Assembly (NCBI GenBank): GCA_005885035.1
Contig: VAXZ01000057.1
Location: 1-39,819 of the forward strand
Length of the DNA: 39,819 nt
From: Actinomycetota bacterium
GTDB lineage: Bacteria; Actinomycetota; UBA4738; HRBIN12
Direction: 5' to 3'
Shown here: positions 1 through 39,819 of the stretch, piece after piece
Position numbering within the stretch: the first letter of the stretch is position 1
Layout of the letters: every line of letters begins with the position of its first letter
Notes under the pieces: model-generated
Seen by the model: the letters and a program-made list of their open reading frames with translations, nothing else
Told to the model about the DNA's origin: nothing
Databases searched by the model: none
Program-made: the position numbers and the translations under genes

Positions 1-589
1 TCTCATAGCCCACGCGGAGGGCGAGCCCACCCCCGCGGCGGATCGGCAGCTCGGTCACGAGCGCGCCCGCTTCGCGTGCGCGGCGGGCCGTGGCGTCGTC
101 GCTCCCGTCGCTCACCACGACGGGGATCACCTGCATGCCCTCCAGCTCTCGGGGGATCGCGCGCACGACGTCGCCGACGCTGTCCTGCTCGTTGTATGCC
201 GGCGAGATCACGACGACGCGTCTGCCTTCGGGAAGGGCGGCGGCCCGCTCCCAGTCGAACCGCTCCCGGCCGAGCGCCTCGATCAACAGCCGCAGTCCCC
301 GATCGTTCGTGTCGGACCCCGTCTGGAGCCTCAGCACGAGGAAGAGCAGGAGGAGGACGCCGATCACCAGGACGAAGATCACCCGACGCTCCGCACCGGG
401 CACGATGTGGAACCAGTTGAAGACCGGGTCGTAGACGGACGGACGGAGCGACAGGACGATGAGCGCCGTTCCGAGCAGGCTCGCGACGATCAGGCTGAGG
501 CGGCTGATCCGGCGCCGGTCGTACGCCTGGACGGACATGAGGAACAGGCCGATCCCGGCGACGATCCCCAGGATCCTGACGGCCGTCAT
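1..589 (-). CDS. DUF2304 - family 2 glycosyltransferase fusion (3' end cut by window)
   Basis: Open reading frame running off the left edge; I translated it directly from the minus strand. ATG at 589 follows a GAGG Shine-Dalgarno by 5 nt and lies 7 nt after the sqdB stop, so it is in the same operon. Residues 1 to about 95 hold three hydrophobic segments of DUF2304 type. A GT-A domain starts near residue 125, with VISPAYNEQDSVGDVV and then VVVSDGSDD (the usual VDDGSxD). DUF2304 proteins are commonly encoded beside dolichol-phosphate-mannose-synthase-like GT2 enzymes; here both are in one chain. Expected role: a membrane-tethered transferase acting on a polyprenyl phosphate or membrane acceptor. 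Its place beside sqdB makes a sulfoquinovose or related sugar donor possible, but that is inference. The acceptor-binding half lies outside the window. Confidence 0.8.
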   Translation of the reverse strand, partial: MTAVRILGIVAGIGLFLMSVQAYDRRRISRLSLIVASLLGTALIVLSLRPSVYDPVFNWFHIVPGAERRVIFVLVIGVLLLLFLVLRLQTGSDTNDRGLRLLIEALGRERFDWERAAALPEGRRVVVISPAYNEQDSVGDVVRAIPRELEGMQVIPVVVSDGSDDATARRAREAGALVTELPIRRGGGLALRVGYE

Positions 590-596
590 GGACGCC

Positions 597-1760
597 TCAT
601 CTCGGGCGGATCGGTCGCCAACGATCCTTCGGAAGGATGTGATCGACGATCACGCGATCCTTGAAACGTTCGATCGTCGAGAACATCGATCCGATGAGTG
701 TCTCGTCCAGCAGGTGCGGTCGCAGACCGAGATCCAGCAGCTTCGTGTGTGCGGCGTTGTAGTAGTGCTGCTCGGCCTCGACGCGGGGGTTGTCGATCGG
801 ATGGACCGCCACGTCCATGCCGATCTCTGCGCCCGCCTTCTGGACCAACTCGGCCAGCTGCACCACCGAGAACTGCTGCGTGAATTGGTTGAAGACCCGA
901 TACTCGCCGGCCTGCGGTGGATACGCGACCGCGAGCTCGACGCAGCGAAGGGTGTCCTCGATGTTGATATACCCGCGCGTCTGTCCGCTGGCCCCATACA
1001 CGGTCAGCGGGTGGCCGATCACCGCCTGAAGGCAGAACCGGTTGAGCGCGGTGCCGAAGACGTCGTCGTAGTCGAACCGCGTGAGCAACCGATCATCGAG
1101 CGCCGTCTCCTCCGTCCGGATGCCGTACACGACGCCCTGATGCAGGTCGGTCGCGCGCAGGCCCCAGACGCGACACGCGAAGTGGAGGTTGTGCGAATCG
1201 TGCACCTTCGAGAGGTGGTAGATCGACCCGGGCAGCTTCGGGAACGGGAGATAGTCCGCCCTGCCGTTGTGACGAACCTCGATGAAGCCCTCTTCGATGT
1301 CGATGTTCGGTGTGCCGTACTCACCCATCGTGCCGAGCTTCACGAGATGAGCGTCCGGGGCGAGGTCTCGGATCGCGTAGAGCACATGCAGGGTGCCGAT
1401 GACGTTGTTCGACTGCGTGAAGACCGCGTGCTCGCGATCCTTCATCGAGTAGGGGGCGCTGGGCATCTCGCCGTAATGCACCACGGCGTTCGGTCCGAAG
1501 CTGTCGAACACCGCCTCCACGACGTCCCAGTCCGTCAGGTCCCCCCACGTGACGCCGATCTCCTTTCCCGTGAGCTCCCGCCAGGCGGCGACCCGCTCCG
1601 GGAGCCGGCGGATCGGGGTCAACGAATCGGTTCCGGCCTGCTCGTGCGCGTAGCGCCGGAGCTCGTTGTCGACCACGTGGACCTCATGGCCTCGAGCGGA
1701 GAACCGCATCGCGGTCGGCCAGCCGAGGTAGCCGTCGCCGCCTAGGATCAAGATGCGCAT
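597..1760 (-). CDS. sqdB: UDP-sulfoquinovose synthase (SQD1/SqdB-type NAD-dependent epimerase)
   Basis: 387 aa, full length. SqdB converts UDP-glucose plus sulfite to UDP-sulfoquinovose, the sulfonated sugar donor for sulfolipids and some glycans. The N-terminal Rossmann motif GGDGYLG is at residues 7-13. The SQD1-specific stretches DSLTPI, SAPYSMKDR, KLGTMGEYGTPNIDIEEG and the RATDLHQGVVYG region are all present. Thr144, Tyr181 and Lys185 match the catalytic Thr/Tyr/Lys of plant SQD1 (145/182/186 as I recall them), so activity is likely. ATG 1760 overlaps the upstream PLP-enzyme gene by 13 nt, and the GT2 fusion follows after 7 nt, giving a tight three-gene operon. Generic UDP-glucose 4-epimerase is excluded by the SQD1-type insertions. 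No photosynthesis genes are in the window. Confidence 0.93.
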   Translation of the reverse strand: MRILILGGDGYLGWPTAMRFSARGHEVHVVDNELRRYAHEQAGTDSLTPIRRLPERVAAWRELTGKEIGVTWGDLTDWDVVEAVFDSFGPNAVVHYGEMPSAPYSMKDREHAVFTQSNNVIGTLHVLYAIRDLAPDAHLVKLGTMGEYGTPNIDIEEGFIEVRHNGRADYLPFPKLPGSIYHLSKVHDSHNLHFACRVWGLRATDLHQGVVYGIRTEETALDDRLLTRFDYDDVFGTALNRFCLQAVIGHPLTVYGASGQTRGYINIEDTLRCVELAVAYPPQAGEYRVFNQFTQQFSVVQLAELVQKAGAEIGMDVAVHPIDNPRVEAEQHYYNAAHTKLLDLGLRPHLLDETLIGSMFSTIERFKDRVIVDHILPKDRWRPIRPR

Positions 1761-2929
1761 GTGTGGTAGTGGCAGAATCCGACCCGCACGGCGCCACCGG
1801 TGTCGAGCAGCCCGAGCCGGTCGAACACCTCGATCGCGTAGTAGTGCCCGTCCCAGGTGAAGATGCCGCGCCGGGCGAGCGCCGCGGAGGTCTCCTTCGG
1901 ATGCTGGCTCCCGACCCGGATCGCGAACGTCGGCGTTCGCTCGTCCACACGATCGGGGTGGCCGATCCCGATCAACCGCGCGCCTGGGATCCGAGCGATC
2001 CCCTCGAGGAACCTGATCGCGAGCATGCGTTCGTGGGCAGCGATCGCCTCGAACCCGCCCACCGAAACGATGTACCGGATAGCCGCGATCGTCCCGGCCA
2101 TCGATTCGTGGCTCTGCGTGCCGGTCTCCCAGCGGTCCGGGACGGCGTCGGACGCCGGTCGCAGCTTGTAGGGCTCCCAGGACGCGAGGAGCTCGCGACG
2201 AACGGCCATCATCCCCAGGTGAGGTCCGAAGAACTTGTACGGCGAGGTCGCCACCATGTCGGCGCCGATCGCGTGTAGGTCGATCGCGCGGTGCTGCGCG
2301 AAGTGCACGCCATCGAGGGCCACGAGGGCTCCGACCGCTTTGGCCCGTCGGACCAGCTCGGTCGCCGGCGGGATCGTCCCGACGGCGTTGGAAGCGAGCG
2401 TGAGCGCGACGAGCCGCGTCCGCTCGGAGAGCTGCCGCTCGAACGACTCCAGGTCGAGCGTCACGTCGTCGTCCCGGACGTCGACCCAGCGAACCGCCGC
2501 GCCGGCATCGCGCGCCGCGAGGATCCAGGGCCGAACGTTGGCATCGTGATCGAGTCGGGTCACGACGACCTCGTCCCCGGGCTCGAGGGTTCGCGAGAAC
2601 GAGCGTGACAGATGCAGCAGGAGCGAGGTGGCGTTCTGGCCGAACACGACCTCGTCGGGGTCGCACCCCAGGAAGCCGGCGCCCGCCCGGTGCGCCTCGG
2701 CGATCACGTCGTCGATCTCCTCGCTGAGCGGGAAGACCCCGTGCGTGTTCGAGGCACCGGCCGCCATCCTGTTCGCGACCGCGTCGATCACGCTCTCGGG
2801 GGTCTGCGATCCTCCAGGAGCGTCGGCCCAGACGAACGGGCGGCCGTCCGCGCCCACCCGCGCGAGCGCGGGGAAGCGGGCGCGGACGGCCGTCACGTCG
2901 AAGGTGGTGGCGGTCTGACGGATCGTCAT
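1748..2929 (-). CDS. Cysteine-desulfurase-like PLP enzyme lacking the catalytic cysteine
   Basis: About 393 aa, fold-type I, class-V aminotransferase superfamily (NifS/CsdA-like branch). The PLP-contacting region ALDGVHFAQH and the Schiff-base lysine in SPYKFFGPH (near residue 232) are visible. Where SufS/CsdB enzymes carry the nucleophilic Cys in a GHHCA motif, this protein reads DGHYYAIEV, so ordinary persulfide-forming desulfuration is unlikely. In CsdB-type enzymes the Cys is reported to be dispensable for cysteine sulfinate and selenocysteine. A sulfite-releasing lyase feeding SqdB is therefore an attractive inference, not shown. I chose ATG 2929 with a weak GGGA upstream; an in-frame GTG at 2947 is the alternative. 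It overlaps sqdB by 13 nt, which suggests translational coupling. Confidence 0.8.
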   Translation of the reverse strand: MTIRQTATTFDVTAVRARFPALARVGADGRPFVWADAPGGSQTPESVIDAVANRMAAGASNTHGVFPLSEEIDDVIAEAHRAGAGFLGCDPDEVVFGQNATSLLLHLSRSFSRTLEPGDEVVVTRLDHDANVRPWILAARDAGAAVRWVDVRDDDVTLDLESFERQLSERTRLVALTLASNAVGTIPPATELVRRAKAVGALVALDGVHFAQHRAIDLHAIGADMVATSPYKFFGPHLGMMAVRRELLASWEPYKLRPASDAVPDRWETGTQSHESMAGTIAAIRYIVSVGGFEAIAAHERMLAIRFLEGIARIPGARLIGIGHPDRVDERTPTFAIRVGSQHPKETSAALARRGIFTWDGHYYAIEVFDRLGLLDTGGAVRVGFCHYHTCAS

Positions 2930-2955
2930 CACCGCGAAGCGTCCCACAGGAAGCC

Positions 2956-2988
2956 GGGAGGGGCACCCCGTTCCGGGGTGCCCCTCCC
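2956..2988 (-). terminator. Perfect 14-bp hairpin terminator
   Basis: Arms 2956-2969 and 2975-2988 are perfect reverse complements around a 5-nt loop (GTTCC on the plus strand). It lies 20 nt after the stop of the membrane-protein gene and just before the PLP-enzyme start, so it most likely ends the upstream transcript. There is no long U-tract, as is usual at high GC. Confidence 0.75.
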
Positions 2989-3007
2989 TGACGTCGGGAT
3001 GGAACGG

Positions 3008-3856
3008 TTAGGTGCGATCCAGGTCCATTGCGAGCGTGGTCGCGTTGAGGCTCTCGTGGCGGGCTCGAAGGTCGACGTAGAGGACGACCGATACGAGGGC
3101 GACGAAGGGGGCCGTGATGATCTGCGCGATCGCCGAGAGGATCCAGACGCCGAAGAAGGTGTTGCCCCCGATCGCCGTCAAGATGCCGTTGATCACGCCG
3201 GCGATGATGGCCGCCACGAGGATCACTCCGAGCGTGTGCCACCACGAGCCGCTCACGAGCTTCCAGGAACGGGACATCGAGTCCGTCACCCCGAGTCCTT
3301 CGATGATGAAGGCGGGGACCGAAACGGCCAGGAACACCAGCACGATGATCCCTGGGATGACCAGGAGGATGAATCCGATACCGACGACGAGGGCTACCAA
3401 GAGCGCGAGCCCGATCAACGGCCCCAAGCGCGAAAACGCATACCCGTAGCTTGCGCTCACGTCGACGTCACGTCCGATCAGCGCGCCCGCCGCACCGCGA
3501 GTGAGTGCCCCTAGCAACAACTGCTGGATCGCGATCGCGATGAACCAACCGATCGCGCCGATCAGGATCGAGCGGCCGAAGGACGTGGTGCAGTTCTTCG
3601 TGAGGTCGCTCAGGGACTGCACATGTTGCGCGTCGCAGTGTTGTTTGAACGCGACCTGCGTGAGCAGCGCCATAACGAACGTGAGCGGGATCACGACGAT
3701 CGCGACGATCTGGATCAGCTTCACCGCGTTCGCCTTGTAGACCTCGAACGCAACGGACAGGATGTCACCTAGGCCGCGCTGCGGGATCGAGCCACCGCCG
3801 CCGGCGCCCGGAGGCGGAGGTGGTGGTGGTGCGCCGAAACCGCCCGAATCATCCAT
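3008..3856 (-). CDS. Integral membrane protein with Pro-rich cytoplasmic N-terminus
   Basis: 282 aa. Residues 1-25 are a Pro/Gly-rich tail (FGAPPPPPPPGAGGGG), followed by an amphipathic stretch RGLGDILSVAFEVYKAN and about six hydrophobic segments spread to residue 265. This layout, including the central GIGFILLVIPGIIVLVFLAVSVPAFIIE-type helix pair (about residues 158-185), resembles the membrane domain often labelled as the glycerophosphodiester phosphodiesterase membrane-like or DUF7544 group. No catalytic domain is present, so enzymatic function should not be inferred. ATG 3856 has GGGGGG five nt upstream. A possible -10 TAGTAT lies at 3898-3893 on the minus strand with no convincing -35. 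It is followed by a strong terminator, so it is probably monocistronic. Confidence 0.75.
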   Translation of the reverse strand: MDDSGGFGAPPPPPPPGAGGGGSIPQRGLGDILSVAFEVYKANAVKLIQIVAIVVIPLTFVMALLTQVAFKQHCDAQHVQSLSDLTKNCTTSFGRSILIGAIGWFIAIAIQQLLLGALTRGAAGALIGRDVDVSASYGYAFSRLGPLIGLALLVALVVGIGFILLVIPGIIVLVFLAVSVPAFIIEGLGVTDSMSRSWKLVSGSWWHTLGVILVAAIIAGVINGILTAIGGNTFFGVWILSAIAQIITAPFVALVSVVLYVDLRARHESLNATTLAMDLDRT

Positions 3857-3937
3857 ACGAACCCCCCTATGCCGTCGGCCGAGAACGGCCGGATACTACG
3901 CCCCTCCGGATGCCGTTTCTCGCAGGGCGACGGGTGA

Positions 3938-4645
3938 TCACCCCGGTGCCAGATCCCAGTTCCCAGGCAGGTCGGCGTCCTCCCAACCCGGCTCCGGGCG
4001 CCATCTCGACCAGTCGCGGTCGAACGGTGGCTCCTGCAGCAAGACATGCTCCGCTCCTCGTTCCCCCCAGAACCGGAACCATGCCGCGTCTTCCTCGGTG
4101 AAGATCCCACGGGCGACGGCCTCCAGGAGCTCGTCCTCGTCCTTCCATGACCATCCACTGCGATCTGGTGGGATCGTGACGTCGAGGAGGTGGTCCACCG
4201 TGTCGAAGCCTGCCGCGGAACGGGTGAGTGGCTCCTCGAGGTTGACGTAGTACTCGAACAACTCGCCGCGCTCGTCGAACCCGAGGATCACCGCGTACGG
4301 CGTATCGGGGAACGCGAACGACAGCGTGCTCTTCGGTCCACACCGCACGTCCTGGAGGGTCCATCGATCGGTGGGGAGTCGAAGCGGTCGACCGGCGGCG
4401 TCGACCGGTTGCCGGCAGCGCGCGTTCGCCGGCACGTGGAGCATCTGCAGGTTGGGCTCGTCGCGCACCACCACCGCGGGCCACGCGTACCAGACCCGGC
4501 CGTCCCAGAGCTCCCGGATCGCAACAACGTCACCGGGTTGGTGCCGGGTGAGCTCTTCGCGGATGGGAGCGTTCGGGGTCTTCCCCACGGATCGAGCGTA
4601 GTCCGGCCCCGCGGTCTTGACGGATGCCGGTAGCGGGGCGTACAT
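3938..4645 (-). CDS. DUF402 domain protein
   Basis: About 235 aa. The N-terminal half reads HQPGDVVAIRELWDGRVWYAWP, a form common in actinobacterial DUF402 proteins. It is followed by the DUF402 core with YAVILGFDERGELFEYYVNLEEP near the middle, and an acidic helical stretch (DEDELLEAVARGIFTEEDA). DUF402 members include nucleotide/diphosphate phosphatases, but this subgroup has no assigned substrate. I set the start at ATG 4645 because GGGGAGG lies 4 nt upstream. The longer in-frame ATG at 4729 would run through the SOS box and into the divergent gene, so I reject it. The LexA box at 4659-4674 ends 13 nt before this start, so the gene may share SOS control with the DUF6504 gene. Confidence 0.78.
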   Translation of the reverse strand: MYAPLPASVKTAGPDYARSVGKTPNAPIREELTRHQPGDVVAIRELWDGRVWYAWPAVVVRDEPNLQMLHVPANARCRQPVDAAGRPLRLPTDRWTLQDVRCGPKSTLSFAFPDTPYAVILGFDERGELFEYYVNLEEPLTRSAAGFDTVDHLLDVTIPPDRSGWSWKDEDELLEAVARGIFTEEDAAWFRFWGERGAEHVLLQEPPFDRDWSRWRPEPGWEDADLPGNWDLAPG

Positions 4646-4674
4646 TCGCCCTCCCCACTCGAACATACGTTCGA
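4617..4674 (+). promoter_or_regulatory. SOS promoter with LexA box (DUF6504 side)
   Basis: TTGACG at 4617-4622, 18-nt spacer, TACATT at 4641-4646. The perfect 16-nt SOS box TCGAACATACGTTCGA at 4659-4674 covers the expected transcription start. The box fits the actinobacterial consensus TCGAAC-N4-GTTCGA. The minus strand of the box contains TATGTT, which could act as a -10 for the divergent DUF402 gene. Confidence 0.85.
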
Positions 4675-4727
4675 TTGATGGGATCTGTGGAAACGGAGAT
4701 CGGCAGACGCAGCTCGGGGACCCAGCC

Positions 4728-4973
4728 ATGACGAAGCGCTTCGATGAGGAGGTCCGGGTCGAACGCGACGCGGGGATGCCCTCGGTCTTCGAGTGGCGCG
4801 GGAAGCGCTACCAGGTCGTGGACGTGATCGGGAAGTGGCGGATCGAAGGCCGTTGGTGGGCTGATGGTCGAGACCGCGAGTACTGGCGGGTCGAGGCTCG
4901 GGGGGGCGCGGTGTGGGACCTCTACTTCGATCGTCAGCACGATCGATGGCACATGGAACGGCTCTGGGATTAG
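4728..4973 (+). CDS. DUF6504 family protein, SOS-associated
   Basis: 81 aa, small and basic, with many tryptophans. It reads as FEWRGKRYQVVDVIGKW, then RWWADGRDREYWRVEA, then a C-terminal WDLYFDRQHDRWHMERLWD. This is the DUF6504 pattern, a small protein found next to actinobacterial DnaE2 and Y-family polymerase genes, as here. Function is unknown; the context suggests an accessory of damage-inducible synthesis. ATG 4728 is preferred over an in-frame ATG at 4617 because the latter lies at the -35 of the SOS promoter. The stop overlaps the convergent udgX stop (4970-4973). Confidence 0.85.
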   Translation: MTKRFDEEVRVERDAGMPSVFEWRGKRYQVVDVIGKWRIEGRWWADGRDREYWRVEARGGAVWDLYFDRQHDRWHMERLWD

Positions 4974-5605
4974 GCCGCTCGTTCCAGCGTCTTCGCGACC
5001 TTCCTGAGATCGGCGACGAACGCCTGCATCGCTTCCTCTCGTGCGTCGTCGGGCGTGCGCAGGATCGATGACGGGTGCACCGTCGCCATCACGAAGGGAG
5101 CGAGCGGCGACTCGACGAACCGGCCTCGATCCTGCGTGACCCGGAACGATCGGCCCAGGAGCGCTTGCGCCGCGGTCGCGCCGAGGCACACCAGGACGGT
5201 CGGTCGCACCTGTTCGAGCTCGGCGTCCAGCCACGGCCGGCACGCCAGCTGCTCACGCAGATCGGGTTTGCGATGGATCCGGCGCTTGCCTCGTGGTGCC
5301 GGCTTCCACCGGAAGTGCTTGACCACGTTGGTCACATAGACGTCGGCACGATCGATCCCCGCATCCTCCAAGGCGCGGTCGAGGACCCCGCCGGCGGGAC
5401 CGACGAACGGGTGGCCCTCCACGTCCTCGCGGTCGCCCGGTTGCTCGCCGATGAGCATCACGCGGGCTCGCTCCGAGCCCTCACCGAAGACGGCCTGCGT
5501 CGCGTTGAGGTACAGGTCGCAGCCCTGACAGCTCTGGACGGCCTTCGCGAGAGAGGTCAAGGAACGTTCCTGGGGGAGGAACCCATCTGCGGAGTTCTCG
5601 GTCAT
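4970..5605 (-). CDS. udgX: UdgX-type uracil-DNA glycosylase/cross-linking protein
   Basis: 211 aa, family-4-like uracil-DNA glycosylase. Motif A is GEQPGDRED (residues 53-61) and motif B is HPSS (177-180). Cys26, Cys29, Cys122 and Cys140 have the C-x2-C ... C-x17-C spacing of the 4Fe-4S cluster. The UdgX-specific loop KRRIH is present, with His111 at the place of the His (109 in M. smegmatis) that becomes covalently joined to the uracil-site sugar. The protein should therefore bind uracil DNA irreversibly. ATG 5605 lies 72 nt from the shared SOS box (5678-5693), so damage induction is likely. The gene converges on the DUF6504 gene with a 4-nt stop overlap. Confidence 0.92.
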   Translation of the reverse strand: MTENSADGFLPQERSLTSLAKAVQSCQGCDLYLNATQAVFGEGSERARVMLIGEQPGDREDVEGHPFVGPAGGVLDRALEDAGIDRADVYVTNVVKHFRWKPAPRGKRRIHRKPDLREQLACRPWLDAELEQVRPTVLVCLGATAAQALLGRSFRVTQDRGRFVESPLAPFVMATVHPSSILRTPDDAREEAMQAFVADLRKVAKTLERAA

Positions 5606-5649
5606 CCAGGAACGGTCCTACCCGATCCGATCGGACCGGGAAACACCGC

Positions 5650-5693
5650 TTGACGGATGTCGCCACGAAGCTCAGACTCGAACATACGTTCGA
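5650..5693. promoter_or_regulatory. Second SOS promoter/LexA box between udgX and dnaE2
   Basis: The same 16-nt box as at 4659 lies at 5678-5693. TTGACG at 5650-5655 and CAGACT at 5673-5678 (17-nt spacer) form a plausible promoter for dnaE2. The 11-nt string CTTGACGGATG is shared with the first SOS promoter. On the minus strand TATGTT within the box could serve udgX. One LexA site may thus control both directions. Confidence 0.85.
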
Positions 5694-5711
5694 CCTCGAG
5701 ACGGGCCATCT

Positions 5712-8700
5712 ATGTCCTTCGTGCACCTCGATGTCCGCTCCTATTTCTCCTTGAAGGAAGGAGCGTTCGCCCCGGAGCAGCTGGCCGAGCAGGCAGCGGG
5801 TCTGGGGATGTCTGCGGTCGCGATGACCGATCGCAACGGTCTCTATGGGGCCGCCCGGTTCGTCTCGGCATGTCAACGCAACGGTGTGAAACCCATCCTC
5901 GGCGCTTCCCTCACCGTGCGTGCGCCCGCTCCGCCCCCTCGCGATGCCCACGTCGTGCTGCTGGCTGAGGACGACACCGGGTACGCGAACCTCTGCCGTC
6001 TCCTCACGGACGCCCAGCTGTTGGGCGAGCGCGGAGATCCGTGGGTCGCGACCGAGCAGATCTGTGCGCACGCGGCCGGGATGACCGTCCTGCTGGGCCC
6101 GCGGTCGCACCCGGGGCGGCTCGCCGTCGCCGGTCGCGTCGACGCCGCCGCGCGGCTGGCAGCGCCGTTCCGCGAAGCCTTCGGTCCCGATCGGTGCATC
6201 GTCGCCGTCGAGGATCGCCTGGAGGCCGGCTCGGCCACCGAGACCCGGACGATGCTCCGGTTCGCGGAGAAGCTCGACGCCGTCGCCGTCGCGACGAACC
6301 CGGTCCGGTACCTCGTGCCCGACGATGCGTTCCTGGCAGACGCGCTCGAGTGCATGCGGGCGATCGTGCCGGTCGCATCCAGCAACGTGACCCGGATGAA
6401 CGCGGAGGGATGGCTGAAGCCACCTGCCGAGATGCGCGCTCTCTTCGCCGAACGCCCCGATCTCTGCGATGCGACGCTCGAGGTCGCCGAGCGGTGCACG
6501 TTCGATCTCGGTCTGAAGCAGGTCCACTTCCCGGACTTCCCGATCCCCGGTGGTCGCTCCGCCGATGATGTGCTTGCCGACCGATGTTGGCGCGGCGTCC
6601 ACGAGCGCGGCATGAAGCAGGACGAGCGACTCCGAGATCGCCTGCATCACGAGCTCTTGATGATCCGGCAGATGGGATACGCGGCCTACTTCCTGACCGT
6701 TGCGGAGATCGTGGCGGACGTGAAGGCGATGGGGATCATGGCTGCATGCCGGGGGAGCGCGGCCGGGTCGCTCGTCTGTTACCTCACCGGGATCTCCGAC
6801 GTCGACGCGCTCCGGCACGACCTTGCGTTCGAACGGTTCCTGAACCCGATGCGCGATGAGCTCCCCGATGTCGATATCGACGTGGAGTCGGCCCGCCGCG
6901 AGGACGTCTACGACATGATCCTGTCTCGTCACGGGCAGGAACGCGCCGCGTGCGTCGCGATGATCGACACGTTCCGGGCGCGCGCAGCGATCCGGGAGGT
7001 TGGCAAGGCGATCGGTCTGCCCGAGGTCGAGGTCGGCATGGTCGCGAAGGCCTTCCCGCACATCTCGGCGCGGAACATCCGCGATGGCCTGGAACGCCTG
7101 CCCGAGCTTCACGGCATCAACCTGCCGATGCGGCAGCTGGAGCTGCTGTTCCGTGTCGCCGAGCGCCTCGACGGGTTCCCTCGGCACATCGCGCTGCACC
7201 CATGCGGGATCGTGCTGTCCTCGCACGACCTCGTAGACAGGGTGCCGCTCGAGCGCTCCGCCAACGGTCACCGGATGGCCCAGGCGGACAAGGACGACGT
7301 CGAGGAGCTGGGGTATCTCAAGCTCGACATCCTCGGGGTGCGGATGCTCTCGTCCATGCGTCATGCGCTCGACGAGATCGCCCGGACCACCGGGGAGAAG
7401 GTCGATCTGGACCGGATCGCGCTCGATGACCGTCCCACCTTCGACCTGATCCGCGCGTCGGACACGCTGGGGTGCTTCCAGATCGAATCGCCCGGTCAGC
7501 GAGAGCTGTTGCAGAAGCTGCAACCCGATCGGTGGGAGGACCTGATCGTCGACATCTCGCTGTTCCGCCCTGGCCCAGTGAAGTCCGACATGATCCGTCC
7601 GTACCTCTCGCGCCGGATGACCTTGGAGCAGCCGAGCTACATCCACCCGGGACTGCGGCCGGCCCTCCAGGAAACGTTCGGTGTGATCGTCTACCACGAA
7701 CAGGTGATGCGGACGCTCGCCGCGCTCGCCGGATATTCCTTAACCGAGGCCGACCACATCCGTCGACATCTCGACCGCGAGGATCTGCTGCCAGGGTTCC
7801 AGCGGGACTTCCTCGCGCGGGCGACCGCACGTGGGGTAACGCGGGAGGCCGCCGAGAAAACGTGGGACGCGGTTGCTCAGTTCGCCTCGTTCGGGTTCTG
7901 CAAGGCACACGCGGCCGCGTTCGCGGTCCCGACATACCGCTCGGCGTGGCTGAAGGCGAACTTTCCCGCGCAATTCCTTGCGGGCGTACTCACGCACGAC
8001 CCGGGGATGTATCCGCGTCGCATGATCCTGGACGACGTCCGGCGTCACGGCATCCCGATCCTGCCGCTCGACGTGAACCGCAGCGAACCGGAGTACGTGG
8101 TGGAGGAGGTTGGGTCGGTCGGGTCGCGGTCTCGCTGCGCCGTCGGCGCGGATGCGAACGCTGGGGAGGGTCGTGGGACGCGCGTCGGCGACGCGGCGCG
8201 TGCACCGGCCGAGCCGTCCGAGGAAGCTGTGTCATCCGCGCCGACGGCGCAGCGCGATCCACGACCCGACCAACGCTTCGCCATCCGCCTCGCCCTCCAG
8301 GACGTCCACGGGATCAGCGACGCCGAGATCCGGTCGATCCTGGAGGCACGCGCGGAGCGACCGTTCGGCGACGTCGGGGACTTCCTGCGTCGCACCACCG
8401 TGACGCGCCCGGTCGCAGAGGCGCTCGCGCACGCCGGCGGGTTCGATGCACTCATCGGATCGGGAACGAACCGCCGCGGGCACCTGTACGACGCGATCAC
8501 CGTGGATGCGCCGCGCGAGGGCGACCAGCTCACGCTCGCCGATGCCGTGGCGCCGGCGCATCGGTTCCCCGAGTACACGGATGCGGAGGTGGTGAGGGCC
8601 GAGCTGGAGGTGCTCGGCCTCGATGTCACTCGACACCTCGTGAGCTTCTTCGAACCGCTCCTCACCGATCTCGGGGTGACGCGGGCGAAGGATCTGCACC

Positions 8701-9074
8701 GGTGCCGTCAGGATGCCTGGGTGATGGTCGCGGGGGTCAAGATCGCTTCGCAGACGCCGGCGGTCCGGAGCGGTCAGCGGATCATCTTCGTGTCGCTCGA
8801 TGACGGCACCGGGCCGATCGAGGTGACGGTCTTCGAGTCGGTCCAACCCAAGGTCGCGAAGACCGTGTTCCATGCGTACGCGCTCGCGGTGTGGGGCCAG
8901 CTCCGGCGCACCGGTGTGAAGGGGATGAGCGTCACCGCGGAGGATGTCTGGGATCTCACGGAGCTCCATCGGGCTCGAGGCGACGGGCGGTTGCGCGAGG
9001 CGATGGCCGGGCCGACCGCGGTGAACGCGCCGGCCCGCCGGCTGTGGCACGCGAGCCCTGGGTCCGCCGGATGA
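5712..9074 (+). CDS. dnaE2: Error-prone DNA polymerase III alpha subunit, DnaE2 type
   Basis: 1120 aa. Order: PHP domain (1 to about 240), polymerase palm/fingers (about 290-800), helix-hairpin-helix region (QDVHGIS, about 860) and OB fold (VMVAGVKIASQTP to about 1070). Catalytic aspartates sit in LPDVDIDVES (Asp386, Asp388; also Asp390), and the third in LKLDILG (Asp539). The PHP motif is degenerate: HLDVRS replaces HxHS and TDRNG replaces TDHD, so metal-dependent proofreading by this domain is unlikely. The LexA box 18 nt upstream and overlap with dinB mark it as the SOS mutagenesis polymerase rather than the replicative one. Residues about 802-854 come from a palindromic DNA insertion (listed separately). 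The stop overlaps an ATG (ATGA, 9071) ahead of dinB. Confidence 0.92.
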   Translation: MSFVHLDVRSYFSLKEGAFAPEQLAEQAAGLGMSAVAMTDRNGLYGAARFVSACQRNGVKPILGASLTVRAPAPPPRDAHVVLLAEDDTGYANLCRLLTDAQLLGERGDPWVATEQICAHAAGMTVLLGPRSHPGRLAVAGRVDAAARLAAPFREAFGPDRCIVAVEDRLEAGSATETRTMLRFAEKLDAVAVATNPVRYLVPDDAFLADALECMRAIVPVASSNVTRMNAEGWLKPPAEMRALFAERPDLCDATLEVAERCTFDLGLKQVHFPDFPIPGGRSADDVLADRCWRGVHERGMKQDERLRDRLHHELLMIRQMGYAAYFLTVAEIVADVKAMGIMAACRGSAAGSLVCYLTGISDVDALRHDLAFERFLNPMRDELPDVDIDVESARREDVYDMILSRHGQERAACVAMIDTFRARAAIREVGKAIGLPEVEVGMVAKAFPHISARNIRDGLERLPELHGINLPMRQLELLFRVAERLDGFPRHIALHPCGIVLSSHDLVDRVPLERSANGHRMAQADKDDVEELGYLKLDILGVRMLSSMRHALDEIARTTGEKVDLDRIALDDRPTFDLIRASDTLGCFQIESPGQRELLQKLQPDRWEDLIVDISLFRPGPVKSDMIRPYLSRRMTLEQPSYIHPGLRPALQETFGVIVYHEQVMRTLAALAGYSLTEADHIRRHLDREDLLPGFQRDFLARATARGVTREAAEKTWDAVAQFASFGFCKAHAAAFAVPTYRSAWLKANFPAQFLAGVLTHDPGMYPRRMILDDVRRHGIPILPLDVNRSEPEYVVEEVGSVGSRSRCAVGADANAGEGRGTRVGDAARAPAEPSEEAVSSAPTAQRDPRPDQRFAIRLALQDVHGISDAEIRSILEARAERPFGDVGDFLRRTTVTRPVAEALAHAGGFDALIGSGTNRRGHLYDAITVDAPREGDQLTLADAVAPAHRFPEYTDAEVVRAELEVLGLDVTRHLVSFFEPLLTDLGVTRAKDLHRCRQDAWVMVAGVKIASQTPAVRSGQRIIFVSLDDGTGPIEVTVFESVQPKVAKTVFHAYALAVWGQLRRTGVKGMSVTAEDVWDLTELHRARGDGRLREAMAGPTAVNAPARRLWHASPGSAG
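8117..8271. repeat. In-frame palindromic insertion inside dnaE2
   Basis: Inner arms 8133-8154 and 8233-8254 are perfect 22-nt reverse complements. Outside them the complementarity continues with a few mismatches (8117-8130 against 8257-8271), giving arms of about 38 nt around a 78-nt centre. The element encodes a low-complexity Gly/Ala/Arg-rich stretch between SEPEYVVEE and RFAIRLALQDVHGIS, two blocks that are close together in ordinary DnaE2 proteins. The reading frame stays open. It resembles a small palindromic mobile element tolerated in a surface linker. Confidence 0.8.
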
Positions 9075-9100
9075 TCTGGCCGGCGGTAGCGTGGGCATCC

Positions 9101-10240
9101 ATGGCCAGGCCGTCCGAGCCGATCCTGCACGTCGACCTCGACGCCTTCTACGCGAGCGTCGAGGTGTTGAAGGATCCGTCGCTCCGCGGGAAGCCCGTGA
9201 TCGTCGGCGGGACCGGCTCCCGCGGCGTGGTCACGAGCGCGTCGTACGAAGCACGACGTTCGGGCGTGCACTCGGCCATGCCCTCGGTCCGCGCTCGAAG
9301 GTTGTGCCCCGAGGGCATCTTCCTCCCGCCGGACTTCGAGGCGTACCGCGTGCATTCCAACCGCTTCCGCGAGGTGATGCTGTCGTTCACGCCGCTCGTG
9401 GAGCCCATCTCGCTCGACGAGGCCTTCCTGGACGTCGGGGGAGCGACCCGGCTCTTCGGGGAGCCGCGCGAGGTCGCCGGGAAGATGCGCGACGCCGTCC
9501 TGGAGGGTGTCGGGGTGACATGCTCGGCGGGCGTCGCGTCCACGAAGTTCGTCGCGAAGCTCGCGTCAGCTCACTGCAAGCCCGACGGTCTCCTGCACGT
9601 GCCTGCGACCCAGGCCATCGGCTTCCTCGAGCCGCTGCCGGTCGGACGGCTGTCTCGGCATCTCACCCAGCTCGCCCACGGCCTGGACGAACGCGAGGTG
9701 ATCCCCTACGAGGCGCCCAAGTCGATCGGTCACGAAGAGACCTTCGACCGCGATCTGGACGACGACGGGGAGATCTTGCGCGAGCTCCTGCATCTGTCCG
9801 GTCGGGTCGCCGCGCGGCTCCGCGAGGACGGGTACCGCGCGCACACGGTGACGCTCAAGGCGCGCCTGGCGAACTTCACGACGCTCACCCGGTCGCGCAC
9901 CGTCCGCGACCCAACGGATGTCGGCGCCGATCTGTACCAGGTTGCCGGCGAGCTCTATCGGGCGCTCCCCGGAACGGGACGCCGCATCCGTCTGCTGGGC
10001 GTGCAGGCGAGCGGGCTCGTGCGGGCCGGCGCTGAGCAGCTCGCGCTGCTCCGCGCCGGCCGCTGGGACGACGTGGAGCGGACGCTCGATCGGATCGAGC
10101 GGCGATTCGGCAGGGGCTCGGCGACCCAAGCGACCTTGCTCGACCGGGATCGCGGGCGGCCGCGGTCTCCCGCGGCCGCCCGCGATCCCACCCTGGATCC
10201 AGGGTTCCGCGGTTCCGGGGAGCCTCCCTATAATCGGTGA
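9101..10240 (+). CDS. dinB: Y-family DNA polymerase IV
   Basis: 379 aa from ATG 9101. Catalytic motifs HVDLDAFYASVE (N-terminal) and SLDEAFLDV are intact. The little-finger domain ends near AEQLALL, a plausible beta-clamp-binding motif (QLxL-type). An earlier in-frame ATG at 9071 overlaps the dnaE2 stop (ATGA) and would add 10 residues by coupled translation. I prefer 9101 because TAGCGT at 9087-9092 is placed 8 nt before it like a leaderless -10 and because family N-termini begin close to here. Together with dnaE2 it forms an SOS polymerase pair, in the position ImuB takes in mycobacteria. The last roughly 30 residues (after ATLLDRD) are encoded by a hairpin and nearby palindromes and look like a read-through tail. 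Confidence 0.9.
   Translation: MARPSEPILHVDLDAFYASVEVLKDPSLRGKPVIVGGTGSRGVVTSASYEARRSGVHSAMPSVRARRLCPEGIFLPPDFEAYRVHSNRFREVMLSFTPLVEPISLDEAFLDVGGATRLFGEPREVAGKMRDAVLEGVGVTCSAGVASTKFVAKLASAHCKPDGLLHVPATQAIGFLEPLPVGRLSRHLTQLAHGLDEREVIPYEAPKSIGHEETFDRDLDDDGEILRELLHLSGRVAARLREDGYRAHTVTLKARLANFTTLTRSRTVRDPTDVGADLYQVAGELYRALPGTGRRIRLLGVQASGLVRAGAEQLALLRAGRWDDVERTLDRIERRFGRGSATQATLLDRDRGRPRSPAAARDPTLDPGFRGSGEPPYNR
10146..10189 (+). terminator. 20-bp perfect hairpin inside the dinB 3' end
   Basis: Arms 10146-10165 and 10170-10189 are perfect 20-nt reverse complements with a TCTC loop. A second 14-nt palindrome (CCCTGGATCCAGGG, 10191-10204) follows directly. No stop codon occurs before it, so the dinB frame passes through the hairpin and ends at 10240. 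It probably terminates the dnaE2-dinB transcript although it lies in the coding frame. Confidence 0.65.
10229..10234 (+). promoter_or_regulatory. -10 element for DUF3040 gene
   Basis: Consensus TATAAT at 10229-10234, with a weak TTCCGC at 10205-10210 (18-nt spacer). It lies 41 nt before the DUF3040 start and overlaps the dinB 3' end. Confidence 0.6.
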
Positions 10241-10275
10241 TGGCGGTCGGATCCCCCACGACCGGAGGTCACGGG

Positions 10276-10629
10276 ATGCCACTCAACGATCACGAACAGC
10301 GCATCCTCGATGAGATCGAGCGACGCCTCGCTGAAGACGACCCGAATTTCGTCGAGCAGGTGGGGCGGACCGATCTCTATACGCATCACACGCGCGGGAT
10401 CCGGCTCGCGGCTGTCGGGTTCCTGCTGGGATGCGCCTTGCTGCTTCTGATCTGGGTGTCCATCTGGATCCCGCTCATCGGCTTCGCCGTGATGGTGTCC
10501 TCAGCGCTGCTGATCTACCGCTACCTCGGGCAGCTCGGTCGCGACCAGATCCGCGCGATGCAGGAGGAGGGCGCGTTCTCCATGACCGGGCTCATCGGGC
10601 GGATCGCCGCGCGGTTCCGACGCTCCTGA
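10276..10629 (+). CDS. DUF3040 small membrane protein
   Basis: 117 aa. The N-terminus MPLNDHEQRILDEIERRLAE is the DUF3040 signature, followed by two adjacent transmembrane helices (about residues 45-90) and a basic C-terminus. DUF3040 is an actinobacterial family often encoded near dinB and the mraZ/dcw region; its function is unknown. ATG 10276 is preferred over an upstream in-frame ATG at 10237 because GGAGG (10264-10268) is spaced 7 nt from it and because the family begins at MPL. Confidence 0.88.
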   Translation: MPLNDHEQRILDEIERRLAEDDPNFVEQVGRTDLYTHHTRGIRLAAVGFLLGCALLLLIWVSIWIPLIGFAVMVSSALLIYRYLGQLGRDQIRAMQEEGAFSMTGLIGRIAARFRRS

Positions 10630-10852
10630 CGCGTCGTCCCTCGGGGCGTGACGGTCTAGCTCGAGGGGATGATTTCTCACACGTCACTAGCTCGACGGTT
10701 GCCACACTCACGCGTCGAGGTGTACAACGAGCGCTCTTCCTCGGGCGCTGACCGTCAGGCCGGAAAGCAGAACGCTTCCCCGTCCGATCCGACGGCCCGC
10801 CCATGTTTCGGTGGTCGGGTCGGAGAGAGGAACCGAAGGGGCGTACATCTGC

Positions 10853-11335
10853 ATGGAGGGGTTCACCGCTCATCAAGCGTGCAAATTCACGGGATGCTCG
10901 TCACGCCAGCTCCGCTATTGGGACCAGATCGGACTGGTGGAACCGTCGGTCCAAGGAACGGGCGGTCGCCCAGGTGTGCCGCGTCTGTACTCGTTCCGCG
11001 ACCTCGTGGCGCTCCGCGTCGTGCGGTCCCTCATCGACGGCGGGATGTCGTTGCAGCGGGTGCGACGGTCGTGGGAGTTCCTCAACAAGAAGGCGGGTCT
11101 GGACCGACATCTGTCGGAGGTCCGGCTGGTCACCGATGGACAGTCGATCTTCAAGATCTGCCGTCGCGACGGGGAGGTGATGGACGCCCTGAAGGACGGG
11201 CAGATGGCGTTCTTCGTCGCGATCGACGACATCGCGACCTCAGTGCACACCGATGTGCGTTCCTTCGAAGAGGATCGGGAGCGGTTCGTCCGGGGGTTGC
11301 GCGAGGCTGCGGCCCACACGGCGACCGGCTCTTGA
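10853..11335 (+). CDS. MerR-type transcriptional regulator
   Basis: 160 aa. Residues about 5-75 form a MerR winged helix-turn-helix: FTAHQACKFTGCSSRQLRYWDQIGLV, a wing with GRPGVPRLYSFRDLVAL, and a following helix SLIDGGMSLQRVR. The C-terminal half has no recognised ligand-binding or Cys-metal motif. The target is not evident: the upstream 220-nt region shows no clear MerR-type 19-bp spaced promoter. ATG 10853 is used; an in-frame GTG at 10811 is an alternative. It converges with the transglutaminase gene (4-nt gap). The region 10630-10852 holds only a 9-nt direct repeat CTAGCTCGA (10656, 10687). Confidence 0.8.
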   Translation: MEGFTAHQACKFTGCSSRQLRYWDQIGLVEPSVQGTGGRPGVPRLYSFRDLVALRVVRSLIDGGMSLQRVRRSWEFLNKKAGLDRHLSEVRLVTDGQSIFKICRRDGEVMDALKDGQMAFFVAIDDIATSVHTDVRSFEEDRERFVRGLREAAAHTATGS

Positions 11336-11339
11336 TCGC

Positions 11340-13583
11340 TCAGTCGCGTCGGTAGATACCGAACAACCTGCGTCGCAGTGGCGTCGAGCGCCGCAGATCC
11401 CGGATGACCTGGTCGGCATCCGCGGCCGCATCCATCGCGTCGTCGTCGCTGGGCGCGCGGGATGCGTACGCGGCGCGGACCACGGTGCCGGTCAATCGTT
11501 CGAGCTGCCCGTCGACCAGGAGCTCCGTTGCCTCGACCCGTCGGCCGTACTCGAGCGGGGTCTCACCCAGCCCACGACCGAATCCGAGATCGGCTGCGCG
11601 CTCCGAGAACACGTCGTACGTCGCCAGGATCAGCGCGCGTGGTTCGCGCGCGTCATGGAGCTTGCGACGGCGTCGGAACCAATGGACGAGGGGGATCCCG
11701 GCCAGCACCAGGGCCGCGGCGACCGCGAGCCAGGCCACGGCCTCTCTCAGCGGCACCTTCTTGGGTGCGGAGAACGATGTCCCTGGACTGAGCGGCCTGT
11801 TGTTGAAGTTGCCAACCGCTCCTTCTCTTCCTTTGACGGTCGTGCCCCCGCGGCTGCCGCCATGCTTCTTGGTCGCTCCTCCTCGTGAGCACTTCCCTGT
11901 TGACGCCTCGCAGTTCCTCCCGGAAGAAGGCGAGCTCATGTACGTCTCCATCGCCGGGTTGGTCTTCCCGGGGGTGGGTTCGAACGGAAGCCACCCGTAG
12001 CCTTGGAACGGGACCTCGACCCAGGCGTGCAGATCCGTGGTCATGACGCTCCAGGTGTTGTTCGTGATCTGGGTCCCGGACGCGTATCCCATGGCCACCC
12101 GGGCCGGGATGTGCAGCGAACGCAACATCACGGCCATCGCGCTGGCGAACTGCTGACAGAAGCCGCTCTTCCCCTTCAGCAGGAAGTCCGAGAGCCCCTG
12201 CATCGTGGGCGCGTACGAGACCGTCGTGTCGTAGTGATAAACCGCCAGGTCGGTTAGGTGCCGTTGGATCGACATCACCCGGTCGAAGACGGTCGTGTCG
12301 CTGCGGGTCCACTGCTCGGCGAGGTCCGTGATAACCCGTGGGATGGCTCCCGGGAGTTTCGTCTCGTCCGGATATTGCACCGCCGAGCCGACCGGGGTCC
12401 CTTCGAGATCGACCGCGCTCGGCGTCGGGTAGACCGACTGGACGGCGTAGGTCGCCCCCTGGTCGGGCGGCTCGGCGACGGTCATGGTTTGTGAACGCGC
12501 GAACCACGTGACCGAGTCATCCGCCTGCTCCAACGCGCTGGGCTCGTAGGCGATCGGCAGCCAGGGATAGCCCAGGTCGTGGGTCACGATGAACCGCTCC
12601 GTGATGGTCGTGCCCTCCAGGCCCGTCGCGAGCTGCTGTCCTTCTTGAACCGCCGCCCCCTGTTCGATGGCCTGCGACCACTGCCCGGTGTCGTCGAGCA
12701 CGTCGAGACCGACCATCCGCCAGTACGCGGGTTGGTCGGACTGGACCTGGAAGACCTCGACGGGATCGCTCTGGTTGAGGACGGCTCCGATCTCCACGAG
12801 CGGACTGACGTGGACCCGTGAGTCGGCGTTGATGGATGACAGATCGAACACTGCCTTCGAGCCGAACCCCGGCACGAAGATGGGTGCCAGCGCGGCGAGC
12901 ACGACGGCACCGGCGCCGATCCTGCGCGCGCCCCGCCCAGCGGATGGCAACAGCCGATTCCTCGCGCCCGGGGGACTCCAGACCGGCCCCCACCCGTGGA
13001 TCCGTCGGAGCGAGTCGGCGAACACGACGGCGAGCGCCGCGATCAGGAAGAGCACGCCGTAGACAGGCTTGATCACGCCGTGGAGCACGGTGTCGGCGAA
13101 CGCGACCAGCGCGACCGGCGGCACGAGCGAGAGGAGCGGGCTGCCTGCACGGAACGCGAGCGCGAAGCAGGAGAAGACCGCGGCCCAGACGGCGGTGATC
13201 GCCGCGAGCATGAGGGAGTCGTTGGCGGGCGCCGGCGAGATCTGGATGCGGGCTTCCTCGCCGACCTGCGAGGCAGCATGGGCCATGTGGCGGAGGGTCT
13301 CGAGGGTCGGGGCTCCGAACCAGGTGGTTGCCGGGAAGACGACGATCCCGACCGCGACCACTAGCAGCACCCCACTCACGGCGGTGGCAAGGAGCAAGCT
13401 CCGGCGCTCGAACGCCCATGCCACCAGGGCCGAGGAGACGCTCACCAGGAGCAGGCGATACGTCGCCCCGTGCCCGATGAACACGCGTCCGAACGCGAAC
13501 CCAACGGCGAGCGCGATCAACTCGATCGCGATCAGTGCCGTCAGACGCTGGATGCGAGCAGTCGTTCCCGCGGTACGTGCCAT
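11340..13583 (-). CDS. TgpA-type membrane transglutaminase-like protein
   Basis: 747 aa. The N-terminal half has about six to seven membrane helices (TgpA_N type). A periplasm-facing region follows, then a transglutaminase core with GFCQQFASAMAVML (catalytic Cys) and DLHAWVEVPFQGYGWLPFEPTPG (His; the acidic position is Glu rather than the usual Asp). One more membrane helix follows (about residues 610-630) and a cytoplasmic DUF4129 tail (RALILATYDVFSERAADLG). Such proteins occur with MoxR and DUF58 partners, as here; their physiological substrate is not settled. The start at ATG 13583 follows GAAGGA closely; a longer GTG start at 13628 would lie further into the DUF58 gene. Last gene of a three-gene operon, overlapping DUF58 by 43 nt. 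Confidence 0.88.
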   Translation of the reverse strand: MARTAGTTARIQRLTALIAIELIALAVGFAFGRVFIGHGATYRLLLVSVSSALVAWAFERRSLLLATAVSGVLLVVAVGIVVFPATTWFGAPTLETLRHMAHAASQVGEEARIQISPAPANDSLMLAAITAVWAAVFSCFALAFRAGSPLLSLVPPVALVAFADTVLHGVIKPVYGVLFLIAALAVVFADSLRRIHGWGPVWSPPGARNRLLPSAGRGARRIGAGAVVLAALAPIFVPGFGSKAVFDLSSINADSRVHVSPLVEIGAVLNQSDPVEVFQVQSDQPAYWRMVGLDVLDDTGQWSQAIEQGAAVQEGQQLATGLEGTTITERFIVTHDLGYPWLPIAYEPSALEQADDSVTWFARSQTMTVAEPPDQGATYAVQSVYPTPSAVDLEGTPVGSAVQYPDETKLPGAIPRVITDLAEQWTRSDTTVFDRVMSIQRHLTDLAVYHYDTTVSYAPTMQGLSDFLLKGKSGFCQQFASAMAVMLRSLHIPARVAMGYASGTQITNNTWSVMTTDLHAWVEVPFQGYGWLPFEPTPGKTNPAMETYMSSPSSGRNCEASTGKCSRGGATKKHGGSRGGTTVKGREGAVGNFNNRPLSPGTSFSAPKKVPLREAVAWLAVAAALVLAGIPLVHWFRRRRKLHDAREPRALILATYDVFSERAADLGFGRGLGETPLEYGRRVEATELLVDGQLERLTGTVVRAAYASRAPSDDDAMDAAADADQVIRDLRRSTPLRRRLFGIYRRD

Positions 13584-14770
13584 CGTTCCTTCAACTTCGT
13601 CGACGGGGTCAAGACGAGACAGTCCCAACCGGCCCGGGTCAGCGCGAGCCTTGCTTCGGTCGAGCGGGCCTCCAACTGGGTGCGGCGGCTGGCCGGGGCG
13701 GTCGCCGGCTCGACGGGATGGATCAAGATCGCGAGCTTGGGGCCGAACCCCGAGCCGGATCGGATGAGTTGCGGCAGTTCCTGTGGTGCCGGCGGCGCGG
13801 CGATGAACACGAGCGAGGCGTCGGCCGACGCCGCGCCCCGAAGGGTGGTCAGGGCGCTCGAGAGCGACGGCCCCTTGCCGTGGCTGACGCCCGCGAGCGC
13901 GTCGAGATACCGCTCCTCCGACAGGGCGATCGCGGGTGTGTCAGCGGTTCCGAACCGCAGCCCGAACCCGTTCCGCGCCAGGAGGGCCCCCACGCTCGCC
14001 GCGCAGGAGACCGCGCGCTCGAACGCCGCCGCGTGCGACCGGCCGAGAGCCGCTTCGCGGTTGTCGAGGAAGACCAACCCGTTCGCACGTTTGCTGGTCT
14101 CGTTCTGCCTGATCATGAGCTCGCCCGTACGGGCGACCGAGGGCCAGTGGATCCGTCGGAGGTCGTCGCCTTCTTGATACGAGCGCATCGTGAAGTACTC
14201 CTCGCCCGTGCGGAGGAGCTGCCGCGCGCGGGCCGCTCCCGCGTTCGGACTCGTCGCTGCGTCCGGCGGGGTCGAGAGATCCTCGATCTCTGGTGTCACC
14301 AGCAGTTCGTCCCGGTTCTCGACGACCAGCCGTTTCCGGCGGAGGCCGAAGGCATCGGTGATGTCGATCGTCAACGGCCCGATCCGGTATCGCCCGCGCA
14401 CCTGCGGGAGGATCGAGTAGGAGACCCGTTGTGCCCTTCGGCCGGGCACGCTCGCGACCACCAACCGGGCGGAACGCCCGAGGGTCGGGGGAAGTTGGTC
14501 CTCGAGCATCAGGAACGAGCTCGGCGCGGTCGAACGGTTCTCGACGTCGAGTTGCACCGTCAACCTCGTTCCCGGCCGAACCCGCACGTCAGACAGACGC
14601 CGACGGACCGACACGCGTCGTTCGGTCCAACGGAGGAAGAACCCCGCGACGATAGGGAGCAGCACGAACCCGATGCCGACGACCTCGAGGCCCGCCGAAC
14701 CGATCAACCGGGCGACGAGCCACATCGCGACACCCGCCACGCAGACGGTCACCCCGCGCGGCGTGAACAT
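13541..14770 (-). CDS. DUF58 domain protein (MoxR partner)
   Basis: 409 aa. Two N-terminal membrane helices (about 7-48), then a beta-rich region, then the DUF58 core with EGDDLRRIHWPSVARTGELM near residue 200 and a von Willebrand-like fold C-terminal to it. DUF58 proteins are encoded with MoxR ATPases and transglutaminase-like proteins and are thought to act together at the membrane; the exact process is not defined. ATG 14770 begins directly after the moxR stop (14771-14773), with no gap. This layout, plus the 43-nt overlap with the transglutaminase gene, indicates one transcript. Confidence 0.9.
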   Translation of the reverse strand: MFTPRGVTVCVAGVAMWLVARLIGSAGLEVVGIGFVLLPIVAGFFLRWTERRVSVRRRLSDVRVRPGTRLTVQLDVENRSTAPSSFLMLEDQLPPTLGRSARLVVASVPGRRAQRVSYSILPQVRGRYRIGPLTIDITDAFGLRRKRLVVENRDELLVTPEIEDLSTPPDAATSPNAGAARARQLLRTGEEYFTMRSYQEGDDLRRIHWPSVARTGELMIRQNETSKRANGLVFLDNREAALGRSHAAAFERAVSCAASVGALLARNGFGLRFGTADTPAIALSEERYLDALAGVSHGKGPSLSSALTTLRGAASADASLVFIAAPPAPQELPQLIRSGSGFGPKLAILIHPVEPATAPASRRTQLEARSTEARLALTRAGWDCLVLTPSTKLKERWHVPRERLLASSV

Positions 14771-15745
14771 CTACGAGCGCTCCGCCACCGGGACCTCCAC
14801 CTGCGCGAGGATCTCCTGGATCACGACCGCCGGGGAACGGCCCGTCATCACCGCGTCGGCCGTCACGATGATCCGGTGCGCGAGTCCGGGCACGCAGAGC
14901 AATTTGACGTCGTCCGGGATCACGTAGTCGCGTTCGTCGGCCGCCGCGTACGCCCTCGCCGCCCGCAAGAGCATGATCGACGCTCGGGGGCTTCCCCCCA
15001 GATAGACGTCGGGATGGCTCCGGGTCGCGTTCACGATCTGCACGATGTAGTCGCGGATCGTGGGGGCGACGTGGACCCGTCGCGCTTGCTCGATCATCTC
15101 CGCGATCCCCTGCGCATCCGTCACCGCGCTGATCACACCGAGGGGCTGGCCTGCGCTGTGCGTCTCGAGGATCTCCGCCTCGATCTGCTCGCTCGGATAG
15201 CCGATCGACAGCCGCATCATGAACCGGTCGAGCTGCGCCTCGGGAAGAGGATACGTTCCCTCGTGTTCGACCGGGTTCTGCGTCGCGATCACCATGAACG
15301 GTGTCCCCAGGGTGTGCGTCTCGGCGTCGATCGTGACCTGTCGCTCTTCCATGCATTCCAGCAGTGCGGACTGGGTCTTCGGGGAAGCACGGTTGATCTC
15401 GTCGCCCAGCACGACGTTCGCGAACACGGCTCCCGGGCGGAACTCGAAGTCCCCACGCTCTTGGTTGAACACGTTCACGCCGGTGATGTCTGTCGGGAGC
15501 ATGTCCGGCGTGAACTGGATGCGGCGGAACGAACAGTCGATCGAGCGTGCGATCGACTTCGCGAGCATCGTCTTCCCGACGCCGGGAACGTCCTCGATCA
15601 GCAAGTGTCCCTCGGCGACCAGCGCTACCAGCGCCAGGCGGATCTCTGCGTTCTTGCCGCGGAGGACACGCTCCACGTTCTCTTCGATCTGTCGGAAGCG
15701 GGCACCGAAGCTCTCCCATTCGCGCGTTTGCTCACGAAGCTCCAA
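14771..15745 (-). CDS. MoxR family AAA+ ATPase
   Basis: 324 aa. Walker A EDVPGVGKTMLAK (about residues 44-56), Walker B VVLGDEINRASPKTQSALLE, sensor-1 region ATQNPVEHEGTYPLPEAQLDRF and a sensor-2 arginine region near SPRASIMLLRAARA. MoxR ATPases act as chaperone-like remodelers and pair with VWA/DUF58 proteins; DUF58 is the next gene. The start is TTG at 15745: GGAGG lies 6 nt upstream, and no ATG or GTG fits the family N-terminus; the longer open frame upstream does not resemble MoxR. First gene of the moxR-DUF58-transglutaminase operon. Confidence 0.92.
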   Translation of the reverse strand: MELREQTREWESFGARFRQIEENVERVLRGKNAEIRLALVALVAEGHLLIEDVPGVGKTMLAKSIARSIDCSFRRIQFTPDMLPTDITGVNVFNQERGDFEFRPGAVFANVVLGDEINRASPKTQSALLECMEERQVTIDAETHTLGTPFMVIATQNPVEHEGTYPLPEAQLDRFMMRLSIGYPSEQIEAEILETHSAGQPLGVISAVTDAQGIAEMIEQARRVHVAPTIRDYIVQIVNATRSHPDVYLGGSPRASIMLLRAARAYAAADERDYVIPDDVKLLCVPGLAHRIIVTADAVMTGRSPAVVIQEILAQVEVPVAERS

Positions 15746-15971
15746 CCCACACCTCCGCTCGGCAGAACACTCATCGTACGGCCCCCCACTGGTTCTGTTC
15801 CATAGGCCGCCGAGGCTTCCGGAGCTCGGGACCATGAACCAACGACACGCTCCGAACGTGTACGCGACCGAGGGAGGAAGCGATGGAGGAGCGGGATGGA
15901 CCGCTGGACGCCCCGCGCGGCCCCTGTTCGCAACTCCAGGCATCGCGGCCACCCCGCCCCTCTCCCCGAAG

Positions 15972-15987
15972 ATTACAACGTTGTGAT
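15972..15987. repeat. 16-nt operator-like palindrome upstream of HNH gene
   Basis: ATTACAACGTTGTGAT, palindromic except for one T:G pair, with a perfect 10-nt core ACAACGTTGT. It lies about 40 nt before the HNH -10 in the region between the divergent moxR operon and the HNH gene. It is AT-richer than its surroundings. It could be a regulator site; no matching regulator is identified. Confidence 0.4.
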
Positions 15988-16026
15988 TCGCTCGGCGACT
16001 GGGCCGGCCGTACCGCCTGCAGCGCG

Positions 16027-16032
16027 TACACT
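16027..16032 (+). promoter_or_regulatory. Leaderless -10 of HNH endonuclease gene
   Basis: TACACT at 16027-16032, 7 nt before the ATG at 16040; no Shine-Dalgarno is visible, so the message is probably leaderless. Confidence 0.55.
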
Positions 16033-16039
16033 CACCGCC

Positions 16040-16522
16040 ATGGGGCGCGCGCTCGTGCTCAACGCGACCGAATTGCCGCTCGCGGTGGTTCCCGCGAGGC
16101 GAGCCGTCGTGCTCGTGCTCAAGGAGAAGGCCGAGGTCGTGCAGTCGAACGGCGCGATCTTTCACAGTGAGCGCATCGCATTGGAAGCCCCATCCGTCGT
16201 CCGGCTCCGTCACTTCGTCCACGTTCCCTTCCGCGCGCACGCGCCGCTCACGAGACGGGCGGTCTTCGCCCGGGACGGTTGGCAGTGCCAGTACTGCGGG
16301 TCAGCGGCCGAGAACCTCGACCACGTGCTCCCGCGGTCGCGGGGTGGCCTCCATGTGTGGGAGAACGTGGTCGCGGCCTGCCGCCGCTGCAACGCGAAGA
16401 AGATGGACCGAACGCCTCACGAGGCCGGTTTCCATCTGCACCGCCAACCGTTCGCTCCGTCGGACGGCTTCCGCCTGACCCTTGGCCAGGTCGAGCCCGG
16501 CTGGGAGGCGTACCTGATCTGA
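16040..16522 (+). CDS. HNH endonuclease family protein
   Basis: 160 aa. The N-terminus MGRALVLNATELPLAVVPARRAVVLVL is typical of a common actinobacterial HNH family. The nuclease core has a CQYCG zinc knuckle, LDHVLPRSRGG (the HNH His-Asp/His region), then NVVAACRRCNAKK with the second CxxC pair. These are often single-copy housekeeping genes of unknown role rather than mobile nucleases. ATG 16040 is chosen from the family start and the leaderless -10; a longer frame from 15896 is not supported. Next to mraZ and convergent to nothing, so probably monocistronic. Confidence 0.88.
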   Translation: MGRALVLNATELPLAVVPARRAVVLVLKEKAEVVQSNGAIFHSERIALEAPSVVRLRHFVHVPFRAHAPLTRRAVFARDGWQCQYCGSAAENLDHVLPRSRGGLHVWENVVAACRRCNAKKMDRTPHEAGFHLHRQPFAPSDGFRLTLGQVEPGWEAYLI

Positions 16523-16586
16523 GCGGCGCCCGCTGACCGGGTCCCGCTACGCATGGCTCGTCCGATCGACCCAACGACTTCCTTTC

Positions 16587-16608
16587 CACAGGCGTGACAC
16601 ACGCTGTG
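16587..16608 (+). terminator. Bulged 9-bp hairpin after HNH gene
   Basis: CACAG-G-CGTG pairs with CACGCTGTG around ACA, one bulged G. It stands 65 nt after the HNH stop and has no T-tract; a weak terminator at most. Confidence 0.35.
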
Positions 16609-16640
16609 CGCTGAGGCGATCTCACTCGTCGATGCACTTC

Positions 16641-16674
16641 GAGTTGCGCTCGAACAGCAGTTCGGGCGCAACTC
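16641..16674 (+). terminator. 14-bp hairpin with LexA-like apex, upstream of mraZ
   Basis: Arms 16641-16654 and 16661-16674 (one G:T pair) surround a CAGCAG loop and are followed by TTATT, as a terminator for the HNH gene would be. The apex contains TCGAACAGCAGTTCGG (16650-16665), one base off the TCGAAC-N4-GTTCGA SOS box, 12 nt before the mraZ -35. Either reading, or both, may be true. Confidence 0.5.
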
Positions 16675-16677
16675 TTA

Positions 16678-16707
16678 TTGACGGGGGTGGAGTGCGAGTG
16701 GGATAAA
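16678..16707 (+). promoter_or_regulatory. mraZ (dcw cluster) promoter
   Basis: TTGACG at 16678-16683, 18-nt spacer, GATAAA at 16702-16707; predicted start near 16714. It is the only strong promoter before the long overlapping mraZ-ftsQ gene chain. Confidence 0.65.
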
Positions 16708-16723
16708 CGTGGGCCCAAGTGGA
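16687..16723 (+). promoter_or_regulatory. MraZ operator: four GTGG(G/A) repeats
   Basis: GTGGA/GTGGG units start at 16687, 16698, 16709 and 16719, that is, with 11, 11 and 10-nt periods. MraZ is known to bind tandem TGGG-type repeats at about one helical turn in its own promoter. They cover the spacer, the -10 and the early leader, consistent with autorepression. Confidence 0.7.
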
Positions 16724-16739
16724 GGAAAGGGGAGAACGC

Positions 16740-17177
16740 TTGGCCGAACTGCTCGGCACGCACAGCTACCAACTCGACCCGAAGGGGCGCGTGTCCCTGC
16801 CGGCTCGGTTCCGTGAGACGTTCGCCGACGGGGCGTGGCTCACGATCGGCCAGGACGGCTGCCTCTACGTCTTCCCCAGCGCCGAGTGGCAGCGCCGGTC
16901 CGATGAGGTCGCAGCGTTCCCCCTTTCCGACATGGCCGGGCGTGCGTACGGGCGGCTGTTCTTCGGCTCGTCGGATGAAGCCAAGCTGGATGGACAGGGT
17001 CGCCTCACGATCCCGCAACGACTTCGTGACCGCGTGGGGATCCGCAAGGACGTCGTCGTGCTCGGCGTCCGCGATCGGATGGAGATATGGGACCGCACCA
17101 GCTACGAACGTTACGAGGCCGCGCACGCGGGCGCGTATCAGGCCGGAGCATTGGAACCGGGCAAGGGCACGGGCTGA
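16740..17177 (+). CDS. mraZ: Transcriptional regulator MraZ
   Basis: 145 aa with two SpoVT-AbrB-like half-domains: LLGTHSYQLDPKGRVSLPARFRE (about residues 4-26) and FGSSDEAKLDGQGRLTIPQRLRD (about 80-102), each with the DxxGR motif. MraZ assembles as a ring and represses the dcw operon through the repeats upstream. Start TTG at 16740: GGGGAG is 5 nt upstream and the family begins at this LLGTH; a GTG at 16719 would fall in the last operator repeat. First gene of the cluster. Confidence 0.95.
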   Translation: MAELLGTHSYQLDPKGRVSLPARFRETFADGAWLTIGQDGCLYVFPSAEWQRRSDEVAAFPLSDMAGRAYGRLFFGSSDEAKLDGQGRLTIPQRLRDRVGIRKDVVVLGVRDRMEIWDRTSYERYEAAHAGAYQAGALEPGKGTG

Positions 17178-17214
17178 CCGCCGCCCGCCCATCGAAGGAG
17201 AGAGGTAGGGATCG

Positions 17215-17334
17215 ATGGAGCAACCACGGAAGTTGAGCGACGAGGTTCGTCAGAGCCTGTCGTTGATCGGGATGACCGCATTGACGTTACTCGCCTCGAT
17301 TGCGTTCGGGCTGCTCGTCGGGCACATCGGGTGA
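17215..17334 (+). CDS. 39-aa single-span membrane peptide between mraZ and rsmH
   Basis: Not recognised. Reads MEQPRKLSDEVRQSLSLIG, then a hydrophobic helix (MTALTLLASIAFGLLVGHIG). So it has a charged 15-residue N-terminus and one membrane span with a very short exit. AGGAGAGAGG lies about 11 nt upstream of ATG 17215, and its stop is one nt before the rsmH GTG, so it is translated as part of the operon and may couple rsmH translation, which has no good Shine-Dalgarno of its own. Location at the head of the dcw cluster suggests a division or wall accessory role; that is inference only. Confidence 0.65.
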   Translation: MEQPRKLSDEVRQSLSLIGMTALTLLASIAFGLLVGHIG

Positions 17335-17335
17335 C

Positions 17336-18223
17336 GTGGCGACCGAGGGTGGACACGAAGCGGTCATGACGGCCGAGGTGATCGAGCTCCTCGCTGGTCG
17401 TCGAACCGTCGTCGACATGACGGTCGGTTCCGGTGGCCACGCCGCGGCGTTGCTGGAAGCCGGTGTGTCGCGGCTCGTGGGCGTCGACCGTGATCCTGAG
17501 GCCCTGGCGCTCGCTCGCGAGCGGCTGAGCGCGTTCGGCGATCGCGTGCGCCTGGTGGGAGCCCTCTTCTCCGAGGTCGATGAGGACGTCGTCGGTGGCA
17601 GTGCCGACGGTGTGCTCTTCGATCTCGGGGTCTCCTCGATGCAGCTCGACCGTCCGGAGCGCGGGTTCGGGTACCGCGTGGACGGGCCGCTCGACATGCG
17701 GATGGGCGAGGGGAGCGGGGCGGCGGCGCCGAGCGCTGCGGACCTGGTCAACGGGCTTCCCGAGCGGGACCTCGCGGATCTGATCTTCCGCTTCGGTGAG
17801 GAACCGCGATCGAGGCGGATCGCAGCCGCGATCGTCCGCCGCCGTCCGATCCGAACCACGGATCAACTCACCGGCATCATCGTGAGCGCCGTCGGGAAGC
17901 GCCCGGGGGGCCCCCACCCCGCGCGACGCACGTTCCAGGCGCTCCGCATCGCGGTCAACCGGGAGCTCGAGGAGCTCACCGCGGCCCTGCCTCCCGCGGC
18001 AGGGCTCCTCGGCCCCGGTGGCCGCGTGGTCGTCATCTCGTACCACTCTTTGGAAGACCGGATCGTGAAGCGAGCGTTCCGGGATGACGACCGTCTCGAC
18101 GTCCTGACGAAGAAGCCGCTCGTGGCGAGCGCGGCCGAGCGGGCACGGAACCCACGTGCCCGGAGCGCCAAGCTGCGTGCGGCGGAGCGTTCCACCCGGG
18201 AAGCGGCCAGGGAAGCAGCATGA
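17336..18223 (+). CDS. rsmH: 16S rRNA (cytosine1402-N4)-methyltransferase
   Basis: 295 aa. SAM-binding motif VDMTVGSGGHAAALLEAG near residue 28, FDLGVSSMQLDRPERGFGYR, RTFQALRIAVNRELEEL and GGRVVVISYHSLEDRIVKRAF are the RsmH signatures, ending with RNPRARSAKLRAAER. It N4-methylates C1402 in the ribosomal P site. GTG 17336 sits one nt after the small membrane peptide stop; the longer frame from 17300 overlaps that peptide. Ends in an ATGA overlap with ftsL. Confidence 0.95.
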   Translation: MATEGGHEAVMTAEVIELLAGRRTVVDMTVGSGGHAAALLEAGVSRLVGVDRDPEALALARERLSAFGDRVRLVGALFSEVDEDVVGGSADGVLFDLGVSSMQLDRPERGFGYRVDGPLDMRMGEGSGAAAPSAADLVNGLPERDLADLIFRFGEEPRSRRIAAAIVRRRPIRTTDQLTGIIVSAVGKRPGGPHPARRTFQALRIAVNRELEELTAALPPAAGLLGPGGRVVVISYHSLEDRIVKRAFRDDDRLDVLTKKPLVASAAERARNPRARSAKLRAAERSTREAAREAA

Positions 18224-18621
18224 GTGCCCCGGCAGGCAGCCTCGTCTCTCCTGCTCCGAAGCGTGCGGACCCCTCCCGCACCCCCGCGGCGCGCCCGCGC
18301 GCCACTCCTTCCCCGCACCATCGTGCGCGGGTGCGCCGCGGGACCCCCCCGTTCTGGGTCATGACGGCGGTCATCGTGACCGCGATGGTGGTCGGGATCG
18401 TGTCGCTCTCGGCCCTCGCCGTCCAGGCCAGCTTCCGTTCCGATGCCCTTCGCCAGCAGCTCGGCTCGCTCACGCAACGACAGCAGTCGCTCCGCGAGGA
18501 CCTTGCTGCGGCCTCCGCGCCATCGCGCGTCATGGGGTGGGCGCGGAAGGAAGGGATGGCGATGCCCGAGCGCGTGGTGATCATCCGCGTCCCGCCGGGT
18601 CCGTCGGGACTCGGCGAGTGA
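18220..18621 (+). CDS. ftsL: FtsL-like septum protein
   Basis: 133 aa. Long basic Pro/Arg-rich cytoplasmic tail (1-43), one membrane helix (about 46-70), then a short coiled coil (RSDALRQQLGSLTQRQQSLREDLA) and a C-terminal GMAMPERVVIIRVP, which matches FtsL/FtsB-type ends. In the FtsQLB complex it links the divisome to FtsW/FtsI activation. Identification rests on topology and position between rsmH and ftsI; sequence conservation in this family is low. ATGA overlap with rsmH, GTGA overlap with ftsI. Confidence 0.8.
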   Translation: MSAPAGSLVSPAPKRADPSRTPAARPRATPSPHHRARVRRGTPPFWVMTAVIVTAMVVGIVSLSALAVQASFRSDALRQQLGSLTQRQQSLREDLAAASAPSRVMGWARKEGMAMPERVVIIRVPPGPSGLGE

Positions 18622-20324
18622 AGCGCCCGCCCGTGCATCGCCTGGTCGTCTTGCTCCTTACCGTCGTGCTCGCGATCGGCGGCGTCGTGGTAAGGCTGGC
18701 GGTGCTCCAGGTGCGCGAGTCGGGGACCTACGCGGAGCTGGGATCGACCCAGCGGGTGCACACGGAACCCCTTCCGTCTCTGCGCGGCGAGATGCTCGAT
18801 CGCACCGGCGTGCCGATGGCGCTCACGCTCGACGCCCGAGACGTCTACGCGAACCCGAGCCTCGTGGTCGACGCGGCGACCGAAGCCGGGCAGATCGCAC
18901 CGGTGCTCGGACTCAAAGAGAAGGACGTCCGCGCTGCGCTGTCGTCGCCGGGAACGTTCGCCTACGTCGAACGCCAGGTCGACTTCGACATCGCGCAGCA
19001 CGTGGCGGACCTACACCTACCCGGCATCGGTCTCTTGCCGGTTGTGAAGCGCTACTACCCGGCGGGACCCGTGGCGCCCCAGGTCTTGGGGTTCGTGAAC
19101 GTCGATGGGGTCGGGACCACCGGGCTCGAGCGCCAATACGACCAGTTGTTGGCCGGCTCACCGGGGGAGCGCACCGTGGAGCTCTCGGCTCAGGGCCAGG
19201 AGATCGGCGGCGGCCGACAGATCGTCCAGGATCCTCAGCCGGGAAGCAGCGTCGTCCTGACGATCGACCGAGACCTCCAGTTCCAGGCCCAGCAGTACCT
19301 GCAGAAGGCCGTTCGGCAGAACCATGCGAAGGGCGGCACCATCGTCGTGCTGGATCCGCACACCGGTGACGTGTACGCGATGGCCTCGTATCCGTGGTTC
19401 GATCCGAACTCATTCGCCTCGTTCGACCCCACGCGGTTCGTCAACCGGGCGGTCACCGATACCTGGGAGCCGGGGAGCGTCAACAAGACGATCACCGCGG
19501 CAGCCGCGTTGGAATCGGGTGCGGTCACGCCGACGGAACGGTTCGCGGTCCCCGGAACGCGCCGGGTGGAGGGCTACACGATCCATGACGCCGAACCACA
19601 CGGCAGGGAGACGATGACGCTCGGCGACATCATCGCGCACTCGAGCAACGTCGGTGCGTCCCTCGTCGCCGATCGGACCGGGAACCGGACGATGGAGGAG
19701 ACCTTCGCTCGGTTCGGGTATGGCACTCCGACCGGGATCGGGTTCCCGGGCGAAGCGGCGGGGCTGATGCCGGCGGCGCCATGGTCCGATCTGACCCGAG
19801 CGACCGTCTCGTTCGGCGCCGGCGTGGCCGTCACGCCGCTCCAGATGGCGAGTGTGTACGCGACGATCGCCAATGGCGGAACCTGGGTGCAGCCGCGACT
19901 GGTCGACGCCACGATCGGACCCGACGGCGTTCGTCACGATGCGCCCCCACCGGTCACCCGGCGGGTGCTTCGACCATCCACGACGCAGACGCTGACGGAG
20001 ATGCTCGCGTACGTCGTGCAGGATGGGACCGGCGTGTCCGCGCAGATCCCCGGGTACCAGGTGGCCGGGAAGACCGGGACCGCGAAGAAGCTGGATGCGA
20101 ACGGCCACTACGTCAGCAGGTACGTCGCCTCGTTCATCGGGTTCCTCCCTGCGTCCCGGCCTCGCGTCGTCGTCGCCGTGATCATCGATGAGCCGCGGAC
20201 GGTGTACGGAGGCGTCGCGGCGGCGCCGGTCTTCCAACAGGTCGCCCGGTACGCGATCCAACGGCTCGGGATCGAGGCCGCCCCCGCCGTTCCGCTCCCT
20301 CCGCACGCGATGCCCGTGCCATGA
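18618..20324 (+). CDS. ftsI: Septal peptidoglycan transpeptidase FtsI (PBP3)
   Basis: 568 aa. N-terminal signal-anchor helix (about residues 9-29), dimerisation/pedestal region with RGEMLDRTGVPMA, and a transpeptidase domain with Ser287-Val-Asn-Lys290 (SxxK), Ser342-Ser-Asn344 (SxN) and Lys485-Thr-Gly (KTG). All catalytic motifs are present; Val-Asn within SxxK is less common than Thr-Phe but allowed. No PASTA domains. It crosslinks septal peptidoglycan with FtsW. GTG 18618 overlaps the ftsL stop; ends in ATGA with murE. Confidence 0.95.
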   Translation: MKRPPVHRLVVLLLTVVLAIGGVVVRLAVLQVRESGTYAELGSTQRVHTEPLPSLRGEMLDRTGVPMALTLDARDVYANPSLVVDAATEAGQIAPVLGLKEKDVRAALSSPGTFAYVERQVDFDIAQHVADLHLPGIGLLPVVKRYYPAGPVAPQVLGFVNVDGVGTTGLERQYDQLLAGSPGERTVELSAQGQEIGGGRQIVQDPQPGSSVVLTIDRDLQFQAQQYLQKAVRQNHAKGGTIVVLDPHTGDVYAMASYPWFDPNSFASFDPTRFVNRAVTDTWEPGSVNKTITAAAALESGAVTPTERFAVPGTRRVEGYTIHDAEPHGRETMTLGDIIAHSSNVGASLVADRTGNRTMEETFARFGYGTPTGIGFPGEAAGLMPAAPWSDLTRATVSFGAGVAVTPLQMASVYATIANGGTWVQPRLVDATIGPDGVRHDAPPPVTRRVLRPSTTQTLTEMLAYVVQDGTGVSAQIPGYQVAGKTGTAKKLDANGHYVSRYVASFIGFLPASRPRVVVAVIIDEPRTVYGGVAAAPVFQQVARYAIQRLGIEAAPAVPLPPHAMPVP

Positions 20325-21820
20325 CCCCCGCCGGCCGGCGTGTAGGCTCGCCGGCGGTGGAGCTTCCCCTTCCCGCCGTCACGCTCAGCGACGCAGCGGC
20401 CGCGGTCCGAGCAGAGGTACGGGGTGACGATGGGCGTCTGCTCACCGACGCCTCGTACGACTCCCGGACGGTGGAGCCCGATTCGCTCTTCTTCTGCATC
20501 ACCGGTGAACACGTCGACGGTCACCGTTTCGCCTCGGAGGCGCTCGCGGCCGGAGCCGCCGCGATCGTCGTGGAGCGATGGCTCCCGTTGGATGCCCCGC
20601 AGGCCCTGGTTCCATCGGTACGCGGATCGATCGGTCCGATGTCCTCCGTGCTCTTCGGCCGCCCGGCCGAGGCGCTGACGACGATCGGGATCACCGGAAC
20701 GAACGGCAAGACGACCACCACGTATCTCCTCGAGGCGATCATCCGCGCATCCGGATCGCGAGCGGGCGTCATCGGGACGAACGGCGCGCGGATCGATGGG
20801 AGCCCGGTCGAGCTCGCCCGGACGACTCCAGAGGCGCCGGACCTGCATCGTCTGCTCGCACGGATGCGTTCGGCGGGGGTCCGGATGGTCGCCATGGAGG
20901 TGTCCTCGCACGCGCTGGCGCAGCAGCGCGTCGGCGGCGTGGTGTTCGACGTCGCGGTCTTCACGAACCTCTCCCAGGATCACCTCGACTACCACGGGAC
21001 GATGCAGACGTACCTGGATGCGAAGGCGTCCCTCTTCACGCCCAGCCAGGCTGTGCGGGGGGTCCTCAATGTCGACGATCCTTCGGGCCGAGCCCTGACC
21101 GGGCGTGCGGCGATCCCGGTGGTGACCTACGGGGTCGATCGCGACGCCGACCTCCGGGCCTCCGAGGTGGTCGTGGATGCTGGCGGGATCTCCTTCCGGG
21201 TGGAAGGCGTGACGGTCCGCTCGGCGCTCCTTGGAGGCTTCAACGTGTCGAACTGCCTCGCGGCGATGGGCTCAGCCCGGGAAGTGGGGATCTCGCTCGA
21301 GACGGCCGCCGACGCGCTCGGGCAGGTGCGCGACATCCCCGGTCGGATGGAAACCATCGATGCAGGACAGGAGTTCCTGGTGGTGGTGGATTACGCGCAC
21401 ACGCCGGATAGCATCCGGGTCGTGCTCCGGGGCGCACGCTCGCTGGCCGCCGGCCGCGTGATCGTCGTGTTCGGGTGTGGCGGCGACCGCGACCGGGCGA
21501 AGCGTTCCTCCATGGGGCAGGCCGCCACGTCGTCCGCCGATCTCACGGTGATCACGACGGACAACCCTCGCTCCGAAGACCCGCTGGCTATCATCCGGGA
21601 GATCGTCCCGGGCGCGGTCGCGGGCGGCGGGGAGTACGTCGTCGAGCCGGACCGACGCGCGGCGATCCGGCTGGCCGTCCGGGAGGCGGAGCCCGGCGAC
21701 GTCGTGGTGGTCGCCGGCAAGGGCCACGAGCCGTACCAAGAGGTGGAAGGAATCGCCGTGCCGTTCGACGACCGGTCGATCGCCCGGGACGAGCTTGGCT
21801 CGCTCCTGGAGGAGGCGTGA
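20321..21820 (+). CDS. murE: UDP-MurNAc-L-Ala-D-Glu:meso-DAP ligase
   Basis: 499 aa. ATP site GITGTNGKTTTT; TTPEAPDLHRLL; MEVSSHAL; carbamylatable lysine in YLDAKASLF; DYAHTPDS; and TTDNPRSEDP, where DNPR predicts meso-diaminopimelate as the added amino acid. Complete and canonical. ATG 20321 overlaps the ftsI stop. An in-frame GTG at 20357 is a serious alternative start: TAGGCT at 20343-20348 stands 8 nt before it in the leaderless arrangement seen elsewhere in this window, and the first 12 residues are not conserved. Confidence 0.95.
   Translation: MTPAGRRVGSPAVELPLPAVTLSDAAAAVRAEVRGDDGRLLTDASYDSRTVEPDSLFFCITGEHVDGHRFASEALAAGAAAIVVERWLPLDAPQALVPSVRGSIGPMSSVLFGRPAEALTTIGITGTNGKTTTTYLLEAIIRASGSRAGVIGTNGARIDGSPVELARTTPEAPDLHRLLARMRSAGVRMVAMEVSSHALAQQRVGGVVFDVAVFTNLSQDHLDYHGTMQTYLDAKASLFTPSQAVRGVLNVDDPSGRALTGRAAIPVVTYGVDRDADLRASEVVVDAGGISFRVEGVTVRSALLGGFNVSNCLAAMGSAREVGISLETAADALGQVRDIPGRMETIDAGQEFLVVVDYAHTPDSIRVVLRGARSLAAGRVIVVFGCGGDRDRAKRSSMGQAATSSADLTVITTDNPRSEDPLAIIREIVPGAVAGGGEYVVEPDRRAAIRLAVREAEPGDVVVVAGKGHEPYQEVEGIAVPFDDRSIARDELGSLLEEA
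20343..20348 (+). promoter_or_regulatory. Possible internal leaderless promoter for murE
   Basis: TAGGCT, 8 nt before the in-frame GTG 20357 inside the 5' end of murE. No clear -35. Would give a separate entry point into murE-ftsQ. Confidence 0.3.
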
Positions 21821-23067
21821 AGCCGCGACCGCTCGCGAGCGTCGCGGCCGCCGTCGGGGGTGAGCGCGCCGGCGACGACGTCGATATCTCCTCGGTGACT
21901 ACCGACTCGCGACAGGCGAGCCCGGGGGCGCTCTTCGTCGCGCTCGCCGGCGAACGGACGGACGGGCACCGGTTCGTCCAGGACGCGGTCGCTCGCGGCG
22001 CCGCCGCTGTCCTGGTGCGACAGGGAGCGGATGCTCCGGCGCCGAAGGTCCAGGTCGCCTCGCCCGCGGACGCGCTGTCGCGCCTCGCGGCCGACGAGCG
22101 ACGACGGTTCGACGGCACGGTCGTCGCGGTCGCCGGTGCGAACGGGAAGACGTCGACGAAGGACATGACCGGGGCCGTGGTGTCGACGCGGTTCCGCGTG
22201 CACGCGAGTCCGGGATCGTTCAACAACGAGATCGGCCTGCCGCTGACCCTCCTTGGCGCTCCGCCGGACGCGGAGGTGATCGTCGCCGAGCTCGGTGCCC
22301 GGCGGGCAGGAGACGTGGCGGTCCTGATGCCGATCGCGCGACCCGACATCATCGTCGTCACGAACGTCGGCGTGGCGCACATGGAGATCTTCGGCTCGTG
22401 GGACGTGATCGTCCGCGCTTCCGCCGAACCCGTCGAGGCGATGGACGAGGCCGGCGTGCTCGTGCTGAACGCCGACGACCCCGTCGTGGCCGGGTTCGCG
22501 AGCCGCGCCAGCGCGCGGGTGCTGACGTTCGGGCGCGCTCCGTCCGCGAACGTGCGCGCCGAAGGGGTCGGGATGCGCCCCGACGGCCGGCCCACGTTCG
22601 ACCTGGTTGCCGGCGGCGGCCGCGAGCGCGTCACGCTTACGGTTGCGGGCGAGCACATGGTCAGCAACGCGCTCGCGGCCGCCGCCGTCAACGATGCCTA
22701 CAACGCCAACCCTGAGTCGATGGCGGCCGCCTTGAAGGCCGCGACGGTGATGGCCGCGGATCGGCGTGTGGTCGCGGTGCTTGGGCAGATGGCGGAGCTC
22801 GGCGACATCGGACCCGCGGAGCACGAGCGCGTGGGCGAGCTCGCCGCGCGGCTCGGAGTCGATCGACTGATCACCGTGGGGACCGAAGCGAAGTCGATCG
22901 CGGTCGCCGGCCTTCGCGAGGGGTTCGAGCCCGATGCGGTCGCCAACTACGACGACATCGAGACCGCGCTCCAGGACGTCCGTGCCCACATCCGGCGCGG
23001 CGATCTGGTGCTCGTGAAGGGCTCGCGGGTCGCCGGGCTCGAGACGCTCGCGGAGGCGCTGCGGTGA
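21817..23067 (+). CDS. murF: UDP-MurNAc-tripeptide D-alanyl-D-alanine ligase, atypical
   Basis: 416 aa. N-terminal domain with TTDSRQASPGALFVAL, ATP site VAGANGKTSTKDM, SFNNEIGLPLTLL, TNVGVAHMEIFGS and the C-terminal VLGQMAELGD identify MurF, which adds D-Ala-D-Ala to the precursor. Two oddities. (1) SNALAAAAV (to residue 291) runs straight into NDAYNANPESM (292 on); other MurF proteins have about 35-40 residues here, including the (G/W)RM segment that starts the C-terminal domain. (2) The usual AKxELVEAL segment reads ASAEPVEAM, so Ser202 takes the expected Lys position. The frame is open, so it is translated; function may be changed or lost, or the gap may be an assembly deletion. GTG 21817 follows GGAGGAGGC and overlaps the murE stop. 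Confidence 0.88.
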   Translation: MKPRPLASVAAAVGGERAGDDVDISSVTTDSRQASPGALFVALAGERTDGHRFVQDAVARGAAAVLVRQGADAPAPKVQVASPADALSRLAADERRRFDGTVVAVAGANGKTSTKDMTGAVVSTRFRVHASPGSFNNEIGLPLTLLGAPPDAEVIVAELGARRAGDVAVLMPIARPDIIVVTNVGVAHMEIFGSWDVIVRASAEPVEAMDEAGVLVLNADDPVVAGFASRASARVLTFGRAPSANVRAEGVGMRPDGRPTFDLVAGGGRERVTLTVAGEHMVSNALAAAAVNDAYNANPESMAAALKAATVMAADRRVVAVLGQMAELGDIGPAEHERVGELAARLGVDRLITVGTEAKSIAVAGLREGFEPDAVANYDDIETALQDVRAHIRRGDLVLVKGSRVAGLETLAEALR

Positions 23068-24122
23068 TCTCGATCCTCGTGGCCGCCGCGGTGGGGCTGG
23101 CCGTAACGCTGCTCGGCACCCCCGCCGCGATCCGCGCGTTCCGCGTCCTGGGGTGGGGGCAACGGATCCGCGAGGACGGCCCCCACACCCACTTCGAGAA
23201 GATGGGGACACCCACGATGGGCGGGATCGTGATCATCGCTGGACTGTGTCTGGGCTATCTCGCGTCTCGGGTCACGGCGCAGCGGTTCACCGTCACCGGG
23301 GTCGCGCTCGTGTTCGCCACCGTCGGGTTCGGCGTCGTCGGGTTCCTCGACGACTTCATGAAGATGCGCCGTCGGCGCTCCCTCGGCCTGACGAAGGCGC
23401 AGAAGTTCGGCGGCACCGCCCTGGTGTCACTCGCCTTCGCGATGCTCGTGACGCACGTCGGGAACCCCGGGATCACCACCCATCTATCCTTCATCCGCCC
23501 GTCGTCGATCACGCTCGGTGTCCTGTTCTACGTCTGGGCGTTCCTGGTGCTCACCGGTTCGTCGAACGCGGTGAACCTCACCGATGGGCTCGACGGTTTG
23601 GCCGCCGGCTCGTCCATCATGGTGTGCAGCGCCTACGTGTTCATCTCCTTCTGGCAGTTCCGTCACACGTGCGTGCTCGTGCAGGGCGCGCCGGGGTGTT
23701 ACACCGTGAACGGCGTGGACCTGCAGGACGCCGCGATCGTCGCTGCCGCGATGACCGGCGCCGCGACCGGGTTCCTCTGGTGGAACGCCGCCCCCGCTCG
23801 CATCTTCATGGGCGATACCGGCTCGCTCGCGCTCGGTGGGCTCTTCGGAGCGCTCGCGCTCGTGACGAATACCGCGATCCTGCTGGTCATCATCGGAGGG
23901 CTCTTCGTGCTGGAGACGCTTTCGGTGATCGCGCAGGTGATCTCGTTCCGTGGGTTCGGTCGTCGCGTCTTCCGGATGTCGCCGATCCACCACCATTTCG
24001 AGCTCGCCGGCTGGCCGGAGTTCACCGTGATCGTTCGGTTCTGGATCGTCGCGGGGCTCTGTTCGGCGGTCGGGATGGGTCTGTTCTACGCGGACTTCAT
24101 CGCGCGCGGAGGGCTGGGATGA
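23064..24122 (+). CDS. mraY: Phospho-MurNAc-pentapeptide transferase (lipid I synthase)
   Basis: 352 aa, about ten membrane helices. Signatures: FLDDFMKMRRRRSLGLTKAQKF (catalytic Asp pair, Mg binding), NAVNLTDGLDGLAAG, FMGDTGSLALGG and SPIHHHFELAGWPE. It transfers phospho-MurNAc-pentapeptide to undecaprenyl phosphate. GTG 23064 overlaps the murF stop by the GTGA arrangement; its own stop overlaps an ATG that opens a 13-codon mini-ORF before murD. Confidence 0.96.
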   Translation: MISILVAAAVGLAVTLLGTPAAIRAFRVLGWGQRIREDGPHTHFEKMGTPTMGGIVIIAGLCLGYLASRVTAQRFTVTGVALVFATVGFGVVGFLDDFMKMRRRRSLGLTKAQKFGGTALVSLAFAMLVTHVGNPGITTHLSFIRPSSITLGVLFYVWAFLVLTGSSNAVNLTDGLDGLAAGSSIMVCSAYVFISFWQFRHTCVLVQGAPGCYTVNGVDLQDAAIVAAAMTGAATGFLWWNAAPARIFMGDTGSLALGGLFGALALVTNTAILLVIIGGLFVLETLSVIAQVISFRGFGRRVFRMSPIHHHFELAGWPEFTVIVRFWIVAGLCSAVGMGLFYADFIARGGLG

Positions 24123-24160
24123 GGACGACGCGCACCCGGCGCGAGGAGCGGACGTCGTGA
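24119..24160 (+). CDS. 13-codon Arg/Thr-rich mini-ORF joining mraY and murD
   Basis: ATG 24119 overlaps the mraY stop (ATGA), and its TGA overlaps the murD GTG (GTGA). It encodes MRTTRTRREERTS. It is the only stretch in the rsmH-ftsQ chain not covered by a main gene, and it keeps the stop-start overlap pattern, so it may serve to carry reinitiating ribosomes across. No function is claimed for the peptide. Confidence 0.4.
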   Translation: MRTTRTRREERTS

Positions 24161-25509
24161 GCGGAACGTTCTCCCGCGAACGCGCGGTGGTGATCGGCGC
24201 CGGGGTCGCGGGGACCGCGGCCGCCGGCGCGCTCGCACACGAGGGTGCCTCCGTGGTGATCACCGAGGCTCGGCCCCGCGCGCAGCTCGGCGATCTCCAC
24301 GCGGTCGAGTCGCTCGGCGTGAGGATCCTCGCCGGCGGCCACGACCGCTCCCACCTGGACGGGGCGACGCTCATCGTGACCAGCCCGGGGATCCCTCCAT
24401 CGGCCGACGTGCGGCGGTGGGCGCGCGAGCGAGACATCCCGGTGTGGGGTGAGCTCGAACTCGGGGCCAGGCTCGTCCCCGTCCCGTACATCGCCGTGAC
24501 CGGAACGAACGGGAAGACGACGACGTCGGGCATGATCGCCGCGTGTCTGCGCGCGGGCGGGCTGGACGCCGTCGCGTGCGGCAACATCGGCAGGCCGTTC
24601 CCGACCGCGGCACTCGAGCACCATGACGCGCTCGTCGTCGAGGCCTCGTCCTTCCAGCTCGCGGATCAGGGGTCCCTGCACCCGCGCGTCTCGGTCCTGC
24701 TCAACCTCGCGCCCGACCATCTCGATTGGCATGGGTCGTTCCAGGCGTACCTGGGCGCCAAGCGTCGCATCTTCGCGCGGCAGACAGCCGTCGGCGACGT
24801 GCACGTCGGCGGTCGCGACGACGTCCTCGCGGCGAGCGTGTCGGCGGAGGCGCCTTGCCGGGTCGTCTGGTTCCGTTCGGGCGATCCGGGGCCGGACGAG
24901 GTTGGGTACCGTGACGGCACCCTGCTCGCGATGCTGAACGGGCCGGAGGAGCTCGGTCGGATCGACGGGGAGCGAGCCGGATACCGCGCCGACGCCGCGG
25001 CGGCTGCTGCGGCCGCACTCGTGTTCGGCGTGGAACCTCCGGCGGTTCGCAACGGGTTGGCGAGCTTCGCACCCGAGCGTCACCGCGGTGAGTCGGTCGC
25101 GGAGGCCGATGGCGTGCGGTTCCTCGACAACTCGAAGGCGACCAACGTGCATGCCGCGATCGCCGCGATCGATGGCGTGCGGGACGCGGTCCTGATCGCC
25201 GGTGGCCGGGCGAAGGGCCAGGATCTCGCGCCGCTCGCGACGCGAGCGGCCCGGCTCGCAGGGGTGGTGGCCGTCGGCGAGAGCGCGGACGTGATCACCC
25301 AGACGTTCGACGGGCTCGTGGTCGTTCGACGAGCGGGCTCGATCGAAGAGGCGACCGAGGCGGCGTTCGCGCTGGCCCCCAGGCCGGGCGTGGTGCTGCT
25401 CGCTCCGGCCTGCGCGAGCTGGGATCAGTTCCACGATTACCGCGAGCGCGGCGAGCGGTTCGCCGCCGCAGCCCGGTCGATCGCGGGAGGGGTGCAGCTC
25501 GATGGCTGA
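24157..25509 (+). CDS. murD: UDP-MurNAc-L-Ala:D-Glu ligase
   Basis: 450 aa. N-terminal Rossmann-like VVIGAGVAGTAAAGAL, SPGIPPS, ATP site VTGTNGKTTTSGMI, VEASSFQL, NLAPDHLDWHGSFQAYLGAKRRIF (carbamylatable Lys), FLDNSKATN and LIAGGRAKGQDL are all canonical MurD. It adds D-glutamate. GTG 24157 overlaps the mini-ORF stop; the gene overlaps ftsW by 8 nt. Confidence 0.95.
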   Translation: MSGTFSRERAVVIGAGVAGTAAAGALAHEGASVVITEARPRAQLGDLHAVESLGVRILAGGHDRSHLDGATLIVTSPGIPPSADVRRWARERDIPVWGELELGARLVPVPYIAVTGTNGKTTTSGMIAACLRAGGLDAVACGNIGRPFPTAALEHHDALVVEASSFQLADQGSLHPRVSVLLNLAPDHLDWHGSFQAYLGAKRRIFARQTAVGDVHVGGRDDVLAASVSAEAPCRVVWFRSGDPGPDEVGYRDGTLLAMLNGPEELGRIDGERAGYRADAAAAAAAALVFGVEPPAVRNGLASFAPERHRGESVAEADGVRFLDNSKATNVHAAIAAIDGVRDAVLIAGGRAKGQDLAPLATRAARLAGVVAVGESADVITQTFDGLVVVRRAGSIEEATEAAFALAPRPGVVLLAPACASWDQFHDYRERGERFAAAARSIAGGVQLDG

Positions 25510-26758
25510 CCGTCGATCCGGAGCCATCCGATCCCGCCGGACGTCGCGCTCCGATCCGTCAGCGCGGCCCTCCCTTCGGCTCGTCCCCAGCGATCGACGC
25601 CCCAGCGCGAAGGAGGGGGCTCGGCTCGCGCGGATCGACCTCGCCCTGCTGTTCTCGTCAGCCGGGTTCCTCACGGCCGTCGGGCTCGTGATGGTGCTCT
25701 CCGCGGGATCCGTGTCGGCCGCGCAAGGCTACGGCGGGAACAGCTTCTGGTACTTCGAGCGCCAGGTGCTCTACGCGGCGGTCGGCGTCGTCTTCGCCTT
25801 CCTCCTCGCTCGGTTGCCGCCGCGCCGATGGAAGATGCTGGGATTCCCGCTCCTGGGCGTCGCCGCCGTCCTCATGACGATCGCCGCGCACCCCACCTCC
25901 GGCACCGCTCTCTATGGCGCGTCTCGATGGATCGACCTGGGCCCTATCACGGTGCAACCATCGGAGCTCGCGAAGCTCGGGCTCGTCGCCACGACCGCAA
26001 CGATCGTGTCGAACAAGTGGGGCAAGCTGCACGACATCGGGCAGCTCCTGATCCCGCTCGGTCCGATCCTGGTCGTGGTGGCCACGTTGGGTCTCCTCCA
26101 GCGCGACCTCGGCACGACGATGATCTTCTGCGCCACCGTGTTCGTGCTGCTGTTCATCGCCGGGGTCCGGCTGCGGTACCTCTTCGTGGGCGGGGCTGTC
26201 GGCGCGGTGGGGGTCGCGTACTTGATCTTCGGCGAGGCGTACCGCAGGACGCGGTTCTTCGAATCGTGGCTCGATCCGTGGGCGGACCCGAAGAAGTCGG
26301 GGTACCAGCTGATCCAAGGGCTGATCGCGATCGGGTCGGGGGGATGGTTCGGCACCGGGCTCGGCACGAGCCGCGCGAAGTGGGACTTCCTCCCGAACGC
26401 GCACTCCGATTTCATCTTCGCGGTGATCGGGGAGGAGCTCGGCCTGCTCGGCGCGCTCGTCGTCCTGATCGCGTTCGGGGTGCTCGTCTGGGCCGGCGTG
26501 CGGATCGCGATCCATTCGCACGACACGTTCGAGCGCCTCCTGGCCGCAGGGGTGATCGCCTGGATCAGCGTGCAGGCCGTGATCAACCTCGGCGCGGTGA
26601 CGGGGCTGCTGCCGATCACCGGCGTCCCGCTCCCGCTCGTGTCCTTCGGTGGCTCCGCCCTCGTCGTGACGCTCGCCGGGATCGGCGTCCTCGCGAGCGT
26701 GGCACGGTCGAACGGGGGCGGTCGACGCCGCCGTCGCTCGAGGAAGGCAGCCCGGTGA
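25502..26758 (+). CDS. ftsW: SEDS peptidoglycan glycosyltransferase FtsW
   Basis: 418 aa. Basic cytoplasmic N-terminus (1-45), about ten membrane helices, and SEDS signatures RWIDLGPITVQPSELAKL, LQRDLGTTM, the loop RTRFFESWLDPWADPKKSGYQLIQGLIAIGSGGWFGTGLG (about residues 250-288) and LPITGVPLPLVSFGGSALV. The catalytic Asp is expected in the large loop. It polymerises septal glycan with FtsI. Ends with an Arg-rich tail; the stop overlaps the murG GTG. Confidence 0.95.
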   Translation: MADRRSGAIRSRRTSRSDPSARPSLRLVPSDRRPSAKEGARLARIDLALLFSSAGFLTAVGLVMVLSAGSVSAAQGYGGNSFWYFERQVLYAAVGVVFAFLLARLPPRRWKMLGFPLLGVAAVLMTIAAHPTSGTALYGASRWIDLGPITVQPSELAKLGLVATTATIVSNKWGKLHDIGQLLIPLGPILVVVATLGLLQRDLGTTMIFCATVFVLLFIAGVRLRYLFVGGAVGAVGVAYLIFGEAYRRTRFFESWLDPWADPKKSGYQLIQGLIAIGSGGWFGTGLGTSRAKWDFLPNAHSDFIFAVIGEELGLLGALVVLIAFGVLVWAGVRIAIHSHDTFERLLAAGVIAWISVQAVINLGAVTGLLPITGVPLPLVSFGGSALVVTLAGIGVLASVARSNGGGRRRRRSRKAAR

Positions 26759-27864
26759 ACATCGTGGTGGCGGGTGGCGGGACCGCCGGCCACGTCTACC
26801 CGGCACTCGCGATGGCGGATGCGCTCCGCGAACGGCACGGGGCGATCGTGACCTTCCTCGGCTCGGCCGACGGTCCCGAATCCGCGCTCGTCCCCGCAGC
26901 GGGCTATCCCTTCACGGCGCTCCGTGTCGACTCGGCGCAGACGAGGGTATCGATGCGTTCGCTCCGCGCGCTCGGCAAGACGCTTCGGTCCGCACGCAGG
27001 TGTCGGCCGCTGGTGGCCGGGGCCGACGCCGTCGTGGGCATCGGCGGCTACGCGAGCGCGCCCGCCGCGCTCGCCGCGCGGCGGGCTCGACGCCCGCTCG
27101 TCCTGGTCGAGCCCAACAGCATCCCCGGCGCCGTCAACCGGCTCGCGGCGCGGTGGGCCACGGCGATCGCCGTGACGTTCGACGCGACGCGGGCGCGGCT
27201 CCCGGCCCGCGTGCGCGTCGAACGCACCGGGAATCCGATCCGCGCGGCGATCGCGTCGGTCCCGGAACGGCGAGCCGAGCTCGCGAAGGAAGCGCGAACG
27301 GTGTTCGGGCTCGAGGAGGGGCGCCGGACGATCCTCGTGCTGGGCGGGAGCCAGGGAGCGCTCCGCCTGAACCAGCTCACGCGGGAGGTCGCCGCGATCC
27401 TCGCGGATCGCGGCGACCTCCAGCTCCTCCTGGCGACCGGCCCCGCGCACGATGACGGGTTCGCGGACATCCACGCAGGGCGGTTGCTCGTGCGCGTTAT
27501 CGGAACGATCGACCGGATGGAGCTCGCGCTCGCGATCGCGGACATCGCCGTCTCGCGCGCCGGCGCCGGTCACATCGCGGAGCTCACGGCGTGCGCCGTG
27601 CCGATGATCCTCGTCCCGTACCCGCACGCCACCGAACATCACCAAGAGGCGAACGCTCGAGAGGTGCAGCGCGCCGGTGCCGCGGAGGTCGCGACCGAGG
27701 AGGGTCTGACGGCGGACGCCCTCGCTCGCCGTATCGTCGGGCTCCTGGACGACGATCGGAGACGAGGTGCGATGGCCGAGGCCGAGAAGCGATGGGCCAG
27801 GCCCGACGCGGACGCTCGGCTCGCCGACCTGGTCGCCGAGGTGGCGGGGAAGGACCGTCGGTGA
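26755..27864 (+). CDS. murG: UDP-GlcNAc:lipid I N-acetylglucosaminyltransferase
   Basis: 369 aa, GT28. VVAGGGTAGHVYPALAMA (residues 4-21), GIGGYASAPAALAA, EPNSIPGAVNRLAARWA, GGSQGALRLNQL and TEHHQEANA are MurG motifs. Makes lipid II on the cytoplasmic face. GTG 26755 has GAGGAAGG upstream and overlaps the ftsW stop; the gene ends in a GTGA overlap with murC. Confidence 0.95.
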   Translation: MNIVVAGGGTAGHVYPALAMADALRERHGAIVTFLGSADGPESALVPAAGYPFTALRVDSAQTRVSMRSLRALGKTLRSARRCRPLVAGADAVVGIGGYASAPAALAARRARRPLVLVEPNSIPGAVNRLAARWATAIAVTFDATRARLPARVRVERTGNPIRAAIASVPERRAELAKEARTVFGLEEGRRTILVLGGSQGALRLNQLTREVAAILADRGDLQLLLATGPAHDDGFADIHAGRLLVRVIGTIDRMELALAIADIAVSRAGAGHIAELTACAVPMILVPYPHATEHHQEANAREVQRAGAAEVATEEGLTADALARRIVGLLDDDRRRGAMAEAEKRWARPDADARLADLVAEVAGKDRR

Positions 27865-29324
27865 ACGCGGCGGGCGGCCGGTGGCGGTTCTGGACCCCAC
27901 CCGATGGGTCGATCCCGACGCTGCCGATCCCGTCGATGGAAGGCGTGCGCTCCGTCCACCTCCTGGGGATCGGCGGCGCGGGGATGCGGAACCTCGCGCG
28001 GTTGCTCGTCGCGCGCGGTCTCTCGGTCTCGGGCTCGGACGTCAAAGACTCGGCCCCCCTGAGGGAGCTCGGATCGCTCGGCGTCCGCATCCACGTCGGT
28101 CCCGATCCGGCGCTCCTGGGCTCGCCGGACATCGTCGTCGTCTCCAGCGCGATCCGCGATGACGATCCGGAGCTCGGCGCGGCCGCGCGGTCCGCGGTGC
28201 CGATCTGGAAGCGCCAACAGGCGATCGGCGCGCTCGCTCGCGGCCACCGGACCGTCGCGATCGCAGGTGCCCACGGCAAGACCACCACGACCTCACTCGT
28301 CGCGGCCGCGTTGGAGGCGGGAGGGCTCGATCCGACCCAGCTGATCGGCGGGGATCTCAACGAGAGCGGCAGCGGGGCCCGGCACGGCACCGGCGACCTG
28401 TTCGTGTTCGAAGCCGACGAGAGCGATGGGTCCTTCCTGCTGATCCCGCCATGGGCGGGGGTCATCACGAACCTCGACGCCGATCATCTCGACTTCTACC
28501 CCGGTGGCCTCGAGGAGATCGAGGATGCGTTCGCCGAGTTCGCGGCCCGCTGCGATCACGTCGTGGCCTGGGGCGATGATCCCTCGCTCGCCCGCGCGCT
28601 CGCGCGCGCCGGTGTCCGCGCGATGACGTACGGCTCCTCGCCGCGGTGCGATCTTCAGCTGCGGGTCGAGTCCCTCGGCCCGGAGGGTGCTCGCGGCACC
28701 GTGTGGGTCGACGACGCCGAAGTCGCGCTCCGGCTTCAGGTCGACGGGGCACACAACCTGCTGAACGCCGCCGCCGCGATCGCCGTCGCTCGGCTCGCCG
28801 GCATCCCCCCGGCCGCATCGGCGGAGGCGCTCGCCGGGTTCGAAGGGGTCCACCGACGCTTCGAACACCGAGGGGACGCCGGCGGTGCGGAGTTCTTCGA
28901 CGATTACGGGCAGACGCCGACCGAGATGGAGGTGACCGTCGAGACGGCCCGGCGACGCGCACCCCGGCGCCTGATCGCGCTCGTGCAGCCGCATCGCTAC
29001 TGGAGGGTTCGCTCGCTCTGGCGCGAGCTCGGGGCGAGCGTTTCCCACGCGGATCTCGTCGTCGTCACGGACGTGTACGGAGCCGCGCAGGACCCGATCC
29101 CCGGAGTGACCGGCAAGCTGGTCGTCGACGGGGTCCAGCTCGCGTCCCCGGGCTTGCGGACCGTGTACCTCCCGCATCGGTCCGACGTCGTGACCTTCCT
29201 CGGTCGAGAGATGCGCGCGGGTGATCTGCTGGTGACGATGGGGTGCGGCGACGTGTGGATGCTCGGGGACGCGATCCGGGAGCGGATCGATGATCGCGAC
29301 CGAGGGGCCGGGAGCTCGACGTGA
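27861..29324 (+). CDS. murC: UDP-MurNAc:L-alanine ligase with altered C-terminal motif
   Basis: 487 aa. HLLGIGGAGMRNLARLL, ATP site IAGAHGKTTTTSLV, EADESDGSFL, NLDADHLDFY and GAHNLLNAAAAIAVA are as in MurC. In the C-terminal domain the nearly universal DDY(G/A)HHPTE motif reads Asp347-Asp-Tyr-Gly-Gln-Thr-Pro353-Thr-Glu, so both histidines are replaced; QPHRYWRVRSLW follows normally. The rest is full length, so the gene is likely active, possibly with changed substrate contacts. GTG 27861 overlaps the murG stop; an N-terminal extension of about 30 residues (NAAGGRWRFWTPPDG) precedes the conserved part. Confidence 0.93.
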   Translation: MNAAGGRWRFWTPPDGSIPTLPIPSMEGVRSVHLLGIGGAGMRNLARLLVARGLSVSGSDVKDSAPLRELGSLGVRIHVGPDPALLGSPDIVVVSSAIRDDDPELGAAARSAVPIWKRQQAIGALARGHRTVAIAGAHGKTTTTSLVAAALEAGGLDPTQLIGGDLNESGSGARHGTGDLFVFEADESDGSFLLIPPWAGVITNLDADHLDFYPGGLEEIEDAFAEFAARCDHVVAWGDDPSLARALARAGVRAMTYGSSPRCDLQLRVESLGPEGARGTVWVDDAEVALRLQVDGAHNLLNAAAAIAVARLAGIPPAASAEALAGFEGVHRRFEHRGDAGGAEFFDDYGQTPTEMEVTVETARRRAPRRLIALVQPHRYWRVRSLWRELGASVSHADLVVVTDVYGAAQDPIPGVTGKLVVDGVQLASPGLRTVYLPHRSDVVTFLGREMRAGDLLVTMGCGDVWMLGDAIRERIDDRDRGAGSST

Positions 29325-30253
29325 GCGTCGACCTCGACGCGGCGCTCCGGATTCTCCGTGAGGGGGTGGGCGATCGCGTGCGGACGCACGTTCCGCTCGC
29401 GCCGCTCACGACGTTCCGCGTCGGCGGTCCCGCGGCGCTCTACCTGGAGCCCGAACGCGAAGAGGACCTCGCGATCGTGAGCCGCGCGGTCGGTGAGGCG
29501 GCGATCCCCTTCACGGTGATCGGCAAGGGATCGAACGTCCTCGTTTCCGACGAGGGGTACTTCGGGCTCGTGCTTAAGCTCGGGAAGGGGTATCGCTGGG
29601 CGGCTCGGGATCGGGATCGGATCCGCGGGGGCGCCGCGATGCCGCTGCCGGCGCTCGCAGGCGTGGCGCTCCGGCATAGGCTCAGCGGGCTCGAGTTCGG
29701 CGTCGCGATCCCCGCCACGCTCGGTGGCGCCGTGAAGATGAACGCGGGGGCGCACGACGGACAGATCGGCGACATCGTCCATCGGATCGAGATCTACCGG
29801 ATCGCCGAAGCGCGGGCGGTCTCGATCCTCGCGGAGGCGGCAGGCTTCTCCTACCGCCGGTCTCTCCTTCCTGAGGACGCGATCGTGACGGCCGCGACCG
29901 TCGCGCTCTCCCCGGGAGCGGCGGACGCGATCCGCGCATCGATGGAGCGGGCGCGGTCGTGGCGTAAGCGCACGCAGCCGCTCGCCGAACCGAACTGCGG
30001 GAGCGTGTTCAAGAATCCGCCCGGAAGGCACGCCGCGGCGATGATCGAGACGGCGGAACTCAAGGGAACGCGCGTCGGGGGCGCAGTCGTCTCGACGAAG
30101 CACGCCAACTTCATCGTGGCCGGTCCCGACGCCACCGCGTCCGACGTCCTGGCGTTGATCCGTTTGGTCCGGGACCGGGTCCGGCGCTCGGCCGGCGTCG
30201 AGCTCGAGCCCGAGGTGCACCTCGTTGGGAGGTTCGACGGCGATGCAGCGTGA
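29321..30253 (+). CDS. murB: UDP-N-acetylenolpyruvoylglucosamine reductase
   Basis: 310 aa. FAD-binding segments TTFRVGGPAALYLEP and IGKGSNVLVSDEGYFGLVL, SGLEFGVAIPATLGGAVKMNAGAH, catalytic Ser in NCGSVFKNPPG and the C-terminal Glu in LEPEVHLVG place it with MurB. Reduces the enolpyruvyl group to MurNAc using NADPH. GTG 29321 overlaps the murC stop; overlaps ftsQ by 11 nt. Confidence 0.95.
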   Translation: MSVDLDAALRILREGVGDRVRTHVPLAPLTTFRVGGPAALYLEPEREEDLAIVSRAVGEAAIPFTVIGKGSNVLVSDEGYFGLVLKLGKGYRWAARDRDRIRGGAAMPLPALAGVALRHRLSGLEFGVAIPATLGGAVKMNAGAHDGQIGDIVHRIEIYRIAEARAVSILAEAAGFSYRRSLLPEDAIVTAATVALSPGAADAIRASMERARSWRKRTQPLAEPNCGSVFKNPPGRHAAAMIETAELKGTRVGGAVVSTKHANFIVAGPDATASDVLALIRLVRDRVRRSAGVELEPEVHLVGRFDGDAA

Positions 30254-30962
30254 TCGTGCGACCCGTTCGGCGAAGAACCTCGCGCTCGTCACGCTCCCGG
30301 TCCTGCTCCTCGCGGGCTTCGCGGCGGCAACGTACACGCCGCTGTTCCGGCTCCGCGACATCCACGTGGAGGGGACGCACAGCCTGCGACCCGGCGAGGT
30401 CATCACCCGCGCAGGGATCGGGGCGGGGACGAACGTCTTCCACCTCGACACGGGCTCGATCGTGTCCGCGCTCGAAGCCGATCCGTGGGTCCGGTCCGCG
30501 ACCGTCGAACGGCACCTCCCCGGGTCGGTCGTCATCACCGTGCGGGAGCGGACACCCATCGCACGGGCGCTCGTCGGAACGACCTCCACGGTCGTCGCCG
30601 GCGACGGCATCGTGCTGCCGGGCGCGGCAGCCACCGGCCTCCCCGAGATCCGGGCGTCCGTCGGTGAGCTCACGGACGACGCCCGGACCGCGGCGGCCGA
30701 GGCGCTCGACGCGATCCCGCCCGTGGTACGTGCTCGCGTTTCGGCGATGGTCGCCGAGCCGACCGGATCATTCGTGATGGATCTGACCGGGGGACTCACC
30801 GTGCGCTACGGGGCAGGGGGCGACCAGGTGGCCAAGGCGGCCGCCCTCCGCTCGGTCCTCGCGTGGGCCGCGCGCGTGCACGTCACGCTGACGCAGATCG
30901 ACCTGACCGTTCCACAGGCGCCGAGCGCGACCCTCCGGAGCGGCGAGACCATCACACCGTAG
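30243..30962 (+). CDS. ftsQ: Division protein FtsQ
   Basis: 239 aa. Short basic N-terminus, one membrane helix (about residues 12-32), POTRA domain (LFRLRDIHVEGTHSLRPGEVITRAGIGAGTNVF) and the beta domain with DPWVRSATVERHLPGSVVITVRERTP. Scaffold of the FtsQLB complex. ATG 30243, with GGGAGG about 11 nt upstream; a TTG at 30225 is possible but less likely. Last gene of the overlapping chain. Confidence 0.9.
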   Translation: MQRDRATRSAKNLALVTLPVLLLAGFAAATYTPLFRLRDIHVEGTHSLRPGEVITRAGIGAGTNVFHLDTGSIVSALEADPWVRSATVERHLPGSVVITVRERTPIARALVGTTSTVVAGDGIVLPGAAATGLPEIRASVGELTDDARTAAAEALDAIPPVVRARVSAMVAEPTGSFVMDLTGGLTVRYGAGGDQVAKAAALRSVLAWAARVHVTLTQIDLTVPQAPSATLRSGETITP

Positions 30963-31009
30963 ACGCGACGAACACACTTTCCGGGTCCAGCTGAACGAGA
31001 GACGTGCGC

Positions 31010-31038
31010 TTGACGGCACCTGCGCTTTTCAGTACTGT
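31010..31038 (+). promoter_or_regulatory. ftsZ promoter
   Basis: TTGACG at 31010-31015, 17-nt spacer, TACTGT at 31033-31038, a strong housekeeping-type match. Predicted start near 31045 gives a leader of about 115 nt before ftsZ, allowing ftsZ expression apart from the upstream chain. Confidence 0.75.
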
Positions 31039-31044
31039 CGCGAC

Positions 31045-31080
31045 GTTGACTGTAGGTGGAGCCAACAATCACCGTCAACT
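31045..31080 (+). repeat. Inverted repeat at the start of the ftsZ leader
   Basis: GTTGAC (31045-31050) pairs with GTCAAC (31074-31079), and the inner GGTG (31055-31058) with CACC (31070-31073), with an asymmetric TGTA bulge. It begins about at the predicted transcription start, so it may be an operator or a 5' stabilising hairpin. A further small hairpin (31126-31141) lies just before the Shine-Dalgarno. Confidence 0.45.
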
Positions 31081-31158
31081 AGATAGTTAGGTCGGCTGCA
31101 TCACGAACGGCGTTTCCCCAGGTAGGTGAGTGGTAGCTCACTCGGAGGAATGAGACAG

Positions 31159-32307
31159 ATGGACGCTCCCCAGAACTACCTCGCCGTCATCAAGGTGGTC
31201 GGGATCGGCGGCGGCGGCGTGAACGCGGTGAACCGGATGATCGAGGCAGGCCTCCGGGGCGTCGAGTTCATCGCCGTCAACACCGATGCCCAGACGCTCC
31301 TGATGTCTGACGCAGAGGTGAAGCTCGACATCGGCCGCGAGACGACGCGCGGTCTCGGTGCAGGATCGGACCCGGACGTCGGTCAGCGAGCATCGACCGA
31401 ACATGGGGACGAGATCGAGGAGATCCTCAAAGGTGCGGACATGGTCTTCATCACCGCCGGCGAAGGCGGCGGGACCGGCACCGGCGGCGCCCCGATCGTG
31501 GCCGAGATCGCCAGGAACCTCGGCGCGCTCACGATCGGCGTGGTGACGCGGCCCTTCGGGTTCGAGGGACGAAAGCGAGCGACCCAGGCGGACCTCGGGA
31601 TCACGGAACTCAAGAAGGCGGTCGACACCTTGATCGTCGTTCCGAACGACCGACTGCTGCAGGTGGCCGATCCCAACATGCCGATGATCGAGGCCTTCCG
31701 CATGGCCGACCAGGTTCTGTACCAAGGCGTCGACGGGATCACGTCGTTGATCACGACACCCGGTCTGATCAACCTCGATTTCGCCGACGTCAAGTCCGTG
31801 ATGTCCGGCGCGGGGTCGGCGCTCATGGGGATCGGGATCGGATCGGGTGCGGATCGGGCGACCGAGGCCGCGAAGTCCGCCATCTCGAGCCCGCTGCTCG
31901 AATCCTCGATCGACGGCGCCAAGGGTGTCCTGCTCTCGATCGCCGGCCCCACGGATCTCACCCTGCACGAGGTCAATGCGGCGGCCGACGCCATCACCCG
32001 CGTCGCGCACCCGGACGCCAACATCATCTTCGGCGCCGTCGTCGACGATGCTCTGGGCGAAGAGGTGCGCGTGACCGTCGTCGCGGCCGGCTTCGACAAG
32101 GTCAGTCCGGCCGCCGACAACAGGTTCGAGAGCCGATTGTCGCGGCTCCTCGAGGAGCCCGTGCGGACGGAAGGGCGCGAGGGCGCGGCACTCCCGTCGC
32201 TCCTGCAGGACGACGATGCGGACGTGTTCGCCCCCGAAGACGCGCCCGCGTCGGTCTCCTTCGACGCCGAGGAGGATCTGGACATCCCCGACTTCCTCAA
32301 GAGTTAG
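31159..32307 (+). CDS. ftsZ: Cell division GTPase FtsZ
   Basis: 382 aa. Tubulin signature GGGTGTGG at residues 103-110, the N-terminal [17 protein letters not shown], the T7 loop region [11 protein letters not shown] and the C-terminal peptide DIPDFLKS that binds SepF and other partners. ATG 31159 lies 10 nt after GGAGG; ATG 31150 abuts the Shine-Dalgarno and is less likely. Separated from ftsQ by a 196-nt region with its own promoter. Confidence 0.97.
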
Positions 32308-32363
32308 CGGCAACCGCCGCCTCGCGCGGCCCCGCGCGCGGGTGGGGGCGGGAGACCCGATCG

Positions 32364-32388
32364 AAGAGGCGCCCTTCCCCCGCCTCTT
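32364..32388 (+). terminator. Hairpin after ftsZ
   Basis: AAGAGGCG (32364-32371) pairs with CGCCTCTT (32381-32388) over a 9-nt loop, between ftsZ and the leaderless yggS start. Short stem and no long T-tract; likely partial terminator. Confidence 0.5.
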
Positions 32389-32414
32389 GGTCCGGGGCCC
32401 TTCCGCCCCCTCTC

Positions 32415-32420
32415 TATGCT
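32415..32420 (+). promoter_or_regulatory. Leaderless -10 of yggS
   Basis: TATGCT at 32415-32420, 7 nt before ATG 32428. An in-frame ATG at 32416 lies inside this box and is rejected as a start for that reason. Confidence 0.55.
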
Positions 32421-32427
32421 CCGGCAC

Positions 32428-33147
32428 ATGCCCGCATCGCGCGTCGACGTCACGACGAACCTCCGGGCGATCCGGGAGGCGATCCGGAGCGCGGCCGAGC
32501 GGGCCGGTCGCGATCCCGCCACCGTCGAGCTCGTCGCCGCGGCGAAGACGGTCCCGCCGGAGCCCGTCGCATGGGTCGTCGAAGCCGGCGTTCGGTCGAT
32601 CGGACACAACTACGCGCAGGAGCTGCGCGCGTCCCGCTTGGCCCTTCCGGACCTGGACGTGCGATGGCACTACATCGGCGCGCTCCAGGCGGGCACGGCG
32701 CATCAGGTGGCCGACGCGGCCGACGTCGTGCAGACCGTCGGCGGGGAGCGGGCCGCGCGCCGGCTCGCCGGGCGCGCGGCCCGCTCCGGGCGCGTCCTGG
32801 ACGTGCTCATCGAGGTGGACTTCACGGGGGCGCGCTCGGGCGTTCCGCCCGAGCGCGCCCCCGCCACCGCCGACCTGGTTACGGCCCTCGAAGGCGTTCG
32901 CCTCCGAGGGCTCATGACGATCCCGCCGCTCACGCCGACCGCCGAGGGGGCCCGGCCGTGGTTCGTCCGGCTCCGGGAGCTCCGCGATCGGGTCCGAAGA
33001 ACCTACCCCGACGTGCTGGAACTCTCGATGGGGATGTCGTTGGATTACCAGGTCGCCATCGAGGAAGGCGCTACGATGGTGCGCATCGGAACGGCGCTGT
33101 TCGGTCCGCGTCCCGCAAGGGGCACCCGGGAACGACCGGCGCCGTGA
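32428..33147 (+). CDS. yggS: PLP homeostasis protein (YggS/YlmE/PLPBP)
   Basis: 239 aa, alanine-racemase-N-type TIM barrel without the C-terminal domain. PLP lysine in LVAAAKTVPPEPV; HYIGALQ where most have HxIGxLQxNK; GVRLRGLMTIPP; and ELSMGMSLDYQVAIEEGATMVRIGTALFGPR, the phosphate-binding end, are as in the family. It buffers free PLP and commonly sits between ftsZ and sepF in Gram-positives and actinobacteria. Ends 16 nt before sepF. Confidence 0.93.
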   Translation: MPASRVDVTTNLRAIREAIRSAAERAGRDPATVELVAAAKTVPPEPVAWVVEAGVRSIGHNYAQELRASRLALPDLDVRWHYIGALQAGTAHQVADAADVVQTVGGERAARRLAGRAARSGRVLDVLIEVDFTGARSGVPPERAPATADLVTALEGVRLRGLMTIPPLTPTAEGARPWFVRLRELRDRVRRTYPDVLELSMGMSLDYQVAIEEGATMVRIGTALFGPRPARGTRERPAP

Positions 33148-33163
33148 GCAGGAGGACAAGGGG

Positions 33164-33631
33164 ATGGCCGGCGTGTGGAAGAAGACCCTCAACTACCTGG
33201 GGTTGGTCGAGGATGAAGAGGACTTCGTCGACGAGTTCTCCGACGCGCAACCTGCGCCCGTGCGTCAGATGCGTCCTCAGCCGGTCCGCGACATGCCGGC
33301 CGGATCCGAGGGCATCGTCCGCACGATCGCGGCCCCGAGGACGACCGCCGGCCCGTCGGCGATCCATAAGTCCGAGCCCCGGCGCTTCAACGAGGCGCGC
33401 GACGTGGCGGACCGCTTCAAGGAGGGCACCGCGGTGATCATGAACCTCCAGAGCACGGAGGATCCGATCGCACGGCGGCTCGTGGACTTCGCGTCGGGAC
33501 TTGTGTACGGCCTGGACGGGAAGATCGAGCTCGTGGCCAATCGTGTCTACCTCCTGACCCCGGCGAACGTCGAGGTGTCGGCGGAGGAACGCGAGAAGAT
33601 CGCCGGCGGCATGTTCTACAACCAGTTCTGA
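33164..33631 (+). CDS. sepF: Division protein SepF
   Basis: 155 aa. N-terminal amphipathic membrane anchor (MAGVWKKTLNYLGLVEDEED), flexible linker, and C-terminal SepF domain (FKEGTAVIMNLQSTEDPIARRLVDFASGLVYGLDGKIELVANRVYLLTP, about residues 86-134). Tethers FtsZ filaments to the membrane through the FtsZ C-terminal peptide; it is the main anchor in actinobacteria lacking FtsA, and no ftsA is found in this cluster. ATG 33164 has GGAGG 8 nt upstream. Confidence 0.95.
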   Translation: MAGVWKKTLNYLGLVEDEEDFVDEFSDAQPAPVRQMRPQPVRDMPAGSEGIVRTIAAPRTTAGPSAIHKSEPRRFNEARDVADRFKEGTAVIMNLQSTEDPIARRLVDFASGLVYGLDGKIELVANRVYLLTPANVEVSAEEREKIAGGMFYNQF

Positions 33632-33638
33632 TCGCCGG

Positions 33639-33655
33639 GGGCGGATAAGCCGCCC
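33639..33655 (+). terminator. Hairpin terminator after sepF
   Basis: GGGCGG (33639-33644) and CCGCCC (33650-33655) around ATAAG, followed by GCGTTTCT. It lies 8 nt after the sepF stop and before the yggT promoter. Confidence 0.55.
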
Positions 33656-33683
33656 GCGTTTCTGCTGCTAGCCTTCCCGCTCG

Positions 33684-33941
33684 ATGACGGGGCTGATCTG
33701 CATCGCCCTTTGGGTTGCCACGCTGCTCCTGCTGGCGCGAGTGGTGGTGTCGTGGCTGGAGTTCTTCGGGGTTCGCCGGCCGATCGTCGGGCCCGGCCGG
33801 GCCGCCTGGGATCTGCTGTACGACGTGACCGAGCCGGCGCTCCGTCCGCTCAGGAGGATCATCCCGCCGGCGGGGATGTTCGATATCTCCGTCATCGTTG
33901 CGTTCGTGATTATCTTCGTGTTGCGTTACGCGTTCTGCTAA
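33684..33941 (+). CDS. yggT: YggT family membrane protein
   Basis: 85 aa with two membrane helices (about residues 3-25 and 66-84) joined by a loop containing FGVRRPIVGPGRAAWDLLYDVTEPALRPLRRIIPP, the YggT pattern. A DUF-level membrane protein that is usually encoded beside sepF; proposed roles include membrane organisation at division. TAGCCT at 33669-33674 stands 9 nt before the ATG, again a leaderless arrangement. divIVA follows after 20 nt. Confidence 0.9.
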   Translation: MTGLICIALWVATLLLLARVVVSWLEFFGVRRPIVGPGRAAWDLLYDVTEPALRPLRRIIPPAGMFDISVIVAFVIIFVLRYAFC

Positions 33942-33961
33942 CGGGTATCGAGAGGGTTGAG

Positions 33962-34702
33962 ATGACGCAGGGATCCGCAGATGAGGTTAGGCCGGCGGCG
34001 GGCGCCACGATCACGCCGCTCGATATCCAGCAGAAGGAGTTCCGGGTCTCACGGTTCGGGGGCTACCGGATGCGGGACGTCGACGAGTTCCTGGACAGGC
34101 TCACGGAGGTCGTCACCGCGTTGACGGAGGAGAACGCGCGTCTCCGACGGCAGGTCGGGGCGGCCCCGGTCGTGGGTTCCCCCGATCTGGACGATGTCGC
34201 TCGGCAGGCCGACGAGATCATCCAACGTGCGCGCGATGAGGCGGCCAGGATCGACACCGAAGCCCGCGCCCGCGCCTCCCTGTCCACCGCACCGGCCGTC
34301 GCGTCGGAGGGCGACCGGGCAGCCGTCAAGGCCTTCCTGGCGCAGGAGCGAGCCTTCCTCGAGAGCCTCGCCGGGCTCCTCCAGGGTCACGCGGAAACGA
34401 TGAAGGGCATGGCACGGAACGTCCGGCGACCCGACCGAGCTTCTCCCGAGGACTCGGACGCGCCGGCCGCGTCCACGGAGCCGGTGGCGCACGAGGAATC
34501 ACCCCCGGCAGCCGTCACCTCCGGCGAGCCCGACGAAGGCCCGATCGTGGAGGTCGGTGACGCGGAGGAGACGCAGAGCCTTCCCGCCGCCGAGGAGCCG
34601 GGCGAGCTCGCCCAGACCCGGCCGACCACCAGCGCGCGAGGCAGCGATCGCGGCGATGGCGACCCATCGCTGCGGGAGCTCTTCTGGGGTGAAGAGGAGT
34701 GA
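33962..34702 (+). CDS. divIVA: DivIVA domain protein (Wag31-like)
   Basis: 246 aa. DivIVA lipid-binding domain TPLDIQQKEFRVSRFGGYRMRDVDEFLDRLTE (about residues 18-49), followed by a coiled coil (TALTEENARLRRQV), a second helical segment (about 120-145) and a long acidic, disordered tail ending SLRELFWGEEE. DivIVA proteins mark curved membrane at poles and septa, and in actinobacteria organise polar growth. ATG 33962 with AGAGGG about 6 nt upstream. Converges with ileS (21-nt gap without a clear terminator). Confidence 0.92.
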   Translation: MTQGSADEVRPAAGATITPLDIQQKEFRVSRFGGYRMRDVDEFLDRLTEVVTALTEENARLRRQVGAAPVVGSPDLDDVARQADEIIQRARDEAARIDTEARARASLSTAPAVASEGDRAAVKAFLAQERAFLESLAGLLQGHAETMKGMARNVRRPDRASPEDSDAPAASTEPVAHEESPPAAVTSGEPDEGPIVEVGDAEETQSLPAAEEPGELAQTRPTTSARGSDRGDGDPSLRELFWGEEE

Positions 34703-34723
34703 GCGGCGCACCGGCGGGGCGCT

Positions 34724-37700
34724 TCACGCCTTCCTGAGGCTCACGGTCACCGTCTCGTCGTCGATCTCGGTGACTTGACGGATGATCGCGTCCGGGATCG
34801 CCCCGCGCACCAGCTCGACCGCGAGGGTCTCGGCGGCGATCGCGTCGGGGTGGGCACCAAGCGCTTCGGCGACGGTTCCGCTCGCCTCGACCCCGGCCAT
34901 GATCCGATCGCTCACATGCAGGCCGGCAGCCTTCCGCAGATCCTGGAGCGCGCGGGTCAGGTCGCGCGCGACGCCTTCGAGTCGCAGCTCGGGGGAGACC
35001 TCGAGCTCGAGCGCGACGGTGACGCCGTTCTCGCTCGCGACCCCCCAGCCCGACATCACCTCCTGCGCGAGCTCGACCTGGTCCGGCTCGAGGGTCACCG
35101 CCGACCCATCGTCGAGCGTGATCTCCACGGTCTCGCCCGCGGCGGATCGCGCGGCGAGCGAGCCGTCGTCGCGCGCCAAGGCGTCGGCGACGGCCTGCAC
35201 TCGTCGGCCCAGTGCGCGTCCCAGGACCCTGTAGTTGGGCTTCGCGCGCCACGCGCCGAACGACTCGGTATCGGCGAACCTGACGTCCTTCACGTTGAGT
35301 TCGTCGGCGATCACGTCGAGCAGCCCGTCGAGCTCGGCGTCGCGGCCCGGGACGTGCACGACCGCCTCGTGCAAGGGCTGGCGGGTCTTCGTCTTCGTTT
35401 CCACGCGGATCCGCCGACCGAGCTCGACGACGGCGCGGGCGAGCGCCATCGACCGATCGAGGGCAGGATCCACCGTCGAATCGTCGACGACCGGATAGTC
35501 GGCGAGATGCACCGAGTCCGGCATCCCGCCGCGCTCCGCCGCGAGGTTCCGCCAGAGCTCTTCGGCCAGGAACGGAACGAACGGCGCCAGCAAGGTGGCG
35601 ACCGTCACCAGACAGTGATGCAAGGTCTGCGCCGCGGCCTCCGCGTCGGCGCCCGCGACGCCACCGGGGTTCCAGAAGCGGCGCCTGGTCCGGCGGACGT
35701 ACCAGTTCGAGAGGTCGCTCACGAACGACTGGATCCGGCGGCCGGCGCCGGTCGCGTCGTACGTGTCCAGACGTTCTCGCGCCTCACGTACCGTGTCGGC
35801 CAGCTGCGACAGCACCCAACGGTCCATCACCGCACGCCGGTCGGCCGATGGCGCTCCGGAGGATACGGGATCGAACCCGTTCGCGTTGGCGTACGTGACG
35901 AAGAACGAGTAGACGTTCCAGAGGGTCAGCAGGAACTGGCGGACGATCTCGTCGAAGGCCGCGAACGACACCCGACGGTCCGCCCATGGGGACCCGTTCG
36001 TGAGGAGGAACCAGCGGAGCGTGTCGGCGCCGTGACGATCGAGCACTTCGAACGGGTCGATGCTGTTGCCGAGGGACTTCGACATCTTCCGGCCTTCGGC
36101 GTCGAGGATCAGCCCGAGGCACACGACGTTGCGGTACGCCGCCGCGTCGAATTGCAAGACCCCTTCGGCCATCAGCGTGTAGAACCACCCGCGCGTCTGG
36201 TCGATCGCCTCCGAGATGAAGTCGGCGGGGAAGTTCCTTTCGAACGCTGCGATGCCGCGGTCAAGCTCGGGGTGATACCCCCATTGCGCGAACGGCATCG
36301 CCCCCGAGTCGTACCACGTGTCGATGACCTCCGGGACACGCCGCGAGGGCTCGCCGCACTCGCGGCAGTCGAACGTCACCTCGTCGATGCCAGGCTTGTG
36401 CGGATCGAGGTCGGTCAGGTCCCGTCCCGCGAGCTCGCTCAGCTCGGCGAGTGACCCGACCGCCAGCTCGTGTCGGCGCTCGCATCGCCAGATCGGCAGC
36501 GGCGTTCCCCAATACCGCTCGCGTGACAGTGCCCAATCGACGTTGTTCTCCAGCCAGTTGCCGTATCGCCCGTGCTGGATGTGGGACGGGTACCAGCGCA
36601 CCGAGTCGTTGACCTCGAGCAGGCGGTCCTTCACCTGGGTCGTGCGCACGTACCAACCGGTGCGCGCGTAGTACAGCAATGGCGTGTGACATCGCCAACA
36701 GAACGGGTACGCGTGCTCGAGGGTTCCCGCTGCGAACAGGACGTTCCGCGCGCGGAGGTCCTCGACGATCACCGGGTCCGCATCCTTCACGAAGGTCCCC
36801 CGGACGAACGCCGGACCCAGCTCCGTGAACCGCCCGTCGTCGCCGACGGGCTTGAAGACCGGCCACCCCTGCGCCCGGCCGACGGCCAGATCCTCCGCTC
36901 CGAAAGCTGGGGCCATGTGGACGATCCCGGTTCCCTCTTCCATGGACACGAACGTCCCGGCGACGACCGTGTGCGCGTCTTCGACGTTCTCGTACGGGGG
37001 CTCGTAGCGCACACCAACCAGCTCGCTCCCGGACAGGGAGCGGACCACGGTTCCGGTGTCGCCGAGGACGGCGTTTCGAAGCGATCCCCCGAGGATCAGC
37101 CGTTCGCCGTCTCGCTCGACCAGCACGTACGAGGCCGACGGATCGACGGCCGCCCCCTCGTTCGCCGGGAGCGTCCATGGCGTCGTCGTCCACAGGAGCA
37201 ACGATGCGCCGACGAGCGAGGCGTCTTCGGCTGCGACGATCGGGAAACGGACGACGATGCTCGGATCCGTGACCGTCTCGTACCCCAGGGCGACCTCGGC
37301 GTCCGAGAGCGCGGTCCCGCACCGAGGGCAGTAAGCCGTGACCTTGTGGTCCTCCACCAAGAGCCCGCGGCCATGGAGCTGTTTCAGCGACCACCAGACC
37401 GACTCGATGTAGGGCGTGTGCATCGTCCAGTAGGCCTGGTCGGTGTCGATCCAGAACCCGATCCGCTCCGTGAGGCCCTCGAAGGCGTCGACGTATCGCT
37501 GGACGGACTCCCGGCAGAGACGGTTGAACTCGGCGACGCCGAACGCCTCGATGTCCTTTTTGCCGGTCGTGCCGATCTCCTTCTCGACCTCGATCTCGAC
37601 GGGCAACCCGTGACAATCCCAGCCACCTTTGCGCTCCACGTAGTGCCCCGTCATCGTCTTGAACCGCGGGAAGACATCCTTGAACGTGCGCGGCTCCACG

Positions 37701-37876
37701 TGGTGGATCCCCGGTTGGGCGTTCGCCGTCGGGGGGCCCTCGTAGAAGATCCAGCGGGGTGCGTCCTTCCGTGCCGCGAGCGAACGATGGAAGACGTCCG
37801 CGTCCTTCCAGAACACGAGGATGCGTTCCTCGAGGCGGGGGAAGCTGACCTTCGGATCCACGGGCTCGAACGGCAT
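34724..37876 (-). CDS. ileS: Isoleucyl-tRNA synthetase
   Basis: 1050 aa, class Ia. GPPTANAQPGIHH (HIGH-type, His58-His59), KGGWDCHGLPVEIEVE, editing-domain LLWTTTPWTLPAN, second zinc/catalytic part with GWFYTLM, GRKMSKSLGNSIDP (KMSKS), anticodon-binding domain and a DUF5915-like C-terminal extension. The GIHH form and long C-terminus indicate the eukaryote-like type (IleS2), which is often less sensitive to mupirocin; that trait is inferred from the class. ATG 37876 has GGAGGAG 8 nt upstream and lies directly after a T-box leader, so expression follows the charging of tRNA-Ile. Confidence 0.95.
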   Translation of the reverse strand: MPFEPVDPKVSFPRLEERILVFWKDADVFHRSLAARKDAPRWIFYEGPPTANAQPGIHHVEPRTFKDVFPRFKTMTGHYVERKGGWDCHGLPVEIEVEKEIGTTGKKDIEAFGVAEFNRLCRESVQRYVDAFEGLTERIGFWIDTDQAYWTMHTPYIESVWWSLKQLHGRGLLVEDHKVTAYCPRCGTALSDAEVALGYETVTDPSIVVRFPIVAAEDASLVGASLLLWTTTPWTLPANEGAAVDPSASYVLVERDGERLILGGSLRNAVLGDTGTVVRSLSGSELVGVRYEPPYENVEDAHTVVAGTFVSMEEGTGIVHMAPAFGAEDLAVGRAQGWPVFKPVGDDGRFTELGPAFVRGTFVKDADPVIVEDLRARNVLFAAGTLEHAYPFCWRCHTPLLYYARTGWYVRTTQVKDRLLEVNDSVRWYPSHIQHGRYGNWLENNVDWALSRERYWGTPLPIWRCERRHELAVGSLAELSELAGRDLTDLDPHKPGIDEVTFDCRECGEPSRRVPEVIDTWYDSGAMPFAQWGYHPELDRGIAAFERNFPADFISEAIDQTRGWFYTLMAEGVLQFDAAAYRNVVCLGLILDAEGRKMSKSLGNSIDPFEVLDRHGADTLRWFLLTNGSPWADRRVSFAAFDEIVRQFLLTLWNVYSFFVTYANANGFDPVSSGAPSADRRAVMDRWVLSQLADTVREARERLDTYDATGAGRRIQSFVSDLSNWYVRRTRRRFWNPGGVAGADAEAAAQTLHHCLVTVATLLAPFVPFLAEELWRNLAAERGGMPDSVHLADYPVVDDSTVDPALDRSMALARAVVELGRRIRVETKTKTRQPLHEAVVHVPGRDAELDGLLDVIADELNVKDVRFADTESFGAWRAKPNYRVLGRALGRRVQAVADALARDDGSLAARSAAGETVEITLDDGSAVTLEPDQVELAQEVMSGWGVASENGVTVALELEVSPELRLEGVARDLTRALQDLRKAAGLHVSDRIMAGVEASGTVAEALGAHPDAIAAETLAVELVRGAIPDAIIRQVTEIDDETVTVSLRKA

Positions 37877-37903
37877 GTCGATCGCTCCTCCGTACACGCG
37901 AAA

Positions 37904-37932
37904 CGCCTCGTCCTCGGTGCGAGGACGAGGCG
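37904..37932 (-). terminator. T-box-controlled terminator hairpin
   Basis: 13-bp perfect stem (37904-37916 with 37920-37932), 3-nt loop, followed on the minus strand by TTT only. It lies directly downstream of the T-box, where the alternative antiterminator would form. Confidence 0.7.
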
Positions 37933-38176
37933 CGTGCCCCGCGGTACCACCTCGCGTTGCCGGGCCCTCACGGGCTCCGGCCACTCTCAGGCCGCGATCA
38001 CGGCCTCCCGCGATCACGGGCGGTCCCGCCTGCGTCTACCGCGGGTCGCGGTCCCTCCGCGCCCGGTTCGGGCAGGGGCTCAGGGAGGATGTTCACCGGG
38101 GGCGCGGCACCGGCTCTCACCGTCCCGGCTCGCTCCCACCGCACCGACCCGGCTACTCGTTCCCGTCGTTGCCGGT
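37904..38176 (-). promoter_or_regulatory. T-box leader (tRNA-Ile sensing) of ileS
   Basis: The conserved T-box AGGTGGTACCGCGG is at 37939-37952 on the minus strand. Its UGGU would pair with the ACCA end of uncharged tRNA, consistent with A73 of tRNA-Ile. A candidate ATC (Ile) specifier is at 38088-38090 in GTGAACATCC. CGCG...CGCG arms around the T-box form the antiterminator. A 13-bp hairpin (37904-37932) follows. The leader occupies most of the gene-free stretch 37877-38347. Whether control is by termination or at the ribosome site is not certain; the Shine-Dalgarno GGAGGAG lies outside the hairpin, which favours termination. Confidence 0.9.
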
Positions 38177-38182
38177 ATCGGG

Positions 38183-38188
38183 ATGCTA
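38183..38188 (-). promoter_or_regulatory. -10 of the ileS leader transcript
   Basis: TAGCAT on the minus strand, preceded directly by TG, at the correct distance before the first leader helix. No good -35 is seen. Confidence 0.4.
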
Positions 38189-38223
38189 CACGCCCGCGGC
38201 CCTTGCGGAGCACCTCGACGTCG

Positions 38224-38239
38224 CCGAACGAGTGTTCGG
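38224..38239. promoter_or_regulatory. LexA-like palindrome between ileS leader and traR-like gene
   Basis: CCGAACGAGTGTTCGG, fitting the Gram-positive core CGAAC-RNRY-GTTCG but with C/G instead of T/A at the outer positions. It sits about 40 nt upstream of the ileS leader -10 and 95 nt upstream of the traR-like -10. Next to it is a 9-bp inverted repeat (38237-38245 and 38259-38267). Function uncertain. Confidence 0.35.
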
Positions 38240-38333
38240 TTCGGGCCCGGAGCGAAGTCCCGAACCGCGGTGTCCGAGGTTCCCGAATCCGCATCCTGAC
38301 CTGCGGGAACACAGCGGATATGCGCTCTTCTGC

Positions 38334-38339
38334 TACCCT
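38334..38339 (+). promoter_or_regulatory. Leaderless -10 of the traR-like gene
   Basis: TACCCT, 8 nt before ATG 38348; no Shine-Dalgarno is visible. Confidence 0.5.
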
Positions 38340-38347
38340 TCGCCGCC

Positions 38348-38606
38348 ATGGCGAACGGCAGGCTCACCGCGAGCGAGATAGCCGATCTGAAGGCTCGCCT
38401 GCTCAACGAGCGAGCGGAGCTGGATGAACAGCTGACCACGATCGAAGACACCTCGTTCGCGACGACGCAGTCCGATCTCTCCGGCGATGTGGGCCTCGAC
38501 GATGAGTCCGCTGACGCCGGGACGGCAACGTTCGAAGGCAAGGGTGAAGGCCCTTCCCTACGTCAGCCTCTGCCTCAAGGACGCCCAGGCACAAGCACAC
38601 AGGTAG
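38348..38606 (+). pseudogene. TraR/DksA-type zinc-finger regulator, internal deletion and frameshift
   Basis: The first 63 codons read as a normal actinobacterial TraR/DksA protein: coiled-coil start MANGRLTASEIADLKARLLNERAEL and FATTQSDLSGDVGLDDESADAGTATFE. Directly after TTCGA the normal C-terminus continues but in another frame: KARVKALPYVSLCLKDAQAQAHR then TAG at 38604-38606, 4 nt before lspA. The intervening roughly 40 codons, with the second helix and the first Cys pair (GTCxxCG), are missing. Without the frame change the reading frame runs into lspA to 38734 with nonsense sequence. So it is a broken gene, or an assembly deletion at the short TCGA(G) homology. Confidence 0.8.
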
Positions 38607-38610
38607 ACCG

Positions 38611-39117
38611 GTGGACGCCCGGGCCCGCCGTGCGGCAACCCTCCTGTTCACGACGGCTGCCGCGGTCTTCGCGCTCGACCGACTGTCCAAGGTGTGGGCC
38701 GCGCACGCACTCGTCGACCGGCCGATCGACCTGATCCCGGGGGCGCTCACGCTGCGGTACACGACCAACTCTGGGGGTGCCTTCAGCCTCGGTCAGCGGA
38801 CGCCGTGGTTGTTCGCCGGGGCGACCCTGATCGTGTCCGCGTTGATCATCGGCACGGCGTTCCGATCGCGGAACGCCGTGTCCGCCATCGGGCTCGGCCT
38901 CGTCCTGGGCGGCGCGCTCGGCAACCTCGCCGATCGCGCCCTCCGCGGCCCCGCGCTCTCCGGGCACGTTGTCGACTTCATCGATCTTCACTGGTGGCCG
39001 GTCTTCAACGTGGCCGACGGCGCGATCGTGATCGGGGCGGTGATCCTCGCGTGGACATCCTTCCGGGACGAGCGCGCGGCCCGGGCTGCCGCGGGAGCGC
39101 CCGACGATGCCGCGTGA
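38611..39117 (+). CDS. lspA: Lipoprotein signal peptidase (signal peptidase II)
   Basis: 168 aa, four membrane helices. Conserved blocks: FALDRLSKVWA, the TTNSGGAFSL segment, GGALGNLADRALRG (first catalytic Asp) and VVDFIDLHWWPVFNVADGAIVIG (second catalytic Asp). Cleaves signal peptides of prolipoproteins at the membrane. GTG 38611 stands 4 nt after the in-frame end of the traR-like gene, so it was built to be cotranscribed with it; no separate Shine-Dalgarno is obvious. Overlaps rluD by 11 nt. Confidence 0.94.
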   Translation: MDARARRAATLLFTTAAAVFALDRLSKVWAAHALVDRPIDLIPGALTLRYTTNSGGAFSLGQRTPWLFAGATLIVSALIIGTAFRSRNAVSAIGLGLVLGGALGNLADRALRGPALSGHVVDFIDLHWWPVFNVADGAIVIGAVILAWTSFRDERAARAAAGAPDDAA

Positions 39118-39819
39118 GCGGTTCGTCGCGGTCGCGGGGCGGCTCGACGCCGTGGTCGCGGCGACGACCGGTTCCAGCCGGGCAGACGCCCAGCGCGCGA
39201 TCGCTGAGGGCAACGTCTTGGTGGACGGTCGGCCGAGGGCGAAGTCGTTCCGCTTGGAGGGTGGCGAGCAGGTCGTCGTCGAGGTCGCCGAGGAGGTCGC
39301 ACTCGTCGGCGAGGGGCCTCCGGTCCCCATCGTGTTCGAGGACGCACATCTGCTCGTCGTTTCGAAGCCCGGCGGGCTCGTGACCCATCCCACGGCCCGC
39401 CGACGGACCGGCACGCTCGTCAATCGGCTGCTCGGCATGGGGGCTCCGCTCGCTCCCGCTGGAGGCGAGCTGCGCCCCGGGATCGTTCATCGACTGGACG
39501 CCGGAACGAGCGGCTTGCTCATCGTGGCCAAGACCGACGAGACCTACGCTGCGTTCCGCGAGGGGTTCCGGCATCACACGATCGACCGGCGCTACCTCGC
39601 TCTGGTCCGCGGACAGGTGCCGCACGACCGATTCGGTGTGGAGGCTCCGCTGGGCCGCCGGGCGGCGAAGATCGTGGTCGACCGGGTCGACGGACGTCCC
39701 GCGACGACGTCGTTCGAGGTGCGCGAACGGATGCCGCGCGTGACGGTGGTGGAGGCGGCGCCGGAGACAGGCCGGACGCACCAGATCCGGGTGCATCTGA
39801 GCGCCATCGGACACCCGAT
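39107..39819 (+). CDS. rluD: RluA/RluD family pseudouridine synthase (3' end cut by window)
   Basis: At least 237 aa, open to the window end; translated by me from ATG 39107. N-terminal S4 RNA-binding domain (RLDAVVAATTGSSRADAQRAIAEGNVLVDGR, about residues 12-42), then the synthase domain with LLVVSKPGGLVTHP, GIVHRLDAGTSGLLIVAKT (catalytic Asp131) and ETGRTHQIRVHLSAIGHP. Isomerises specific uridines in 23S rRNA; RluD-like members follow lspA in many bacteria. The 11-nt overlap with lspA points to coupled expression. Confidence 0.92.
   Translation, partial: MPRERFVAVAGRLDAVVAATTGSSRADAQRAIAEGNVLVDGRPRAKSFRLEGGEQVVVEVAEEVALVGEGPPVPIVFEDAHLLVVSKPGGLVTHPTARRRTGTLVNRLLGMGAPLAPAGGELRPGIVHRLDAGTSGLLIVAKTDETYAAFREGFRHHTIDRRYLALVRGQVPHDRFGVEAPLGRRAAKIVVDRVDGRPATTSFEVRERMPRVTVVEAAPETGRTHQIRVHLSAIGHP

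Follow-up and report, generated by a model that had tools for sequence, protein, structure and literature searches.

The window, the 39,819-nucleotide stretch of DNA analysed here, is contig C46 of an actinobacterial genome of 2.5 Mb (166 contigs, 87% complete). At the left end of the contig, on the reverse strand (1–2929), a PLP enzyme gene, sqdB and a gene for a DUF2304-GT2 fusion lie in a row. The sqdB gene (597–1760, reverse strand) encodes a UDP-sulfoquinovose synthase homologue of 387 aa, and the fusion gene starts at position 589, so the 7-nt spacing reported by an earlier sequence-only reading of this DNA is correct. The fusion gene is broken off by the contig end, its reading frame reaching base 2 and the contig stopping at base 1; the window therefore holds the N-terminal 196 residues of the protein (2–589, reverse strand), which share 95% identity with a full-length relative. 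The C-terminal 151 residues form the opening of contig C131 (G000:C131:3-458). After this remainder, C131 carries convergent genes named by appearance as PsuG, a PfkB kinase, ThiL and ThiE, an order shared with the relatives L003 and L004, and the unit therefore ends with the fusion. The earlier reading had proposed extending the contig leftward for more glycan genes; C131 yielded none, and its content rules them out to the left of the fusion.

That reading had described a full-length SqdB with Thr144, Tyr181 and Lys185, and this was confirmed. The protein aligns with Arabidopsis SQD1 over residues 2–384 at 541 bits and retains Thr144, Met145, Glu147, Tyr181 and Lys185 as well as the TMGEYG motif; in the alignment to SQD1, the catalytic SDR residues Thr144, Tyr181 and Lys185 are encoded at 1329–1331, 1218–1220 and 1206–1208, respectively (1206–1331 overall, reverse strand). 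Against the UDP-sulfoquinovose synthase model NF041015 it scores 490 bits over the whole model, below the model cut-off of 575, which is also missed by a Chloroflexi SqdB whose gene adjoins SqdX. One difference from SQD1 had been absent from the earlier reading: the codon at 1461–1463 (reverse strand) encodes Pro100, at the place where the alignment puts Arg101 of SQD1 and Agl3. In Agl3 of Sulfolobus the R101A mutant is inactive, and the mutagenesis primers place this arginine in an EQRSAP motif (PMC4388408), which reads EMPSAP in the window protein.

The substitution is common among relatives. The Arg101 position holds Pro in 65, Ser in 2 and Arg in 32 of the 99 aligned SqdBs, and other positions, such as His39 and His193 of the window protein, co-vary with the Pro/Ser state. 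In the tree, most Pro/Ser SqdBs, including all actinobacterial ones but one, form a single clade (45 rows, support 98/83) that contains the window protein; SQD1 and the Arg-type SqdBs fall outside it, and a second Pro group is acidobacterial. All eight of the SqdX-adjacent SqdBs are Arg-type, as are those of Chloroflexaceae and Roseiflexaceae. Around Pro-type sqdB genes, 47 of 71 loci have a GT2 fusion nearby and 0 of 71 have SqdX, some loci being counted twice. Because Arg101 is replaced by Pro and P-type SqdBs never adjoin SqdX in this set, the product of the window clade could differ from that of SQD1.

In one alternative explanation, the P-type SqdB no longer adds sulfite and acts as a UDP-glucose 5,6-dehydratase or uses another nucleophile, and the fusion moves the resulting modified hexose onto polyprenyl phosphate. 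The loss of Arg101 throughout the window clade (Pro or Ser in 67 of 99 aligned SqdBs) with its co-varying histidines, and the restriction of SqdX to Arg-type neighbours, are in keeping with this explanation, and enzymes of the SqdB family yield UDP-glucose-5,6-ene when sulfite is missing (PMC4388408). However, the same GT2 family is also paired with Arg-type SqdB at 10 loci (again with some counted twice), the other key residues (His, Met, Glu, Tyr and Lys) are kept, and the similarity to SQD1 extends over the length of the protein. We consider loss of sulfite addition rather unlikely, though it is the rival to be taken most seriously. Judged from these alignments, the sugar formed by the Pro-type SqdB is likely, but not certainly, UDP-sulfoquinovose. 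The window protein is best termed an SqdB homologue, and Arg101 is not established as a family-defining trait.

The DUF2304-GT2 fusion described after sqdB was also borne out: a DUF2304 domain (Pfam, E 2.1e-9) is followed by the start of a GT2 domain, the rest of which lies on C131, and the full-length relative matches Pfam DUF2304 and Glycos_transf_2. Among curated models, AglJ, dolichyl-phosphate hexose transferase and PpgS come closest, each matched under its cut-off; among solved proteins, DPMS and ArnC are the closest in sequence. An AlphaFold model of the full-length relative (pLDDT 85) matches the folds of DPMS, ArnC and GtrB, and it matches glucosyl-3-phosphoglycerate synthases with similar scores. 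The fold is GT-A, and the fusion alignment contains an invariant D-x-D-G-Q, a DxD-type GT2 motif. In the DUF2304 part, helices are modelled at residues 2–24, 30–48 and 67–110. DUF2304 is typical of GacJ, which resides in the membrane and makes the GlcNAc-P-undecaprenol synthase GacI more active (PMC8327497). Natural GacJ-GacI fusions are known, and a lactococcal WpsB-WpsA fusion is active in the domain order seen here and inactive in the reverse order (PMC10821137). Because of the sequence and fold matches, together with the precedents of GacJ and WpsB-WpsA, the fusion is best read as a putative polyprenyl-phosphate sugar synthase.

The association between sqdB and the fusion was examined in relatives. 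Within the family of the window genome, sqdB is present in 15 of 17 genomes and in all eight of the best ones, and the fusion lies directly downstream of it in all 15 sqdB-bearing genomes; the association would have been put in question had the fusion not accompanied sqdB in relatives. A survey of 397 Actinomycetota genomes, each at least 80% complete, using a GT2 profile at E<=1e-60, found sqdB in 95 and the GT2 in 81 genomes. The GT2 was present in 79 of the 95 genomes with sqdB versus 2 of the 302 without it (Fisher p 3e-64, ignoring relatedness) and in 12 of the 16 sqdB-bearing families. According to coordinates, the two genes lie on one contig within about 5 kb in 52 of the 79 genomes; the GT2 tracks sqdB even where they are not adjacent and is nearly absent without it. 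Families f52 and f37 are weaker cases: their GT2 match is limited to the catalytic part, and the gene does not adjoin sqdB. Plasmid sqdB loci of Pseudonocardia and Rhodococcus were considered as further cases and rejected, since the GT2s encoded beside them are not closely related to the fusion.

The classical partner of SqdB was searched for in the same genomes. The SqdX profile gave no match at E<=1e-50 in the family or order of the window genome, the more complete relatives agreeing with the 87% complete genome itself. The best GT4 hits in this genome, at 27–38% identity, were rejected as SqdX: they are MshA, which exceeds its curated cut-off, and a PimA-like gene located next to a PIM acyltransferase. 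Thus, no sqdX homologue, which would have spoken for ordinary SQDG, was found in the genome or the family. A reaction-centre search of the 17 family genomes also came up empty, in agreement with the lack of visible photosynthesis genes noted at the outset. Strong SqdX matches (E<=1e-100) in sqdB-bearing genomes were confined to family f14. In this family, genomes G219 and G167 each carry sqdB-GT2 and sqdB-SqdX on separate contigs, and the two kinds of sqdB are separate lineages in the tree. These paired copies are the strongest argument for regarding the fusion as an alternative consumer of what SqdB makes.

Acceptor enzymes of SqdB products vary, since SqdD of alphaproteobacteria is a non-GT4 enzyme. 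The acceptor enzymes listed in the sequence-only reading (SqdX/SQD2, with Agl3 as context) did not include SqdD. Alphaproteobacterial sqdB is paired with a glycosyltransferase gene, which we take to be SqdD; a search of the 17 genomes, which used one distant query and lacked a positive control, gave no SqdD match. The variety of acceptor enzymes, together with SQDG synthesis being the best-known use of SqdB in bacteria, leaves room for an explanation in which the organism makes ordinary SQDG through a lipid glycosyltransferase not yet recognised, while the GT2 fusion acts on a different, unrelated sugar and shares only the operon. Neither SqdX nor SqdD was found, however, with the stated limit on the SqdD search; the GT2 is nearly absent from genomes without sqdB; and where SqdX does adjoin sqdB, it sits beside its own copy. 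This explanation is accordingly improbable in our judgement.

The proposal that SqdB is partnered by the GT2 fusion instead of SqdX, and that the fusion uses a polyprenyl-phosphate carrier, is supported because SqdX was not found, the fusion accompanies sqdB in relatives, and co-occurrence, paralogue pairing, fold and literature precedent point the same way; the part that is in doubt is sulfoquinovose as the product, owing to Pro at the Arg101 position. We regard it as fairly probable that sqdB and the fusion constitute a two-gene sulfosugar unit. In such a unit, SqdB would convert UDP-glucose and sulfite to UDP-sulfoquinovose, and the fusion, with the GT2 domain kept at the membrane by DUF2304, would transfer the sugar to polyprenyl phosphate, giving polyprenyl-phosphate-sulfoquinovose. 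The lipid-linked sugar would then be flipped across the membrane, and a polytopic GT-C transferase would place it on an extracytoplasmic glycan, glycoprotein or lipoglycan. The sequences directly show which genes are present, their order, conservation and co-occurrence, the GT2 fold and the lack of SqdX or SqdD matches; the substrates of the two enzymes, the flipping, the GT-C step and the acceptor are inferred.

Candidates for the last step are found near these genes elsewhere in the phylum, where large polytopic proteins with 7–14 predicted TM helices adjoin sqdB or the fusion at many loci. They belong to several unrelated sequence groups, one of which has a weak PMT match, and at L126 and L127 a polytopic domain is fused to the GT2. 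The model of another group, found in the family of the window genome, has low confidence (pLDDT 67); its best matches are AftA and ArnT, with AglB and AftD further down (best E 7e-3), and all four are GT-C proteins. Going by this low-confidence model and the weak PMT match, the polytopic neighbours are candidate GT-C transferases, and multi-component transmembrane glycosylation systems use such parts (PMC8035078). In the window genome, the single homologue of this group is encoded on contig C5, not adjacent to sqdB or the fusion, and homologues occur in 16 of the 17 family genomes, including two without sqdB. The link of the polytopic protein to the sqdB-fusion pathway is only suggestive because of this location and its occurrence in genomes without sqdB.

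The proposed unit resembles several known systems in part. Like GacI/GacJ (WpsA/WpsB), it combines a GT2 catalytic unit with a DUF2304 membrane unit, arranged as in the active WpsB-WpsA fusion, and GT-C-like polytopic proteins are near in relatives; unlike the characterised pairs, which use GlcNAc, the window pair is naturally fused and encoded with an SqdB homologue. It shares with SqdB-SqdX (SQD1-SQD2) an SqdB homologue with the SDR catalytic residues, but SqdX and reaction-centre genes are missing, Arg101 is replaced by Pro, and the partner is a polyprenyl-phosphate-type GT2. Agl3, from the N-glycan pathway of Sulfolobus acidocaldarius, is likewise an SqdB homologue outside photosynthesis that feeds a glycoconjugate and not a glycerolipid; in contrast, the window system is bacterial and has a linked DUF2304-GT2, and Agl3 has Arg101. 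The GT2 domain is closest in sequence and fold to AglJ, PpgS, DPMS and ArnC, but the fusion has an N-terminal DUF2304 instead of C-terminal TM helices.

SqdB in non-photosynthetic bacteria is already known, with homologues listed in Mycobacterium and Saccharopolyspora (PMC4388408). In the literature searched, mostly outside subscription journals, no report was found of SqdB with DUF2304 or of polyprenyl-linked sulfoquinovose in bacteria. Neither SqdB outside photosynthesis nor polyprenyl-phosphate sugar synthases are new; their combination was not found in that literature. The broader claim, that many non-photosynthetic Actinomycetota families have a route in which sulfoquinovose is attached to polyprenyl phosphate and then used outside the cytoplasm to modify a glycan of the cell surface, with the SqdX route existing alongside it in some, has in our view about an even chance of being right. 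Sulfoquinovose is mainly treated as a product of photosynthetic membranes; if the claim holds, soil actinobacteria displaying it on their surface would add another source of sulfosugar to the sulfur cycle in soil. Their glycan would then be a strongly acidic surface layer, and the literature searched describes no layer of that kind in bacteria. Families with both sqdB-SqdX and sqdB-GT2 offer a built-in comparison, and the two-gene unit is small and directly testable.

The PLP enzyme gene (1748–2929, reverse strand) encodes a cysteine desulfurase-like protein with a class-V aminotransferase fold that scores 398 bits against the VC1184-family model TIGR01976 (cut-off 352). In an alignment to solved SufS-type enzymes, the window protein and most of the family members that were checked have GHYY in place of the catalytic Cys loop GHHC, and the catalytic Cys of a desulfurase is thus missing; the solved relatives include the cysteine sulfinate desulfinase CsdA. 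The overlap of this gene with sqdB (1748–1760, reverse strand) does exist in this contig, but relatives do not share it. DNA alignment to relatives, which have 35–80 bp between the two genes, showed that approximately 130 bp are missing from the window, among them some 18 codons at the 3' end of the PLP gene, a deletion seen only here; conserved translational coupling was therefore rejected. The three-gene set noted earlier is conserved only in part: the sqdB-fusion pair is kept in 15 of 15 genomes, whereas the PLP gene, although beside sqdB in much of the family, is missing from the sqdB locus in several family genomes and in other families.

The PLP enzyme could belong to the pathway by freeing sulfite from cysteine sulfinate for SqdB. 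The missing desulfurase Cys, the relationship to CsdA and the position beside sqdB in many family genomes would fit this role. Nevertheless, the neighbours of the PLP gene are conserved too, so synteny explains the adjacency, which does not extend to other families or to several loci of this one. VC1184-type proteins are, moreover, widespread. A CysH-like fragment, situated where a contig ends, suggests that sulfite comes from sulfate reduction in the usual manner, which counts for the SqdB pathway and against the PLP enzyme as sulfite donor. A sulfite-supplying role is thus very unlikely, and, from its sequence and neighbourhoods, the PLP gene is probably a family-level syntenic neighbour outside the pathway.

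At codon 100 of sqdB (window 1461-1463), proline replaces the arginine found at position 101 of SQD1 and Agl3. This substitution extends over an entire clade of actinobacterial SqdB proteins, and no SqdX adjoined a SqdB of that clade among the loci examined. The Pro/Arg difference at position 101 possibly marks a functional split within the SqdB family. Two sqdB copies, one of the arginine type and one of the proline type, were found in a single locus (L012, 5063-6247 and 10001-11173), each with a GT2 fusion and polytopic neighbours of its own. In two other families, a GT2 domain beside sqdB is fused to a polytopic domain of 7-9 TM, which takes the place of DUF2304 (L126, 6690-8849; L127, 8900-11035).

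At the junction of the PLP gene and sqdB (window 1748-1760), about 130 bp are absent compared with close relatives, which takes out the final ~18 codons of the PLP gene and the intergenic region; this may be a real deletion or an assembly error.

On a Rhodococcus qingshengii plasmid (L143, 4430-15945), a SulP-type anion transporter is encoded upstream of sqdB. Downstream of sqdB come a protein with weak resemblance to BcsB, a large GT2 of the membrane type and a gene similar to alkyl sulfatases; the region is perhaps a plasmid-borne sulfosugar polysaccharide cluster.

Elsewhere in the genome of the window (G000), several GT4 genes and sulfotransferase-like genes lie on contig C113 at 88000-102150 (L138) and 1-16000 (L137), and these regions are possible glycan clusters and candidate holders of the acceptor. 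The contig carrying the sqdB unit also holds an ordinary division and cell wall cluster (window 16740-32304), in which mraZ, mraW, mur genes, ftsW and ftsZ were named by appearance.
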